DNA from: Verrucomicrobiia bacterium | GTDB lineage: Bacteria; Verrucomicrobiota; Verrucomicrobiia; Limisphaerales; JAEYXS01 | Reading direction: 5' to 3' | DNA: 64,000 bases | Assembly (NCBI GenBank): GCA_036405135.1 | Contig: DASWYF010000035.1 | Location: forward strand, 124,001-188,000 | Shown: positions 1 through 64,000 of the stretch, piece by piece | How the letters are laid out: each line of letters opens with the position of its first letter | How positions within the stretch are numbered: the stretch's first letter is position 1 | Program-made: the position numbers and the translations under genes | Notes under the pieces: generated by a model | Database searches by the model: none | What the model was told of the DNA's origin: nothing | Seen by the model: only the letters and a program-made list of their open reading frames with translations

Positions 1-1
1 T

Positions 2-2749
2 GAACTGAAGGCGCAGGCATCACCCAAGGCGGTGGATTTGGAGAAGATGATTATCAGGATCAATCCGGCGTTGAAGAATCTGCGGATGATCGATGCTTTG
101 GATGCGATCACGAAGGTGGCGACGCCGATCGATGGGGTTGGTTTGACCTTCATGGTGGAGGATTATGCGGTGGTGTTCCGGCAGCGGGTGAATGAGCCGA
201 AGCAGTTGTTCACGCGGATTTTCAAGGTGGACAAAGAAAAATTGATTAAAGGTTTAGAAGCGCAAACGGGGCAGAAACTTGTGCCGCTGACGACGAATCT
301 GACGGTTGCGAGTCCGACCAATCTGCTTCAAAGCCCGACGGCTTCAAGTGGGATGGTGGTGACGACAAATAATTCGGTGGCTCGTACGCAACAGCTTCAA
401 ACCATGGCCCGCCAGTTCTTCGCGAAATGTGGTGTGAACGTGAGCTCTAATGAGTCGCCCGAAACACAGATTTTCTTCAATGATCGGACTGGTGCGCTAA
501 TGGTGCGGGCTTCTTTGCTGGATTTGGAGATCATCGCCAGCGCATTGGAGGTGCTGGCGGCTTTTCCTGATACGGTAGCTTCTGCGGCGGTATCAGCGAC
601 ATCGTCAACGTCAGCTGTTTGGAGCTATAAATTTGATGGGGCGGATTATGTGATGGGAGTGGAAAAGTTGACCGGGAAAAAAGTGGAGGAGATGTCGGCG
701 GTGGATTTGGCTGCGCAGGTGAATGGCGGGAGAGGCATGACGAACAAGCATCAGGTGCAATGGCATCAGATAGAGCTGCTCACGCGGGAGTTCTTGAAGT
801 CTCAAGGGGCTGATTTATCGGCAGGTAATTTCGGGTTGATCGCACCCCAGAAGCCGGGGGATGAGGCGAAATGGGCGGTCGCTTGGGCAACGGCGGCGGA
901 GTTGGACGTTTTTCGCAAGAGCAGCCAGAAGATCGTGGAAGCTGGAAAACTTGCCGAAATGGTCTTGCTTTTGGGCCGGGCGACTAACCAAGTGACGGCC
1001 AAGACTGTGCCACCCCAAACAGCGGCAGTAACGGAAACGATTGCGGTAAAGGAGGAGATATCCATTCTCGTGCAGGATGCGAAGCTGCTTTATGAACTGC
1101 GGCGGCTGGATGAGGCGGAGAAGAAGTTGCAGGAAGCCATCAAGCGTGATCCGAAGAATCCTGCTGCATATTACTATATGAACTTGGTGCAGGAGGCGCG
1201 GAATGGGGAATTGGCACGCAAGCGGGATATTGCGCAACGTTCTGACGTTGTGTTTCCAGGTGGGGTGCCGAAGGCTAGAGATGGATTGCCTACGCCGAAT
1301 CCTTATGTGCGGACGAATTCTTCCCTAACCATTACAAAAGCCAGACAGCGGATCGAGGAGAAGCTGGATAAGATGGTGGTGAAGGAGGTGTTCTTTGACG
1401 GGTTGCCGCTTTCTGAGGTTGTAAGGTATCTACGCAATGAGTCGGTCAAATTGGATGCGGAGCAGTTGGGTATCAACTTCATGATGAACTCCCGTCTGGA
1501 TGAGCAGTCGGGTTTACAAGGGAATGTGGGCAAGAATTTGACTGACCCGTTGGGTGCTCCTTTGGCACCAGCACCAGCTGCGTTGGACCTGAGCGTGGTG
1601 TTGGTGAAGATCAATCCACCACTGAAGAATCTGACGATGCGGGAGATGTTGAACGCGATCACGAATGTGACGGCGCACGTGGGCAAGCATGGGCTGGACT
1701 ACAAGGTGGAGGATTATGCGGTGGTGTTCCGGGAACGGGTGATCGAGCCGCCGCAGTTGTTCACGCGGATTTTCAAGGTGGAGCCGAATACTTTTAATCA
1801 TGGGTTGCAGCAGGTGTGGGCGAGCAGTGGGATGCCGGCGAATTCATCCACGAATCTACAGGATCTGTGGCGGGAGTTCATCCGGCACGCAGGGGTGAAG
1901 ACGGATACAAATAGCACTCCGGCCAGTCAGGTTTTTTATAATGAAAAAACAGGAGTGTTGATGGTGCGAGCATCGTTGAGAGATCTGGAGGTGATCCAGT
2001 CTGCCATTGAAGTGCTGAATATGATCCCACCACAGGTGCAGATCGAGGTGCGCTATATCGAGGTGTCGGATGAGGTGGCAAAGAAGATGGGGTTGAACTG
2101 GTTCACGAGCGGGGCCTTGAGCAGTACCAATTCGTTGAAGGTCGCAAAGTTGTTGAATCCCACAATTCCGACCGGCCCTAATGTGAGATTAGAGGCTCCC
2201 GTGCTCCCTAACTTCGTTAGTGTGCTATCTCCCAAACAGACAAAAGATTTGATCCAAAAATTATTGTCGGGCGAAGGGGTCGATATCCTGACGGGACCCA
2301 AGGTGACGACGGTCAGCGGGAGGCAGGCGCAGATCTCCGTGCTGGATCAAATGAAGATAGAGGTCGGGGTGAAGGAAGAGCATAAAGTCGCGACGGGGCC
2401 AACGCTGGATATCGTTCCAAAGGTGATGCCGGATGGAAAGGCTCTGCAAATGACATGGGGGGTGAATCTGACGCAATTCGTAGGCTACGACAAACCCGCC
2501 AAAGGAGCGGACAAGGAGGTGCCGCTGCCGCGTTTCCGGGTGCGGCAGGTGACTAACACGAGCGTGCTCATGGACGGACAAACATTGCTGATTGGCTGTG
2601 GTACATCGGAAATGAAGAAGGGGCAGCAAAAGGGTTTGTTCCGTAGCGGACCTAAAACGGAGATCAAGCATGTGGTGGTGATGTTGACGCCGCGCATCAT
2701 TGATCCAGCGGGGAATTTTGTGAACTCGGACAAAGAGTTGGGATATTAG
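2..2749 (+). CDS. Secretin-family protein (GspD/PilQ-like), 5' end outside window
   Basis: Outer-membrane secretin-type protein of the type II/III secretion and type IV pilus family. The reading frame is open to the window edge, so the GTG at 32 is internal and the true start lies upstream. Seen in the sequence: a module rich in the motif NPxLKNLxMxxxLxAIT, VEDYAVVFR and QLFTRIFKV at bases 32-230 and again at 1583-1790; a following ALMVRASLxDLExIxSAxEVL block at about 490-560 and 1950-2020; a TPR-like helical stretch at about 1075-1200 (ELRRLDEAEKKLQEAI); then the secretin core from about 2035 (QVQIEVRYIEV, GVDILTGPKVTTVSGRQA, VLMDGQTLLIG, VVVMLTPRIID). The C-terminal core is complete, ending at the usual PRI(I/V)DP motif. 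The repeated N-terminal modules are unusual. No partner secretion genes are in the window, so the cargo is unknown. Confidence 0.85.
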   Translation, partial: ELKAQASPKAVDLEKMIIRINPALKNLRMIDALDAITKVATPIDGVGLTFMVEDYAVVFRQRVNEPKQLFTRIFKVDKEKLIKGLEAQTGQKLVPLTTNLTVASPTNLLQSPTASSGMVVTTNNSVARTQQLQTMARQFFAKCGVNVSSNESPETQIFFNDRTGALMVRASLLDLEIIASALEVLAAFPDTVASAAVSATSSTSAVWSYKFDGADYVMGVEKLTGKKVEEMSAVDLAAQVNGGRGMTNKHQVQWHQIELLTREFLKSQGADLSAGNFGLIAPQKPGDEAKWAVAWATAAELDVFRKSSQKIVEAGKLAEMVLLLGRATNQVTAKTVPPQTAAVTETIAVKEEISILVQDAKLLYELRRLDEAEKKLQEAIKRDPKNPAAYYYMNLVQEARNGELARKRDIAQRSDVVFPGGVPKARDGLPTPNPYVRTNSSLTITKARQRIEEKLDKMVVKEVFFDGLPLSEVVRYLRNESVKLDAEQLGINFMMNSRLDEQSGLQGNVGKNLTDPLGAPLAPAPAALDLSVVLVKINPPLKNLTMREMLNAITNVTAHVGKHGLDYKVEDYAVVFRERVIEPPQLFTRIFKVEPNTFNHGLQQVWASSGMPANSSTNLQDLWREFIRHAGVKTDTNSTPASQVFYNEKTGVLMVRASLRDLEVIQSAIEVLNMIPPQVQIEVRYIEVSDEVAKKMGLNWFTSGALSSTNSLKVAKLLNPTIPTGPNVRLEAPVLPNFVSVLSPKQTKDLIQKLLSGEGVDILTGPKVTTVSGRQAQISVLDQMKIEVGVKEEHKVATGPTLDIVPKVMPDGKALQMTWGVNLTQFVGYDKPAKGADKEVPLPRFRVRQVTNTSVLMDGQTLLIGCGTSEMKKGQQKGLFRSGPKTEIKHVVVMLTPRIIDPAGNFVNSDKELGY

Positions 2750-2836
2750 GCCGGTTGCACGAGAGGCCGATGTTCGCCACAGAGGGAGAAGACACAAATT
2801 TCACTGATTGGCACGAATTGGGGGAAGGGAAATTTA

Positions 2837-2892
2837 GACAGGATGGACAGGATGGACGGGATGGACGGGATGGACGGGATGGACGGGATGGA
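2837..2892. repeat. 9-bp tandem repeat, six copies
   Basis: Six perfect-period copies of GACRGGATG (two GACAGGATG followed by four GACGGGATG) plus two further bases. In one frame this would encode a Gly-Arg-Asp collagen-like run, but no supported gene surrounds it. It behaves like a minisatellite and its copy number may vary between strains. Confidence 0.95.
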
Positions 2893-3606
2893 AATGTGCG
2901 TTTCTTTTACCCAGTTAAAAATTGGGAGGATGGCGGCCCTCTAAAAACGCGAAAAAGGGAGAAAAGTTGGGGTGGAATTTGTTCTGTGGGAATGGGTTGG
3001 GAGAAATGTCGCTGTGGGATAATAGATTTCGGTGGTTTGAGTGGTTGTAAAGGTGGATAGTGGGATTGCTGACAACTCGTTGTTGGTAAAGGAAGGGCTG
3101 CAAGCCGGTTACGTGTTTCTAGTTTGAAGTTTCGAGTTGGGAACACGCGAAAGGCTGAAATCCCCGCTGAGTGATTCGATGGAATCGTTTTGGCAATCCT
3201 TATGGAGCCATCATCAGATGATGGAGTGGGAAAGTTTTCAGTGTTCAGTTTTCAGCCGGTTGCACTGGTGGCAAAACGAGAACACGAAGCAACCCAACAT
3301 CATCTAGGATCTGTGGGTGTATCGGGCGTGTGGATTGGGGCTCGTAAGCTGGAGGGGGAAAGGGACGTCGGTGAAGAATAAAACCGGGGAATCCTGAGTA
3401 GCCACTGCGGAACCAGCCGGGTCATCAGACATACGCTGAATCTGAAGTTCCAATCGTAGGGACGGAGGAAACGATAGCTCGCAGGGGTCGGGTGGTTTCA
3501 TTGCTCTTTGACATAGTTTCCTTTTAAGGAAATGCAGAGGCCGGTCGAAGTTCGACTTCCGGGTGGGAGGCGGGCGCTGGGTGATTTTTATATCGGTTGG
3601 CTCGCT

Positions 3607-3660
3607 CACTCCTCACCCCGGCCCTCTCCTCGTTGAGAGAGGAGAGGGAGAAGAGGGTTA
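3607..3660. repeat. Palindromic element, family A, copy 1
   Basis: A perfect 10-bp stem (CCCTCTCCTC at 3622-3631, 7-base loop, GAGGAGAGGG at 3639-3648) preceded by CTCCTCACCCCGG. The same leader and stem plan recurs at 4190-4245 and 39615-39660. Confidence 0.8.
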
Positions 3661-3713
3661 CGGGCTTCGGCGGTGGTGGGTGGTGTTTTCGTGAGTGCCC
3701 TGACGGAAAAGGT

Positions 3714-3739
3714 TAGGGCGGCGGAGCACCACCGCCCTA
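3714..3739. repeat. GC-rich palindrome
   Basis: Stem TAGGGCGG (3714-3721) and CCGCCCTA (3732-3739) around a loop containing GGAGCACC. It looks like a REP-type intergenic hairpin; only one copy was noticed in the window. Confidence 0.65.
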
Positions 3740-3935
3740 CCGGGATTTGGGTTTTGCATTTCTTTGTGGGGTGGCTGGCGAGGGTTGGGTTTGGGAGGTT
3801 GAGGCCGGAGGCTAGAGTGCCGTAGCACAGGATGCCTTGAACGGGTTGCCGGGCTGAACAAACTGAGCAGTAGGTCATTTCGAGGAAATGTAGAATTAAG
3901 AGTTCAGAATGTAGAAAGGGAAAAACGTCCAACTT

Positions 3936-3966
3936 CCAACTTTGAACGTTGAACGTTCAAAGTTGG
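3936..3966. repeat. Perfect 13-bp palindrome
   Basis: CCAACTTTGAACG (3936-3948) pairs exactly with CGTTCAAAGTTGG (3954-3966) around the 5-base loop TTGAA. No T-run follows on either strand and no gene ends nearby, so a transcription terminator is not indicated. Confidence 0.8.
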
Positions 3967-4086
3967 GAATGGGGCGTATAGGTCGATGGGACTAATGGGT
4001 GATGTGGTGGTTGACAAAGGTAGGGGTGAGGGTTACATCGGTATCACTTCGCTGCTGCTCCTTCGGAGCTTCCTACGTGGCGGAGC

Positions 4087-4112
4087 GGGGGCCGGAGGGC
4101 CCCCTCCTTTTT
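4087..4112 (+). repeat. Strong GC hairpin followed by a T-run
   Basis: GGGGGCC (4087-4093) pairs with GGCCCCC (4098-4104), followed by TCC and five T residues. It has the shape of an intrinsic terminator on the plus strand, but no recognisable gene ends upstream, so it may equally be another intergenic palindrome. Confidence 0.4.
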
Positions 4113-4189
4113 CCACCCATGCGAGAAATTGCAAAAGCGCTGCAAATGGCTGGTTCAGCAGCATGACGTTCTTTGGGGGCACCCCTCAC

Positions 4190-4245
4190 CCCCAGCCCTC
4201 TCCCCTGCCGAAGTTCGGCTTCCCACAAGGGGCGAGGGAGGTGGA
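4190..4245. repeat. Palindromic element, family A, copy 2
   Basis: Leader GGGGCACCCCTCACCC followed by CCCTCTCCCCT and, after an inner hairpin (GCCGAA and TTCGGC), the complementary AAGGGGCGAGGG. It shares the 13-mer GGGGCACCCCTCA with the copy embedded in the kinase gene at 39615. It lies upstream of the likely start of the next gene. Confidence 0.8.
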
Positions 4246-4381
4246 GCCTCTCGTTTCATATCTTAGTTTTTGGTGGTCGAGCATGTCCGGTAACTATCGC
4301 AACGCTTCTTTATACGCTTGTCATCCGGTTGTGGCGTGGCGGAAACTTCGCGCGCGGCAACAAAGTTGCTGGTTCGCGTTT

Positions 4382-7324
4382 ATGCCAATTTTAATCCTGC
4401 TGCTGTTCTTTTGCTCGGGCGCCACGGCGCTGGTGTATGAGGTGGTGTGGTCGAAGTATTTGGCGCTGATCTTCGGGAGCACGATCTATGCGCAGACGGT
4501 GGTGCTGGCGGTGTTCATGGGCGGGTTGGCGCTGGGGAACAGGATATTCGGTCGCCGGGCGGATCTGCTGAAGCAGCCGTTGGGAGCGTATGGGTATGTG
4601 GAGATGGGGATAGGTGTGTATGCGTTTTTCTTCGATTTTCTGCATAAGCTGGCGGACAAGGTGTTTGTGGGTGTGGGTGCGGGGATGCTGGAGCAGGAAT
4701 TCCTGCTGCTGGTGTGGAAGGGAGTGGTGGCGACGGGGCTGTTGATCATCCCGACGGTGCTGATGGGGGGTACGTTGCCGCTGGTGGCGGCGTGGTTGCA
4801 GAGGAATGAGACGGATGCGAGCCGTGTGTCGGCGAGGTTTTACTCGATCAACAGCCTGGGAGCGGTGACGGGGTCGCTGGTGGCAGGTTTCTTTCTGGTG
4901 CAGGCGTTGGGGATGGTGGCGACGCTGCAGGCGGCGGCACTGGTGAACCTGGTGGTGGGTGGAGCAGCGGTGGTTCTATCGCGTCGGGGGAAAGCGGAAG
5001 CGGTCGCGGAGACGAAGCAGACAGAAGCTGTCCCAAGCACACCGCTGGATGAGTCGACGGCGAAGCAGTTGAAACTGGCGATCGGGCTGGTGATGTTGAC
5101 CGGGGGAGTGTCGATGGGTTTGGAGGTGTTGGCAGCGAGGTCATTGGTGCTGGTGTTTGGGGCGTCGTTGCAATCGTTTGCGCTGGTGCTGGTGGCGTTC
5201 ATCTTGGGGATAGGATTTGGAGCGGGTATGATCGCGTCGCCGAAGCGGCAGTGGGTGAGGCGTGAGTTGACGACGATCATCTTGCTGTTGGGAGCGGCGC
5301 TGTGGATCGGGATGTTCATCTGGAACGCGGAGGCGATGGTGAACGTGTATCGGGAGTTGCGGACGGCGGTGGCGAGGACGGCGACAGGGTATCAGCTGCA
5401 ACTGCTGTTGAATGTGATGATAGCGATCGTGGTGCTGGGAGTTCCGGCGGCGATGTTGGGAGCGGTGCTGCCGTTGTGGATCCGGTCGGTGAAGGGGGGG
5501 ATGAGCGGGCTGGCGGAGCATGTGGGGAGGTTGCTGACATGGAACACGGTGGGGGCGGTGGTGGGGGTGTTGGTGACGGGTTTTGTGCTGATGCCGGTGT
5601 TTGGGGTGAGGGCGGCGTTCTGCCTGTTGGCGATCGCCCTAAGCGTGGGGGGGGCGGTGGTAGCATCGAAGCACCGGTTGCAGGGGGCGTTCATGGGTTC
5701 GTGCGCGGTGGGAGGGTTCCTGCTGTTCACGTTGGTGACGGGCGGTGAGTCCTGGCGGCATGTCATGAGCTCGGGCGTGTTCAGGTTGCGTGAGACTGAG
5801 GTGGACTACGAGTACCTGCCAAGAAGGAAGGAGGAGGTGAAAATCGTTTTTTACAAAGATGCTCCAGACGCAACCGTCTCCGTGGAAAGGGTAAAGCGCG
5901 AGGGTGAGGACCGGATATCCCTGCGCATCAATGGCAAAACGGACGCTTCCAGTCATGTGGATCTTTCCACGCAGTTGCTGCTCGGACATCTGGGCCTTTT
6001 CGCACGGCCGGAAGCAGAGAGCATGTTCATTTTTGGCCTGGGCAGCGGTATCTCGGCGGGAGCAGCACTGGCTCATCCTTTGAAGGAGATCGTGGTGGCG
6101 GAGAACTGCAAACCGGTCGTGGAATCCGCAGCATTTTTCGAGAAATGGAATCGTGGGGTGATGAAGGATCAAAGGGTGAAGGTGGTCTTTGAGGATGCGC
6201 GCACAGTGCTAAAGCTGGGGAAGAGGAGTTACGATGTGATCGTGTGTGAACCATCGAATCCATGGCTTGCCGGTGTGGGCAGTGTGTTCAGCCGGGAGTT
6301 CTACGAATTGGCGGCCAGTCAATTGAAGGAAAATGGCGTAGTGGTGCAGTGGTTCCACGTGTATGAGATGCATGATGGCGTGGTGGATCTGGTGACGAAG
6401 ACGTTTTCTTCCGTATTCCCTTATATGGAGATATGGGATCCGGGACAGGGTGATTTCATCATGATCGGCTCCACCAAGCCGTGGACGATGTCTCTATCGC
6501 AAGTAAGCAAGGTGATGGAACGACCGCTGGTGCGGGAGGATTTCGCGAGGATCGGGCTTGCGAAGCCGGAGCATGTTTTCTTGCGCCAGATGGCTTCCGG
6601 TCGGACTGCGTTTGCCATCCCCGATGGGACGGCGATCCAGTCTGACGCGTTTCCAGTGCTGGAGTACGAGGCGCCAAGAGCTTTTTTCCTGGGACATCGG
6701 GCGGAGAAGTTTTTGCAGTTCGATGAACGGACCTGGCAAAGCTCGCTCGCAACTGCGGAAAAACAACGGATTTTAAGAGAGCTGACGGCGGCTGATCTTA
6801 AAGGGATATTCCAGGATGATTATTCGGTAAACCCGGTGCTTACGAGTTACTTGAAGCGGCGGATCGCAGGGGCGGATAACGCAGCTCTGGTGCCGGTATT
6901 TGCTGAACACAGTCCGATACCGTTCATACTACAAACGTATGAAGGCTACGGAGGTCTGCCGAATCTTCCAGCAGATGCGACGCAAGAGCACAAGATAATG
7001 CTAGCAGCTGAAGCTCAAATACTGACAAGTCCGGAAAAATGGCGGGAGAATGTGGAGATCATTGAGAAGACGATCAATGAATTGGGAGCCAAGCCGACCC
7101 GGGAAGGCTTGCGTTGGAAACCGGATCATTTCCTCTGTCTGGCAGTGAAGACTGCGCTGGCGAACCGCGATTTCCTCCGGGCGCAGCAGTTACTGGAACT
7201 GGAGAAGTATGTGGAGGAAACGCGGGAGATGCGCTATCTGAAACGCATCGTGGCAGTGGCGGCTCCGGGAAAATCTGCAACAGCAGTGCCACTGCTGCTT
7301 GTGAATCCGCAACAAGGGAAGTAG
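4382..7324 (+). CDS. MFS-like transporter fused to a spermidine synthase-like domain
   Basis: Polytopic inner-membrane protein of about 980 residues. The N-terminal half has some 12 or more hydrophobic segments, starting with a CSGATALVYEVVWSKYL motif characteristic of the fused spermidine synthase/MFS family. The C-terminal part (about residues 490-720) is a Rossmann methyltransferase-like fold: GLGSGISAG as the nucleotide loop, EDART, then VCEPSNPWLAGVGSVFS at the position of the aminopropyl-transfer motif. The actual substrate of this widespread family is not established; polyamine synthesis is not implied. The frame is open further upstream, but that DNA contains a palindromic repeat, so the start is placed at ATG 4382, with ATG 4283 as the alternative; neither has a clear Shine-Dalgarno. 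The last 250 residues are poorly conserved. The first half of the gene is extremely G-rich at third positions. Confidence 0.8.
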   Translation: MPILILLLFFCSGATALVYEVVWSKYLALIFGSTIYAQTVVLAVFMGGLALGNRIFGRRADLLKQPLGAYGYVEMGIGVYAFFFDFLHKLADKVFVGVGAGMLEQEFLLLVWKGVVATGLLIIPTVLMGGTLPLVAAWLQRNETDASRVSARFYSINSLGAVTGSLVAGFFLVQALGMVATLQAAALVNLVVGGAAVVLSRRGKAEAVAETKQTEAVPSTPLDESTAKQLKLAIGLVMLTGGVSMGLEVLAARSLVLVFGASLQSFALVLVAFILGIGFGAGMIASPKRQWVRRELTTIILLLGAALWIGMFIWNAEAMVNVYRELRTAVARTATGYQLQLLLNVMIAIVVLGVPAAMLGAVLPLWIRSVKGGMSGLAEHVGRLLTWNTVGAVVGVLVTGFVLMPVFGVRAAFCLLAIALSVGGAVVASKHRLQGAFMGSCAVGGFLLFTLVTGGESWRHVMSSGVFRLRETEVDYEYLPRRKEEVKIVFYKDAPDATVSVERVKREGEDRISLRINGKTDASSHVDLSTQLLLGHLGLFARPEAESMFIFGLGSGISAGAALAHPLKEIVVAENCKPVVESAAFFEKWNRGVMKDQRVKVVFEDARTVLKLGKRSYDVIVCEPSNPWLAGVGSVFSREFYELAASQLKENGVVVQWFHVYEMHDGVVDLVTKTFSSVFPYMEIWDPGQGDFIMIGSTKPWTMSLSQVSKVMERPLVREDFARIGLAKPEHVFLRQMASGRTAFAIPDGTAIQSDAFPVLEYEAPRAFFLGHRAEKFLQFDERTWQSSLATAEKQRILRELTAADLKGIFQDDYSVNPVLTSYLKRRIAGADNAALVPVFAEHSPIPFILQTYEGYGGLPNLPADATQEHKIMLAAEAQILTSPEKWRENVEIIEKTINELGAKPTREGLRWKPDHFLCLAVKTALANRDFLRAQQLLELEKYVEETREMRYLKRIVAVAAPGKSATAVPLLLVNPQQGK

Positions 7325-7336
7325 GGTGGAGGCATC

Positions 7337-8152
7337 GTGGACCAGATATTGTTTCAAGCGGGAAGATTTACGGTGACATGGTACGGGGCGCTGATGGCGC
7401 TGGGGTTTATCGCGGCCTTATGGACGGCGAGCAGACGGGCAGTGCTCGTGGGTGTGTCTCCGGAGAAGGTGGCAGATGTGGGACCGTGGCTGATCATCGG
7501 AACGATCATCGGTGCACGGCTGGTTTATGTGGTCTCGTATCCGCAGAGTTTCGAGGGAAAGCCTTTCTGGCATGTGTTCGCGGTATGGCAGGGCGGATTG
7601 GTGTTCTATGGAGGATTGTTCGGGGCTTCAGCGGCGTGTGTGCTGTTCTGCCGGTTGAACAAGATTCCGTTGTGGAAGTTCGCCGATGTGCTGGCGCCGA
7701 GTGTGGCGTTGGGGCATGCAATCGGACGACTGGGATGTTTGATGAACGGATGTTGCTATGGGAAGGCGTGCGACCTGCCGTGGGCGATCAAATTCCCAGT
7801 AGGTCATGAAACGCATCCGGTGGGTGAAGCGGCCATTCCCATCCATCCAACTCAGATTTATGAATCCTTATTGAACTTCGCTTTATATCTGGCGCTGGCG
7901 TGGTGGTTCCGGAAGCAACGGAAGTTCGATGGACAGGTGTTTGCCATTTATTTGCTGGGGTATGCGGTGGTGCGTTCCACGGTGGAGATGTTCCGTGGGG
8001 ATTATCCACAGAGCTATTATGCGGCAGGCTGGATGACACCGGCGCACAAGGTAAGCATAGTGATTCTGCTCGCAGGCATCCTCCTGTATGCCTGGCAAAA
8101 GACGAACGGGATGACGGCCAGGGAAATCGTGGTGACAGCAGATAAAAAGTAG
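7337..8152 (+). CDS. lgt: Prolipoprotein diacylglyceryl transferase
   Basis: Integral membrane enzyme that moves diacylglycerol from phosphatidylglycerol onto the lipobox cysteine of prelipoproteins, the first step of lipoprotein maturation. The Lgt signature is clear: HAIGRLGCLMNGCCYG around residue 130, IHPTQIYES, and a C-terminal RSTVEMFRGD. At 271 residues it has normal length with about seven membrane segments. The GTG start at 7337 is supported by GGTGGAGG six bases upstream. It lies 12 bp after the transporter fusion and 2 bp before rluD, so the three are probably cotranscribed. Confidence 0.96.
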   Translation: MDQILFQAGRFTVTWYGALMALGFIAALWTASRRAVLVGVSPEKVADVGPWLIIGTIIGARLVYVVSYPQSFEGKPFWHVFAVWQGGLVFYGGLFGASAACVLFCRLNKIPLWKFADVLAPSVALGHAIGRLGCLMNGCCYGKACDLPWAIKFPVGHETHPVGEAAIPIHPTQIYESLLNFALYLALAWWFRKQRKFDGQVFAIYLLGYAVVRSTVEMFRGDYPQSYYAAGWMTPAHKVSIVILLAGILLYAWQKTNGMTAREIVVTADKK

Positions 8153-8154
8153 AT

Positions 8155-9108
8155 ATGGCGGACCGGACCGAGAGCATAGTAGTGGAGAAATCCCTGCCGA
8201 AGGAGCGGCTGGATGTATTCTTGCGCGAACAGTTCCCGATGGTTTCACGAGGATATTTGCAGAAACTCATCGAGGAAGGAGACATCAAAGTGGATGGCTC
8301 GAAAGTGAAAACGACGCATGCCCCAAAAGCAGGGGAGAAGATCGATATCCGCTGGCCTGAAGCGCGCACGATGGAGACGAAACCGGAGGATATCCCGCTG
8401 GAAGTGTTGTTCGAGGATGCAGATCTGATCGTGTTGAACAAACCGCCGGGGTTGGTGGTGCATCCATCGAATGGTCATGAGGAGCACACGCTGGTGAATG
8501 CACTGCTGCATCATTGCGCGGGACAGTTGAGCGGCATCGGCGGCGTGGCGAGGCCGGGTATCGTACACCGGTTGGATAAGGATACGAGCGGTTGCCTTGT
8601 GGTGGCGAAGAATGATGTGACGCACATCGGCCTGCAGGATCAGTTCAAGAACCGTTCGCTCGACAAGATTTACCACGCGCTGGTGTGCAGTGTGATCCCG
8701 CGGGATGGTGGCGAGATACGCGCGGCGATCGCAAGGCACCCGACACATCGCAAGCGCATGGCCGCTCTCGATGACGGCGATGGGCGGGAGTCATGGACTT
8801 CATATCGCGTGCTGGAACGCATGAAGGCAGCCACTCTAGTGGAGAATACGTTACATACGGGGAGGACGCACCAGATCCGCGTGCACATGCAGTATCTGGG
8901 ACATCCGGTGATTGGGGACGAGCTGTATGGCAAGCGACAGAATGCCAAACTGAAGGAATTGACGGGCTACGCGGCTCCGCGCCAGATGTTGCACGCGAGC
9001 AAACTGGAGTTCACCCATCCGAAAACGAAGAAATTGGTGAAGTGTGAAGCGCCGTGGCCGGAGGATTTTCAGCAGGCGCTCGCGGTATTGCGGAAGATCC
9101 AGAAGTGA
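8155..9108 (+). CDS. rluD: RluA-family large-subunit pseudouridine synthase (RluD-like)
   Basis: Cytoplasmic enzyme converting uridines in 23S rRNA to pseudouridine. An N-terminal S4 RNA-binding domain (about residues 13-75: ERLDVFLREQFP, SRGYLQKLIEEG) precedes the catalytic domain with the family motif GIVHRLDKDTSG, whose aspartate is the nucleophile, then GRTHQIRVHMQYLGHPVIGD. 317 residues is typical. It starts 2 bp after lgt and converges with the SWIM gene, separated by 19 bp. Assignment to RluD rather than RluC/RluA is by the S4 domain and length, not by test. Confidence 0.92.
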   Translation: MADRTESIVVEKSLPKERLDVFLREQFPMVSRGYLQKLIEEGDIKVDGSKVKTTHAPKAGEKIDIRWPEARTMETKPEDIPLEVLFEDADLIVLNKPPGLVVHPSNGHEEHTLVNALLHHCAGQLSGIGGVARPGIVHRLDKDTSGCLVVAKNDVTHIGLQDQFKNRSLDKIYHALVCSVIPRDGGEIRAAIARHPTHRKRMAALDDGDGRESWTSYRVLERMKAATLVENTLHTGRTHQIRVHMQYLGHPVIGDELYGKRQNAKLKELTGYAAPRQMLHASKLEFTHPKTKKLVKCEAPWPEDFQQALAVLRKIQK

Positions 9109-9127
9109 CGTGTGACGTCCGGGCTGA

Positions 9128-11173
9128 TCAACTCGCGGTGAGGGCCATGGCGCGCCGGCAGGTCAGACTGATATAAGCACACCGCAACAGGGAATCGCTT
9201 TGCGGATGATGCGCGAACTGGGTCAAGCTGATGCTCAAGCGCGTCAACCCCATGCGCGCCACGCGGCTGGCCGTTTGTCGGATTCTCTCCAGGTGCAAGT
9301 GGTTCAATGCCCCCAGGCCGGATTCAGCCATGGTGAGCAAACCGTCATCCACCTCCGCCAGCAAGCGGGCGATGGTGGGGCTGGCTGATTCGAGATTGTC
9401 GATTTCCTCATCCATCCCGAACAACTCGGTGGGTTCCTCCACTTCCTCACTTTTCTCCAGTGCGGTTGTTTTTGCCTGGTCAAGATAGAGGTGCAGAATT
9501 TTTCCGTTGGCGAGATGGAACGTATAGGGAAAAAGGGCGAGTCCCGTAAGCCCATGCTGAATGCGCCCGATCACCATTGCTCCTTGCAAGGAATCAGCCG
9601 CGATACTTTCCAGAAACTCGATGCCAGGCCGGTTGAGTTCATCGTAGGGGATTTCGAGAGCCATCATCTCTCCCTGCGAATCTTCCAAGGCCCAGGAAAA
9701 CTGCTGGGCCACAGTTTCAAAATGACGTTCACGCCAGGTTGCTGGTTTGAGCGCGAAGATAAAATCCAACGGATTCGATTCCTTCAAACCGATGGCCGCC
9801 CGGTGTTTGAACTGTTGCTCCAGATGAGACCATTGTTTGACGGGTAACAGGCTCTGGTTTTCGAGTGCTGCCACGCCGGTCACCAAGACCCGGCTTTTGG
9901 TGGAACTGGACAGCCGGTTGGCAGGATTGCGCCGGGCATTCATCAGTCGGAAGGCGCTACGGGCCAGTTGTTGCGGTGATTCGGTTCCTTCCCACGGACC
10001 TGGCTGGGTAAATCTCGCCGCCGGTTTGAAATCACCGAGCTGATGCGCGGGCCGTGATTCGCTCCAGGAATTCCATTGCTTGGCAGAAGGATCCCAAAAC
10101 AGGATGGTGAGACCTTCATAGCCGGAGGCTGTGCGCCATGGCCAGGCCGCTGCTCCCAAAAGGTCCACGTGGCCGATCTCGTCATAGCGGGTGCGGTGCA
10201 GCCCGACCAGATCGGCCCGCGGATTTTCTCCGCCATTTTCCAAGGCGGTGCAAAGCGCGTGCGCTTGGGCCAGGCGACCGAGCAGGCGGGTCAGATCGCT
10301 CCGTGCATCACGGGCCACTGTCAAAGCGGCCTCATCTCCGATGCCCCGCAACGAAAGCGCCAGACGGGGCAGATTCACGCCCAGCGCTGATACGGCCAGC
10401 GTCAGCCATCGTTGCCGGTTTGCATCCGTGATGCGCGAAAGGCCATTGACCAAGGTCTCAGCCAGCAAGCCGTGACACGAACCGAGCACCTCGGCGCGCG
10501 TGCGCGGAGCTCCACTGGAAGCAGACGGCGATTCCGCCTCGGTCGGCAACACCCATTCCTTGCCGTGGGCGCGTTGAAAAGCGATCACGGCGGCGACGAT
10601 CAGGTCACGCCCATCGCCTTTTCCACCAGCGACGATCATGCCGTCGAGATTTCCGCCGCTGACGAGATGGACGCCCGCGTTCAAGGCCGGGAAATGCACG
10701 CGCAAGCCGCGTTCATGGCTGACCTGGGCGGGGAACAGAACGGCGAGCTTCTGTCCGGCACGGAACACGGCCTTGCCCGCCCAACGCTCCACCATCTCTG
10801 GTGTGAGCGCCATAAGATCGGTTTCGGGAGCAGGCTCTGATGTGGTCACGTCAGCAGCTGGTTCACTGGGAATCATCTCCGCTGTCGCGACGCCTCGCTG
10901 CAAGAAGAGCGTAGCGGTGACGATGTGCTGGCAGACACCGGAGGCCGGGCATGAACAGGTGGCGGTGGCGGGACCGGATTCTGGTATCCGCACCGTGAAA
11001 TGCTCCACTTGGACTTCGAGCCGCCCGTCTTTTTCACCCGTCACGCTCAGCGATACCTGACGTTCGAGATCCTTTTGCGCCCGGCGCAGAAGGCCCTTGC
11101 TCGCCAACGCTTCCAGCGCGGTCGCGTCGAGCGCGGCGGCGAGGCGGCGGAGTTTGGATTCGAGGGTGCTCAT
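9128..11173 (-). CDS. SWIM zinc-finger protein (YehQ-like)
   Basis: Last gene of the six-gene DUF4132/MoxR/VWA operon. Near the N-terminus it carries a SWIM motif, CxC-x5-CxH (C73, C75, C81, H83 from the chosen start), the zinc-binding fold used for nucleic acid or protein contacts. The remaining roughly 580 residues are a helical region I do not recognise beyond likeness to E. coli YehQ. The frame extends ten codons upstream, but the ATG at 11173 overlaps the stop of the VWA gene (TGATG), indicating translational coupling; the adjacent ATG at 11176 is equally possible. No enzymatic motif is seen. Its likely role is target recognition or scaffolding in the complex. Confidence 0.82.
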   Translation of the reverse strand: MSTLESKLRRLAAALDATALEALASKGLLRRAQKDLERQVSLSVTGEKDGRLEVQVEHFTVRIPESGPATATCSCPASGVCQHIVTATLFLQRGVATAEMIPSEPAADVTTSEPAPETDLMALTPEMVERWAGKAVFRAGQKLAVLFPAQVSHERGLRVHFPALNAGVHLVSGGNLDGMIVAGGKGDGRDLIVAAVIAFQRAHGKEWVLPTEAESPSASSGAPRTRAEVLGSCHGLLAETLVNGLSRITDANRQRWLTLAVSALGVNLPRLALSLRGIGDEAALTVARDARSDLTRLLGRLAQAHALCTALENGGENPRADLVGLHRTRYDEIGHVDLLGAAAWPWRTASGYEGLTILFWDPSAKQWNSWSESRPAHQLGDFKPAARFTQPGPWEGTESPQQLARSAFRLMNARRNPANRLSSSTKSRVLVTGVAALENQSLLPVKQWSHLEQQFKHRAAIGLKESNPLDFIFALKPATWRERHFETVAQQFSWALEDSQGEMMALEIPYDELNRPGIEFLESIAADSLQGAMVIGRIQHGLTGLALFPYTFHLANGKILHLYLDQAKTTALEKSEEVEEPTELFGMDEEIDNLESASPTIARLLAEVDDGLLTMAESGLGALNHLHLERIRQTASRVARMGLTRLSISLTQFAHHPQSDSLLRCAYISLTCRRAMALTAS

Positions 11174-12294
11174 CATCGCGAATTGATGACCTTGGCCAGC
11201 CACGCGGCGAAATGTTTGGGCGTGAGCGCGGCGATCTCCATGCCGGTTTCCGCCAGCCGCTCGGCCATGTGATGGTCATAGATCGGCGCGGCACCCTGGT
11301 CGAGTGAGGCGAGACCCATCAGCTTGACGCCGCTCTCGCGCAGGCGGCGGCAGGTGCCCAGCATCACGGCGGGGGCGGCGCCTTCGCAGAAATCGCTCAC
11401 CAAGGCGAGCACGGTGCGATGCGGATTTTCTACCAGCGACTCACAGTATTGAAGCGCCTGGCCGATATTCGTTCCGCCGCCCAGTTGCACACTCATCAGG
11501 ACTTCCACCGGGTCGTCCACATGATCGCTCAGGTCCACCACCTGCGTGTCGAAGACCACAAGCCGCACACGGACGAGCGGCAGACCGGCCAGGATGCCCG
11601 CCATCACCGCGCTGTGGATCACGGAGTCCGCCATGCTGCCGCTCTGGTCCACACAGAGGATCACCTGCCAGGGCAACTGACGGGTGTTGCGCGCGAAGAA
11701 GCGCGGGTCTTGTAGCACGATCTGGCCGCGTTTCGCGTCATAGTGCTTGAGGTTGCGCTTGATCGTGTCGCGCCAGTCGAAGTTTTGCGCCGCTTTCTGC
11801 GGGCTGTGCCGCCAGCGGTTCATGCGTCCGGCGAGGGCGCGGCGTACGTCGGGCTCGAGCTTGCGTTTGATCTCTTCGATCACCTGGCGGATGATCCGGC
11901 GCGCCGTTTCGAGTACCTCGCCCTGCAGGTGGCCGCGGAAGGTCAGGAGCGTCTTCAGCAAGTCCATGTTCGGCTCGAGCTTCTCCAGCGTCTGCGGATC
12001 GGTCAGGAGCTCCTTCATCCCGTAACGGTCGAGCGCATGTTTCTCGATCACCTCCACTACCTCGCGCGGGAACAGCTCGCGCACCTCGCCAAGCCATCCG
12101 GGGACCGTGAGCTGGGAAGGATCCAGCGAGCCGGCCTGCTGCCGGTCACGCACGCCGCGTCCTTTGTATTCGCGTGAATACAGGTAATCCAACGCCGCCT
12201 CCATGCGCGCATCACGGGCGGAGAGCGGCTCCGATAGCTGGTTCTGCGCGAACCGGCCGAGGACGAGACGCCACCGTGTATGTGTGTTGCTCAT
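11173..12294 (-). CDS. VWA-domain (CoxE-like) protein, YehP-like
   Basis: Protein of 373 residues with a helical N-terminal half and a C-terminal von Willebrand A domain. The metal-ion-dependent adhesion site is intact: D216-x-S218-x-S220 in CVDQSGSM, T275 in GGGTNIG, D301 in VSDFCEG. VWA proteins of this type partner MoxR-family AAA+ ATPases as substrate adaptors, and such an ATPase is encoded two genes upstream. The ATG at 12294 has GGAGG seven bases upstream and overlaps the stop of the DUF5682 gene by 4 bp (ATGA); a start ten codons earlier is less likely. No signal peptide, so cytoplasmic. Confidence 0.87.
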   Translation of the reverse strand: MSNTHTRWRLVLGRFAQNQLSEPLSARDARMEAALDYLYSREYKGRGVRDRQQAGSLDPSQLTVPGWLGEVRELFPREVVEVIEKHALDRYGMKELLTDPQTLEKLEPNMDLLKTLLTFRGHLQGEVLETARRIIRQVIEEIKRKLEPDVRRALAGRMNRWRHSPQKAAQNFDWRDTIKRNLKHYDAKRGQIVLQDPRFFARNTRQLPWQVILCVDQSGSMADSVIHSAVMAGILAGLPLVRVRLVVFDTQVVDLSDHVDDPVEVLMSVQLGGGTNIGQALQYCESLVENPHRTVLALVSDFCEGAAPAVMLGTCRRLRESGVKLMGLASLDQGAAPIYDHHMAERLAETGMEIAALTPKHFAAWLAKVINSR

Positions 12295-14780
12295 GAAGGC
12301 ACCTCCGGGGTTTCCGCCAGCCATCCGCTGAGACCGTCGTCAGCGAGGGTCTTTTGCACCAGCGCATTGACGCGCACGGCCATAAGGAGGTCAGCCTCTG
12401 TTTCGTTTGAGGTGTGACGGGTATCGATTCGCTCACCACCGGTGACCTCCGCGACCACGCCCGCCACGCGGTCAGTCTCTGCCGGCGTCAGCTCGGCGAA
12501 GGCCATCCGCAGATGCGGGATGCGCTGGACGAACTCCTCCTCGCTCCAGGCCGACAAAAGTTTTTCCACTGCCACGATCAATTCACGCTGGCGCCATGCG
12601 AGCTCGCGGCAGGCGCGCAACAGGCCGGTGAGGAAGGCCGTCTGTTCGCCTGGCTGGCTTGAGGCCGCGTTAAGCGAGCCGGCGAGGAGCCGCATCAATC
12701 CATCCTCCGGCAGATGCCCTTCACCATGCAACACACCCGCCATCCCGCCACTGAGGAGGGGCGGGCACGTAGGCTGGAGAAACGTTTTTCGCAATGGTGC
12801 GTAGCAGAGCCCGGCATCCAGTCCCAGATGCTCTGCCACCCTGGAATGCAAAAGATCGCGCAAGGCCAGCACCTGGCTCAACGTCTCTTCGGCTGCCTCG
12901 GCCGGAGTGACTGCCAGATTGTGCAGCAGATAACACGCGCGCTGATAGGCGGTCTGGATCAGTGAGGGCACTTCCGTCAGCCGATGCGCCTCCAGCGGTT
13001 CGCGGGATTCCCAGAGCAGTATGAGCTGGTTTAAGGCACCCACGAGCGAACCCAGCGCCGGGTCGCCATCGATCTGCGTTCGCACCAGGCCGAGCAAGCG
13101 TTCGGTGTGCCGGTGCAGGCCCATGCGACACGCGTGGATCAGCATCTTCACCGCCTCGGCTGCGCAACGGCCCTGACCATTCTTCTCCAGTTCAGCGATC
13201 GCGAGGGCGAGCCGGTTCGTGGCGGCTTCCTCGACGGTGGCTCCGAAGATGCCCGCCTCGATCAGATGGCTCTCCGTTTGCGGCGACCACTGATAGTTCC
13301 AGTGTTCGAAGAGCCGTTCGAGCCCGCTGCCATTCACGAAATCAGGCCCCGCTGTGAGCGTGCCAAAGGGCACGTTGAGAAATGCGAGACTGTGCAGGAA
13401 ACGGCTCGTCTGACGATGGGACACTTTCCGGTACAGGTCCAAAGATGTCTTGCGCCGCACGGTCTCGCGGATGTTCAGCCGCAGCTTGAGCGCGGTGGCA
13501 TGAAAATCCCCGACGATGGGCGGAGAGCCCGCTTCAGCCGGGACTTCACCGATCCTCGTTCCGCCCAGCGCATGCCGCGCGAGGCCGAGCACTACTGCGC
13601 CCTCGGCATCCATCGCCCCTTTCACGAAGCAGCTCCGGATGCCGTCCAGCAGGTCTTCGCGCGTGGGACCGGGATGCGCCCGCAATGCCGCGAGCCGCGA
13701 TGATTGCTCCAAGGCTGCGATCTCGTCCGCCGGTGACAGCGCGATCGCCAGTTTCTTCTGCCGCGTCAACTGGCCCAGCTCCACCAGAAATCTCGCAGCC
13801 ACATCGGTGTAGGCGCCCTTGGATTTGGCGCGGGTCGCCGCCTGCCATATCTGGTCGTAATAGTAAGGCGCAGGCATGCCAGCGGCATAGCCGTTCAACG
13901 CGTCGAGCTGCTCGAAGCTGTAACGGATCAGGCAGACGACGCTTTCGGGAAACTTGGGCGGGGGCGTTTTCTGCGTGCGCGTGGTTTCGACCAGTGCGGG
14001 CAGGGCGACGGTGTGAAAGCCGCCGGTCACCACGAGCACACGGTGTCCCTGTTCCAGTTCCTCCTGGATGGCCGCGGCCATGGCCGCTTCCCGTGCGGTC
14101 GTGCCATCGGCCTCGAGTTCGGGCGGCGACGCATCCGCGCGCGCGTAGTAGCACCATGCGGCGACGTCATGGATGAATTTGTCCAGGTCCAGCTCGCCTT
14201 CCATGCGTGTTTCGAAGAGGTGATCCCAGAGATCGTTGTGATCGCGACACCCCGCGCGGCGGGCGAGAGCTTGCAGGTAACGGCTTCGCTTGAAGTGCCG
14301 TTCCTCCTGAAGCGACTCCACGCGCGGCGCCCCTTGCTTTTCCGCAGTAGATTTCTCTGCCCGCACCTGGCCCGGATAATCGAGATCGATGAAACGCAAG
14401 GACGCGCCAGTCTGTGCCCCGGTGCGCAACGCCACCAGTTCCGGCGAGTAATCGCAGAAAGGATAGTAGGCGGCATGACGCGGCGGGCCGGTCAGTCGTG
14501 CCAGGGGCGAGGTGCCGGGCGTCTCCTCCGGTTCTTCCACAAAGCTGGTGTACACCGCAAAAGGCGCCTTCGTCTTGGGATGCAAGATGAGCGGGATCAA
14601 CGGGGTGAAACTGGCTGGGCCTTCGACGAGTATCGCATCCGGCCGTCGCTCACGGATGAGCCGCTCCAGGTGATGCGCGCACGCGGGACTATGATGACGG
14701 ATCGGGAAATACGTCACCCGTTCCGTGATCAAGCCCGGCAGCAGTGCCGCGACCGGCTCGGCGGTCAGCCCCGCAACCAT
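12291..14780 (-). CDS. DUF5682 family protein (YehM-like)
   Basis: Cytoplasmic protein of about 829 residues. The N-terminal domain has conserved-looking motifs FPIRHHSPACA (residues 25-35), ILVEGPAS (50-57) and VVTGGFHTVAL (about 245-255), which together suggest a catalytic or metal-binding fold like the EreA/ChaN/TraB-type families; that relation is my inference. The C-terminal two thirds is alpha-helical. The ATG at 14780 overlaps the upstream ATPase gene by 16 bp; a start nine codons earlier would overlap more. Biochemical function is unknown; in E. coli the corresponding gene yehM sits beside the ATPase yehL. Confidence 0.8.
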   Translation of the reverse strand: MVAGLTAEPVAALLPGLITERVTYFPIRHHSPACAHHLERLIRERRPDAILVEGPASFTPLIPLILHPKTKAPFAVYTSFVEEPEETPGTSPLARLTGPPRHAAYYPFCDYSPELVALRTGAQTGASLRFIDLDYPGQVRAEKSTAEKQGAPRVESLQEERHFKRSRYLQALARRAGCRDHNDLWDHLFETRMEGELDLDKFIHDVAAWCYYARADASPPELEADGTTAREAAMAAAIQEELEQGHRVLVVTGGFHTVALPALVETTRTQKTPPPKFPESVVCLIRYSFEQLDALNGYAAGMPAPYYYDQIWQAATRAKSKGAYTDVAARFLVELGQLTRQKKLAIALSPADEIAALEQSSRLAALRAHPGPTREDLLDGIRSCFVKGAMDAEGAVVLGLARHALGGTRIGEVPAEAGSPPIVGDFHATALKLRLNIRETVRRKTSLDLYRKVSHRQTSRFLHSLAFLNVPFGTLTAGPDFVNGSGLERLFEHWNYQWSPQTESHLIEAGIFGATVEEAATNRLALAIAELEKNGQGRCAAEAVKMLIHACRMGLHRHTERLLGLVRTQIDGDPALGSLVGALNQLILLWESREPLEAHRLTEVPSLIQTAYQRACYLLHNLAVTPAEAAEETLSQVLALRDLLHSRVAEHLGLDAGLCYAPLRKTFLQPTCPPLLSGGMAGVLHGEGHLPEDGLMRLLAGSLNAASSQPGEQTAFLTGLLRACRELAWRQRELIVAVEKLLSAWSEEEFVQRIPHLRMAFAELTPAETDRVAGVVAEVTGGERIDTRHTSNETEADLLMAVRVNALVQKTLADDGLSGWLAETPEVPS

Positions 14781-15916
14781 TTCTTTGCCTCGTAGAACTC
14801 CTGCCACGTCTTGCTTCCTTTGCTCCGCGCCTTCACCACCACGTCGAAGTAGTGTTTCAGTTTTTTCAGGTCGTCGGGATTGTCCTTGAGCACGGTGCCG
14901 AGCAACTGGCGGGCGACGTGGCTGCTCTCCAGCCGCGCGTTGCCGAAGTACGCCGCATCCAGCGCTGCCGAATGGCTCACGGCCACGGCCTCGGCGGTGG
15001 ACATCACGGTCGAGGGTTTCTCCAGGGCGGTGCCTTCCTCCGTGCGGCCGTGCCGCAGATCATTGAAGGTGGTGACCAGCAGCTCCAGTACTTCAGCCGG
15101 ACATTCGACTTCGATGGCCGATTCCGCGAGCAACGCCGCCGTCTGCTCCTTCACCAGCCGCAGTTCCATGGCCTTGTCCGCCAGCGGCGCGACGGTCTCG
15201 AAATTGAAGCGCCGTTTCAACGCGCTCGACATCTCATGCACGCCGCGGTCCCGCAGGTTCGCAGTGGCGATGATGTTGAAACCCTTCTCGGCAAAGCGGA
15301 CGGCGTTTTCGCCCGGCAATTCCGGCACCTGGATGCATTTGTCCGAGAGCAGGCTCACCAGCGTGTCCTGGATCTCCGGCTGGCAGCGGGTGATCTCCTC
15401 GAACCGCACCAGCGCGCCATCGCGCATGCCGCTGTAGAGCGGAGAGGGGACGAGCGCCCGGGGCGTGGGGCCTTCGGCGAGCAGCAGTGCGTAATTCCAC
15501 GAATATTTGATCTGGTCATCCGTGGTGCCCGCCGTGCCTTGGATGGTAAGCAGCGAATTCCCGGAGATGGCGGCGGAGAGCAGTTCGGACAGCATCGATT
15601 TCGCGGTGCCTGGCTCGCCCACGAGCAGCAGGCCCCGGTTGCCGAGCAATGTCACAATGCACCGCTCCACCAGTGCGTCGTCGCCGAAGAATTTCTGCGT
15701 GATGACCGTTTTCTTCTTCCCCCCTTGCCAGGTGTGCGTCACCGGCGCGGTGCCGCCCACGATGAAATCACGGACGGCGCGCGGGGACAGTTTCCAGTTT
15801 GCCGGACGCTTGGCCGTATCGCTGGTGGCGAGCGCGGCCAGTTCCTCCGCGTAAACGATCTCTGCGGGCGGCCGCACCATGCGCGGTCCGGGTTGTTTCG
15901 GTTCAGGTTTGCTCAT
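14765..15916 (-). CDS. MoxR-family AAA+ ATPase (YehL-like)
   Basis: 383-residue AAA+ ATPase that would drive remodelling of a protein or metal-cofactor target. Walker A is GEPGTAKS (100-107). The Walker B region reads LVRFEEI (169-175), with Glu-Glu rather than the usual Asp-Glu. Sensor 1 is IIATANLRD with N220, followed by an ALKRRF arginine-finger segment (232-237). MoxR ATPases act with VWA adaptors, here encoded downstream. The start at 15916 lies 16 bp after the DUF4132 gene stop. It is the third gene and the only clear motor of the operon. Confidence 0.9.
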   Translation of the reverse strand: MSKPEPKQPGPRMVRPPAEIVYAEELAALATSDTAKRPANWKLSPRAVRDFIVGGTAPVTHTWQGGKKKTVITQKFFGDDALVERCIVTLLGNRGLLLVGEPGTAKSMLSELLSAAISGNSLLTIQGTAGTTDDQIKYSWNYALLLAEGPTPRALVPSPLYSGMRDGALVRFEEITRCQPEIQDTLVSLLSDKCIQVPELPGENAVRFAEKGFNIIATANLRDRGVHEMSSALKRRFNFETVAPLADKAMELRLVKEQTAALLAESAIEVECPAEVLELLVTTFNDLRHGRTEEGTALEKPSTVMSTAEAVAVSHSAALDAAYFGNARLESSHVARQLLGTVLKDNPDDLKKLKHYFDVVVKARSKGSKTWQEFYEAKKWLRG

Positions 15917-15932
15917 GGGTTCGGTGCAAAAA

Positions 15933-18581
15933 TTAAAGTCTTACTTTTTGTTCCCATTCCGGATCGAAGCCGCTTCCCTCGGCGGCGATGTGGCGGAGAT
16001 CGTTCCAGCATTCGCCCAGTAACACGGGCGGTACGGAGCCAAAACTGACCTTGGAGCCCGTCGTGCCGGTCTCGCCGTCGGACGAGAACTGCTCAAAGTA
16101 ATAACTCTTCAGGGCTACGGTGTTGTTCTCCTCGGGCAGGCTGTTGCCGCTGAATTCCAGCACGGCTTCCAGTCCGAGCGTGGGGAAACGTTTGCGGTAG
16201 TCGTAAAACCAGCCGCCATCCTGCGTCTGGCCGCGGTTGTAACCGAGCTTGCCAGCGCGACCACGCAACTTGAAGGCTTCAAGCAGGTGGCCTTGGAAAT
16301 CAGCCAGCTCATCATCCTGCTCCTGTTTCAAGCTGAATGCGGGGCGGCCGAACTGTTCAAACAACGGTTCCACGTCGTAGTCCTTGAGATGCTCACGCCA
16401 GCCGGTGGATTGGGCGGGGGTCACGTGGCATTCGTGCGCCAGCCGGATGGTGTCCTCCGGTTGCAATGTGACTGGCGCATCTTCCAGGTCCGTCAGGGAG
16501 CCGTCTGGCAGCGGACGGAACAGCACGGTCTTGTTGTCATTCCGCGTCGCGGACCACACGGCGAGCTGGCAGAGATGCCGCGCGATCGGGTGACGGTTCA
16601 GGTAGGTTTGCCAGTCATCCACGGGCCACGCCCGTTGCGTGCACATCGCCTCGTAGAGCCGTTCGCGCTGCATGGAGAGGACTGTCTTGAGTTCCTTTTT
16701 CGCGGCGGAGAAAACCTTTTTTGCTTCAGCGGACTTGGCTTCATCATCATCCTGGCGAGGATCGGGCAATGCCTTCAAAACTTTGCCCTCGCCATCGTGG
16801 AGGACAAACTCCAGGTCGTCATTCAAGGTCGCCTTGAACTGGCGGGGACCGAAATCGAGCGTGAGCACGCCATCTTCTTCCAGACCGGCGCTGGGGATGG
16901 TGCGATCCGCCAGTTCGGCCAGCGTCCAGTTCTTGCGCTCGGCCAACAGTTGCACCTGCAACGCCGCCTCTTCCTGGATGCTCTTGGTGCGGAAGCGGCT
17001 GCCGACCGCGAGCAGCAATTGCGTGGCGGTCTTGTGTTCCACCCAGGCGAGCATCTGGAGCAGGGCACGGCATTGCGCGGCCCGGTTGCCATACCATTGC
17101 TTCAGGTATCGGTTGACTACGGGGACCGCAGCGCCTCCAACACACGCGCCCGCCACCCCAAGGATTCCCTTGCTCGCCACCGCCGATCCCTTGGGTCGCG
17201 AGAGAAATGAGGGCAGAAACTCGGCGAAGAATTCATCCTCGGTTTTCTTGGCCTGGCTCCAGCCTGGCATCTGGCACCAATGCGCCCACGATTTTGCCTG
17301 TTCACGGGCCTCTTCTTCGGCCTTTTCCCGCGAAATGGGCGCGACGTCCTCCGCGAGCCAGGCTTCCAAGACGAACTGGCCCAGCCGCTCACGTTCCATG
17401 GGGTTGAACTTGGAACAATACGTGCGCAATAACGCGGTGGGTTCGGGGCTCTTGAGTTTCAATCCCTGCACCAGCCACCACTGCAAAACCTCGGGCTCGA
17501 CCGTCTGGCCGTTGTCGGCCCAGTGCACGGCCGGAAGCTGGGCAAATGGAAACCACTGCAACGCTTCTGGAATCCCTTTCTTCAAACCAGCCAGGGCCTC
17601 CTTTAAGAGTCCATCGCGGTCGAGGAATTGTTCTACGGCCACTCCGAGCTGTTCCAGCGCACCCATCATCGCACCCTTCGCGGGTTCGTTCTTCTCCTTC
17701 TTCAACGCCGCCGTCAACGGGGGCACGGCTTGCGGGTCTTGGCAGCGTCCCAGCCAGTCGGCCGCTGCCTGGCGCGACTCGGCTGTGCCCGATTTCAAGG
17801 CTTCGATCAAACGGGCCGTTTTATCCGGCAGATTTTCCAGGCAACTTTGGGAGGCTGCACGTTCACTTTTGGGACCCAGTGCAAGATCCCATAACAACGG
17901 CACCAGTTCTGCGGGTGGGACCGGGAAAGCGGCCGCTGCTTGAAAGGCGCGTTGCCGGTTGCGCTTTTGATACCAACGATCGATGGAATCTCCGGAGGAC
18001 GGCTGCAAGGCCCCCACCAGCAAGTCGAGGTGGTTCGCCCAATATGGCCAGATCAGCCGCTCAGACATCCCGAATGGCCGGGACGTGTCACGAAAAGTTG
18101 CCAGCATTCCTTTCCCCACCAGGTCGGAGGGCCTCCCAGCCTCGGCCAGACCCTCGCCCAATTCTTTCAATCCTACATCGGGTCGCGTGCGCCGGAAAAG
18201 CGGGATGAGCGTCTGGGCCAGTGAGCCTTCAAACCATAATTGAGAACTGCTGCTATACAGCGCTCCGGTCAGGACAAAAAAACGCATCAGGTGCACAGGC
18301 CGCAACTCGGCGCGCTCCCAGAAAAGGCACAGGGGGGCTTTGCACCGGGAATCAAGCCCCAGGTAGAAGTAGCAGGGAAAGACCGGCAACGCCTGGATTT
18401 CACCGCGCAACATCTGAAATCCCCGGACGATATCTTCCGCCGTCGCTTGCTTGAGCGGCTTCCCTTCAAAGTGTCGGGGAATGGCAGCGATGATGGGGGC
18501 GAGTCGGTGGAAAAGCTCGGCCCAAGCCTTTTCGGTCTCCGGTCCCAGCGGGGTTTCGCAAAGTTCGCATGATGTTTCCAT
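15933..18581 (-). CDS. DUF4132 protein, second paralogue (YehI/MolR-like)
   Basis: 882-residue protein. HEAT-like helical repeats occupy the middle (about residues 245-330). The C-terminal DUF4132 region starts near residue 635 (AWPVDDWQTYLNRHP, RLAHECHVTPAQ, WREHLKDYDVEPLFEQFGRP, GRAGKLGYNRGQ) and ends with WNDLRHI. The N-terminus has CELC, a possible half metal site. E. coli YehI/MolR carries the same domain; a link to molybdate was proposed historically but the mechanism is unknown. It begins 7 bp after its paralogue and 16 bp before the ATPase. Sequence identity between the two paralogues is low outside the DUF4132 motifs, so the duplication is old. Confidence 0.8.
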   Translation of the reverse strand: METSCELCETPLGPETEKAWAELFHRLAPIIAAIPRHFEGKPLKQATAEDIVRGFQMLRGEIQALPVFPCYFYLGLDSRCKAPLCLFWERAELRPVHLMRFFVLTGALYSSSSQLWFEGSLAQTLIPLFRRTRPDVGLKELGEGLAEAGRPSDLVGKGMLATFRDTSRPFGMSERLIWPYWANHLDLLVGALQPSSGDSIDRWYQKRNRQRAFQAAAAFPVPPAELVPLLWDLALGPKSERAASQSCLENLPDKTARLIEALKSGTAESRQAAADWLGRCQDPQAVPPLTAALKKEKNEPAKGAMMGALEQLGVAVEQFLDRDGLLKEALAGLKKGIPEALQWFPFAQLPAVHWADNGQTVEPEVLQWWLVQGLKLKSPEPTALLRTYCSKFNPMERERLGQFVLEAWLAEDVAPISREKAEEEAREQAKSWAHWCQMPGWSQAKKTEDEFFAEFLPSFLSRPKGSAVASKGILGVAGACVGGAAVPVVNRYLKQWYGNRAAQCRALLQMLAWVEHKTATQLLLAVGSRFRTKSIQEEAALQVQLLAERKNWTLAELADRTIPSAGLEEDGVLTLDFGPRQFKATLNDDLEFVLHDGEGKVLKALPDPRQDDDEAKSAEAKKVFSAAKKELKTVLSMQRERLYEAMCTQRAWPVDDWQTYLNRHPIARHLCQLAVWSATRNDNKTVLFRPLPDGSLTDLEDAPVTLQPEDTIRLAHECHVTPAQSTGWREHLKDYDVEPLFEQFGRPAFSLKQEQDDELADFQGHLLEAFKLRGRAGKLGYNRGQTQDGGWFYDYRKRFPTLGLEAVLEFSGNSLPEENNTVALKSYYFEQFSSDGETGTTGSKVSFGSVPPVLLGECWNDLRHIAAEGSGFDPEWEQKVRL

Positions 18582-18588
18582 AATGCAT

Positions 18589-21500
18589 TTAGTTGGTGGA
18601 ATCGTCCGCCTCGACGGCTGAGGTTGATTTTCCGGCGATCTTTGCGAGATCTCCCATCGCTTCCGAGAAGGCGATCACGGGCACGTCCTGATAGGCTAGC
18701 AGGCGGGCGTCGTCTGCATCGCTGGGCTCGTCATAAACATAGCTGCCGATTTGCACGCTGCCGTGCTTCACGAAGAAGACCTTGCCGAGAGTGATCTCTG
18801 AGTACATATCGATGCCCACGTACATCCCTTCCGTTTCCACGAACACATCCACGCCCGTCGCCGGAAAACTTTTCAGATAGTAATTGATGCAACCCGCATC
18901 GCAGACGGAGCCGCGCGCCCAGCCAAGGCGTTCGGCGCGGCCCTTGAACGTGATGCCGTTCAGTTTGGTGTTGAGCACTTCATCGCCGAATTTGGTTTTC
19001 TCTGTGCCGGTCGCGACCTTGATGACAGGCCGTTCCATCTGCGCAAAGGGCGGGACCACCTCATAGTCCGCCAGGTGCGTGATCCATTGCTGGCGCAGTG
19101 CGGCGTCGAGTTCGAGCGGATGCACCACACCCACCTGGCCGCCGTTGGGCAGCTTCACCGCTTCATCCTGGGCGTCTGTCGCCGAATGATCCTCCAGGAT
19201 GCGGAACGTGCCGGTGAGTTTGCCGGTGTCATCATACGTCGCCCACACGAGCCTTTGTGCGAAGGGCAGTAGCAGGGGATGCTGGAGGTAAAGCTCCTGC
19301 CAGCGTTTCATCGGCCAGCGGAATTGGCGCACCATCAGGGTCTCCATCCGCAGCAACTGCGATTTCACCGCTTCCTTCAGGCTGGCCGTCATCTCCTTGA
19401 ACTCCGCCTTCAATTCCGCCGGGATGCTGTCCGGCAGCTTGGCGACCTTCTTGTTCGTCGCCACATCGCGAAAGGCGAGTTTGAAATCCTCGGTGATGCG
19501 CACCTCCACGGTCGCCTTCCCGGTCGCGATGAGTCGGGGCTGTCCCGGTGGGAACCCCAGCCAGGGCACGACCAGATCGCCCAATTCCTCAACGGTCAGG
19601 CCTCGGGCCTGGGCCGCCTCGGCGAACGCTTCGCTGGCCGCCTTGCCGATATTCTTGTTCTTGGCGCGATACCGGATGGCCATGGCGTCCACGGCAAGCA
19701 GTGCGGAATCCGAACCCATCAAGGCGAGGGATTGCACGGCATACTCGGCGAGCTTGCCCCGCATGTTGTCCGCCCATTCCTTGGTCTGGCGGGTGAGGAC
19801 GGGCACGAGGCGGTCATCGCCGACGATCGCTGCGAAGGCCATCGTCCAGCGGTCATCCGCATCTCCTTTTGAGGCGAAGAAGGCTTGTACCACCGCGAGG
19901 GCTAGGTCCCCCGAGGTCTTGCGATCGATCTGCTGGTAGAGCGGCTTGGCCTCGATGTCTGCGCGCATCTCCTTCACGCGTGATTGCCGGTACAGCAGAT
20001 ACAGCAGCGAATCCACCGGCAGGGTCGAGCCGTCGCGCAGACGCGGCATGGGCAGCTTCTTTGGGTCCAGCCATGGCACCGGAGAATCCTTGACCTTCTG
20101 GAGGGTTTTTTGGATCCGTTCCGCAAACTCCTTCGGGCTCAGGGCCACTGTCCCGCCTTGTAATTTTTCCAGCGCGAGCAGGATCGCGTCCCGGACGTTG
20201 TCATCCTCTTCAGTATCTAACCGCGTCTTCAACGCCGCTGCCGCCGCGGGTGTTCCGATCGCCTTTAACCATGCCACGGCTGCGATCCGCGCATCTGCCC
20301 GGCGAATCGCCCACAATTCCTTGGTCTTCGGCAGGCGGGATTCACCCAGTTTCGCCAGCGTCACGGCCGCCGCTTCGCGCACCGGCTTTGATTTGTGGGC
20401 CAGCAAGGGCCAGAGATCGTTTTCCATCGCTTCGAGCGCGATGTCTCCGCTCAAGCGAACCGCCCGGGACAAGACCGAGCCGTCCTCCTCGGCAAACAGA
20501 ATCCGTAAGTTCTTGGCGATTGCTTCGGTGTCTTCGGAGGACTTGATTCCTGCCCAGAATTTCAGTGCCTTCAATTGCACTTCTGGTTGTGAGGTGGCGA
20601 AACACGAATCCAGCAGAGGGATGGCATCGCGTCCTAAGGTTTGGACGGCGATCTCCAGGTTCTCGATCTTGTAGTCGCTTTGGAAACGGATATGCCATGC
20701 ACCGCTGAGTTCCAGGGCGAAGTATCTCTGGAGTAATGGGAACTGGGCGCGGGCGCGATGTCGGGCGAGCCATGCGCCCGATTGGCGGGATTGTTCTCCT
20801 AGATTGACCTGTCTGCGTGAATCAACGGCCACCAATTGGGTGACAGCCAGCTTTTCCATCGCGGCCACGAACCGTTCCGGAGCGGCAGTGTGCAACCGTT
20901 TGCCGATCTCAAAACGGGAATCCCAAAGAGTCAGTCTCTCAAAGGCAGTGGCGGAGACTTCAAGAAACATCGATGGCGCGAGCTCCATCGGCCAGATCCA
21001 AACATTGAAATGCAACTCTGGGAAAACATCGGCTGTCTTCAATCGTTCGAGCTGTTGCAACCACCGGTTCGGTGCGTGGGTTGAAAAGAGCAGTGCGATC
21101 ACCGACGAATCAATACCGTTGGTGCAGTGATCCCTGAGTAGATGTTCCAGAACGCCGTCGTCCACCTGGAGCAGATGACGTCCGGCAGCGGTGGTGGAGC
21201 GGTCTGTCAGGTCTAGCAGACGGACATGCCGGATAAGTTCGGAGGCGAGCCGTTTAGAGGGACAGCCCAATTCAACCGCCACAGCTTGAGCCCGGTGGAA
21301 TACCTCGGCATCGGCAGGGTTGTGGGTGGTGACGTGGCCGATCCAACTGCCGATCGCGCCCGGGTGATCAAGCTTCAGGCAGGCAGTGAGAAAACGTTTG
21401 CCCGATTCATCGAGCGTCGCCGGATGGCCAAGCGCAAGCAGAAGTTCTCCGGGAAGCCACGCTGTGGTCTCAAGTTTCGGGATTTTCTTCAGGTGGGATT

Positions 21501-21600
21501 CATCGCCTGAAAGAATGAATTGTTTCCATGCCGGGTTCGCCCACTCCTTGTGCCACGCCTTGGTTGCCAGTTCATCCAATGCCTTGATGATCGCTGCCAT
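18589..21600 (-). CDS. DUF4132 protein with HEAT repeats, first gene of operon (YehI/MolR-like)
   Basis: 1003-residue protein opening the six-gene operon. Residues about 310-480 contain HEAT-type repeats (RDAIPLLDSCF, KPVREAAAVTLAKLG, DNVRDAILLALEKL), and DUF4132 spans from about 750 to near the C-terminus (FRWPMKRWQELYLQHPLL, LADYEVVPPFAQMERP, KGRAERLGWARGS). No transmembrane segment or signal peptide is visible. The start ATG 21600 has AGGAAGG about ten bases upstream. HEAT arrays are protein-binding scaffolds, so it may hold the ATPase-VWA machine and its target together. The roughly 100 bp upstream to the next gene should hold the operon promoter; I could not pick a convincing one. Confidence 0.82.
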   Translation of the reverse strand: MAAIIKALDELATKAWHKEWANPAWKQFILSGDESHLKKIPKLETTAWLPGELLLALGHPATLDESGKRFLTACLKLDHPGAIGSWIGHVTTHNPADAEVFHRAQAVAVELGCPSKRLASELIRHVRLLDLTDRSTTAAGRHLLQVDDGVLEHLLRDHCTNGIDSSVIALLFSTHAPNRWLQQLERLKTADVFPELHFNVWIWPMELAPSMFLEVSATAFERLTLWDSRFEIGKRLHTAAPERFVAAMEKLAVTQLVAVDSRRQVNLGEQSRQSGAWLARHRARAQFPLLQRYFALELSGAWHIRFQSDYKIENLEIAVQTLGRDAIPLLDSCFATSQPEVQLKALKFWAGIKSSEDTEAIAKNLRILFAEEDGSVLSRAVRLSGDIALEAMENDLWPLLAHKSKPVREAAAVTLAKLGESRLPKTKELWAIRRADARIAAVAWLKAIGTPAAAAALKTRLDTEEDDNVRDAILLALEKLQGGTVALSPKEFAERIQKTLQKVKDSPVPWLDPKKLPMPRLRDGSTLPVDSLLYLLYRQSRVKEMRADIEAKPLYQQIDRKTSGDLALAVVQAFFASKGDADDRWTMAFAAIVGDDRLVPVLTRQTKEWADNMRGKLAEYAVQSLALMGSDSALLAVDAMAIRYRAKNKNIGKAASEAFAEAAQARGLTVEELGDLVVPWLGFPPGQPRLIATGKATVEVRITEDFKLAFRDVATNKKVAKLPDSIPAELKAEFKEMTASLKEAVKSQLLRMETLMVRQFRWPMKRWQELYLQHPLLLPFAQRLVWATYDDTGKLTGTFRILEDHSATDAQDEAVKLPNGGQVGVVHPLELDAALRQQWITHLADYEVVPPFAQMERPVIKVATGTEKTKFGDEVLNTKLNGITFKGRAERLGWARGSVCDAGCINYYLKSFPATGVDVFVETEGMYVGIDMYSEITLGKVFFVKHGSVQIGSYVYDEPSDADDARLLAYQDVPVIAFSEAMGDLAKIAGKSTSAVEADDSTN

Positions 21601-21800
21601 AAGATAAAGACCTTCCTGCCTTTTGTGTGATGCGATTTCTGTTTTGAAATACCAGCAATCAGTTTACGGCGCGACAACTAAGTGATGAAGGATTGGTTAA
21701 TTTTTAAGCATAGGAGAAAAGCCAGGTTTGCGGTTCCAGCTCCAGATGAGTTTTTTTAGAGGATTGCGGGAAGGCGGTGACGGTGCTTGGGGGAAGAAAG

Positions 21801-22079
21801 TTACGAATCCTTGGGCTTGCCTCGCATCATATAGCAGAAGAAATCCCAGAGACCAGCAAAGCGATACTTCCCATCCACATACTTCTCGATGACGTAGAAG
21901 GCGAAGTAGTAGAAGCGGCAGAAGCACCAGATAGTGAGCACAAGGAAGAGCGCGGTTTTCCACGTGGGATGTTCCAGCCAGAGCAGCACGGCGGAGAAGA
22001 TGCCGACGAGGAGAAACAGAATGCCTTTGAACTTGATCCAGAAGGGGCTCGTCAGGTCTTTCATGACTGAAGACAACAT
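21801..22079 (-). CDS. Small two-helix membrane protein of unknown function
   Basis: About 92 residues with two hydrophobic helices (ILFLLVGIFSAVLLWL and ALFLVLTIWCFCRFYYFAFY) and a basic C-terminal tail (MMRGKPKDS). I do not recognise the family. The start ATG 22079 has GGAGAAA nine bases upstream, better than the in-frame codon at 22106; ATG 22064 is a further option. It is divergent from the DUF456 gene, 68 bp away, so the two may share a regulatory region. Confidence 0.6.
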   Translation of the reverse strand: MLSSVMKDLTSPFWIKFKGILFLLVGIFSAVLLWLEHPTWKTALFLVLTIWCFCRFYYFAFYVIEKYVDGKYRFAGLWDFFCYMMRGKPKDS

Positions 22080-22147
22080 GCCGTATTTCTCCAAAGGAAC
22101 CAACAATTTGTAAGGGGCACTTGCCGAAAAGATGTTAAATTACCGGC

Positions 22148-22654
22148 ATGAGTATGGAGCAAATGGCGGGTTTGGCACTGGCGCTGGTCATCATGGCCAT
22201 CGGCATGCTGGGCAGTATTCTACCAGGATTGCCGAGCACACCCATCGTGTTCTTGGCGGCGGTCGGTCATCGGCTTTATTTCAAGGACACCGGTCCGGGC
22301 GGCATCGTGCTCACGCTCATGCTGGGTGTGATGCTGCTCTCCATGGTCATGGATTATCTGGCCACGATGTATGGTGCTAAGAAATTGGGAGCGACCAAAC
22401 GTGGTGTCATCGGCGCGATGATTGGTGCGCTGGTCGGAATCTTCTTTAATCTGCCAGGATTGATTCTCGGCCCCTTCATCGGTGCGTTCGCGTTTGAGAT
22501 GAGCGGTGGGCGCGAGACTCGTGAAGCGGCGAAAGCGGGTGCGGGCGCGACGCTCGGCTTGTTCGCAGGTGCGATAGGGAAACTGGCGTGCTGCATTGCG
22601 ATGATCGGTATGTTCGTCGTTAATGTGCTGTATCGCAGTTTGAGTGCTTCGTAA
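22148..22654 (+). CDS. DUF456 family membrane protein
   Basis: 168-residue integral membrane protein. The hydrophobic helices and the motif GMLGSILPGLPSTPIVFLAA near the N-terminus, plus GRETREAAKAGAGATLGLFAGAIGKL near the C-terminus (given here in part), match DUF456. Function is unknown. It runs toward the PfkB gene and ends at a bidirectional terminator. Confidence 0.85.
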   Translation: MSMEQMAGLALALVIMAIGMLGSILPGLPSTPIVFLAAVGHRLYFKDTGPGGIVLTLMLGVMLLSMVMDYLATMYGAKKLGATKRGVIGAMIGALVGIFFNLPGLILGPFIGAFAFEMSGGRETREAAKAGAGATLGLFAGAIGKLACCIAMIGMFVVNVLYRSLSAS

Positions 22655-22672
22655 GCTGTTTCTCTTTAAAAC

Positions 22673-22701
22673 AAAACGCGCTCCGATCTGGAGCGCGTTT
22701 T
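22673..22701. terminator. Bidirectional intrinsic terminator
   Basis: Perfect 12-bp stem AAAACGCGCTCC (22673-22684) and GGAGCGCGTTTT (22690-22701) with loop GATCT. The A/T ends give a T-run on both strands, suiting the convergent DUF456 and PfkB genes on either side. Confidence 0.92.
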
Positions 22702-22727
22702 CATTTCTAAAAAAAGATAAGGAAACC

Positions 22728-23627
22728 TTAGAACTTCACCAGCTTCTCCAGTTCCTTCACGCGATCGGCGATCTGTTTCTTCGTCACCGTCGTGGTCTTC
22801 TTCACGCCGAAACCTTCGCAGCAGAAGGACGCCACCACGCTACCGTGGATGATCGCCTTGCGGAGGTTCGTGTCCACCGAGCCCTTGCTCGTGGCGAGAT
22901 AGCCGATCATACCACCGACGAAGGAATCACCGGCACCCGTCGGGTCGACGACCTTGTTCAGCGGATATGCCGGAGCCACGAACATGCCTTTCGGACCGGA
23001 GAGAATCGCGCCGTGCTCGCCCTTTTTCACGATGACGTATTTCGGGCCGAGCTTATGGATTTTCGGGATGGCCGCCACGATGTTATCCGTCTTCGTAAGC
23101 TGGCTCGCTTCGCTGTCATTCATCACGATGGCATCCACGCGCTTGAGCAGTTTCAGCACTTCCGGCAAGGCGATGTTCAGCCACAGGTCCATCGTATCCG
23201 CGATGACGAACTTCGGCTTCTTCATCTGGTCCAGTACGTGATGCTGGAGGCCGGGGGAGATGTTGGCGAGCAGCACGTAAGGCGTGTTCGCATAGTTCTC
23301 TGGCAGCTTCGGGCTGAACGTCTCGATCACGCCAAGCACGGTGTTGAGCGTGCGGCGCTTGTTCATGTTCACTTCGTATTCGCCCGCCCAGTGAAACGTC
23401 TCGCCTTTGACCTGCTGCAGACCTTCCAGGCAGATGTTGTGCTTTTTGTAGAGATCGACGTAACGCTTCGGAAAGTCATTGCCCACGATACCCACGAGGC
23501 GGACGGGGGAAAAGAAGCTGGCCGCGACGGCCGCATGGCTCGCGGAGCCGCCCAGCAGACGGGGGTTTTCCGCTGTCGGAGTTTTGATGGAATCCAGTGC
23601 CGTAGTGCCAACAATCAGAACGCTCAT
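22728..23627 (-). CDS. PfkB-family carbohydrate kinase
   Basis: Cytoplasmic ATP-dependent kinase of the ribokinase/PfkB superfamily, 299 residues. The glycine-rich substrate motif GGSASHAAVAASFF lies near residue 27 and the C-terminal signature DPTGAGDSFVGG near residue 229 contains the catalytic Asp. Substrate is not determinable from sequence (a sugar or nucleoside). It starts 12 bp after thiE, so the two are probably one transcript; a link to thiamine salvage is possible but not shown. Confidence 0.88.
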   Translation of the reverse strand: MSVLIVGTTALDSIKTPTAENPRLLGGSASHAAVAASFFSPVRLVGIVGNDFPKRYVDLYKKHNICLEGLQQVKGETFHWAGEYEVNMNKRRTLNTVLGVIETFSPKLPENYANTPYVLLANISPGLQHHVLDQMKKPKFVIADTMDLWLNIALPEVLKLLKRVDAIVMNDSEASQLTKTDNIVAAIPKIHKLGPKYVIVKKGEHGAILSGPKGMFVAPAYPLNKVVDPTGAGDSFVGGMIGYLATSKGSVDTNLRKAIIHGSVVASFCCEGFGVKKTTTVTKKQIADRVKELEKLVKF

Positions 23628-23639
23628 TTTAGTAATAGA

Positions 23640-24290
23640 TTAACGTGTCGGGGACGGTAGGCGCATCTTGAAGTCCTGACAAGCCTTGGCAACGTCCGCA
23701 GCATTGAGGATGGCGGAGACGACACAGATGCGAACGGCCCCCGCAGCGAGGACATCATCGAGATTTTGCAGATTGATACCACCGATCGCAAACCACGGCA
23801 CCTTCACATTCTGCGAAGCCCACCGTACATATTCCAAGGTCACTGGCTTGGCGGTCGGCTTCGTACCCGTGGGATAGATAGGGCCGATGGCGACGTAATC
23901 CGCCCCCGCATCGACCGCCCGTTGTGCTTGCGCCGGAGCATGCGTGCTGAGGCCGATCTCCAATTTGCCATTGGCCGGTTTCAATTCACGAACATGTTGA
24001 TGACCGTTATCGAAGAAATCTTCCTGACCGACATGTGCGATGGGCGCGCCGAGTTCCGCGGCCATTTGGTAGTGATCATTGATGACCAATCGCACACCAT
24101 TGCGTTCGGTCACCGGAAGTATCGCTTCGGCCATCCGACGAATTTCATCTAAGCTCTCATTTTTCGCACGCAGCTGGATGAGGTCAGAGCCGCCATCGCA
24201 AAGCTGTTGAGCCAGCGTGGCAGGATTGCGGCCATGCAGATAACCGGTATCGACGAATGTGTAGAGGCGGCAATCCGCCAGCGATTTCAT
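23640..24290 (-). CDS. thiE: Thiamine-phosphate synthase
   Basis: TIM-barrel enzyme joining hydroxymethylpyrimidine diphosphate and thiazole phosphate to thiamine phosphate. Motifs: LIQLRAKN (about 36-43), VINDHYQMA (about 68-76) with the magnesium-binding Asp, GPIYPTGTKP (about 138-147) and FAIGGINLQN. 216 residues is normal. No TPP riboswitch was recognised upstream. The codons for residues 3-8 overlap a hairpin sequence (GAGGCGGCAATCCGCC on the plus strand, 24264-24279) that is repeated exactly 81 bp further upstream in the intergenic region. Confidence 0.93.
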   Translation of the reverse strand: MKSLADCRLYTFVDTGYLHGRNPATLAQQLCDGGSDLIQLRAKNESLDEIRRMAEAILPVTERNGVRLVINDHYQMAAELGAPIAHVGQEDFFDNGHQHVRELKPANGKLEIGLSTHAPAQAQRAVDAGADYVAIGPIYPTGTKPTAKPVTLEYVRWASQNVKVPWFAIGGINLQNLDDVLAAGAVRICVVSAILNAADVAKACQDFKMRLPSPTR

Positions 24291-24344
24291 GGGAGAAGTT
24301 GAATTCAGCGGAGCAGGGAAGGCAAGCAGTTGGTGGTGGAAGCC

Positions 24345-24387
24345 GAGGCGGCAATCCGCCTCAGGTGGAAAGCGGCGTCAAGCCGCA
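24345..24387. repeat. Double-hairpin REP-like element
   Basis: First hairpin GGCGGCAATCCGCC (24347-24360), spacer, second hairpin GCGGCGTCAAGCCGC (24372-24386) followed by AGCACT. The element at 46591-46645 has the same plan with different stem bases. The first 16 bases also occur inside thiE at 24264-24279. Confidence 0.7.
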
Positions 24388-24399
24388 GCACTCCAAGGA

Positions 24400-26682
24400 T
24401 TACTTCCCGCTCATGGAATCGCTTTCCCGTCCGACTTGCTGGTCCAAACTCTTGCGCACGATGGAGGCGAGGCTTGAAGTGCTGAAAGGTTTGGGCAGGA
24501 AATTCACACCTTCTTTCAGCGGGATGTCCGCTTGCACCAGATCCACGCTGTAACCGCTGGTGAAAAGCACATGCAAATTGGGTTTGCGCTGGAGCAATCG
24601 GGCCGCGAGATCCTTGCCGCTCATGCCGCCGGGCATCACGAGGTCTGTCAGCAAGAGGTCGATCGGGTTTTCCGTTTCCGCCCAGATGGCAAGCGCATCG
24701 GGACCAGATGCCGCTTCGAGTACTTTATAACCAAAATTTTGCAGACCGGTTTTGGCCAAGCCGCGCAAGGCCGGATCGTCTTCCACGAGCAAAATGGTTT
24801 CGCTACCACCCCGGATGCGGCTCATCTGCAATTGCTTCACGGTTGCTTCCGGCGATTCCGTGCAGAGCGGGAAAAAGATGCGGAACGTGGTGCCACGGTC
24901 GATCTCGCTGTAAACGTTCAACCAGCCATCATGCTGCTTCACGATGCCGTAAACTGTGGACAGGCCGAGGCCAGTGCCTTTGCCCGCTTCCTTCGTGGTG
25001 AAGAACGGTTCGAAAATCTTGGCCATGACATCCGGCGGCATGCCCGTGCCGGAATCGGAAACCGTGAGACAGACGAAATCACCCGCTCGTGCACCCGGAT
25101 GAGCGGCGCAGTAGCGTTCATCCACCTCGAACATGGATGTCTCCACGATGAGCTTGCCGCCGCGCGACATGGCATCGCGCGAGTTGATGGCCAAGTTCAC
25201 AAGTATCTGCTCGATCATGCTGACATCCGCATTGATGGGCAGGATGTTCTGGCTGAGATTGAGCTGCAGCGTGATCTGTTCACCGAGGATGCGTTCCAGC
25301 ATCCGCGCGAAATGCTGCACGAGTTCATTTAGCTCAATGGGCTTGAACTGGATGACCTGCTTACGGCTGAAGGTGAGCAGTTGCCGTGTGAAATGCGTGG
25401 CCATGTCCGCCGCCTGGAGGATCTGCTCCAGATGCCCATGCGTCTTGGTGGGCAGCATGCGGTTGGTCAGCGCGAGATCGGCATAACCACGGATCAGCGT
25501 GAGGATATTATTGAAATCATGCGCGATGCCGCCGGCGAGCTGGCCCACCGCTTCCATCTTCTGCGCCTGGCGAAACTGCCACTCGAGACTCAAACGATCC
25601 GTGATGTCACCCGCATACGTGTGAACCACGCCGATGCTGGGGATCGGGAAGAAAGACCAGGAAATCGTTCTCCCTGCCACTTGCGTTTCCATGCGCAGCC
25701 GATTTTGACCGGTGCGCAGGCATTCTTTCACCACTTCGCGAGTGGTGACGGGCAAGATGGGTTGCGGAGATTCGTGGCCAATCTTACGTGCGAGATCTAA
25801 TGCGGCGGCGTTGAAGTAAGTGAGCTGACCCTCGGCATTAAATTCAAAAACCGGATTCGGATTGAAGCGCGGGAAGGCGGCGAGTTTCTCAATCTCTGAA
25901 TGCGCCAGCTTACGTTCCGTGATGTCGCGATCCAAGCCCAATACCAGTTCCCGTCCACCGATTTGCACGAGACGAGTGGAGACTTCTACCGGAAATAGAG
26001 TGCCATCTTTACGGCGGTGCTGTGTCTCATAGCGGTCCGCGCTTTTTTGGCGAAGTCGCTCGAGATGCTTATCCAGCAGGTCACGCTTTTGTGCGCGCGG
26101 AACTACTAGCCCCACCGGTTTGCCGATAAGTTCATCACGTGTATAGCCGTTCTCGCGGCAAGCGACTTCGTTGCAGGCGATAATTGGCCAAACAGCATCC
26201 TTTGCGTGCGGATCGACGAGGAAAATGGATTCAGGTGACGATTCAAAGAGGACTCGGAAAAGTTCTTCCGTCTCGGAACGCGCCGCTTCTGCTTTGCGGC
26301 GGGCTGTATGTTCGGCATATTCGCGCAACTCGCGTTTGACGATCAGCGGGAGGCGGGTGATGGACTCTTTCGCGAGGCAATCGTCAGCACCAGCGGCCAT
26401 CGTTGCTGCAAACATCTCTTCGGAGAAAGCTCCAGACAGGACTACTACCGGAAGGTCGAGTTTGTTGCTCCGGATGTATTGAAGTAAGTCCAGAGCGGTA
26501 GCGTCGGGCAGATGGAAATCCGAGATGACCAAATCCCAGCCAGCGTGGATGTTCTGGAGAAATTCGGCGCGGTTCGTGACGACTTGCAGGGTGTGAGGAA
26601 GGCCAGACCGCTGCAGGACCAGCGTGGTGAGCGCCGAGTCCATCGTCGAGTCTTCCACCAATAGCACCCGCAATTTGTTCAT
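24400..26682 (-). CDS. Hybrid sensor histidine kinase (REC-PAS-PAS-HisKA-HATPase-REC)
   Basis: Cytoplasmic hybrid kinase of about 760 residues with no membrane segment. From the ATG at 26682: receiver ([19 protein letters not shown]), PAS ([34 protein letters not shown]), a second PAS, a HisKA domain with phospho-acceptor in [12 protein letters not shown], an ATPase domain ([44 protein letters not shown]) and a C-terminal receiver ([35 protein letters not shown]). The frame is open 14 codons further, but ATG 26682 directly precedes the receiver. It precedes thiE by 109 bp on the same strand. The receiver-first order suggests it is itself an output of another kinase. Confidence 0.92.
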
Positions 26683-26916
26683 GCCCGATTTTGGTACTTC
26701 TTCAGAAAACAACAGCACGGCCAAATCCTGTTAGCGTAGCGATACATCTGCTTTGGCCGTAAGAGACGCCTTTGAATGACGGCAAAGACCAAGAAAAAAC
26801 CCATACCAGCAAACTGCTTCACGGAACCCAATCAAACGACTCTTGGCATCTACACTGGTACGGGGACGAATTCGCGGAAGTTCCTAAGGCAGAGGGAGCC
26901 CCTGAGTCAAATACTT

Positions 26917-27999
26917 TCAACGGTCTGTTGGATTTTTATGGCTGATCAGCCACCAAGTTTGCATTTTACCTTTTCCTTTCACCTCAATTTCCCCTCTGGG
27001 TTCCGTGACGAACTTTTGTTTAACTTGCTCGCAGGTGCTGGCGGAAACCTGGATGCGGTCTGGCTGTCCGTGGGATTCCATTCTGCTCGCGGTGTTCACC
27101 GCATCTCCCCAGAGATCGTAGATGAATTTACTCCGTCCAATGACACCAGCTACGACGGGACCGGTATTGATGCCAATGCGCAAGCGAAGTGAGGTTTTAT
27201 AATCTGTGTTCAGCTTTTGGATGGTTTGCAGCATGGCCAGAGCCATCGTGGCGATGGCTTCGGCGTGATCAGCCTTGGGTTCGGGCAAACCTCCGACGAC
27301 CATATAGCAATCACCAATGGTTTTGATCTTTTCCAGCCCGAGTTGTGCAGCCAATTGATCGAAGGCGCTGAAAATCTCGTTCAGCAAAAAAACGATCTCA
27401 CTCGGTGAGACGACAGTGGACAGGTTGGTGAAACCAACGATGTCTGCAAAAAGAACAGTGGCTTCCGGAAAGCTGTCCGCAATCGTGTTTTCGCCATTTT
27501 TCAGGCGGTCGGCGATGGAGACAGGCAATACATTTAGCAGCAGTGCATCTGACTTGGCGCGTTCTCCCTCCAATTGCTGCAGGTAAGATTGTTCCTGGTC
27601 GTGCCAGCGTTTGCGCTGGAGCGCAGCGTTCAGGCGCGTGCGGAGGAGCAGTGGATTGAAGGGTTTCGGAAGATAATCATCCGCGCCGATCTCGATGCAT
27701 TGCAGCGCCCGGTCCATCTCGGAGGAGGCAGATATGACGATCACCGGCAGGTGACGCAATTGGAGGTCACTTTTCAAGGTGTGCAGGACTTCGATGCCGT
27801 TCATCTCCGGCATGTCGATGTCCAGCAGGATCACATCAAAGTCCGAGGTGCCGATATGTTGAAGAGCAATGAAGCCATTCTCAGCTTGCTCGAAGCTGTA
27901 TCCTTCACGACCCAGACAATCACCGAGCAGTTGGCGGTTTAGCCGGTCGTCGTCTACGACGAGAATATGTCCCCGATAAGAGGGGATTTTCTGGCTCAT
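26917..27999 (-). CDS. Receiver-class III adenylate cyclase fusion
   Basis: 360-residue cytoplasmic protein: receiver domain (phospho-acceptor D60 in LLDIDMPEMNG, K112 in PKPF) followed by a class III cyclase domain. Catalytic set intact: metal-binding D186 (FADIVGF) and D230 (IGDCYM), transition-state N302 and R306 (VNTASR). The substrate-selecting positions are K226 and D295, the pair seen in adenylate rather than guanylate cyclases. It would make cAMP in response to phosphorylation, plausibly by the hybrid kinase encoded 234 bp downstream on the same strand. No dedicated cAMP receptor is visible in the window. Confidence 0.9.
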   Translation of the reverse strand: MSQKIPSYRGHILVVDDDRLNRQLLGDCLGREGYSFEQAENGFIALQHIGTSDFDVILLDIDMPEMNGIEVLHTLKSDLQLRHLPVIVISASSEMDRALQCIEIGADDYLPKPFNPLLLRTRLNAALQRKRWHDQEQSYLQQLEGERAKSDALLLNVLPVSIADRLKNGENTIADSFPEATVLFADIVGFTNLSTVVSPSEIVFLLNEIFSAFDQLAAQLGLEKIKTIGDCYMVVGGLPEPKADHAEAIATMALAMLQTIQKLNTDYKTSLRLRIGINTGPVVAGVIGRSKFIYDLWGDAVNTASRMESHGQPDRIQVSASTCEQVKQKFVTEPRGEIEVKGKGKMQTWWLISHKNPTDR

Positions 28000-28055
28000 A
28001 TTGCGGCACCCTGAAAATCGCCCAACCCAAGCCGCTTGGCAAGGCGATGCGGCGA

Positions 28056-29438
28056 TTATGCCTTTTCCTCGATCAGTTCACGCCGCCCACCACCCAGCAG
28101 TTCAGCAACGAAGTGCGTGGAGTAAACACCACGGCGGAAATTCGGATCCTGCAGGATGGCCTGCTCGAACGGAATCGTGGTCTTGATGCCCGTGATCATG
28201 TATTCGCTGAGCGCGCGACTCATGAGGTCCATGGCTTCACGACGGTCCTTGCCGTAGGTGATGAGCTTGCCGATCATGGAGTCATAATGCGGCGGAATGG
28301 AATAGCCTGCGTACGCATGGCTGTCCACACGCACACCACGACCGCCAGGAGCGTAATACATCTCGATACGACCCGGTGACGGGCGGAAATCATCAAACGG
28401 ATCTTCCGCGTTGATGCGGCACTCGATGGCGCTGCCCTTCAACTGGATATCGCTCTGGGAATGACGCAAGGGTTCACCCATCGCGATCATGATCTGGTAT
28501 TTCACCAAGTCGATGCCCGTGACCTCTTCAGTGATCGGGTGCTCCACCTGGATGCGTTTGTTCACTTCCAAGAAGTAGAAGTTACCCTTGTCATCCACGA
28601 TGAACTCGACGGTGCCGGCGTTCGTATAGTTCGCCACCTCGGCGATACGGACGGCCGCCTTGCCCATCTTCTTGCGGAGATCCTTGAACTTGTTCTCGAT
28701 CAGCGGGGAGGGGGTTTCCTCGATGATTTTTTGATTGCGGCGCTGGATGGAGCAATCGCGCTCGTTCAAATGGATGATATGCCCGCGGTTATCGCCCAAG
28801 ATCTGGAACTCGATATGGTGCGGGTTTTCAATGAACTTCTCGATGTAGACGCCGGAGTTGCCGAAAGCCTTCTCAGCTTCCATGCGGGCGGTGTGATAGC
28901 CCTTCACCAAGCTGATGTCGTTATGGGCCACGCGCATGCCGCGACCACCGCCACCGGCGATAGCCTTGATCATGACGGGGTAACCGATGCGCTTGGCTAC
29001 CGACAATGCTTCCTGTTCATTGATGACCAAGCCTTCGGAACCAGGAGGGGTAGGGACACCGGCCTTTTTGGCAAGGTTACGGCTAACGGCCTTGTCTTCG
29101 AGGGCATTCATCGCCCGTGAGCTCGGCCCGATGAAGCGGATGTTGCAGCTTTCGCAGACATCAGCGAAGTGGGCGTTCTCGGAAAGGAAGCCGTAACCTG
29201 GATGGATAGCGTCTACATCAGCGATTTCCGCAGCACTAATGAGCCGATCTATCTTCAGATAGCTCTCATTGCTGGGACCTTTACCGATACAGATAGCCTC
29301 GTCGGCCATCTGAACGTGCATGGAACTGGCATCTGCCTCGGAATATACGGCTACCGTGCGGACATTCAGTTCTTTGCAGGCGCGGATGATACGAACGGCA
29401 ATCTCTCCGCGATTCGCGACAAGAATCTTCTCAAACAT
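28056..29438 (-). CDS. accC: Acetyl-CoA carboxylase, biotin carboxylase subunit
   Basis: ATP-grasp enzyme carboxylating biotin on BCCP with bicarbonate, first half-reaction of malonyl-CoA synthesis. 460 residues. Motifs: [19 protein letters not shown] at the N-terminus, [23 protein letters not shown] for ATP, and [14 protein letters not shown] in the active site. The segment before it reads EVNKRIQ where most homologues have (M/V)NTR, a minor change. It lies 47 bp after accB on the same strand, the usual accBC operon. Confidence 0.96.
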
Positions 29439-29485
29439 GTTACGTTAACGATGTCGGCTGTTGAAATTTGGCTCAAAAACGCCGT

Positions 29486-29947
29486 TTACAGCGGACGAAT
29501 CTTGAACAGCGGTTGACCAAACTCAACAGGTTTGGCGTTATCCACGCAAATCTGGGTGATGACGCCGCGCGCCTCAGCCTTGATTTCATTCATGACCTTC
29601 ATGGCCTCAATGATGCAAACCACGGAATCCGGGTTCACTTCAGTGCCCACTTCCACATAGTGGGCGGACTCAGGCGATGGGGCTCGGTAGAACGTACCGA
29701 TCATGGGGGACTTGATATCGGCATCGTTCGATGCCGCTGCCGGAGCGGCAGTGGTTGGTGCAGGCAGGGCAGCTACGGGGGCGCCCGAGATGAGAACCTG
29801 CGGTTGTTCGTCGTAAGCTGCCATGACGGGGCCAACATTGCCGCCGCGCTTCAGCTTTATCTTAAATTCTTGTTTTTCTAACTCAAACTCCGAGATGGCG
29901 TTTTTCTTCATCAAATCGATGACCGCCTTGATATCCTTCAAATCCAC
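29486..29947 (-). CDS. accB: Biotin carboxyl carrier protein of acetyl-CoA carboxylase
   Basis: 153-residue carrier: N-terminal helical segment, Ala/Pro-rich linker (about 53-73) and biotinyl domain with biotinylated K117 in EAMKVMNEI. The thumb loop characteristic of acetyl-CoA carboxylase carriers is present (SPMIGTFYRAPSPES, 80-94). It precedes accC; aroQ lies 220 bp upstream on the same strand, the aroQ-accB-accC order known from many Gram-negative genomes. Confidence 0.96.
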   Translation of the reverse strand: MDLKDIKAVIDLMKKNAISEFELEKQEFKIKLKRGGNVGPVMAAYDEQPQVLISGAPVAALPAPTTAAPAAASNDADIKSPMIGTFYRAPSPESAHYVEVGTEVNPDSVVCIIEAMKVMNEIKAEARGVITQICVDNAKPVEFGQPLFKIRPL

Positions 29948-30002
29948 AGGTGCTCCTGGTTGAAAGTTACCGTTAACTGCAAAACGGGTTACGCACGATG
30001 CG

Positions 30003-30043
30003 TATTAAATAAAATAAGCAGTGACTTATTCGGACACTGCTTA
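30003..30043 (-). terminator. Intrinsic terminator or leader attenuator between aroQ and accB
   Basis: Perfect 9-bp stem TAAGCAGTG (30015-30023) and CACTGCTTA (30035-30043); on the minus strand it is followed by TTTTATTTAATA. It would end the O-antigen ligase-aroQ transcript. Being 68 bp before accB it could also attenuate read-through into accBC. Confidence 0.8.
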
Positions 30044-30167
30044 TCCTTTCTGTTACGAATTGGCGACGACACTAATGATGGAGAGGGGTAGCGTCAAGGC
30101 CTAGTTTTTAAGAGGCCTCAAAATGTGCAAAAACGGCCAGAATACCATTTTTCACTTGAAAACGTCT

Positions 30168-30605
30168 TTATTTTTTAGGCGTTAACGATAGCGAGGCATG
30201 CACTCCGAGGAGGTATGAAGTCGCTCCGAAACCGCAAATCTGTCCCTTGCAGACCGCTGCAATGAGTGATTTGTGACGGAATTCTTCACGGGCATGGATA
30301 TTGGAAAGATGTATCTCGATCGTGGGTATACCCACGGCGGAAATGGCGTCACGCAAAGCCACGCTAGTGTGTGTGTAGGCTCCGGCATTGAGGAGAATCA
30401 CATCCGCTGTGCCTTTGGCCTGCTGAATCCAAGTAACCAGTTCACCTTCCAGATTGCTCTGGCGAAAGTCCACTGTTGCCCCGTGTTTTCCGGCCAAATC
30501 CCGTACTGCTTGTTCAATGTCTGCGAGCGTCGTGCGGCCATAGACCTCCGGTTCCCTCTGGCCGAGGAGATTCAAATTGGGTCCGTTAAGCACGAGCAGT
30601 TTCAT
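30168..30605 (-). CDS. aroQ: Type II 3-dehydroquinate dehydratase
   Basis: 145-residue enzyme of the shikimate pathway converting 3-dehydroquinate to 3-dehydroshikimate. Family motifs: [18 protein letters not shown] with the active-site Tyr (part of the N-terminus), [27 protein letters not shown] and [14 protein letters not shown] with the catalytic His. The frame is open much further upstream, but the extra residues overlap the O-antigen ligase gene and are not conserved; ATG 30605 gives the normal length. It starts 17 bp after the ligase stop. Confidence 0.96.
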
Positions 30606-30622
30606 GACTTGGCGAGGGTATG

Positions 30623-32032
30623 TTAGGGCTTGCTGCCTGTCGATGCCGATTGCACAGGGCTTAGTCCGGTCAACCATCCCAGCATCAGCATGGCCGTCCA
30701 TGCGATCGCTGGAACGTAAAGACCGAATTCGACAAAGGATTGCAGCGCCCACCCGATCAGCCCCAAAGCCATCGCTTGAATCAGGGCATTCGCTCCGGGA
30801 TTCATCGCCTTTTTCCATACCAGACACATACACCCGCCGATCCATGCCAAGAAAAAGGCAAACCCTGGCAGGCCGGAATCGCACGCCTGTTCGAGATAAT
30901 CATTATGCACCAGCTTGGTGGGCTCTGATTCCGGTTTTTTAATCCGGGTATAACCGCTGCCGAAAGTTCCTGGTCCATGGCCTAAAATCGGCCTCTCCGC
31001 AGTCAATTTCAAGGCGGCTGACCAGTAATCGAACCGGGCAGCGACGCTGGTGGGGTTTTTGAGTTTTTCGGAGTATTTGAACCAAAAGCCACCTGCGCCG
31101 CCTATCAAAACTAGAGCCAAAATCCCGATCTTCCATTGTCTGGGCAACGGTTGGGCGAGCACCCATGCCAATCCCATGGCCATGGCCACCAGCCAGCCGG
31201 CTTTCGATCCCGACCATACCAGACAGGCTGCCCCCATGTAGAAGAACGTCCCAAATAAGACCATTCGCCCTATTTTCGGCAGTTTCTCCGAGATGTTCCA
31301 GATGGTGACAAGGATGGCCGGGAGTGACAGAAGGATGATACCCGCCAGAGCATTGGCATAGACCAAGGTTCCGGAGATGCGCCCGCCCCGCACGCGTTTA
31401 AGAACCTCAGGCACCACGGAATAAGTGTCGTTCGTCTTCACCACGACGTTGTTTTTTATCAAGTCGTTCAGTTCGTCGGGCGGCAGATTGGTCCAGCCGG
31501 TGGCTTCATTGCTCTCGATGAATTCCGCTGTCGAAGTCATGCCTCCGTATTGCTGGCCGAACCCTTTTCCCAGTACGATGAGCAGGGCGATGCCCACGGG
31601 GATCCAAAATTTTCTGCCGTCTCTTATCTGGCTCAATGCCAGCAACCCCAGGTAGTAACAACCGACCAGCCCTCCAAAATGGAGCAAAACCGTGGTGGCT
31701 GTGCCGGAAGAACGGGAGGTGAGGGTGGACAATACCTGCCATCCCAGCCACGCCACTGGAGCCCAGAGCAACCATCTGGGTATGTCACGGGGCACTCGCG
31801 AATAGAGAAAGCCGTAAACCAGTACTGCGCCCAAGACGAGGTATCCGATAGGCAAAGGCCATTGGTCTGACACCCATTCGTTCAGCACATCGGGTGTAGT
31901 ATGTGCCTGGGGTAATACTACGGGGACGCCGAACTTCAAGAAGCACAGGGCGGCCAGCAATCCGGCCACCAAGGCCAGTCTTTGGTTCCATTCACCTGCC
32001 ATTCCGGCGCTCTGATTCGGCTTCGTGCTCAT
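30623..32032 (-). CDS. O-antigen ligase/polymerase family membrane protein
   Basis: 469-residue polytopic inner-membrane protein with about ten or more hydrophobic segments and a large periplasmic loop holding the Wzy_C signature ([26 protein letters not shown], given in part: [13 protein letters not shown]) and [15 protein letters not shown]. Such proteins ligate O-antigen to lipid A-core or polymerise glycans; which one cannot be told here. No other glycan genes are adjacent. aroQ follows by 17 bp. The upstream 140 bp are shared with the divergent LOG gene. Confidence 0.85.
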
Positions 32033-32172
32033 CTGTGTGCGTTACCTTTGCCATAGAGAGATGCTCCCCTGCAAACTCCGAGTGCTATCCAAAATTGCTT
32101 ATCGTGAGGTGATGTCACTCAGTAAATCTTTGGCATTAGACAACCTGCCTCCTCCTTACTATCCTCACACCC

Positions 32173-32862
32173 ATGCACCATCATCAGCATTCGAGCGGTT
32201 CGCATTTGCAGGAGGATCCCTGGCGCGTCTTTCGCATCATGGCGGAGTTCGTGGAGTCCTTTGATACCATGTCGAAGGTCGGTCCTGCGGTGACGGTTTT
32301 CGGTTCCGCGCGCACGAAGCCTGCGGACCAGTATTACAAGGCTTCCGTCGCCCTCGGCAAGGCGCTGGCCAAACACCACATAGCGGTCATCACAGGTGGC
32401 GGTCCTGGCATCATGGAGGCGGCGAACAAAGGCGCCTATCAGGGCAAAGGCAAGTCCGTGGGGTTAAACATCAAGCTGCCTCACGAACAGAGCGGCAACC
32501 CTTACGCGAATGTGCCCATCGATTTTCATTACTTCTTCGCGCGTAAAGTCTGCTTCGTGAAATACAGCATGGGCTTTGTGTTCATGCCCGGCGGCTTCGG
32601 TACGCTGGATGAGTTTTTCGAGGTTGCGACCCTGGTGCAGACGCAAAAGATTTCCCGCTTTCCGCTGATCCTTTATGGCACGGATTACTGGGGCGGTTTG
32701 ATCAAGTGGATGCGCACCACGCTTGAAGGCCGCCGTCTCATCAGCCCGGGTGACATCGAACTGACCAACCTCACGGATAACGTGGATGAAGCCGTAAACA
32801 TCATCCTGGATTACCGTCGTCGCGTAGGTCCGCCGGAAGACGTGCCGCCAGCCTTCAAGTAA
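32173..32862 (+). CDS. LOG family protein (TIGR00730, cytokinin riboside monophosphate phosphoribohydrolase-like)
   Basis: 229-residue Rossmann-type protein. The LOG signature PGGFGTLDE (about residues 138-146) and GGGPGIMEAANKGA (about 75-88) are intact. Family members release the base from nucleoside 5'-monophosphates; the physiological substrate in non-plant-associated bacteria is unclear. There is a 40-residue N-terminal extension with a His-rich start (MHHHQH). The M16 peptidase gene follows by 12 bp. Confidence 0.9.
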   Translation: MHHHQHSSGSHLQEDPWRVFRIMAEFVESFDTMSKVGPAVTVFGSARTKPADQYYKASVALGKALAKHHIAVITGGGPGIMEAANKGAYQGKGKSVGLNIKLPHEQSGNPYANVPIDFHYFFARKVCFVKYSMGFVFMPGGFGTLDEFFEVATLVQTQKISRFPLILYGTDYWGGLIKWMRTTLEGRRLISPGDIELTNLTDNVDEAVNIILDYRRRVGPPEDVPPAFK

Positions 32863-32874
32863 GAAACGAGCACG

Positions 32875-34137
32875 ATGTACGAGCTTACCAAGCTGGAGAA
32901 CGGGTTCACCATCGCCACTGCCACCATGCCCCACATGGCTGGCGTGAGCGCGGGATTATGGGTGGGCGTGGGTGGCCGTTATGAAAATGCTCCGCTGAAC
33001 GGCGTGTGCCATTTCATCGAGCACATGCTTTTCAAAGGCACGAAACGCCGGAACGCCAAGCAGATCTCGCAAGCGGTGGAAGGTGTGGGCGGGTATCTGA
33101 ACGCCTTCACCAGCGAGGAGCAGACGTGCTTCTACGCGCGGGCGCCGCATGACAAGCTCGGCAACTTGCTCGATGTCTTGTTCGACATGGTGCTGCACTC
33201 GCGCTTCGACACGGTGGAGATCGACAAGGAGCGGAGTGTCATCAAAGAAGAGGTGGCGATGTACCTCGACCAGCCCTCCTCCCACGTGATGGAGCTGCTG
33301 AATGAAACTCTCTGGCCGGAGCATCCGCTGGGGCGTCCGCTCACGGGCACCTTGGAAACATTGGATGGGTTGCGGCGCGAAGAGCTCGTCGCCTATCTGC
33401 AATCACACTACGTCGCTCCGGGTTCGTTGCTGACGGTAGCTGGTCGTATCAAGCACAAGGAAGTCGTGGAGTTGGCGAAGAAGCTCTCCAAGACTTTCGC
33501 CAAAGGCAGACGCGCCACATTCCAGCCGGTGAGTCCTATCCAGAAGGAACCGCGCATCAAGCTGTTCACGAAAGACATCGAGCAGACGCATCTCGCGCTC
33601 GGCTTGCGCTCCTGTTCGCGGCATGACGAGCGACGCTTTGCGCTACGTCTCCTGAATGTGATTTTGGGCGAGAACATGAGCTCGCGCCTGTTCCAAGTGG
33701 TGCGTGAGGAGCATGGCCTCGCTTACTCGATCCAGAGCGGACAGAACTCATTTGATGACACCGGCGCACTTATCGTCACCGCCGGTGTGGATACGGAAAA
33801 GACCAAGCCAGCCATCAAACTCATCGCGCAAGAGCTGAAACGCATTCGCGAGAAACTAGTGAGCGCGACGGAATTGCGCGAAGCCCGCGATTATCTGCTC
33901 GGCCAGATGGATCTCAGCCTGGAAAGCACGGAGAACCAGATGATGTGGCTGGGCGAACAATTGTTGAGCTATGGTCGCATCACCAAGCCGGAGGAGACAA
34001 AGCGTCGTCTGGCAGAAGTGAAGCCCTCGGATATCCGCGCCGTTGCCCGTGAATTCTTCCAGCCGGAACGCATGAGCCTCGCGATGGTGAGCCCGATGAA
34101 GAGTGATCGCGGGCTGAAGGAATTGTTGGTGGCTTGA
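32875..34137 (+). CDS. M16 family zinc metallopeptidase
   Basis: 420-residue pitrilysin-type peptidase resembling the processing-peptidase/YmxG group. The inverted zinc motif HxxEH is H46-x-x-E49-H50, with the distal ligand in KEEVAMY (E125/E126). The C-terminal half has the LGLRS and REEHGLAYSIQS motifs of the inactive-like second lobe. No signal peptide, so probably cytoplasmic. It is 12 bp after the LOG gene and 46 bp before pabB, on the same strand. Confidence 0.93.
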   Translation: MYELTKLENGFTIATATMPHMAGVSAGLWVGVGGRYENAPLNGVCHFIEHMLFKGTKRRNAKQISQAVEGVGGYLNAFTSEEQTCFYARAPHDKLGNLLDVLFDMVLHSRFDTVEIDKERSVIKEEVAMYLDQPSSHVMELLNETLWPEHPLGRPLTGTLETLDGLRREELVAYLQSHYVAPGSLLTVAGRIKHKEVVELAKKLSKTFAKGRRATFQPVSPIQKEPRIKLFTKDIEQTHLALGLRSCSRHDERRFALRLLNVILGENMSSRLFQVVREEHGLAYSIQSGQNSFDDTGALIVTAGVDTEKTKPAIKLIAQELKRIREKLVSATELREARDYLLGQMDLSLESTENQMMWLGEQLLSYGRITKPEETKRRLAEVKPSDIRAVAREFFQPERMSLAMVSPMKSDRGLKELLVA

Positions 34138-34183
34138 GTCTGACATTTGACTGGGCAGAGACAAGGCGGCAAACTGTGGGCAG

Positions 34184-35629
34184 ATGCGTCCGCTCATCAC
34201 CGAAATCACGACACAGCATACGCCCGCGAGCCTCGCGGCTTCGCTGTGTCATGAGCCGGGTGTGGTGCTTTTGCGGAGCGGCATGCCGGATTCATCGCAA
34301 TCACGCTATTCCTTCGTCACTGCGAAACCATTTCTGACTTTCCGTTCCTACGGTTCCCGCTGTGAACTGCGTTCGCAGAATGGTTTGCAAGAAGTCTTCG
34401 GCAATCCGTGGCATACGCTGGATTCGCTGATGTCGCGCTACGAGCTGCTGGATGAACTCGATCTTCCTTTTCCTGTCGGTGGTTGCTTTGGCTACTGGGG
34501 TTATGACCTCAAGAATTTCGTGGAGCCCAAGCTCACCCGCAATGCGGTCAATGATCTGGAGCTGCCCGATTGCCACGTGGGTTTCTACGACAGCGTCGTG
34601 GTCTTCGATCATCGTCTCGGCAAGGCCTGGCTCATTGTCACCGGGCTGAATGTGGATGGTTCGCGCAGTGAAGAATCCGCCAATGAATCAGCAATCTGGT
34701 GGCAAGAGAAACTGGGGGCGGCATCTGAAGAGCAGGTTAATCCTGCATCTGAAAAACAACATCTAACAGCCAGCGTCACCTCCTGTTTCACCCGCGAACA
34801 ATTCATCGCGAAAGTGGAGCGTGCGCAACGCTACATCTGGAGCGGGGATATTTATCAGGTGAATCTCGCTCAGCGGCTCAGTGCGCCGCTCAATGATACG
34901 CCTTGGAATTTCTTTGAGCGTTTGGCGGAAGTTTCACCCGCACCGTTCGCAGCGTATATCGACTGCGGCGATTTCGCCCTGGCCTCTTCTTCGCCTGAAT
35001 TGTTTTTGCGCCTGAGCGGTTCGCACATCACCACGCGTCCTATCAAAGGCACACGCCCGCGTGCGCACGATCCGGTGCGTGATGCTCAGCTTACTTACGA
35101 GCTGCAGACCAGTCCGAAGGAAATGGCGGAACTGGTGATGATCACGGACCTTTTGCGCAACGATCTTGGGCGCGTGTGCGAATACGGCTCCGTGCAAGTG
35201 CCTGAACTCGTTCGATTGGAGCGCTACGCGCAAGTGCAACATCTCGTCTCTACGGTGGAAGGGCGCTTGCGCGAGGATGTCACACACTTCGCGGCGTTCG
35301 CCTCGTGCTTTCCAGGCGGCAGTATCACCGGTGCGCCGAAGATCCGCGCGATGGAGATCATCGATGAACTGGAGAATGTCGCACGTGGACCTTACACGGG
35401 CTGCATCGGCTATCTGGGATTCAATCGCGAAAGCCAGTTGAACATCACCATCCGCACGGCAGTGTGCCAAGGGGACAAGGTTCACTTCCATGTGGGAGCG
35501 GGCATTGTAGCGGATTCCATCCCCGCAGCGGAGTATGATGAGACACTGGCGAAGGCGGGTGGGTTTCTCACCGCATTGCAGCTTCAGGCGCAATCGGAGT
35601 ATCGTCCCGCCACTACGAGCGCATCATGA
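34184..35629 (+). CDS. pabB: Aminodeoxychorismate synthase component I
   Basis: Chorismate-utilising enzyme of the TrpE/PabB family making 4-amino-4-deoxychorismate for folate. The catalytic-domain motifs are PIKGTRPR (about residue 286, Lys-containing as in PabB), ELVMITDLLRNDLGRVC, FPGGSITGAPKIRAMEII and GCIGYLGF. 481 residues. PabB rather than TrpE is favoured because the stop overlaps the pabC-like gene by 4 bp (ATGA). No glutamine amidotransferase (pabA) gene is adjacent. Confidence 0.92.
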   Translation: MRPLITEITTQHTPASLAASLCHEPGVVLLRSGMPDSSQSRYSFVTAKPFLTFRSYGSRCELRSQNGLQEVFGNPWHTLDSLMSRYELLDELDLPFPVGGCFGYWGYDLKNFVEPKLTRNAVNDLELPDCHVGFYDSVVVFDHRLGKAWLIVTGLNVDGSRSEESANESAIWWQEKLGAASEEQVNPASEKQHLTASVTSCFTREQFIAKVERAQRYIWSGDIYQVNLAQRLSAPLNDTPWNFFERLAEVSPAPFAAYIDCGDFALASSSPELFLRLSGSHITTRPIKGTRPRAHDPVRDAQLTYELQTSPKEMAELVMITDLLRNDLGRVCEYGSVQVPELVRLERYAQVQHLVSTVEGRLREDVTHFAAFASCFPGGSITGAPKIRAMEIIDELENVARGPYTGCIGYLGFNRESQLNITIRTAVCQGDKVHFHVGAGIVADSIPAAEYDETLAKAGGFLTALQLQAQSEYRPATTSAS

Positions 35630-36471
35630 TTATTTTTCTCAATGGCGAGTTTGTGCCGGAAGCGGAGGCGAAAGTCTCGGTGTCCGACCGCAGCTTTCTC
35701 TACGGTGACGGGTTGTTCGAGACGATGCGCGTGCACAACGGGAAGGTGTTCCGCTGGGCACATCACTGGGAGAGATTGTCACTAGGTGCTGGGGCATTGA
35801 AGATGGCGATTCCTTTTGTCTCCACAGCGTTGCTGTCCCAAGCGGAAGAGCTGATCCAGCGGAATGGAATGAGGGAAGGCGTGTTGCGCTTGCATCTTTC
35901 ACGTGGGGTGGGCACACGCGGTTACTCTCCCAGAGGCGCGGACAAGCCGGTGTTAATCCTCACCACGCATCCGGTGACGAATGATTTCAAAGTGCCGCCA
36001 CGCTGGCAGTTGGCCACATCATCGCATCGGCTGCCGATTGGAAGTCCGCTGACGCAATACAAGCATGCGAACCGTCTGCTTCACGTGCTGGCCAAGCAGG
36101 AGGCGCAAGAGCAGGGGGCGGACGAAGCAATGCTGCTGAACACTGCTGGCGAAGTCGTGGAAGCTGCGAGTGCAAACCTCTTTTTTATCCAAGCAAATCA
36201 CATCTGCACGCCGCCGCTGGTGAGTGGTGCATTAGGCGGAGTGACGCGATCCCTGGTCTTTGAACTCTGTCGCGAACTGGATTTCGACTGTCAGGAGCGA
36301 AGTGTCTTCCCTGAGCAATTACGAGAGTGCCGTGGCATATTTCTTACTCTGAGTACGCTGGGCATCGTGGAAGCCACGCATCTGGACGGATTTGCCCTGC
36401 CGACCTCATCGCTCGTAAAAGCTTTGCAGGACGTGTATCGCGAAGTGTTAGAGCGGGAGACGAGATCGTAG
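35626..36471 (+). CDS. pabC: Aminodeoxychorismate lyase-like class IV PLP enzyme
   Basis: 281-residue fold-type IV PLP enzyme. Motifs: SDRSFLYGDGLFETMRV near residue 20, PLP lysine K146 in QYKHANRLLH, and DEAMLLNTAGEVVEAASANLFF (in part). Overlap with pabB strongly suggests conversion of aminodeoxychorismate to p-aminobenzoate; branched-chain or D-amino acid aminotransferase activity cannot be excluded from sequence. The stop codon runs directly into an inverted palindromic repeat. Confidence 0.88.
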   Translation: MIIFLNGEFVPEAEAKVSVSDRSFLYGDGLFETMRVHNGKVFRWAHHWERLSLGAGALKMAIPFVSTALLSQAEELIQRNGMREGVLRLHLSRGVGTRGYSPRGADKPVLILTTHPVTNDFKVPPRWQLATSSHRLPIGSPLTQYKHANRLLHVLAKQEAQEQGADEAMLLNTAGEVVEAASANLFFIQANHICTPPLVSGALGGVTRSLVFELCRELDFDCQERSVFPEQLRECRGIFLTLSTLGIVEATHLDGFALPTSSLVKALQDVYREVLERETRS

Positions 36472-36495
36472 GAGCGCGACTCTCCGAATCGCAGC
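36471..36495 (-). repeat. REP-like hairpin, family B, inverted copy 1
   Basis: On the minus strand: GCTGC then GATTC-GGA-GAGTC and GCGCTCC. It is the inverted partner of 36599-36623, 103 bp away, and abuts the pabC stop codon. Stem positions differ from the partner but remain paired. Confidence 0.8.
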
Positions 36496-36598
36496 AACTG
36501 GCGTAAGCAAAGACGGGTTAGTCTCGCACCAAGTCTGAAGTGTGAATTGATTTCCCACTTGTTCAAATTTCTGGAAGCCGCTTGCAGCATTTCACTTT

Positions 36599-36623
36599 GC
36601 TGCGGGTCGGAGACCCGCGCTCC
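36599..36623 (+). repeat. REP-like hairpin, family B, copy 2
   Basis: GCTGC then GGGTC-GGA-GACCC and GCGCTCC, directly before the dehydrogenase stop. With copy 1 it forms a head-to-head pair between the convergent pabC and dehydrogenase genes, like the BIME arrangement of enterobacterial REPs; it may serve as a two-way terminator or mRNA end. Confidence 0.8.
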
Positions 36624-36624
36624 G

Positions 36625-37668
36625 TCAGAGTTGCGTTACCACTACCTTCAATGACTCCGGCGTTGGCTTAGCTGCCAGTTCCACTGCTTCTGCAGTTTGT
36701 GCCAATGGATAGCGGTGCGTGATCAAACCACGCACATCCAGCTTGCGCGAGAACACCAGCTTGGCCACTTCTGGTTGCAGAGTCACATCGGAGGAATAGC
36801 TGCCGATCAAATCCTTTTCATCCACGCAAACCGTTGAGAGATCAATGTCCGTAAGCGCGCCTCGCTTGGTGTGCGCGAACAAAAGAACCTGGCCGGCACC
36901 GCGCAGTAATCCCATGGCTTGTTTCAGGACGGCATCCACCGGAGTAGCAATGACGGCGGCATCTAGGCCACGTGATTTGGTGAGCTTGGCCACTTGATTA
37001 GCCATGTCAGCGGCATCTCCACGGATGGCCAGTTTGGCACCGAGTTTTTTAGCGAGCTTCAGACGAGTATCCAGCAGATCGGTGGCTACGACATTGATAC
37101 CGCGCAAGGCGAGGAGGCGGGTGAACATAAGGCCGATGGGACCTTGCCCGGCGACGAGCACGGCATCACCTTTCAAGAGGTTCAGGCGTTTCACACCTTT
37201 CAGCACAGTGTTCACGGGTTCCAGCATCGCGCCTTCTTCGAAAGTATTCTTCGCTGGAATCTTCACGACACCCGGCAGGCAGAAGGACATCACACGGACG
37301 TATTCGGCGTAGCCGCCGCCAGCGGGTTCGAAACCGGCGGTGATGCCGGTGCGTTTGTATTGCGGGCATTGCGCAAAGGCTTGATGACGGCAGGCATGGC
37401 ATTTCAAGCATGGCACATGATGATGCAAAGCTACCCGGTCGCCGACCTTCAGGCCGCGCACGCTTGCGCCTGCTTTCACAATGGTCCCTGCCGTCTCATG
37501 ACCGAAGATGCGCGGCGGCGGTACGGTGCCGTAATGGATCTTCTTGATGTCCGTGGGGCAGACACCGCAGACGGCGACCTTCACGAGAATCTCATTCGCG
37601 CCGATGCTGGGCACGGGGACTTCTTCCACCCGGAGGTCTTTCACTCCGCGATAGACTACGGCGCGCAT
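36625..37668 (-). CDS. Zinc-dependent alcohol/polyol dehydrogenase (MDR family)
   Basis: 347-residue medium-chain dehydrogenase. Catalytic zinc ligands C37, H57 and E58 (GHETAG) and the structural zinc set C87, C90, C93, C101 are present. The NAD(P) site is VLVAGQGPIGLM (about 170). The closest pattern is sorbitol/threonine dehydrogenase-like; substrate unknown. The frame stays open for 90 more codons, but the start ATG 37668 directly precedes the conserved MRAVVYRG opening. It is divergent from the sensor kinase at 37900 and converges on pabC. Confidence 0.88.
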   Translation of the reverse strand: MRAVVYRGVKDLRVEEVPVPSIGANEILVKVAVCGVCPTDIKKIHYGTVPPPRIFGHETAGTIVKAGASVRGLKVGDRVALHHHVPCLKCHACRHQAFAQCPQYKRTGITAGFEPAGGGYAEYVRVMSFCLPGVVKIPAKNTFEEGAMLEPVNTVLKGVKRLNLLKGDAVLVAGQGPIGLMFTRLLALRGINVVATDLLDTRLKLAKKLGAKLAIRGDAADMANQVAKLTKSRGLDAAVIATPVDAVLKQAMGLLRGAGQVLLFAHTKRGALTDIDLSTVCVDEKDLIGSYSSDVTLQPEVAKLVFSRKLDVRGLITHRYPLAQTAEAVELAAKPTPESLKVVVTQL

Positions 37669-37899
37669 CGTCTTCGGCAATTTGTCAGTCACAGCATTGG
37701 AGATACTGGAAAACGGGAAAGGTTTCAAATCTTCGTGGCGATGGGGTGATAATGTTCTTTCGATCTGGAAAAGTTGGAGCCGGGTTTTCCTAGGCGGCCA
37801 CGGGTTAGGAAGAAGATTAAGGATGACGGAGAGAAGATGAGCGCGAGCGTAGATTGCCTCGCAATTTGTGCGTGGGCGTTTTAATGGTGGTGGGTTCAC

Positions 37900-40053
37900 A
37901 TGATTTGGCGGAGACAGAGCGGTGTGGCAGTCATCCATGCTTGGGTGATGGCGGTGGTGCTTTGTCTTGGGTTAGGCGAGTTGGGGGCGCAGGAGATGCC
38001 GGTGTTGCGGACGGCAATCGAGGTGCGGCGGGTATCGGCGGAGGTGGCGACGAATGGAGTTCCCGTAGAGGTCGTGGGCGTGGTGACGTTGGTGGATTTC
38101 GGGCGCACAGTGTTTTTGCAGGATGAGACGGGCGGGACTTTTTTCAAAGGAGCTGCGACGAGTTCGGGGTTGCAACCGGGGTTGCGGATCAGGGTGCGGG
38201 GGAAGACGTTTCCGGGATTGTATGTGCCAGGCATCGATGCGGATCACGTGGATGTACTAGAGCGCGGGGTGTTGCCGAAGCCGCGCAAGGTGAGCTTCGA
38301 TGATCTGGCGGCGGGGCGGTTTAATTACGAATGGGTGGAGCTGGAGGGTATAGGGCGTCAGGTGGTGGGTGTGCCGAAGGATCGCACGACATTATTGCTC
38401 GCGGTGGGTGGGCGCCGGATCGAGGTGCAGGCGGCGGAGCCGATGAATGCGGCGCATGAGAAACTGGTGGATGCGCGGGTGAAGGTGCAGGGCTTGGCGG
38501 CAGGGTTCATCAATGACAAGCGGCAACTGGTGGCACCGCATATCCGCATCCAGCGCATGGAGGATATCGAGGTGCTGGAGGCGGCTCCGAAGGATCCGTT
38601 TGAGCGCATGTTGTCGCCGTTGAATTCCTTGCTGCGGTTCACGCCGGATGGGTTCAACGGGCATCGCGTGAAGGTGCAGGGCGTGGTGACGGCGAGTGAG
38701 ACGGGGAACGCGCTTTATCTGCGGGATGAGGATCGGGGGTTGCGCGTGCTGGCGAGGGATGTGCGGAGGTTGGAGCCGGGAGATGTGGTGGAGGTGGCGG
38801 GGTTTCCGGCGATGGGGACGTTCAGCGCGGTGCTGGAGGATGCGGTGTATCGGCGCGTGGCGCGGACGAATGCGCCGGAGCCAGTGGTGACGAATGTAAG
38901 GCAGATCATGCGCGGGACGCTGGACGCGAACTTGGTTTCAATTGAGGCGACGGTGTTGGAATTTCTCGCGGGGCGCACGGAGATCGGGCTGGTGTTGCAG
39001 AGCAGTAACGAGGTGTTTCGCGCACGGTTGGAGCGGACTGAGGGAGAGGAGTCTTTGTCTTTGGAAGCGGGGACGAAGATCAAAGCCACGGGGGTTTGCC
39101 TGACGGAACAGGTGAATTCGTTCTCGATGAATTTCAACAGCAGTCCGCGGACGTTCGAGCTGTTATTACGTTCACCGGCGGATGTGGTGGTGCTGACGCA
39201 GCCGCCATGGTGGACGCCGCAGCGGCTGGCGTATGCGGTGGGCATTGTGTTGTTGCTGGCGTTCCTCGCGTTGATGTGGGCGTTGCAGTTGAATGCGCGG
39301 GTGAAAGTGCAGACGGAGGTCATCCGGCAAGGCGTGGAGAAGGCAGCGGCGCTGGAGGAGCGGCAGCGGATTGCGCGCGAGTTTCATGATACGTTGGAGC
39401 AGGAATTGGTGGGGCTTTCATTGCGATTGGATGCGGTGGTGCCGCGCGTGGAGGAACCGAAGGCGCGGGGTTTGGTGGAATCAACGCGGAAGCTGGTGGG
39501 GAGATTGCAAGTGGAGGCGAGGGAGTTTGTGTGGAACTTGCGCGGGTCGGAGGTGGACCCGGCGTTGCTGAGGCAATTATTGGAGAGGAGTGCAGCGGAC
39601 ATTTCAGGGGAAGGGGCACCCCTCATCCTTAGTCCTTCTCCCCTCCGAGGGGAGAAGGATGGTAACGCTCAAGCATCCTGTGCCGGTGGGCAATCGGATG
39701 GCGGCGTGAAAATCTTTGTGGAAGTGCAAGGGGACTTGGCGCGGATTCCGCAGAGTTTGGCGCATCCGGTTTTACGAATCGCGCAGGAGGCGATGGCGAA
39801 TGCGGTGAAGCATGCGGAGGCAAAGGCGGTTGCTGTTTTGATCGAGGTGCAAGATACGCGAGTGCGATTGGTGGTGAAGGATGATGGTAAAGGGTTCGAT
39901 GTGAACAAGGGGAGTGCGGCGAAGCCGGGGCATTTTGGCCTGCAGGGGATGCAGGAGCGGGCGAAGAAGGCGGGCGGGGAATTGCGGTTGGGCAGTGAGA
40001 TCGGCAAGGGAACAGCGGTCGAATTTATCGCGCCGCTGGGAGTCAAAGGATGA
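37900..40053 (+). CDS. Sensor histidine kinase, NarL/DegS type (HisKA_3), with embedded repeat
   Basis: 717-residue membrane kinase. An N-terminal signal/anchor (VMAVVLCLGLGELGAQ) leads into a roughly 400-residue extracytoplasmic region with OB-like beta-rich repeats (HRVKVQGVVTASETGNALYLRDED, in part) and one membrane helix (about residues 440-465). The HisKA_3 motif is REFHDTLEQEL with phospho-acceptor H496. The ATPase domain has AMANAVKHAEAK, DDGKGFD and GHFGLQGMQERA. Between the two, residues about 569-608 are encoded by a palindromic intergenic-type repeat inserted in frame. The LuxR-type regulator follows after 3 bp. The ligand is unknown. Confidence 0.9.
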   Translation: MIWRRQSGVAVIHAWVMAVVLCLGLGELGAQEMPVLRTAIEVRRVSAEVATNGVPVEVVGVVTLVDFGRTVFLQDETGGTFFKGAATSSGLQPGLRIRVRGKTFPGLYVPGIDADHVDVLERGVLPKPRKVSFDDLAAGRFNYEWVELEGIGRQVVGVPKDRTTLLLAVGGRRIEVQAAEPMNAAHEKLVDARVKVQGLAAGFINDKRQLVAPHIRIQRMEDIEVLEAAPKDPFERMLSPLNSLLRFTPDGFNGHRVKVQGVVTASETGNALYLRDEDRGLRVLARDVRRLEPGDVVEVAGFPAMGTFSAVLEDAVYRRVARTNAPEPVVTNVRQIMRGTLDANLVSIEATVLEFLAGRTEIGLVLQSSNEVFRARLERTEGEESLSLEAGTKIKATGVCLTEQVNSFSMNFNSSPRTFELLLRSPADVVVLTQPPWWTPQRLAYAVGIVLLLAFLALMWALQLNARVKVQTEVIRQGVEKAAALEERQRIAREFHDTLEQELVGLSLRLDAVVPRVEEPKARGLVESTRKLVGRLQVEAREFVWNLRGSEVDPALLRQLLERSAADISGEGAPLILSPSPLRGEKDGNAQASCAGGQSDGGVKIFVEVQGDLARIPQSLAHPVLRIAQEAMANAVKHAEAKAVAVLIEVQDTRVRLVVKDDGKGFDVNKGSAAKPGHFGLQGMQERAKKAGGELRLGSEIGKGTAVEFIAPLGVKG
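39615..39660. repeat. Palindromic element, family A, copy 3, inside a coding sequence
   Basis: Leader GGGGCACCCCTCATCC and stem CCTTCTCCCC (39634-39643), TCCGA, GGGGAGAAGG (39649-39658). It shares leader and stem plan with 3607-3660 and 4190-4245, but lies in frame in the kinase gene, encoding the low-complexity GAPLILSPSPLRGEKDG between the dimerisation and ATPase domains. Confidence 0.85.
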
Positions 40054-40056
40054 CGC

Positions 40057-40686
40057 ATGAGCAATAAACGGATCCGGTTGCTGGTGGTGGATGATCACTT
40101 CGTGGTGCGGAGTGGCGTGGTGGCGTCGCTGGCGCTGGAGGATGATCTGGAAGTGGTCGCGGAGGCGGAGACGGGCGAGCAATCGCTGACGCTGTATCGC
40201 GAAAAGAAGCCGGACGTGGTGATCATGGACCTGCGGTTGCCGGGGAAGAATGGCATTGAGACGACGGCTTTGCTGACGAAGGAGTTTCCGGGGGCACGGG
40301 TTTTGATTTTTACGACGTATGATGGGGATGAGGATATCTATCGGGCGACGCAGGCGGGGGCGTTCGGGTATCTGTTGAAGTCATCGCCGCGTGAGGAATT
40401 GTTGGCAGCGATCCGGGCATTGGCGAAGGGGGAGCGGTATATGACGGCGGCGATCTCATCGCGCCTGGCGGCGCGGGTGGCGGGGCCGGATCTGAGTCCG
40501 CGGGAGCTGGAGATTCTTCAGCTATTGGGGCGGGGGCTGAGTAATAAGGAGATCGGGGCCAAGCTGTTTATCTCCGAGGACACGGTGAAGCGGCATATCA
40601 GCAATCTGTTCGTGAAGCTGAAGGTGAATGATCGGGCGCAGGCGACGGCGGAGGCGATCCGGAGGGGGTTTATTCATCTCGATTGA
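40057..40686 (+). CDS. NarL/LuxR-family response regulator
   Basis: 209-residue regulator: receiver with phospho-acceptor Asp in VIMDLRLPGKNG (about residue 57) and Lys in LLKSSP, then a C-terminal LuxR helix-turn-helix (LSPRELEILQLLGRGLSNKEIGAKLFISEDTV, in part). It is 3 bp downstream of the HisKA_3 kinase, its evident partner. Target genes are unknown; the adjacent lipoprotein is one candidate. The intergenic 16-mer at 40692-40707 follows directly. Confidence 0.95.
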   Translation: MSNKRIRLLVVDDHFVVRSGVVASLALEDDLEVVAEAETGEQSLTLYREKKPDVVIMDLRLPGKNGIETTALLTKEFPGARVLIFTTYDGDEDIYRATQAGAFGYLLKSSPREELLAAIRALAKGERYMTAAISSRLAARVAGPDLSPRELEILQLLGRGLSNKEIGAKLFISEDTVKRHISNLFVKLKVNDRAQATAEAIRRGFIHLD

Positions 40687-40691
40687 GGTGG

Positions 40692-40707
40692 AATGACCAA
40701 TGACGAA
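40692..40707. repeat. 16-bp dispersed repeat, copy 1
   Basis: AATGACCAATGACGAA, identical at 46508-46523 where it codes for the tail of the OmpR-type regulator. Here it is followed by further AATGA units (GAATGACGAAGGAATGAGCA). Confidence 0.75.
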
Positions 40708-40745
40708 ATCCGAATGACGAAGGAATGAGCAATGACCTAAATATA

Positions 40746-41153
40746 ATGAGGCTGTCCGTGTCATTGCTGGTGGTGATGCTCGTTTCAATGGTCGGATGTC
40801 GAAGGAGCGAGCCTGCAATGCAGTATGAAGCGAATAAGAACAAGATGCGGCAGCTACTTGGACATGTATCGCAAATCAAGTTTGAAAAGAAGGCGAGTAA
40901 CTTAGGTGAGGCATTGGTTATCGTGAAGCGGGAGAATCCAGATTCGTTGAAAATGCATGGGGTAGATAAACGTCTGCTATTGAATCCGGACTGGCAGTTG
41001 TATGATGCGGCTACTACCAATGAAGTTGCGGTGGTGACCGAAGTGGCCGTTCTGTATTATGGAACAAATTGTTATGTGGCAGTCAGGTTCGATCTGACAA
41101 CGGTTGCCATGGATAAGCCGCCTGTTTGGGTGAATAGGACTAATAATCAGTGA
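40746..41153 (+). CDS. Small putative lipoprotein of unknown function
   Basis: About 135 residues starting MRLSVSLLVVMLVSMVGC. The hydrophobic leader ends at a lipobox-like VSMVGC, so Cys18 would be lipidated by the Lgt encoded at 7337. The mature part is charged and not recognised. The start at 40746 gives a compact signal peptide; the codon at 40725 would add seven residues inside repeat-derived sequence. It is 59 bp downstream of the LuxR-type regulator, same strand. Confidence 0.65.
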   Translation: MRLSVSLLVVMLVSMVGCRRSEPAMQYEANKNKMRQLLGHVSQIKFEKKASNLGEALVIVKRENPDSLKMHGVDKRLLLNPDWQLYDAATTNEVAVVTEVAVLYYGTNCYVAVRFDLTTVAMDKPPVWVNRTNNQ

Positions 41154-41200
41154 GTTGAGAATTGGGCAGGCATCCCTTGTCCTGTGGGAGCGTAATGGCA

Positions 41201-41219
41201 TTATCGGAAAAAACGATAA
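41201..41219. promoter_or_regulatory. Inverted repeat upstream of FAD oxidoreductase gene
   Basis: TTATCG (41201-41206), seven-base A-rich spacer, CGATAA (41214-41219), with a further partial GATATCGG downstream. It lies about 200 bp before the oxidoreductase start in AT-richer DNA. Could be an operator; no factor can be named. Confidence 0.3.
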
Positions 41220-41421
41220 GTGATATCGGAAAGTAATATTATGCGGGGCGGAGGTGGAGGAGTAGCATGGGTGCAGAAAGGAAGGAGAGGCAGCGCAGAC
41301 TGACGTCGGCGGCTGCTAAATGGAACGAAGGAATGTCCAAAATCGTATCAACAGGACTTTAGTGATGAACCACATGGCGCTTGCTCAGGTGGTTTGTTTT
41401 GGAACAATGTCATTGAACCCT

Positions 41422-43527
41422 ATGCGCGGCATGAAAATTTTATCCTTACTGGCTCTCAGTGTGTTTTGCGTCGGCTCTTTGCGGGCGGCGGAGGAGTATG
41501 ATCTGGTGGTTTATGGCGGCTCCTCCGCAGGCGTGGCCGCGGCGGTGCAGGCGAAGCGGATGGGGAAGACGGTGGTGGTGATCGAGCCGACGAAGCGATT
41601 GGGCGGGTTGAGCAGTGGTGGCTTGGGGCAGACTGACATTGGCAACAAGGCGGCGATCGGGGGGATCGCGTTGGAATTTTATCAGGGCATCCGCAAGCAC
41701 TACAATGAGCCGACGGCGTGGAAGTGGCAGGAGCGCAAGATCTACAAGGACGATGGCCAGACGCGCACGGCAGAGGGTGAACCGGCGATGTGGACGTTCG
41801 AGCCGAGCGCGGCGTTGGGGGTGTTCAATGATTGGGTGAAGGCGAACAACATCGAGGTGGTTTATGGCGAGCGGTTGGATCGCAAGGCGGGTGCGGCGAT
41901 GACGAAGTCGATTCCGTGGCGGATCATGTCGATCAAGATGGAGTCGGGGAAGACGTTCAAGGGGAAGATGTTCATCGATGCGACGTATGAGGGAGATCTG
42001 ATGGCGGTGGCGAATGTGAGTTACACGGTGGGGCGTGAAGCGAATGCGCAGTATGGCGAGACGTTGAATGGTGTGCAGGTTAAGCAGGCGAAGTCGCACC
42101 AGCTTTTCAAGGGCATCGATCCGTATGTGAAGAAGGGTGAGGCGAGCAGCGGGTTGCTGCCGCATATCGATCCGAAGGGGCCGGGCGAGGAAGGTGGCGC
42201 GGATAAGCGCGTGCAGGCGTATTGCTTCCGTATGTGCCTGACGGATCATCCGGAGAATCGCATCCCGTTCCACAAGCCAGATGGTTACAACGAGCTGTGG
42301 TATGAGGTTTTGTTCCGCAATTTCGAGGCGGGCGAGCGAGGGGTGCCATGGATCAATTCTTCCATGCCGAATCGCAAGACAGATACGAACAACAAGTTGG
42401 GTTTCTCCACAGATTTCATCGGGCAGAATTATGCGTATCCCGAGGCGTCTTATGCGGAGCGCGAGAAGATCGTGGCGGAGCATCGCCTGTATCAGCAGGG
42501 CTTGATGTGGACGCTGGCGAATCACCCGCGCGTGCCGGAGAATGTGCGCAAGGAAGTCTCGCGCTGGGGTATGAGCAAGGATGAATTCGTGGAAGGCAAT
42601 GGCTGGCAGGAGCAGATCTATGTGCGCGAGGCGCGTCGCATGGTGAGCGATTACGTGATGGCGCAGAGCGATTGTCAGGGCAAGACGGAGCCGAAGGATC
42701 CGGTGGGCCTGGCAGCGTACACGATGGATTCACATAATCAGCAGCGTTATGTGGATGCGAACGGTCACGTGCGGAACGAGGGCGATGTTCAGGTGGGCGG
42801 GTTCTCGCCGTATCCGATCAGCTACAAGTCCATCGTGCCATCGGCGAAGCAGTGCGCGAATCTTTTGGTGCCGATCTGTCTCTCGGCGACGCATATCGCT
42901 TATGGGTCGATCCGCATGGAACCGGTGTTCATGGTGCTCGGTCAATCGGCAGCGACGGCAGCGGCGCATGCCATCGATGAGAAGAAGTCCGTGCAGGAGA
43001 TCGATTATCAGAAGCTGCATGACAAGCTGGCGGCGGACAAGCAGGTGCTGGTGTGGACGGGGCCGAAGCGCTCAGCGGAACATGGTGGTGCGGCAGGGCT
43101 TGATCCGAAGTCTCTGGAAGGCGTGATCATCGATGATGAACAGGCGAAGCTGGAGGGTTTTGGCATGACGGGCCATACGATCTCGCCGTATGTGGCTACG
43201 GGTTATCGCCATGATGCAAACGAAGAGAAGGGGCAGCAGAGCGCGGTGTTCCCGGTGAAGGTACCGAAAGACGGTAAGTATGAGGTTCGGATCGCGTATA
43301 CGCAGAATGCGAATCGCGCAACGAATGTGCCGGTGAAGATCGTGCACGCGAGTGGCACGGCAGACATCAAACTGAACCAGAAGAAGGTGGCGGAGATCGA
43401 CAAGATCTGGCAGCCGGTGGGGCAGTTCGAGTTCAAGGCGGGCGCCGAGTATAGCGTGGAGATCTCGAACAAGGAGACGGATGGGTATGTGATCATTGAT
43501 GCCATTCAAATCGTGGAGAAGAAGTGA
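41422..43527 (+). CDS. Secreted FAD-dependent oxidoreductase with C-terminal golvesin/xanthan-lyase-like domain
   Basis: About 701 residues. A signal peptide (MKILSLLALSVFCVGSLRA) is followed by the FAD-binding motif DLVVYGGSSAGVAAAVQ and the VVVIEPTKRLGGLSSGGLG strand, typical of the large FAD-dependent oxidoreductases abundant in Planctomycetes and Verrucomicrobia. After about residue 560 comes a beta-sandwich domain (GKYEVRIAYTQNANRATNVPVKI, in part) like those of xanthan lyases and golvesin, suggesting carbohydrate binding. A start at ATG 41422 or 41431 is chosen; the longer frame from 41320 lacks support. It probably acts on a glycan-derived substrate in the periplasm; this is inference. 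Confidence 0.82.
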   Translation: MRGMKILSLLALSVFCVGSLRAAEEYDLVVYGGSSAGVAAAVQAKRMGKTVVVIEPTKRLGGLSSGGLGQTDIGNKAAIGGIALEFYQGIRKHYNEPTAWKWQERKIYKDDGQTRTAEGEPAMWTFEPSAALGVFNDWVKANNIEVVYGERLDRKAGAAMTKSIPWRIMSIKMESGKTFKGKMFIDATYEGDLMAVANVSYTVGREANAQYGETLNGVQVKQAKSHQLFKGIDPYVKKGEASSGLLPHIDPKGPGEEGGADKRVQAYCFRMCLTDHPENRIPFHKPDGYNELWYEVLFRNFEAGERGVPWINSSMPNRKTDTNNKLGFSTDFIGQNYAYPEASYAEREKIVAEHRLYQQGLMWTLANHPRVPENVRKEVSRWGMSKDEFVEGNGWQEQIYVREARRMVSDYVMAQSDCQGKTEPKDPVGLAAYTMDSHNQQRYVDANGHVRNEGDVQVGGFSPYPISYKSIVPSAKQCANLLVPICLSATHIAYGSIRMEPVFMVLGQSAATAAAHAIDEKKSVQEIDYQKLHDKLAADKQVLVWTGPKRSAEHGGAAGLDPKSLEGVIIDDEQAKLEGFGMTGHTISPYVATGYRHDANEEKGQQSAVFPVKVPKDGKYEVRIAYTQNANRATNVPVKIVHASGTADIKLNQKKVAEIDKIWQPVGQFEFKAGAEYSVEISNKETDGYVIIDAIQIVEKK

Positions 43528-43584
43528 GGTGATGAGTTTTCAGCGGGAATAGGACTTCTGGGGCTAATGGGACGAATGAGTTAG

Positions 43585-43602
43585 CGCCGTCTCACGACGG
43601 CG
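43585..43602. repeat. Short palindrome
   Basis: CGCCGTC (43585-43591), loop TCAC, GACGGCG (43596-43602), flanked by TAG and GCTA that extend the symmetry. Located between the oxidoreductase stop and the Pho-box-like site. Confidence 0.6.
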
Positions 43603-43629
43603 GCTACGGATTCGAGGGCGAGTCTGCAC

Positions 43630-43652
43630 TTATGACAAAAGTGTGACAATTG
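43630..43652. promoter_or_regulatory. Pho-box-like direct repeat, copy 1
   Basis: 23-bp sequence identical to 46648-46670. Read on the minus strand it is TTGTCAC-ACTT-TTGTCAT, two 7-bp half-sites with an 11-bp period, the layout bound by PhoB/OmpR-type regulators. It ends 32 bp before the start of the sensor kinase gene, whose partner is an OmpR-type regulator. Confidence 0.6.
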
Positions 43653-43683
43653 TGGGGGTGGGGTTTGGTAGGATGTGGCTGAG

Positions 43684-45675
43684 ATGAGCGAGGTGAGGGT
43701 CACTCCCGGGCGCCGGTTTTTGGTCCATGGCGTGCTGGTGTTGCTACCGCTGGTCCTGCTGACGGCGATGGCGGTGCTATGGTTGCGACAGGACCGATTG
43801 ACGGTGCTGGAATCGGCACGGGAAGTGGCGAAGCTTTCGAGCAAGGAGAGTGTGCGGCGGATTCAGGAGCGGTTGGTCCATCTTTCTGAGCCGGGACGCA
43901 GCAATGAGGTGAAGGAGCGGATCGAATTCACACTTACGGAGGATGGCCGGTTGCTTTCGCCGGAGCCACGTGACCGATTGCCGGTGCCGCGGCCTTATCC
44001 CATCACCAGCCTGAATGCGGACCTGCGCAAGCTGTGGGAGCAGGCGATGGAGGCGGAAGCGGGCGACACGATGACGGTGCGCTCGAATGCGTGGGGAGCG
44101 TTTCTGGCGAAGGCACCAGTGGAGGAGTGGCGGGCACTGGCGCAGTATCATCTGGCGCTGACCCTCGTGGAGCAGAAGCCGGAAGAAGCTTCAGGATTGT
44201 TAAAGGAGGTTTTCATGAAGCCAGTAAGGGTGCAGCTAGAGAGCGGGTTGCCGCTGGTGCCGATCGCGCAATGGCGGTGGATGCAGATGAACAGCAATCT
44301 GGTGACGGGAGAGATGGTGGATTTGTTTTGCTCCAATGCGGTGGCTTATCCAAGCGTTTTGACACCGGACTTGGTGGCCGGGACTTTGCAGTTCAAACAA
44401 GCGGTGCCGACGAGGGTAACACATTGGATGAGAGAATGGCGACGAGATGAGGTGGTCCGGAAGATTCATGCGAGCTATCCAAACTTATGGGTTTCCAAGG
44501 ATACGGAGGGGCAAGGGCGGGAGGCGAAGTGGGTGGAAGCTGAATGGGACAACTGGTTTTTGTTGCAGCGAAAAGAAGGAGGCAAGGTCGTCGGTATTTC
44601 CTGGAAGACAATACAAAAGCAACTGCGCGAGGAAATGGCGTTCAGTTATGTGACGGCACGGTCCATGGTTTATCAGGTCAAAGTTGCTGACAAGGTGTTG
44701 CTGGATGCTTTTCTGGATAGTGAGATATCGGAGAGGCATCGGATCAATATGCCGGCTGAAACGGAAGTCCTGGCCATCTCGGCAACGACAGAGAAAGGTC
44801 TGGCGGTAGAGGTGACGACCTATCTGTGGAAACACACCGCTTACCAGGCAAAACAGGATCAGCGAATTTGGACGTTGGGCGGAGTGATCGCTTTGGCGGT
44901 GGTGGCAGCGCTGGTGGGATTGATCTCGGCATGGCGGACGTTCCAGCAGCAGTGGCAGCTCTCGGAGATGAAGAGCAATTTCGTTTCGAGCGTGTCGCAT
45001 GAATTGCGGGCACCGCTGGCTTCGGTGCGATTGATGGCGGAGAGCCTGGAGCGGGGGAAGGTGCCAGGGGAGGAGAAGCGGCAGGAGTATTTTCAATTGA
45101 TCGGGCGGGAGTGCCGGCGGTTGACGGCGTTGATCGAGAATGTGCTGGATTTCGCGCGGATGGACCAGGGGCGGAAGCAGTATCAGATGGAGCCGACGGA
45201 TGTGGTGATGCTGATGCAGCATACGGTGAAGGGGATGGAGGCGTATGCGGCGGAGCGGAAGGTGACGCTGAAGCTGGCGATCGAGGGCGAGGTGCCGGAG
45301 ATGGAGATGGACGGGCAGGCGATGCAGCAGGCGATGATCAATCTCATCGATAATGCGGTGAAGTATTCACCGGAGAACAAAGAGGTGCGGGTGTCGATGG
45401 AGTTTGACGGGAAGTTTCTGTGCGTCGGGGTTCGAGATGAGGGACCTGGGATTCCGCGGTGGGAACGGGAACGGATCTTCGAGCGGTTTTACCGGAGCGG
45501 GCAAGAGTTGCGACGGGAGACGCAGGGGGTGGGGATCGGGTTGAGCATCGTGAAGCATGTGGTCGAGGCACATGAGGGGAGTGTGACGGTGGCGGAGACG
45601 AAGTCGCCGGGGAGTTTTTTTGTGATCGTATTGCCGATGAAGAAGGGAAAGTTAACCACAGATGAACATAGATAG
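43684..45675 (+). CDS. Membrane sensor histidine kinase, OmpR-type partner
   Basis: About 663 residues. A first membrane helix (VLVLLPLVLLTAMAVLWL) and a second at about residue 400 (VIALAVVAALVGLISAW) flank a periplasmic region of about 350 residues. HisKA follows with phospho-acceptor His in SSVSHELRAPLAS (about residue 439), then the ATPase domain: NLIDNAVKYSP, DEGPGIPRWERERIFERFYR, GVGIGLSIVKHVVE. ATG 43684 is preferred over GTG 43675. The last codons (TTDEHR) are read from an intergenic-type repeat at 45656. The regulator follows 140 bp downstream. Confidence 0.92.
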   Translation: MSEVRVTPGRRFLVHGVLVLLPLVLLTAMAVLWLRQDRLTVLESAREVAKLSSKESVRRIQERLVHLSEPGRSNEVKERIEFTLTEDGRLLSPEPRDRLPVPRPYPITSLNADLRKLWEQAMEAEAGDTMTVRSNAWGAFLAKAPVEEWRALAQYHLALTLVEQKPEEASGLLKEVFMKPVRVQLESGLPLVPIAQWRWMQMNSNLVTGEMVDLFCSNAVAYPSVLTPDLVAGTLQFKQAVPTRVTHWMREWRRDEVVRKIHASYPNLWVSKDTEGQGREAKWVEAEWDNWFLLQRKEGGKVVGISWKTIQKQLREEMAFSYVTARSMVYQVKVADKVLLDAFLDSEISERHRINMPAETEVLAISATTEKGLAVEVTTYLWKHTAYQAKQDQRIWTLGGVIALAVVAALVGLISAWRTFQQQWQLSEMKSNFVSSVSHELRAPLASVRLMAESLERGKVPGEEKRQEYFQLIGRECRRLTALIENVLDFARMDQGRKQYQMEPTDVVMLMQHTVKGMEAYAAERKVTLKLAIEGEVPEMEMDGQAMQQAMINLIDNAVKYSPENKEVRVSMEFDGKFLCVGVRDEGPGIPRWERERIFERFYRSGQELRRETQGVGIGLSIVKHVVEAHEGSVTVAETKSPGSFFVIVLPMKKGKLTTDEHR

Positions 45676-45687
45676 ACACAGATGAAG
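45656..45687. repeat. Low-complexity intergenic repeat overlapping kinase 3' end
   Basis: Repeated units of CACAGATGAA, CATAGATAGA and CACAGATGAA. The kinase stop codon lies inside it, so the final six residues of the kinase derive from the repeat. A distantly similar phrase lies at about 2775-2800. Confidence 0.55.
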
Positions 45688-45815
45688 AAACTCCGAATCA
45701 AAACTCCAAAGGAGATGTGAAGACGTCGGACAGCGAGAGGGGCAGTTTTTTTTACAGAAGGGCACCAAGGGCGCGAAGATAGGAATGAGGAAATCGAGGA
45801 CGACGACGAGGATGC

Positions 45816-46562
45816 ATGAAAAAGGATGAAATGAAGGAGCGGGTGCTCATCGTGGAGGATGAGTATGCGATGCGGCGCGGGCTGGAGGATTGCCTGCGGG
45901 CGGAGGGGTATCGGGTGATCGCGGCGGCGGATGGGGAGGAGGGGTTGAAACGGATATTGGAGGAGAAGCCAGATCTGGTGCTGCTGGATGTGATGATGCC
46001 GAAGCGGGATGGCTACGCGGTGTGCGCGGAGTTGCGTCGCACAGGGGTGGACACGCCGGTGCTGATGCTGACGGCGAAGGGACTGGTGGAGGATCGTGTG
46101 AACGGGTTGGATGTGGGCGCGGATGATTATCTGGTGAAGCCGTTCAGCACGGAGGAATTACTGGCGCGAGTGCGGGCTTTGTTGCGTCGCGTGCAGCGAA
46201 AAGCGAAGGGAGTGACGCTGTTGCGGCTTGGACCGGTGCAGGTGGATTTGATCAAACAGACGGCAGTGAAGGGGCGCAAGGTGGTGGAGATGTCGGCGAG
46301 AGAGTTCGCGATGTTGCGATTGCTGGCGGAGGCGGAAGGTGAGCCGGTGACGCGGGAGAGGTTTCTGGATGTGGTGTGGGGGTATGGGGCATTTCCGACG
46401 ACGCGAACGGTGGATAATCACATCGCAGCTTTGCGGGTGAAGGTGGAGGTGAATCCGGAAATGCCGCAGTGGATCAAGACGGTGCATGGGGTGGGATACC
46501 GGTTGAAAATGACCAATGACGAAGCCGGTTGCACCGGCGGGCCAAAGATGGGGAAACATTGA
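45816..46562 (+). CDS. OmpR/PhoB-family response regulator
   Basis: 248 residues: receiver (VLIVEDEYAMRRG, phospho-acceptor in LVLLDVMMPKRDG, Lys in DDYLVKPFS) and a winged-helix DNA-binding domain (SAREFAMLRLLAEAEGEPV, TRTVDNHIAALRVKVE, VHGVGYRL). A normal OmpR protein ends at that last motif; here about 17 extra residues (from KMTNDEAG onward) are read from a dispersed repeat. It is most likely phosphorylated by the kinase encoded upstream and may bind the twin Pho-box-like sites at 43630 and 46648. The start ATG 45816 or the ATG five codons later are both possible. Confidence 0.93.
   Translation: MKKDEMKERVLIVEDEYAMRRGLEDCLRAEGYRVIAAADGEEGLKRILEEKPDLVLLDVMMPKRDGYAVCAELRRTGVDTPVLMLTAKGLVEDRVNGLDVGADDYLVKPFSTEELLARVRALLRRVQRKAKGVTLLRLGPVQVDLIKQTAVKGRKVVEMSAREFAMLRLLAEAEGEPVTRERFLDVVWGYGAFPTTRTVDNHIAALRVKVEVNPEMPQWIKTVHGVGYRLKMTNDEAGCTGGPKMGKH
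46508..46523. repeat. 16-bp dispersed repeat, copy 2, within regulator 3' end
   Basis: Identical to 40692-40707 and followed by GCCGGTTGCACCGGC, a small hairpin whose 11-mer GCCGGTTGCAC recurs at 2750 and 3255. Confidence 0.75.
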
Positions 46563-46590
46563 ACATACAACGTCCAACGGGGAGGGTTAG

Positions 46591-46638
46591 TGGCGGAGGT
46601 GTCCGCCAAGTGAAGGACTGCCGGCAAGATTCCGGCAG
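46591..46638. repeat. Double-hairpin REP-like element, copy 2
   Basis: Hairpin TGGCGGA-GG-TGTCCGCCA (46591-46608) and hairpin CTGCCGG-CAAGATT-CCGGCAG (46618-46638), then CACTTTG. Same two-hairpin plan and similar length as 24345-24387. It lies just before the second Pho-box-like site. Confidence 0.65.
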
Positions 46639-46647
46639 CACTTTGAG

Positions 46648-46670
46648 TTATGACAAAAGTGTGACAATTG
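46648..46670. promoter_or_regulatory. Pho-box-like direct repeat, copy 2
   Basis: Exact 23-bp duplicate of 43630-43652. It ends 69 bp before the chosen start of the ankyrin gene and 86 bp after the stop of the OmpR-type regulator gene, so the promoter of the ankyrin gene probably lies at or just after it. Confidence 0.6.
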
Positions 46671-46739
46671 GAGCTGAGAGATTTTGGCAGAGTGAAGGTG
46701 TTAAATGAAATGGCGGCAGACGCCGGGGAGATGGAATGT

Positions 46740-49700
46740 ATGAAAAAGAATTTTCAGATGAGCTTAATTTTGAAGGTGCTGGTGGTGGGGCTGGCCCTGA
46801 CGCTGGCTTGGTCAGGGCAGGTGCGGGCGGCGGATGAGCTTAGCCTGCAATTGCAGAAGGGATTGCTGGCGGAGGAGGTGCACCGGGATTATGCCACGGC
46901 GTTGAAGGCGTATCAGGCGGCGGTGGCGGTGTATGATACGAATCGGCAGGCGGCGGCGACGGCGGTGTTCCGCCTGGGGGAGACGTATCGCAAGCTGGGG
47001 CGGACGAATGAGGCGCGGGCGCAGTATGAGCGGGTGTTGTTCGAGTTCGCCGACCAGTCAGCACTGGCGGGCGCGGCGATGAAGCAGATGCAGGCGGATT
47101 TTGGGAGGGCAGCGGTGCCAGCGTCGGTAACGACGACCAGTCCTGGCGATGATGCGCAGCGGAAACTGCTGTTGAGCGAATTGAGAATGCGAGAGGCGCA
47201 ACTGGCTTCCTTGAAGAAGCTGAAGGCAGAGAGTTTGCCGATGGCTTTGATGCAATGGCAGTACAATGACCAATTGAACAGCCTGTTGAAATCTGGCGAT
47301 GAACTGAGGTTGCAACGGGCGGTGAAACTGAAAGACCTTTCACCGGAGCATCCGGAGATCGTGCGGTCTGATGCGGCATTAAAAGAGAACGACAGGATGA
47401 TAGCTGAACTGGTGGGGATCATCATGGGGCAGATGGAGGAGCGGGTCAGGTTGTTGGGTGAGCAGGTGAATGGGACGACGGTGGCGAATACCACGCGAAG
47501 TATTCCGACAAGGCCCTTACGAGTCTCTGCCGGAACTGTGGAGCCCGCGATACCTGTGGAGGAACAGGTGGAGATCGAGCGCTTGCGGGCGATGCTGAAG
47601 AACAGCCCGGATCTGATCAATGCGAAGGTGGAGGGGCAGCAGATACCTTTGCACAAGGCGGCGGGGTTGGGGCAGACGGCAGTGGCGGAATTTCTCGTCA
47701 AGAATGGAGCGGACATCAATAAAAAGTCTGATGGGATGGTATGGACGCCTTTGCTTGCCGCGGCTTACAACGGACACAAAGGGATGGTGGAACTGCTGCT
47801 GAAGCAAGGGGCGGACAAGGAGGCGATGGACACACAGAAGGTGACGCCATTGATCGCAGCCGCCAGCAAAGGCTATCGGGCAGTGGTGGGCGAGTTGATC
47901 GAAGCGGGGGCGAACGTCAATGCGCAGGATGGCGGGGGGTATACGGCGCTGCATTATGCGGCGATGGCCGGAGATCATGAGATGGCCAGACAATTGCTGA
48001 AGGCGAAAGCGGATCCGGGATTGAAGCTGGGAGATAAAACGTGGGCTGGCAGATCGGGGGATAAGGCAACCGCCCTGCATCTGGCGGCGAGAACGAACAG
48101 CCTGGTTTTGATCGACGCGCTGCTGGCGGCTGGAGCGGATGTGAAGGCGAGAGATGCCATCGGGCAAACGCCTTTGTTCGGGGCGTTCTCGCAGGGTAAT
48201 GTGGAGATATTGAAGAGACTTATCGAGGCCAAGGCGGATGTGGCGGCGAGGAACATCGATGGGAGTTCGGTGTTGCACTACATCGGGAAATACACGACGC
48301 CAGAACTGGTCAGGGAAGTGGTGAAGGCGGGAGCGGACGTGAACGGTAAGGGAAGGGAGGGGTGGACGCCATTAGCCGCTGCCGTGGGGGCGGGGAAACT
48401 GGAAGTGGTGGAGTTGTTGTTGAAGAATGGGGCGGAACCGAATGTTATGTCACAGCACGCCATGACACCATTGATGCTCGCCATCTCGGCAAAAAATGCG
48501 GACATGGTGCGGCTGCTGCTGACCAACGGGGCGAAAGCGGTAAGGTTACCGGAGGCACCGGTCTGGCAGCACCCGGTGGTGGCTGCCGCGAAGCACGACG
48601 AGATCGAGATAATGCAAGTGTTGCTCGACCGGGGGGTGGACCTGTCCGTGACGAATGACAAGGGGTATACTTCGTTGCATTACGCAGTGGCGACGATGAA
48701 TGGGCCGATGGTGGAGTTGCTGGTGAAGCACAAGGCCGATCCGAATGCGGTGCATCCGGGCAGTGGGGAAACGCCGATGACATTGGCACAGGCGGGGAGG
48801 ATCGTGGATCTGGACAACCCGAACAAAACGGCAGGACGGCCAACGTCTCCTAATGTGCCCAGTGCGATCAGAAGTTCCACGCAGCCTTTCGGCGGGAGGC
48901 TGAGCGAGAGCGAGATCAAGGCGGGGTTTGAGCAAATCGTGAAGCTGCTGGTGGAGCATGGTGGGGATGAGTTTTTCCGGCGGCGGGCGGTGATCGCCGT
49001 GGGACGAAACTTGGAAACGGCCGAACCAATCTTCCGGAAGGATGCTGCTGGTATCAACCGTTATAGTTTGTACGAGTTGCTGGCTACCCAGTACTCCAGC
49101 CCTTTCAACCGGCTGGTATTTCCGGATTTCACCCGCATCACGATCAGCCGACTTGAAGGAAGCGGAGTGAAAAACCGGACGGTGAACATCGCCTCGGCGC
49201 TGGAGAGTGGAGATTGCGCAGGAGATCTCTGGCTGGAATGGGGAGATATCGTCGAGATACCGGAAGCGGATCATAACCTGACGGAACCCTGGGGGGGATT
49301 GCCAGCGTCATTACGGAATACGCTGGTCACTTGCAACCAGCGGAAAGTGGTTCTGACGGTGAAAGGGAACACCTATGGGCTGACCTTGAAACCGATGCTC
49401 CATTTTCTTGTCCCACCAGGAGTGCCGCTGATGCCGGGGACAGTTCCGCCGGGAGCTGCTATTCCGCCAATGAGGACGGTGGTGTATACGAACCTGGGCA
49501 GCATGAGGTTGAGCAGTGTGGTTTTCGATTCCAAGGCGTTGCTGGCCAGCTCGGATCCCAAACGGGTGAAGGTGACGCGGGCAGTGTCCAAGTCGGGGGA
49601 GAAAAAAGAAATGCTGTATAATGTCGGTGAGATCCAAAACACACCGAACGACCTGTGGCTGCGGGATGGGGATGTGATCGAGGTGCCGGAGAAGGAGTAA
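46740..49700 (+). CDS. Exported ankyrin-repeat protein with SLBB-like C-terminus
   Basis: 986 residues from ATG 46740, which has GGGGAG upstream and opens a signal peptide (MKKNFQ then a hydrophobic stretch ending GQVRAA). The frame is open 24 codons further but lacks a good start. After a TPR/coiled-coil segment (ATAVFRLGETYRKLGRTNEARAQYE, in part) come about ten ankyrin repeats (residues about 270-680: TPLLAAAYNGHKGMVELLLKQGA, TALHYAAMAGDHEMARQLLKA, each in part). The C-terminal 250 residues show two copies of a motif LWLxWGDIVEIPE and LWLRDGDVIEVPE, like polysaccharide-export/SLBB domains. Probably a periplasmic scaffold; function unknown. A 23-bp site shared with the upstream kinase gene suggests control by the OmpR-type regulator. 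Confidence 0.82.
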   Translation: MKKNFQMSLILKVLVVGLALTLAWSGQVRAADELSLQLQKGLLAEEVHRDYATALKAYQAAVAVYDTNRQAAATAVFRLGETYRKLGRTNEARAQYERVLFEFADQSALAGAAMKQMQADFGRAAVPASVTTTSPGDDAQRKLLLSELRMREAQLASLKKLKAESLPMALMQWQYNDQLNSLLKSGDELRLQRAVKLKDLSPEHPEIVRSDAALKENDRMIAELVGIIMGQMEERVRLLGEQVNGTTVANTTRSIPTRPLRVSAGTVEPAIPVEEQVEIERLRAMLKNSPDLINAKVEGQQIPLHKAAGLGQTAVAEFLVKNGADINKKSDGMVWTPLLAAAYNGHKGMVELLLKQGADKEAMDTQKVTPLIAAASKGYRAVVGELIEAGANVNAQDGGGYTALHYAAMAGDHEMARQLLKAKADPGLKLGDKTWAGRSGDKATALHLAARTNSLVLIDALLAAGADVKARDAIGQTPLFGAFSQGNVEILKRLIEAKADVAARNIDGSSVLHYIGKYTTPELVREVVKAGADVNGKGREGWTPLAAAVGAGKLEVVELLLKNGAEPNVMSQHAMTPLMLAISAKNADMVRLLLTNGAKAVRLPEAPVWQHPVVAAAKHDEIEIMQVLLDRGVDLSVTNDKGYTSLHYAVATMNGPMVELLVKHKADPNAVHPGSGETPMTLAQAGRIVDLDNPNKTAGRPTSPNVPSAIRSSTQPFGGRLSESEIKAGFEQIVKLLVEHGGDEFFRRRAVIAVGRNLETAEPIFRKDAAGINRYSLYELLATQYSSPFNRLVFPDFTRITISRLEGSGVKNRTVNIASALESGDCAGDLWLEWGDIVEIPEADHNLTEPWGGLPASLRNTLVTCNQRKVVLTVKGNTYGLTLKPMLHFLVPPGVPLMPGTVPPGAAIPPMRTVVYTNLGSMRLSSVVFDSKALLASSDPKRVKVTRAVSKSGEKKEMLYNVGEIQNTPNDLWLRDGDVIEVPEKE

Positions 49701-49895
49701 GAGGGGAAAGGATGAATTATGAGTTATGAATTATGAATGGGAGTGAAAGAAGAAAATGGACTTGAGCTCGGTGGATTGATTGGAAGGAAGGTTATGAAGA
49801 GGAGTGTGATGATGGAGAGAAAGCACATGAGGGGTTGCGCAGGAGGGATTGAGCAGGTAAATATCTGGGAATCCCTAACGCAAAACGTTGTGCGC

Positions 49896-51011
49896 ATGAA
49901 TAAGCCATCTCGTACCCCAGTCACGTCATCCCGTCGTCGTTTTCTCCAGACTACTGCCATCGCCACTGCCGCGCTTGCCATGCCGCGAGTGTTGACGGCG
50001 CAGAAATCGGACGCCAAACGCCCGACGGTGGGCAGTGGGGAGCATACGTATGAGGTGATCCATAATCATGTGCAGTTGCCGGACAAGTATACGTGGCAGA
50101 CGACGCATAATGTGGCGGTGGACAAGGACGGGAACATCTATGTGATCCATGAGGGGCGTGAGGATCAGAAGGATCATCCATCGATTTTTGTTTTCGATGA
50201 GAAGGGAAAATTCATCCGGGCGTTTGGTAAACAATTTCAGGGTGGCGGACATGGGTTGGAGATCATCACGGAGGGCAAGGAGCAGTTCGTGTATGTGACA
50301 GCGTATCAGCAGGTGAAGAGTTTTGCGAAGCTGACGTTGAAGGGCGAAATGGTGTGGGAGAAGCGTGCGCCGATGGAGTCGGGCGTTTATCTGAAGGATG
50401 AGGATACCAAACCGATAAAGCGCTGGGGATTGGATGCGTTCCTGCCGACAAATTTTGCATTCATGCCAGATGGGAGCTTTTATCTGGCGGACGGGTATGG
50501 CTCGTATCGCATCCACAAGTATGACAAGGATGCGAACTGGAGGAGCATGTTCGGTGCACCGGGCAAGGCGGATGGGCAATTCAATCTGCCGCACGGAATC
50601 TGTTTCGATAATCGCGTCGGTCGCGAGAAGTCATTGGTGATCTGCGATCGCTCGAACGCACGTCTTCAATGGATGACGCTGGACGGAAAGCATATCAAGA
50701 CGATGACGGGCTTTTACATGCCGGCGAATGTGGATACTTACAAGGATGTGTTGCTGGTGCCGGACTTGAGCGCGCGCATCACGTTGCTGGACAAGGACGA
50801 CAAGGTGATCGTGCATCTGGGGGAAGATCCGGAGTGGCGAAAAGCGGTGATGGCGAATAATCGCGCGATGCGGGCGGAAGCCGATGGTAAGAGCTGGGTG
50901 AGCGGGAAGTTCCTGCATCCGCACGATGCGTGCTTTGATGCGAAAGGAAATATTTTGGTGGCGGAATGGGTGAACACGGGGCGCATCACGCTGTTGCGCA
51001 AGGTGGGGTGA
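49896..51011 (+). CDS. Tat-exported NHL/six-bladed propeller protein
   Basis: 371 residues. The N-terminus has a twin-arginine signal (SSRRRFLQTTAIATAALAM), so it is exported folded. The mature part is a propeller of NHL-like blades (HNVAVDKDGNIYVIHEG, FAFMPDGSFYLADGYGSYRI, HDACFDAKGNILVAEW). Such proteins are found as 6-bladed beta-propeller lyases or peptidylglycine-lyase-like proteins; no catalytic residues can be assigned. ATG 49896 starts the Tat signal; the 53 upstream codons are unlikely. It converges with the gene at 51024, 12 bp away. Confidence 0.82.
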   Translation: MNKPSRTPVTSSRRRFLQTTAIATAALAMPRVLTAQKSDAKRPTVGSGEHTYEVIHNHVQLPDKYTWQTTHNVAVDKDGNIYVIHEGREDQKDHPSIFVFDEKGKFIRAFGKQFQGGGHGLEIITEGKEQFVYVTAYQQVKSFAKLTLKGEMVWEKRAPMESGVYLKDEDTKPIKRWGLDAFLPTNFAFMPDGSFYLADGYGSYRIHKYDKDANWRSMFGAPGKADGQFNLPHGICFDNRVGREKSLVICDRSNARLQWMTLDGKHIKTMTGFYMPANVDTYKDVLLVPDLSARITLLDKDDKVIVHLGEDPEWRKAVMANNRAMRAEADGKSWVSGKFLHPHDACFDAKGNILVAEWVNTGRITLLRKVG

Positions 51012-51023
51012 GTGTGAACCAGG

Positions 51024-51800
51024 TTAACGCACCTGCTTCACTTCCAGTTTGGTGAAGCGGGTGGGGGAACGCCAGGAGGCGAGGGTGAGGTGGGTATTGG
51101 TCCAATCACCGGACCAGTCCCAGGGCGGCGTGATCTCCAAGTGCCGCCCGGTGAGCGGGTAGGTTTGGAGAAGTTTGTCCTGATGATAAACGTGAATGAC
51201 GTTGGGACGGACTTGGAGCAGGAATTCGTAATTTTGACCATTCACGAGGGGGAAATGGAATGAGCCTTGAGAACGGAGGTCTTGACCATCGAACATCTGC
51301 ACGCCGCTGAGGCCGGGATGTTCCCAGGCATCGAATTCCAGCGCGCCCATGCCTTGAGTGGTGCGGAAAAAGAGCGCGATGGATTGGGTGCCACCGAGAC
51401 GGGTGAGGGCAACGCGGATATCGTAACTGGTGCCGAGATTTTTTACGGGAATGGCGAGCAGCGCGGACTGGGCATCATGAAGTGAGGTGAGTGAACCGGC
51501 GGATTTTTCCCAGTCGCCACGATGAAGCGCGGTAGCGGGATCAGTGGTGGCGATGAGGTTGGTCCACTCGGGAGACTGTGGTGGAGCGGAGAAAAACCAC
51601 ATGATGAGAGCGGCAAATAGGATGCCGCCGGAGACGAAGAGGAGGAAGAGTTTTGAGTAGCGAGAGGGAGATGATGATGGAGGCGGAGGTGGTGCTGGCT
51701 TTGGAGTTTCAATGTCTTCAAGACCAGCGGCGAGCAACGCTTTGGCATCCAGTCCTTTCAGGACGGGACGCCGTGACGTTGGTTTCTGGTCTTGAGACAT
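51024..51800 (-). CDS. Single-pass membrane protein, putative sigma-factor partner
   Basis: 258 residues: a cytoplasmic N-terminus of about 46 residues with a Pro/Ser-rich linker (APPPPPSSSPS), one membrane helix (LFLLFVSGGILFAALIMWFF) and a periplasmic beta-rich domain like concanavalin/laminin-G folds (SIALFFRTTQGMGALEF, YEFLLQVRPNVIHVYHQDK). It starts 2 bp after the ECF sigma gene, so the two are cotranscribed. Topology and linkage fit an anti-sigma factor; in related phyla the same C-terminal domain sits on Ser/Thr kinases beside ECF genes, but no kinase domain exists here. The anti-sigma role is inference. Confidence 0.65.
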   Translation of the reverse strand: MSQDQKPTSRRPVLKGLDAKALLAAGLEDIETPKPAPPPPPSSSPSRYSKLFLLFVSGGILFAALIMWFFSAPPQSPEWTNLIATTDPATALHRGDWEKSAGSLTSLHDAQSALLAIPVKNLGTSYDIRVALTRLGGTQSIALFFRTTQGMGALEFDAWEHPGLSGVQMFDGQDLRSQGSFHFPLVNGQNYEFLLQVRPNVIHVYHQDKLLQTYPLTGRHLEITPPWDWSGDWTNTHLTLASWRSPTRFTKLEVKQVR

Positions 51801-51802
51801 GT

Positions 51803-52528
51803 TCAGCCCACGGCTTCCAGCAAGAGCCGGATCTCGTCCTGAAAATCGTTCTCGTCGAGCTGCGTCTCACGCACTTTGCGGATGAGCTTGTCGCGGTATT
51901 GCGTGCGCAGGCGGTGTACGGCGGATTTGATCGCGGGGCGGCTCATGTTCAGCGCTTCTTCTGCACGAGCGTAGTCGTCCGTCTCCGGTTGGGAGGTGAG
52001 ATAAGGACGCAGGACATCGAAAATATCGCCACGCTCTTTTTCAGCCCAATCTTTGCCGAGGTCAGTGATGACGTTCTCCAAGAGCGTCAACGCCCATTGA
52101 CGGTCATACATCTTGTCCGCCGATTCACCAGTGATGAGCTGCTCCGCATACCAGCTTTCGGCCTCGATGACATCAAAGGAAACCGCCTCCGTGCCGCCAC
52201 CGCGTTTCTGCGAAGATTCACGCCGCGCCTCGTGGCCGATGTGCCGCTTGAACGCCGTGAGCAGAAAGGTGCGCAACTTGCCTTTTTCCGCATCGGCGCG
52301 ACTGAACAGGTCTTTCTCCAGCACTTGGATGAAGAAACCTTGCACGAGGTCTTTCGCATCTGCCGAAGCAAAACCCGATCGACGGGCAAACGCATACAGC
52401 GGAAACCAGTACGCCCGGCACAACTCCTCCAGCGCCTGGTGCGCTGTGGGGTCGTCACCACGCGCTTGCGCCACCACGCTCCAGCGCGTGGTCACAAAGG
52501 CGGCATTGCTGTTCGGCTCCTCAACCAT
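51803..52528 (-). CDS. ECF-subfamily RNA polymerase sigma factor
   Basis: 241 residues. Region 2 is recognisable (ALEELCRAYWFPLYAFARRSG, DAKDLVQGFFIQVLEKD) and region 4 holds the helix-turn-helix (ALNMSRPAIKSAVHRLRTQYRDKL, in part). This is the long ECF type common in Planctomycetes and Verrucomicrobia. It is divergent from the giant secreted protein, 90 bp away, and cotranscribed with a membrane protein, so the giant gene is a natural candidate target. Autoregulation is likely but not shown. Confidence 0.9.
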   Translation of the reverse strand: MVEEPNSNAAFVTTRWSVVAQARGDDPTAHQALEELCRAYWFPLYAFARRSGFASADAKDLVQGFFIQVLEKDLFSRADAEKGKLRTFLLTAFKRHIGHEARRESSQKRGGGTEAVSFDVIEAESWYAEQLITGESADKMYDRQWALTLLENVITDLGKDWAEKERGDIFDVLRPYLTSQPETDDYARAEEALNMSRPAIKSAVHRLRTQYRDKLIRKVRETQLDENDFQDEIRLLLEAVG

Positions 52529-52618
52529 TGGAACAATTTTGCCCCAGCAAATCAGCGGCCAAAAGAAAAATCACTTTTTCTGCAACCGGTGTCAAAAAAC
52601 CGGCAAGTAGAGGGTGAG

Positions 52619-55600
52619 ATGAAAAATAGAGTCGTAATGATGGTGGTTGTTGTGCTGGGGCTTTTGCTGGCCCAAAGCGGTCTTGGACAGGGTTTTCCGA
52701 ATGTTCCGCAAACGGCGGGAGCACGTCTAACTCCCTTGGTAGGAACGAATAACGGGCGCATGGCGATTATCGCCTATCACAATGGCTGGCTCTACACCTC
52801 GCCAGAATCGCCGGACAGCTTGGCCGGTTCGGACATTCAGGCACGACGCTGGAATATCTCGAACCTAGGGAATGTTTATGTGGAGGAAGTGCTGGGTGTC
52901 TCGCCGCAAGCGGTGAATGCCCATGGCTATTTCAATGTCGGCGACCGTCTCGTGCTCGGTCCGAATAACGCGGGCAGCAGCTGGACATTTCGTGCGGCTT
53001 CACCCGGTGTGAATGAGCGCGGGCCGATGGCGGGTTTGGGCAATGTGGGGGTGCGCGGTTCGCTCTTCTATCCGTGGTTCATCGGTCCGACTTACTGGAG
53101 CTACAACGCGGTGGAGGGGAATGCGGAGTTGTCGTTGCGCGGTCAGGTGCTTTCGAGCTGGGATCACCTTGGACTTACGGGCGTGATCGGTCATCCGTTC
53201 ATCGTGGGAAATCTGCTCATCTTCGCCTCCGATCAAAGCCGCACGGGCGTGGCCACGTATGACATCAGCGATCCGGCGAATCCGCGTTTGCTGGATGTAT
53301 TGAAAACCGGTGGGCCCGGCGGTTACTGGCCGGAGTTGTGGGGTGGTGATGGCAAGCTCTACGTCGTGTTTCCCTATCGCGAGAATGGTCGCGGCATGCG
53401 CGTGGTGGATGTGACTGATCCGGCGAATCTCCGTTTTCTCGCAGATGTGCCGTTGCCCGGTGATGAGCCGATGTATGCGCAATTCCAAGATGAATACGCC
53501 TTCATCGGCAGTCACAAGGTGGACATGCGTTCGCTGCAATCCGTGCTGACCTTCAATACGGCTGCACAAGGCGTGGATGCGAGCCAGTTCGCGTTGCCTT
53601 TGGGCAATCTGCTCGTGACCGGTGGCGTGGGTGAATTTCAAGGCATGGCCATCTGGGCACATCAAGCGGCACCGGATACGCGTGGGCCGTCCGTCGGCTA
53701 TCATATTCCACGCGCAGGACAGACGAATTATCCCGCCGGTCTGCCAATCACCTTGTTGATCCATGAAACGTTGGAAACGCACACGATCACGGTGGGTGAA
53801 AACTTCATCGTGCGGCCAGTTGGTGGAGCAAGCATCTCAGGAACGGTGACGTTTGCATTTGATGACATCCTGACATTCACGCCCAATCAGCCGCTGCAAG
53901 CCGACACCACGTATGAAGTGGTCATTCCCGCAGGTGGCATTCGTGATGCGGCGGGCAATGGCATTGAAGGTTACTCGTTCACATTCTCAACGGGTAACAG
54001 CGTGAATGGCAATCTACCGCCAACGGTCACAAGTTTCACCGCCACGCCGTATCCCGCACAGCCGTTGATGGAGATTTCTTTTCAAGCCGCAGGCAGCGAT
54101 CCAGAAGGCAATGCGTTGTCCTATCGTTTTGATTTCGGTGATGGTTCGGTGAGGACAGATTGGAGTGGAGTGACGACTGCGACACATTCCTACGCGAATG
54201 CCGGTCACTACCAGGCGAAGGTGCAAGTGCGCGATAACTCGGGTGTCATCACCACCCGTGCGACAACTGTGACCGTGATGCCGGAACTTCCTGCGGGCAA
54301 TCGTCCCACACACAGTTCGCAGGTCGTGGTTGATACGGCACGTCGCACAGTCTGGACGGTGAATCCGGATAATAATTCCGTGCGCTCCTTCCATGCAGAC
54401 ACGCTGGTGGCTGGACCTGAGATCACTGTGGGTGCTGATCCACGCAATGTGGCGGTTGATGCCAATGGTAATGCCTGGGTTACGTGCCATGATGCGGATC
54501 GCATCGATATTATCAGTCCTGCTGGTGCTTTTCAGACGATTCCCTTGCTCTACGGCAGCGCGCCTTTCGGCATTGTGATGAGTTCGGATGGGTTGATCGC
54601 TTACGTTTCCTTGCATGGCAGCGGGCAAGTGATGCGCTTCAATACGGGCACGCGCACTTCATCGGGCGTTCTTTCAGTGGGACCGACTCCACGCGCGATG
54701 GCTTTGAACGCTGATGGCAGCCGTCTTTATGTCACGCGATTCATCTCGCCACGGCATCGCGGGGAAGTGTGGGCGGTGGATACGACGGGTGCGATGTCAG
54801 TGAATCGCACTCTGGCAATTCCCAAGTTCGGCGGGGAATCACATCGCGATGGCACGGCGGAAGGCAAGGGCATCGCGAACACTTTGGCCGGCATCGCGCT
54901 TTCGCCTGATGGCACGCAACTCTTCATCACCGGCAACAAGATGAACACGGATCGCGGCGTGCTTACAGACTCTGAACTCACTCAAGATAACACCGTGCGC
55001 AATATCGTGGTGGTGATGAATACGGCAAGTGGGCAGGTGACGGATTCGCTCGACATTGATAACAGCGATTCCTCGAGCGCCGTCACGTTCTCGCCGTTGG
55101 GCGATTACTTTTTCGTCACCTTGCAGGGAAATAATGAAGTTGCCATCTTTGATCGCCTGGCGGTGAACAGTGAAGCGGGTCTAGGCGGTTTGATCACGCG
55201 TCATGGTGTGGGGCGTGCGCCGCAAGGTGTCGCTGTTGATCCCGTCACGCGTCGTGCTTTTGTGAGTAATTTCATGGCGCGTTCGGTATCGGTACTGGAG
55301 GTGGATCAGTTTCTTGCCACGGGTGCGTTGAATATTCCGACGAATACGGTTCAGACGATTGTCACGGAAGCGTTGTCTCCCGCTGTGCTACGTGGCAAGC
55401 AGCTCTTCTACGATGCCTCGGATACGCGCATGAGTGCTGAGGGCTACATCTCCTGTGCGACGTGCCATAATGATGGCGGGCAGGATGGGCAGGTGTGGGA
55501 TTTCACCGGGCGCGGCGAAGGTCTGCGCCGTACGATCACGTTGCGCGGTCGTTCTGGTATGGCGCATGGAAACGTTCACTGGAGCGGTAACTTCGATGAG

Positions 55601-58330
55601 ATTCAGGATTTCGAACACGATATCCGCAATGCCTTCGGCGGTTCCGGCTTCCTGACGAATGAACAGTTCTTCCAGACGAACGATCCGTTGGGCGCGAGCA
55701 AGGCGGGATTGAACGAAGACCTCGATGCGTTGGCTGCGTATGTGGCCAGCTTGGGCAATCAGCAATTGCCGCGCAGTCCGTATCGCATGAGCAATGGTTC
55801 ACATACTGCGGATGGCTTGGCCGGTCGTGCTGTGTTCACCACACTGAATTGCAACTCCTGCCATGCTGGGCCGACGATGACCGATGAGGCATTTCACAAT
55901 GTTGGAACATTGCGCGCTACATCGGGTCGCCGTCTGGGTTTGCCGCTGACGGGGATTGAGACACCGACACTTCGAGGGCTTTGGGCGAATGCGCCGTATC
56001 TGCATGATGGTTCTGCGCCGACGTTGGAAGATGTATTCAGCGTCGCTGGTGGCCGGATGTATCCGGCGGAGACAGGCGTGCGTGGCGGTCAGGCTGAGCT
56101 GCATTCCAACGCAGGCGATATCGCGAACAACTATGACGCCACGGTGCGTGGGCGTGCGATGGTGACGCTGGTGCAAAACAGTTCGTTACGTTTCGATCAG
56201 GTCGATGGTGGCACAGGTGGCGTGGGAGCGATCGAGATCCGCTACAGCAACAGCAGTCCAGTGCCGTTGACCCTTCGCGTGAATGGCGTCGATCAGGTGG
56301 TGAATCTTCCCTTCGTAGGGAATTATCCGGTATGGAGGCATACGGTGTGGATGACGCAGCGAGTTGAAGGTGTTGCGTTGTTCGCAGGAGAAAACAATGT
56401 CGTGGAGCTTGTTACTTCCGGGTTCTCTACCTTGAGCGTGGATGAAATGCTCGTATCCACGACGAATCACTTGCAGCAAGCACACGCGCATCGCCAGGTG
56501 CAATCGCTGACGGCTCAGGAGCGTGCGCAACTGCTTGCTTACTTGCGCGAACTGGATGGCAGCCTGGTGGAGAATGGTCCTGCAGCGCCGCCAGCCATCA
56601 CGTTGCAAGCGCCGATCGATGCTTTGCAAAACGGATTCAGCCAGCAAACACCGGTGCGTTACAATCTACAGTTTAGTCGGCCGGTAAGCGGATTGACGGT
56701 TGCTGACTTGGCTTTGAGCGGCACCACGGGGGCTCAGGCGTTGACGTTGGTGGAGTTGAATCCGGGTCGCAGCTATCGCGTGGAGATCGCGGATATGTTG
56801 AAGAGCGGTGTCATTCAACTGCAAGTGCTGACGGGAGCGGTGCAGGATGGAGCGGGCATTGCCAATGCAGTCAGCCCCTTGGTTGCGGTGCAATGGCAGC
56901 CGTTGGTGGATGATCTCGTGACTCTGAGCGATGAGTTTGATCACACGAGTTCCCTGACGAACTGGCACAGCCTGAACCAGACAGAAGGTTGGGGTGTGAA
57001 TCAATTGGAAGCGTTGGATGTGAATGCGACGCGCGCAGGGCACATGCGGTTCATGCCGCACACGGTGTCGTGGTACATGAACAATCAAGGGCCGCTGGTG
57101 TATAAGGAGATCACGGGGGATTTCGTGGCGACACTACGTCTGCAAGTGCAGCGTCGCAATGGCCTGCCGGGGCGGCCGGAAACCTCATGGTCCTTCGGTG
57201 GGTTGATGATCCGCACGCCGCGTAATATCACTGCAGCCGGACCTTCACCTTCAGCACCATTGAATACACGCCTTGCATGGCCGCCAGCGGGCTATGCGAC
57301 GGATTGGACGCCCGATGGTGAGAACGACATCGGCATCTCGCTGGGCTCTCCTTACAACTGGATGAATCCGAATCCGAATCAATGGGCGGTGAGCTCGCGG
57401 TCCACGGTGAATGGTGAGACATCAATAAGCTGGAGCACGAACGATGTGCCGCTAAGCAGCAGTTGGGTCACATTCCAAGCGGTGCGTATCGGAAACACCA
57501 TTATGCTGCTGCGCCGTCATGATGGCGGCGAATGGATCGTCACCGAACGGCATACGCGGCCAGACATGCCTGCGACAGTGCAGGTGGGATTGTTCGGTTT
57601 CACGGATCATGCGAATGCGGTGGCCGGTGGTTTCCTCACGCAACGTTTCGATTATCAAACTGCGTATCATCACAATCGCAATGTCATCAGCACTGCCAAT
57701 GGTTATGCGGCGAATCCCGATCTAGTAGTTGATGCGGACTACTTCCGGTTCCAACGTCCACCGGATGGCTTGAGCGAACAGGCCTTGCTGAATGTTCCAT
57801 TGAATGGGGAGACGCGTTGGCTGAGTGGCACTGCGTTGAATTCGACTTTGGGCGATGGTGTGAATGTGCCCTTCATCACTGCCTTGCCGGGTGGTGCCAA
57901 GCCGTTCGCGTTGTTCGCCAGCTCGGCGGGGGTTGTCGCGAATCCGTTAGCGGATGCGGATGGGGACGGGCAATCGAACTTTGCTGAGTGGGCGTTGGGC
58001 GGCACTAATCCTGCCGATGCGGGTGATGCTCCAGCGATTGTGACCTCCACCTACACAGATGCCGGGCAAACATGGCTGGTGCTATCGCATCTGCGTTTGA
58101 TTGGTGGTGTGACGAACTCCACCGCCTACGCGAATGCTGGAGCGATTTATGAGGTGACGGGCAGTGAAGATCTCGACTGGTGGGAACTCGCACCAATAGG
58201 CATCGCCAATCTTGAGAACTTGCCAACGCCACCTCTTGGTTATCAGTGGGCGAGCTTCCGTTGGCCAGCTCCAGTGAGCGGTTCGAGTCGTGGATTTCTT
58301 CGTTTCAGATTATCTAGTGAGACACCATAA
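52619..58330 (+). CDS. Giant secreted beta-propeller/PKD/di-haem cytochrome c protein
   Basis: 1903 residues from ATG 52619, which begins a signal peptide (VVMMVVVVLGLLLAQSGLGQ). The longer frame to 51653 only shadows the sigma genes. Approximate order: LVIVD-type repeats (40-350), Ig-like (355-460), PKD (466-553, FDFGDGSVRTDW), YVTN-type propeller (564-898), MauG-like cytochrome with two haem motifs CATCH (946-950) and CNSCH (1078-1082), a carbohydrate-binding-like domain (1188-1278), a second Ig-like domain (1324-1421), a laminin-G/DUF1349-like domain (1434-1680), and a calcium-binding DADGDGQSNFAEW motif (about 1779) typical of verrucomicrobial surface proteins. Two haems and a propeller suggest electron transfer or peroxidase chemistry at the cell surface. 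It ends at a strong terminator. Confidence 0.87.
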   Translation: MKNRVVMMVVVVLGLLLAQSGLGQGFPNVPQTAGARLTPLVGTNNGRMAIIAYHNGWLYTSPESPDSLAGSDIQARRWNISNLGNVYVEEVLGVSPQAVNAHGYFNVGDRLVLGPNNAGSSWTFRAASPGVNERGPMAGLGNVGVRGSLFYPWFIGPTYWSYNAVEGNAELSLRGQVLSSWDHLGLTGVIGHPFIVGNLLIFASDQSRTGVATYDISDPANPRLLDVLKTGGPGGYWPELWGGDGKLYVVFPYRENGRGMRVVDVTDPANLRFLADVPLPGDEPMYAQFQDEYAFIGSHKVDMRSLQSVLTFNTAAQGVDASQFALPLGNLLVTGGVGEFQGMAIWAHQAAPDTRGPSVGYHIPRAGQTNYPAGLPITLLIHETLETHTITVGENFIVRPVGGASISGTVTFAFDDILTFTPNQPLQADTTYEVVIPAGGIRDAAGNGIEGYSFTFSTGNSVNGNLPPTVTSFTATPYPAQPLMEISFQAAGSDPEGNALSYRFDFGDGSVRTDWSGVTTATHSYANAGHYQAKVQVRDNSGVITTRATTVTVMPELPAGNRPTHSSQVVVDTARRTVWTVNPDNNSVRSFHADTLVAGPEITVGADPRNVAVDANGNAWVTCHDADRIDIISPAGAFQTIPLLYGSAPFGIVMSSDGLIAYVSLHGSGQVMRFNTGTRTSSGVLSVGPTPRAMALNADGSRLYVTRFISPRHRGEVWAVDTTGAMSVNRTLAIPKFGGESHRDGTAEGKGIANTLAGIALSPDGTQLFITGNKMNTDRGVLTDSELTQDNTVRNIVVVMNTASGQVTDSLDIDNSDSSSAVTFSPLGDYFFVTLQGNNEVAIFDRLAVNSEAGLGGLITRHGVGRAPQGVAVDPVTRRAFVSNFMARSVSVLEVDQFLATGALNIPTNTVQTIVTEALSPAVLRGKQLFYDASDTRMSAEGYISCATCHNDGGQDGQVWDFTGRGEGLRRTITLRGRSGMAHGNVHWSGNFDEIQDFEHDIRNAFGGSGFLTNEQFFQTNDPLGASKAGLNEDLDALAAYVASLGNQQLPRSPYRMSNGSHTADGLAGRAVFTTLNCNSCHAGPTMTDEAFHNVGTLRATSGRRLGLPLTGIETPTLRGLWANAPYLHDGSAPTLEDVFSVAGGRMYPAETGVRGGQAELHSNAGDIANNYDATVRGRAMVTLVQNSSLRFDQVDGGTGGVGAIEIRYSNSSPVPLTLRVNGVDQVVNLPFVGNYPVWRHTVWMTQRVEGVALFAGENNVVELVTSGFSTLSVDEMLVSTTNHLQQAHAHRQVQSLTAQERAQLLAYLRELDGSLVENGPAAPPAITLQAPIDALQNGFSQQTPVRYNLQFSRPVSGLTVADLALSGTTGAQALTLVELNPGRSYRVEIADMLKSGVIQLQVLTGAVQDGAGIANAVSPLVAVQWQPLVDDLVTLSDEFDHTSSLTNWHSLNQTEGWGVNQLEALDVNATRAGHMRFMPHTVSWYMNNQGPLVYKEITGDFVATLRLQVQRRNGLPGRPETSWSFGGLMIRTPRNITAAGPSPSAPLNTRLAWPPAGYATDWTPDGENDIGISLGSPYNWMNPNPNQWAVSSRSTVNGETSISWSTNDVPLSSSWVTFQAVRIGNTIMLLRRHDGGEWIVTERHTRPDMPATVQVGLFGFTDHANAVAGGFLTQRFDYQTAYHHNRNVISTANGYAANPDLVVDADYFRFQRPPDGLSEQALLNVPLNGETRWLSGTALNSTLGDGVNVPFITALPGGAKPFALFASSAGVVANPLADADGDGQSNFAEWALGGTNPADAGDAPAIVTSTYTDAGQTWLVLSHLRLIGGVTNSTAYANAGAIYEVTGSEDLDWWELAPIGIANLENLPTPPLGYQWASFRWPAPVSGSSRGFLRFRLSSETP

Positions 58331-58346
58331 ACTCATGCTTTGTTAC

Positions 58347-58384
58347 ATTGCCCGTCATCCACACCGGATGGCGGGCAATTTTTG
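58347..58384 (+). terminator. Intrinsic terminator of giant secreted protein gene
   Basis: ATTGCCCGTCATCC (58347-58360), loop ACACC, GGATGGCGGGCAAT (58366-58379) with one T-G pair, followed by TTTTTG. Located 16 bp after the stop codon. Confidence 0.93.
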
Positions 58385-58457
58385 TTTAAGGACCAGCAAG
58401 TATCTGCCGATAGGAAGGCGAGCAGGGGATGGCAATGACTTCCCTTGCGTGATTTCA

Positions 58458-59321
58458 ATGAAACGAATCCTGATACTTGGTCTGTCATGTTTTGCCACTG
58501 TAACTGCTTTGAACGCAGCGGAATCCGTTGCAAATAAAAGCAGCTATCATCTGTTCAACCCCACGCCGTCGGAGCAGATGCGTGAGATGAGCACGGATCG
58601 TCCGGACAAGACGGAAAGTCCCTACACCGTGGATGCCGGCCATTTTCAGGTGGAGTCGGATATCGCGAATTTTTCCTACGACCACGACACCGCTGCGGGA
58701 GCAGACATCCGCACGCGTAGCTGGTCGCTGGGAACGTTGAATCTCAAGGTTGGGCTCAACAACCGTTCGGATCTGCAGTTGGTCGTGCCAAGCTGGAACC
58801 ATGTTCGCACGGATGATCAAGTGGCTGGAACGCTCACAAAGCAATCTGGTTTCGGTGACCTCGTGGCTCGCCTGAAGGTAAATCTCTGGGGCAATGACAG
58901 CGGTGATACAGCTCTCGCCGTGATGCCGTTCGTGAAGTTTCCTTCGAATACCGATGCCTTGGGCAATAAAGATTACGAAGGCGGCTTGATTGTCCCTCTG
59001 GGCATCGCTCTTTCAGAAAATTGGAGCCTCGGTCTGATGACGGAGTTCGACATCATCAAGGACACCGCCAGTTCCGGTTATCATCCAGAGTTCATCAACA
59101 GCATCACGGTGAGCCGTCCCATTTTCGGTGAAGTCTCGGCGTATCTGGAATTCTTCAGTGCGGTGAGTGCGGAACGCGGCACACCGTGGATCGGCACGGT
59201 GGATTGCGGTATCACGTGGGGGATCACCAAGAACATGCAGCTCGATTGCGGCATCAACTTCGGCGTCACCCGCGCTGCTGAAGACATGAATCCGTTCCTC
59301 GGCTTCACCTTCCGCTACTAA
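58458..59321 (+). CDS. Outer-membrane transporter-like protein (phenol MetA-degradation type)
   Basis: 287 residues with a signal peptide ([20 protein letters not shown]). The mature part carries the [23 protein letters not shown] opening (in part) and alternating amphipathic strands ending in the aromatic GFTFRY, hallmarks of a small outer-membrane beta-barrel of the MetA-pathway transporter family. The C-terminal Tyr suits BAM recognition. Substrate unknown. The start at 58458 is chosen for the signal peptide; upstream codons overlap the terminator. The chemoreceptor follows 23 bp downstream. Confidence 0.78.
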
Positions 59322-59344
59322 TTCAATTTTTTCGACGTTTAATC

Positions 59345-60961
59345 ATGCAAATCAGCCTGCGGACAAAAGTGTTGAGCATCAGTGCGGTGGGTGCACTGCT
59401 TATCTTCATCGTCGGTGCCGGTGCTGTGCACCAGCTGCGACAGATGATCGCGAACCAGGAAAAGATGAGCGAGGCCAACTCCGCCCTGCGCAATCAACTG
59501 GAGGCGGACATGATGCACGATGCCATCCGCTCGGATGTGCTCGCCGCCTTGCGCGCCAGCAGCCGGAAGGAGGCAGCGGAATTGCAACAGGCAAAGGCTG
59601 CTCTCACCGATCATTCCCAAACTATCCGGAATCGTTTCAAAGAAAACGATGCGATGAGCCTGACCGAGGAAACCCACAGTGCGATCAAAGCTGTGAGCGG
59701 TCCATTGGATGCCTATGTCCAGCAGGCAGAAAAAGTTCTCGCCGCAGGTGGAGCGAATCCCGCCGAAGCTGACGCATTGATGCCCGCTTTCACGAAATCA
59801 TTTACTGATCTCGAAGAAGCGATGGAGAAGGTGAGCGATGTCATCGAGGCAGGCAGTGAAGCCTATGCCAAATTGAACGAAGAGCTCTGCCAGGCCTTTT
59901 ATACGCGCTTGATCGCCACGGTCGTGCTGGGTGTGATCGTTTTGATTGTTGTTGCGATCGCAGTAGCTCGCAGCATTCCGAAACCGTTCCAGACATTGAC
60001 CAATCAGATGGCGGAGATGGCCCGGGCAGTGGACACGGCTTCAGGTCAAATTGCCGGAGCCAGCCAAGGGTTGGCCGAAGGAGCGAGCCAGCAGGCCGCG
60101 AGTCTTGAGGAGACGAGCGCGAGTCTGGAAGAGATGTCGTCGATGACCCGCCGCAATGCCGAGCACGCGCAGCGGGCGAAAGATCTGGCGAACCAGACCC
60201 GTCAAGCAGCGGATGTTGGGGCGACGGACATGGGAGCGATGACGCGTGCAATGGATGAGATCAAGGGAGCCAGTGATAACATCGCGGCCATCATCAAGAC
60301 GATCGATGAGATTGCTTTCCAGACGAATATTTTGGCTTTGAACGCCGCGGTGGAAGCCGCGCGAGCGGGTGAAGCCGGCATGGGCTTCGCCGTGGTGGCG
60401 GACGAAGTCCGCAACCTGGCGCAGCGAAGTGCGACTGCCGCGCGTGAGACGGGCGAGAAGATCGCCGATGCGATCCGCAAGAGCCAGCAAGGCGTGGAGT
60501 TGAGCGGGAAGGTGGCGAAGAGTTTGGAAGAGATCGTAGGGAAGGCCCGTCAAGTGGATGAATTGGTGGGGGAGATCGCCGGAGCTTCCCGAGAGCAGAG
60601 CACGGGCATCAGCCAGGTGAACGAAGCGGTGACGCAGATGGACAAAGTGACGCAGGGCAATGCGGCGAGTGCCGAGGAGAGTGCGGCGGCAGCGGAAGAA
60701 CTGCACGCACAGGCTGCCGCACTGAAGGGAGCTGTGGAGCAGTTGCAGGCGCTGGTGGGAGGGAAAGGTGAAGCAGCCGTTACGGTAAATCACGCGAAAC
60801 CAGCAGCCGTCGCGAAATCAGCAAGTGGGAGCAAAGTGTTGCGCCCGACTGTCACGAAAGCTTCCGCATCCAAGCCGAGTTTGGCAACCAATGGCGCCAA
60901 CGGTCACAACGGCAAGCATCAAGACCCGCTTCCCATGGAAGAGGCCTTCAAAGACTTTTAA
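59345..60961 (+). CDS. Methyl-accepting chemotaxis protein
   Basis: 538 residues: membrane helix 1 (about 9-29), a helical periplasmic sensor (about 30-185), membrane helix 2 (188-208), then a long cytoplasmic coiled coil with the conserved hairpin tip around residues 321-363 ([36 protein letters not shown]). It signals to CheA-CheW; no chemotaxis kinase genes are in the window. The tail is Ala/Lys-rich and lacks an obvious CheR-docking pentapeptide. It sits 23 bp after an outer-membrane protein gene and 43 bp before a porin gene. Confidence 0.94.
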
Positions 60962-61004
60962 AACCCGCAGTTAATACAGCACACAGTTATTTCGAAGATT
61001 CTTC

Positions 61005-62474
61005 ATGAACCAGAAAAACATCATCAAAGTTCTGCCCGCCGTGGTCGGTGTGGCTCTCGCGGTAACTCCAGCCCTCGCGCAAACGGCTCCGGCCAAGCCT
61101 GCACCGGCAAAGGCTCCAGCAAGCGCTGGCCTGGTCAACGACTGGTTGCGCAAACAGGATGATGCGTTCAAGGCTTTCGATATCGGAGCTGAAACCCGTC
61201 TGCGCTACGAGATGTTCCAAAACGGCTTGAGCACGGACAGCTCTGCTGCCGGTGTCTCGCGCCATTTTATCGATGGCATTGATAACGACGACGCCGTGCT
61301 CTACTTCCGCCAGAAAGTCCACTTGGGCTACAAGGCAGCGGATTGGCTGGGCTTCTATGTGCAGGGGCGTTACAGCGCCACCGGCGGTGATGATCAGGCA
61401 GCGAATCCCGGTGAGGATTTTGTCGATGTGTTCCAAGCCTACGTGGACTTGGGTAACAAGAAGGAATTCCCACTGACAGCACGCATCGGTCGTCAGGTTC
61501 TGTCCTACGGCGATCAGCGCTACGTCGGCCAGTCGAACTGGAGCAACGTGGATCGCTCTTTCGATGCCTTCAAACTGCGCTACGAAGCCAAGGATATCTG
61601 GGTGGATGCTTTCATGAGCCGTGTCGTGCTGACGGATGACAACGAGTTCAACGTATCGAATGATTACGATCTTTTCTCCGGCGTCTACGCAGGCACGAAG
61701 ACATTGATCCCCAAGCAGGAAACGGAAGTCTATTTCCTCTCCCGCAATGCCTCGGTGGGTTCTCCTACGGCCACGACGGGTGCTCCGACCGCAGGCGGTC
61801 CTTCCGCACGTGACATCTACAGCCTTGGCTTTCGCGTGAAATCGTTGCCCGGTGAATTCAAGGGCTGGGATTACAGCGCTGAATTCATCCAACAATTCGG
61901 CAGCGTGAATGTCGGTGGTGCGCAAGGCCGCATCAAACAAGACGCCTTCGCCGCTTCACTCGGTGGCGGTTATACGTTCAAGGAGGTGTTCGCCGAACCT
62001 CGTGTCGGATTCCTCTACAACTATTCCTCAGGCGACAACAACCCGACGGACGGCAAGAGCGAAACGCTTGAGACATTGTTCGGTACGAATCACGGCCTCT
62101 ATGGTCTGATGGATTTCACGGGTCTGCGTAACACCCATAACCCGACGCTGAGCCTGAACCTGAAGCCTGCGAAGGCGTGGAAGGTCAGCTTGGATTACCA
62201 CATGTTCTGGCTGGCGAATGACCGCGACTTCTTCTACCCGCAATCGGGTGGCGGACGCGCTGCGAACGGTTACGGTCGCAATACGCAATACAGCAAGTTC
62301 ATCGGTTCCGAGATCAACCTGACCGCAGCTTACACCATCAAGCCATGGTGGAATCTCGAGTTCGGTTATGGTCATTTCTTTGCGGGAAGTTATATCAAAG
62401 ATTCGCTTTCAGCCGCGGGCAACCGCGCTGCCGATTCGGACTGGGGTTACGTCCAGACGGTATTCAAGTTCTGA
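61005..62474 (+). CDS. Alginate-export/OprB-like outer-membrane porin
   Basis: 489 residues with a signal peptide (VLPAVVGVALAVTPALAQ), an Ala/Pro-rich linker and a large beta-barrel: ETRLRYEMFQ, DNDDAVLYFRQKVHLGYKAA, ARIGRQVLSYGDQRYVGQSNW match the alginate-export porin family. The C-terminus ends YVQTVFKF, the aromatic-terminal outer-membrane signature. Substrate uncertain. An intrinsic terminator follows 22 bp after the stop, so it closes the transcript starting at 58458 or 59345. Confidence 0.87.
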   Translation: MNQKNIIKVLPAVVGVALAVTPALAQTAPAKPAPAKAPASAGLVNDWLRKQDDAFKAFDIGAETRLRYEMFQNGLSTDSSAAGVSRHFIDGIDNDDAVLYFRQKVHLGYKAADWLGFYVQGRYSATGGDDQAANPGEDFVDVFQAYVDLGNKKEFPLTARIGRQVLSYGDQRYVGQSNWSNVDRSFDAFKLRYEAKDIWVDAFMSRVVLTDDNEFNVSNDYDLFSGVYAGTKTLIPKQETEVYFLSRNASVGSPTATTGAPTAGGPSARDIYSLGFRVKSLPGEFKGWDYSAEFIQQFGSVNVGGAQGRIKQDAFAASLGGGYTFKEVFAEPRVGFLYNYSSGDNNPTDGKSETLETLFGTNHGLYGLMDFTGLRNTHNPTLSLNLKPAKAWKVSLDYHMFWLANDRDFFYPQSGGGRAANGYGRNTQYSKFIGSEINLTAAYTIKPWWNLEFGYGHFFAGSYIKDSLSAAGNRAADSDWGYVQTVFKF

Positions 62475-62496
62475 CGCTTCTCCGTTCGTTCCTCCG

Positions 62497-62532
62497 CAGG
62501 CGCCCGGGCGTGCATTCCCGGGCGCCTGTTTT
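62497..62532 (+). terminator. Intrinsic terminator of porin gene
   Basis: CAGGCGCCCGGG (62497-62508), 8-base loop, CCCGGGCGCCTG (62517-62528), then TTTTA. A perfect 12-bp stem. Confidence 0.93.
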
Positions 62533-62650
62533 ATGGACTCATCTCCGTAACAACCTGTCACTAAAGTCCAGGATATAACTGCCGATATTTAGGCAATACT
62601 GGCTTCGGGAGTTTCCCGAGAATGCACTCCAATCCGATTTAAATAAAAAT

Positions 62651-63202
62651 ATGAACCAGCCGATCTGCATCACGTTCGCAACTCTCATCTTGCTTTTCAC
62701 CCGGCTAACAGCGCAGGCGCAGCTTGATCCGGCCGCTCAGGCCAGGGTGGATGCTGCTGTAATGGACATTCAGCAATGGGCCTCCAACCCCGCAATCGTG
62801 AAAGCGGTATCGGCCCAGAATGCCACCCTTCCGGCGGATTATTCAGCCATGACACAGGATAAGTGGAAGGTGGCTACGATCTTGGACCCTTTCGTCCGTT
62901 CCTTCTCCAAGAATGAAGCCGGGGCATTCCTCAAAACCAAAAAGACGGACACCGTTTCTGAAGCATTCATCTCGGATGCGAACGGTCTTAAGGTCGGTTT
63001 CCTCTCCAAGACATCGAGCTGGAGTCATAAAGGCAACCCCAAACACGAAGTTCCGATGACTGGCAAAATTTGGCAGGGCAAGGTCGAGCTGGATGAGTCC
63101 ACTGGGCTGCAGCAAGTCCAAGTCTCCGTGCCTGTGCTCGCTGATGGCAAGCCAGCGGGTTCTCTTGTAGTTGGTTTGGTGCTCTCCAAGTTGGAGAAGT
63201 AA
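62651..63202 (+). CDS. Stand-alone periplasmic Cache-like sensor domain protein
   Basis: 183 residues: signal peptide (ITFATLILLFTRLTAQAQ), then a single PAS/Cache-like fold with the segment EAFISDANGLKVGFLSKT, SHKGNPKHEVPMTGKIWQG and VQVSVPVLADGKPAGSLVVGL, the pattern usually found in the periplasmic half of chemoreceptors and kinases. It has no transmembrane or output domain, so it would bind a ligand and pass it to a membrane partner. The chemoreceptor at 63229 follows after 26 bp and itself lacks a Cache fold. Partner role is inference. Confidence 0.7.
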   Translation: MNQPICITFATLILLFTRLTAQAQLDPAAQARVDAAVMDIQQWASNPAIVKAVSAQNATLPADYSAMTQDKWKVATILDPFVRSFSKNEAGAFLKTKKTDTVSEAFISDANGLKVGFLSKTSSWSHKGNPKHEVPMTGKIWQGKVELDESTGLQQVQVSVPVLADGKPAGSLVVGLVLSKLEK

Positions 63203-63228
63203 GCGGCCTGTTTCAGGTTCGAAAACTT

Positions 63229-64000
63229 ATGAAAAAATTCAGCATCCCGCGCCAGATGATGGTGTTCATCGTGGCTTTTGGCGCGGTGAGTCTCATTTTG
63301 TGTGCGGCGCTTGGTGTGTTGCTGCGCGATTCTCTCGGCCATGCCGAAAGATCAGTCAGCAAGTCGACTGAAGAATTCGACCGCAGCTATCACTTGCTCG
63401 AAGTGCTGGGCTCGGGGCAAAGCCAGCTGCAGCGATTGTTGCGCATGAAAGACGCGGACGATATCGAGAAAGGCATCAAACTCCTTGAGGACATGCGGGC
63501 TGAGGTTCGCAAAACGATCAAGGACGACGGACAGGTTCTGGCTAAAGTTTCTCAATCTTATGAAACACTGGTCATCGCGCAGCAGAAGTCCCTGGATGCG
63601 TTGCTGCTCGGCAAATACAGCGATGCGAATGAAGTTTTCCTTGGTGAAACTTGTGCCGTTTATGAGGGCTTGCTGAATGAACTCGAAGATTCACAGAACA
63701 AGGCGCGTGAACTGGCGGCGACGGATTTCGCGGCGCAATCACAGGCGATTCATAGGAAAGTTTATATCCGCGGAATCATCACTTTCGCAGTGATGATCGG
63801 GTTGATGGTTTTCGGCTGGAATCTCAAATCTCATATCACACGTGCCTTGCAATGGCTCTCAGAGCAAATGGCAGTGATGAGCAAGCAGGTGGATCTGGCC
63901 TCGGAACAAATAGCTGGATCAAGCCAAAGCCTGGCTGAAGGGGCGAGCCAGCAGGCGGCCAGTTTGGAAGAGACGAGCGCCAGCCTGGAAGAGATGTCAT
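63229..64000 (+). CDS. Methyl-accepting chemotaxis protein, 3' end outside window
   Basis: Open frame from ATG 63229 (MKKFSIPRQMM) to the window edge without a stop, 257 residues visible. Membrane helix 1 (VFIVAFGAVSLILCAALGVLL), a helical periplasmic sensor, membrane helix 2 (about residues 184-202, ITFAVMIGLMVFGW), then the start of the signalling coiled coil ([20 protein letters not shown]). That last stretch matches the receptor at 59345 almost residue for residue, marking the two as paralogues with different sensors. It probably forms a unit with the Cache-like protein just upstream. Confidence 0.93.
   Translation, partial: MKKFSIPRQMMVFIVAFGAVSLILCAALGVLLRDSLGHAERSVSKSTEEFDRSYHLLEVLGSGQSQLQRLLRMKDADDIEKGIKLLEDMRAEVRKTIKDDGQVLAKVSQSYETLVIAQQKSLDALLLGKYSDANEVFLGETCAVYEGLLNELEDSQNKARELAATDFAAQSQAIHRKVYIRGIITFAVMIGLMVFGWNLKSHITRALQWLSEQMAVMSKQVDLASEQIAGSSQSLAEGASQQAASLEETSASLEEMS

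Follow-up and report, generated by a model that had tools for sequence, protein, structure and literature searches.

A Verrucomicrobiia counterpart of the E. coli yeh operon in which the DUF5682 protein is predicted to carry a TIKI-like domain

The operon described here is a known gene set that is uncharacterised in function, and its closest described counterpart is the molR(yehF-yehH)/yehI-yehK-yehL-yehM-yehP-yehQ locus of E. coli, where yehM is present at a coverage of at least 80% in 5166 of 5426 complete genomes (~95%) and is nearly always chromosomal. The pairing of a MoxR ATPase with a VWA partner is also described for NorQ-NorD and CoxD-CoxE, in which the partner bears a MIDAS motif, and for the MoxR-vWA ternary systems, which have variable third parts (VMAP, iSTAND, FtsH or beta-propeller) and have been proposed to be conflict systems (PMC7159879). 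Another point of comparison is the TIKI/TraB/ChaN/erythromycin-esterase superfamily, whose fold is sometimes found in non-catalytic proteins such as PMT without its catalytic motif or the haem-binding ChaN (PMC6254334, PMC7979712). DUF5682, the family of YehM, was not mentioned by name in the literature that we searched.

The window, a stretch of 64,000 nucleotides from a Verrucomicrobiia bacterium (contig DASWYF010000035.1), encodes the following six proteins on its minus strand:

18589..21600, minus strand: DUF4132 protein a, 1003 aa, first gene (Pfam DUF4132 2.8e-35, HEAT_2 2.4e-8)
15933..18581, minus strand: DUF4132 protein b, 882 aa, second gene (Pfam DUF4132 1.1e-39)
14765..15916, minus strand: MoxR AAA+ ATPase of the YehL subfamily, 383 aa (Pfam AAA_5 1.2e-35)
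12291..14780, minus strand: DUF5682 protein, YehM homologue (Pfam DUF5682 6.4e-112; ORF open from GTG 14807)
11173..12294, minus strand: VWA_CoxE protein, YehP homologue (Pfam VWA_CoxE 2.4e-53; ORF open from ATG 12324)
9128..11176, minus strand: SWIM zinc-finger protein, YehQ-like (Pfam SWIM 0.0032; ORF open from GTG 11203)

If translation begins at the likely sites (ATG 14780 for DUF5682, ATG 12294 for VWA and ATG 11176 or 11173 for SWIM), the junctions in gene order measure +7, +16, -16, -4 and either -4 or -1 bp. Open reading frames and junctions agree with the initial annotation, which had described six tightly packed genes of these families from the letters alone, and Pfam bears out its assignment of DUF4132 (E=1e-39 and 3e-35) and DUF5682 (E=6e-112). 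Promoter and terminator scans gave no matches above chance. Its GC content is 0.61 as against 0.55–0.56 in the surroundings, and its neighbours in the window are housekeeping genes. A mobile element was considered but rejected, with no tRNA in the window and no inverted repeats found at the operon edges. Plasmid copies are few (29 records), and one unannotated 14-kb phage record contains a MoxR match.

Gene types and their order are identical to molR/yehI-yehL-yehM-yehP-yehQ of E. coli MG1655, in keeping with the earlier comparison to the yeh genes. Pairwise comparison places the MoxR protein of the window in the YehL subfamily of MoxR, with 51% identity to YehL across 367 residues (E=2e-123); the VWA protein is 44% identical to YehP and the DUF5682 protein 29% to YehM, while the SWIM protein matches YehQ weakly (E=5e-6). 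Judging from these sequences, the two operons are almost certainly orthologous. They differ in that the window has no yehK and no WGR match among its operon proteins, in that its SWIM protein has a single SWIM motif as against two in YehQ, and in that its second DUF4132 protein is N-terminally short. The presence of two DUF4132 genes had been regarded as a variation, a view that has to be dropped because E. coli MG1655 carries two as well (molR/yehH and yehI), as do Massilia and other Verrucomicrobia.

Protein a consists of a HEAT-type solenoid with a C-terminal DUF4132 domain (Pfam), and its relatives are also encoded by the first gene in loci L005–L007 and L062. Protein b, as assembled, lacks approximately 350 N-terminal residues that are found in all close relatives in the alignment (full-length relatives have ~1230–1260 aa), and a search of the rest of the genome did not find the missing part. 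Its AF2 model (pLDDT 84.7) combines a HEAT solenoid with a beta-rich DUF4132 domain; Foldseek matched the DUF4132 model mainly to HEAT/ARM solenoids at E 0.002 or worse, and a comparison of DUF4132 with PDB sequences gave no useful match. Among the other components, the MoxR Walker A motif (GEPGTAKS) is present in 29/29 homologues, and the VWA MIDAS residues (D226, S228, S230, T285 and D311), rightly called intact before, are conserved in at least 95% of the family. The Pfam match of the SWIM protein (E=0.003) falls short of the cut-off, but its zinc motif CSCPASGVCQH is intact, and the pattern C-x-C-xn-C-x-H recurs in 20 of 24 homologues.

We surveyed the gene neighbourhoods of 41 DUF5682 loci, in 37 of which the VWA gene could be judged. 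MoxR adjoins DUF5682 in 38 of the 41, and VWA is present in 34 of the 37, so that MoxR, DUF5682 and VWA form the constant core of the system; DUF5682 occurs without MoxR in L008, L011 and L015. Its usual partners are SWIM and HEAT-type scaffolds, namely DUF4132 or, in a second layout, DUF5691; in L061 and L066 the core stands without DUF4132. The co-occurrence test that the initial annotation had proposed found the ATPase, VWA, DUF5682 and usually SWIM together in distant phyla, and gene order is kept from Proteobacteria to Verrucomicrobia and Planctomycetes. Within the phylum, DUF5682 is patchy (8/241 genomes) and the system was not found in two congeners that we searched; genomes with DUF5682 are enriched in DUF4132 (6/8 vs 13/241, P=2e-7) and in DUF5691 (4/8 vs 5/241, P=3e-6). 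The operon resembles the MoxR-vWA ternary systems in its MoxR-VWA pair, its CoxE-type VWA and its invariant third protein, but this third protein is DUF5682 and none of the four named types, no VMAP, iSTAND, FtsH-like or beta-propeller component was found in the operon by Pfam and NCBIfam scans, and the window MoxR falls slightly under the bpMoxR cut-off (26.4 vs 27).

The DUF5682 protein is predicted to consist of a TIKI/TraB/ChaN-like N-terminal domain (approximately residues 28–300) followed by a helical, mostly solenoid-like C-terminal part. Foldseek with the whole model, in which the helical part dominates, returned nothing below E 0.001, a comparison of DUF5682 with PDB sequences gave no useful match, and the N-terminal domain was exposed only by a second look with VIA. 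VIA-align of the full model gave Z-scores of 11.2/10.9/10.7 over residues 13–278 to chain DQ of Tetrahymena complex IV, an assembly that includes a TraB-family subunit (PMC10060162), and one of 7.7 to HopBA1, which is a member of the TIKI superfamily (PMC6254334). No sequence link between chain DQ itself and TraB was obtained, since among PDB sequences the TraB profile matched mostly designed or helical proteins. In profile comparison by hhalign, DUF5682 scored 44 against ChaN (P=1.2e-5), where the best of 40 shuffled controls reached 21, and 36 against TraB (P=2.9e-4), where the shuffles reached 18; both matches stand well clear of the shuffled controls and of unrelated families (~0.1%). They were repeated with A6/A5, and the good-scoring alignments span the last motif block alone (30–44 columns). 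The erythromycin-esterase family profile did not match DUF5682.

The conserved set of the superfamily, a His in motif 1, a Glu in motif 2 and an Arg and a His in the last motif, is present in DUF5682: H38, E62, R239 and H265 are invariant in 25 sequences, just as H56, E82, R254 and H280 are in 19 TraB sequences, and the spacing from Arg to His is 26 in both. Together with the predicted parallel beta/alpha core of the AF2 model, these likenesses make a TIKI-type fold of the N-terminal domain highly probable. DUF5682 differs from the superfamily in its long helical C-terminal extension, in being encoded in an AAA+ operon and in motif 1, where GxxH reads P/A-[IV]-R-H and where the second Glu found beside the first His in RRSP and EreC (ExH/ExxH) is absent, its position being P/A or I/V in the 25-sequence alignment. 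The catalytic set is therefore three-quarters complete. This Glu characterises one branch rather than the superfamily at large, because the TraB alignment has no invariant Glu there either. With three of the four His/Glu catalytic residues and the conserved Arg retained, we lean slightly towards DUF5682 being an active hydrolase of peptide or ester bonds.

Our preferred reading, to which we give a probability of about 0.4, is that a MoxR-VWA machine serves a DUF5682 hydrolase on scaffolds. A MoxR hexamer as the motor and VWA as its CoxE-type MIDAS adaptor would make up a remodelling machine reserved for DUF5682, and ATP-driven pulling via the VWA protein would either switch the hydrolase on or present a client to it. 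The DUF4132 proteins as HEAT-solenoid scaffolds and the SWIM protein as a zinc-dependent recognition module may both bring this client to the machine. That MoxR-VWA acts on DUF5682 is a step that we infer. In E. coli the set is plausibly raised by DNA damage through the LexA box before molR, and a damage link beyond E. coli would be conjecture.

A cofactor chaperone akin to NorQ-NorD or CoxD-CoxE is a possible though rather doubtful alternative, in which MoxR-VWA would load metal or haem into DUF5682 or, via a non-catalytic, ChaN-like DUF5682, into another client. The CoxE family of the VWA protein, the haem binding of ChaN as the best profile match (PMC7979712) and the name molR, a reference to molybdate utilisation (Lee et al. 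1990, as cited in PMC8533742), are consistent with it. However, the window genes have no adjoining target oxidase or reductase and bring extra DUF5682, DUF4132 and SWIM partners, no metalloenzyme recurred by the operon in 24 loci (each Pfam family accounting for at most 3 of 115 neighbours), and the invariant His/Glu/Arg/His set would exceed the needs of a haem site.

It is unlikely that the system is a DNA-damage response machine with DUF4132/WGR proteins as sensors of broken DNA and with MoxR-VWA-DUF5682 as the part that clears or processes stuck proteins. A LexA box, CTGGATAAAATTACAG, stands at the head of the E. coli operon before molR and ends 9 bp upstream of the yehF start; molR is listed among LexA-regulated genes (PMC11039860), the yehF transcript is raised, if only modestly (~2-fold; PMC11002266), and a Deinococcus DUF4132 gene is strongly up when the DdrO repressor is lost (PMC8533742). 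WGR-type matches occur in yehF, YehI, L028 and L060, and a gene for an ATP-dependent DNA ligase with WGR adjoins L005, but the window proteins have none, and no LexA-type box was found upstream of 24 other operons tested, that of the window included. The motif TGTTC-N4-GAACA, which we take to be a possible LexA site of Verrucomicrobia, does not occur in the window.

A conflict or defence role, in which DUF5682 would be a toxic effector freed by MoxR-VWA upon phage sensing, has its precedent in the MoxR-vWA ternary systems (Kaur et al. 2020; PMC7159879) and could draw on the patchy spread, the raised GC content and some PADLOC matches among neighbours, but we consider it quite improbable given that the six operon proteins have no PADLOC match of weight, that the neighbours are ordinary (housekeeping genes in the window and nine PADLOC families with one member each among 115 neighbours), that yehM is near-universal in E. 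coli, where nothing points to a defence island, and that MolR, YehL and SWIM go unmentioned in the main text of PMC7159879.

What our analysis adds to the initial annotation is the predicted TIKI-like domain of DUF5682 and the LexA box ahead of the E. coli operon. The most constant unnamed protein of the system is predicted to resemble hydrolases of the TIKI/TraB type and to be served by a MoxR-VWA machine that runs on ATP. The E. coli operon thereby gains a testable function, with the concrete prediction that YehM has a TIKI-type active site and works with the YehL-YehP motor as its client or partner. In a bolder and improbable version, MoxR-VWA would be the unfoldase or activator of an ATP-driven proteolytic machine that is switched on in E. 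coli when DNA is damaged; DUF5682 would be its TIKI-type peptidase, and HEAT/DUF4132 and SWIM proteins would select the client. If true, this would reveal a widespread, unrecognised AAA+ protease of a new kind, unrelated to Clp, Lon, FtsH and HslUV.

All six open reading frames that the initial annotation had placed in a minus-strand operon are present there with the junctions it described, and profile searches left no doubt about two DUF4132 proteins, a MoxR/AAA_5 ATPase, a DUF5682 protein and a VWA_CoxE protein. For the SWIM finger the profile score falls under the Pfam cut-off, but the C-x-C-x5-C-x-H zinc motif, common to 20/24 homologues, is intact. Window features are:

9128-21600, minus strand: operon DUF4132, DUF4132, MoxR, DUF5682, VWA, SWIM
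15933-18581, minus strand: second DUF4132 gene
18581-18600, minus strand: its start, 7 bp past the first DUF4132 stop, without a clear ribosome site
51653-58330, plus strand: very long ORF of 2225 codons
1-8000 and 38000-52000: plus-strand gene blocks with strongly positive GC skew (about 0.24-0.37), a signal absent across the minus-strand operon

By order and pairwise matches, this is the same system as the E. coli yeh locus, as had been proposed. The MG1655 order is yehF(WGR)-yehH(pseudogene)-yehI-yehK-yehL-yehM-yehP-yehQ, and the window proteins match YehL (MoxR, 51% identity), YehP (VWA, 44%), YehM (DUF5682, 29% over 784 columns), YehI (DUF4132, 28-29%, C-terminal part) and, weakly yet significantly, YehQ (SWIM). 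DUF4132 is annotated on the yehF/yehH stretch in other E. coli records, and yehH fragments match a DUF4132 profile constructed here; two DUF4132 genes are therefore the E. coli state and not, as had been suggested, a variation. The literature already names the YehL subfamily of MoxR (PMC3893208). The operon is a further example of a known, uncharacterised gene set.

We collected 41 loci with DUF5682 (31 from genome contigs, one each from E. coli and the window, and 8 from phylum genomes). MoxR adjoins DUF5682 in 38/41, VWA accompanies it in 34 of the 37 loci whose contig does not end before the VWA position, and the complete order DUF4132(x1-2)-MoxR-DUF5682-VWA-SWIM occurs in 23/41, so that the expected co-occurrence holds for ATPase, DUF5682 and VWA in most loci. 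An alternative layout, SWIM-DUF5691-MoxR-(DUF4132)-DUF5682-VWA, was found in loci L059 (DUF5691 located by genome search), L061, L064 and L066 (by Pfam scan), and one genome, G218, holds layouts with and without DUF5691 (L061 and L062). From these counts and layouts, the system core is the motor, DUF5682 and VWA, and the solenoid DUF4132 and putative solenoid DUF5691 look exchangeable. Among 241 phylum genomes, DUF5682 is above cut-off in 8, DUF4132 occurs in 13 (6 with DUF5682, P=2e-7) and DUF5691 in 5 (4 with DUF5682, P=3e-6); since seven genomes carry DUF4132 without DUF5682, DUF4132 serves other uses too. Individual loci show further arrangements: in a close relative, an ATP-dependent DNA ligase-WGR fusion immediately downstream of the operon (L005:15674-17047); a protein matching the DNA gyrase B domain, placed between MoxR and DUF5682 in a phylum relative (L060:4414-5577), where DUF4132 is shifted to the operon end; and a solitary full-length DUF5682 gene, 51% identical, with MoxR, VWA and SWIM absent within about 10 kb (L008:9968-12412).

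In its model (pLDDT 84.7), the second DUF4132 protein combines a HEAT/ARM-like solenoid and, at the C-terminus, a beta-rich domain; its Foldseek matches are karyopherins and other solenoids. It is ~350 N-terminal residues shorter than all relatives compared, and a search of the genome found no copy of this segment elsewhere; either a deletion or an assembly fault accounts for this.

Alignment of 25 DUF5682 proteins gave the invariant positions R37-H38-x-S40-P41, E62, P64, D141, R239-E240-x-x-M243 and G262-x-x-H265. In the AF2 model (pLDDT 83.9), H38 follows strand 31-36, E62 lies within strand 58-64, and H265 directly follows strand 257-262, preceding a long helical part. VIA-align matched residues 13-278 to Tetrahymena complex IV chains (Z 11.2, 10.9, 10.7); that complex includes a TraB-family subunit (PMC10060162), and sequence comparison gave no confirmation that the matched chain is this subunit. 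HopBA1, a TIKI-superfamily protein (PMC6254334), scored Z 7.7, a level attainable by chance. Independently of structure, hhalign aligned the block REaxMAxxI...VLVVTGGFH with ChaN (score 44, P=1.2e-5; 40 shuffled controls reached at most 21), using a genuine ChaN relative that matches 2g5g, and with TraB (score 36, P=2.9e-4; best shuffled control 18); the unrelated MoxR, VWA and SWIM reached about 0.1%. Invariant residues of 19 TraB proteins include H56, E82, R254 and H280, the same four types as in DUF5682, with an R-to-H spacing of 26 in each and an H-to-E spacing of 26 versus 24. We infer that the EreC erythromycin esterase active site, H50, E78, R261 and H289 (PMC7979712), corresponds to the DUF5682 set; the erythromycin-esterase family profile gave no match to DUF5682. 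A second Glu next to the first His, present in RRSP and EreC, is absent from DUF5682. Model and alignments together support DUF5682 as TIKI-like in predicted fold and putative active-site set.

Clustering near defence genes, which had been proposed as a check, was not seen. The genes around the operon in the window have housekeeping roles (lgt, pseudouridine synthase, spermidine-synthase-like, PfkB kinase, ThiE, histidine kinase); PADLOC gave no match of weight on the six operon proteins and nine matches, all single, among 115 neighbour ORFs of DUF5682 loci, and none on 10 of these rescanned individually. Families among the single matches include mad1, mad2, mad3, RT, BrxL, viperin, AriA and DolB. 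These sparse matches, and the presence of yehM at >=80% coverage in 5166/5426 E. coli genomes, argue against defence islands; a conflict role for the system is possible. Operon GC is 0.61 versus 0.55-0.56 in both flanks. DUF5682 relatives from named genomes indicate a Verrucomicrobia host, with 67% identity to subdivision 3. Because DUF5682 was not found in either same-genus genome searched (93% and 76% complete), gain by transfer or loss in the sister genomes is likely.

Upstream of E. coli yehF, the LexA-type box CTGGATAAAATTACAG stops 9 bp short of the gene start and scores 12 of 16; CTG-N10-CAG matches scoring at least 10 of 16 occur in 1.4% of random 380-bp stretches from the fetched loci. 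Published lists of LexA-regulated genes include molR (PMC11039860), yehF transcript levels go up roughly 2-fold (PMC11002266), and DdrO depletion strongly induces a DUF4132 gene in Deinococcus (PMC8533742). No such box precedes 24 other operons, and the LexA link is therefore local, not general.

Taking gene content, order, co-occurrence and the E. coli box as established at the sequence level, we propose that a MoxR hexamer with its VWA adaptor would remodel or feed DUF5682, a putative TIKI-type hydrolase carried by HEAT scaffolds, with SWIM as the putative recognition protein. The new value lies in the assignment of DUF5682 as TIKI-like and in the tests arising from it.
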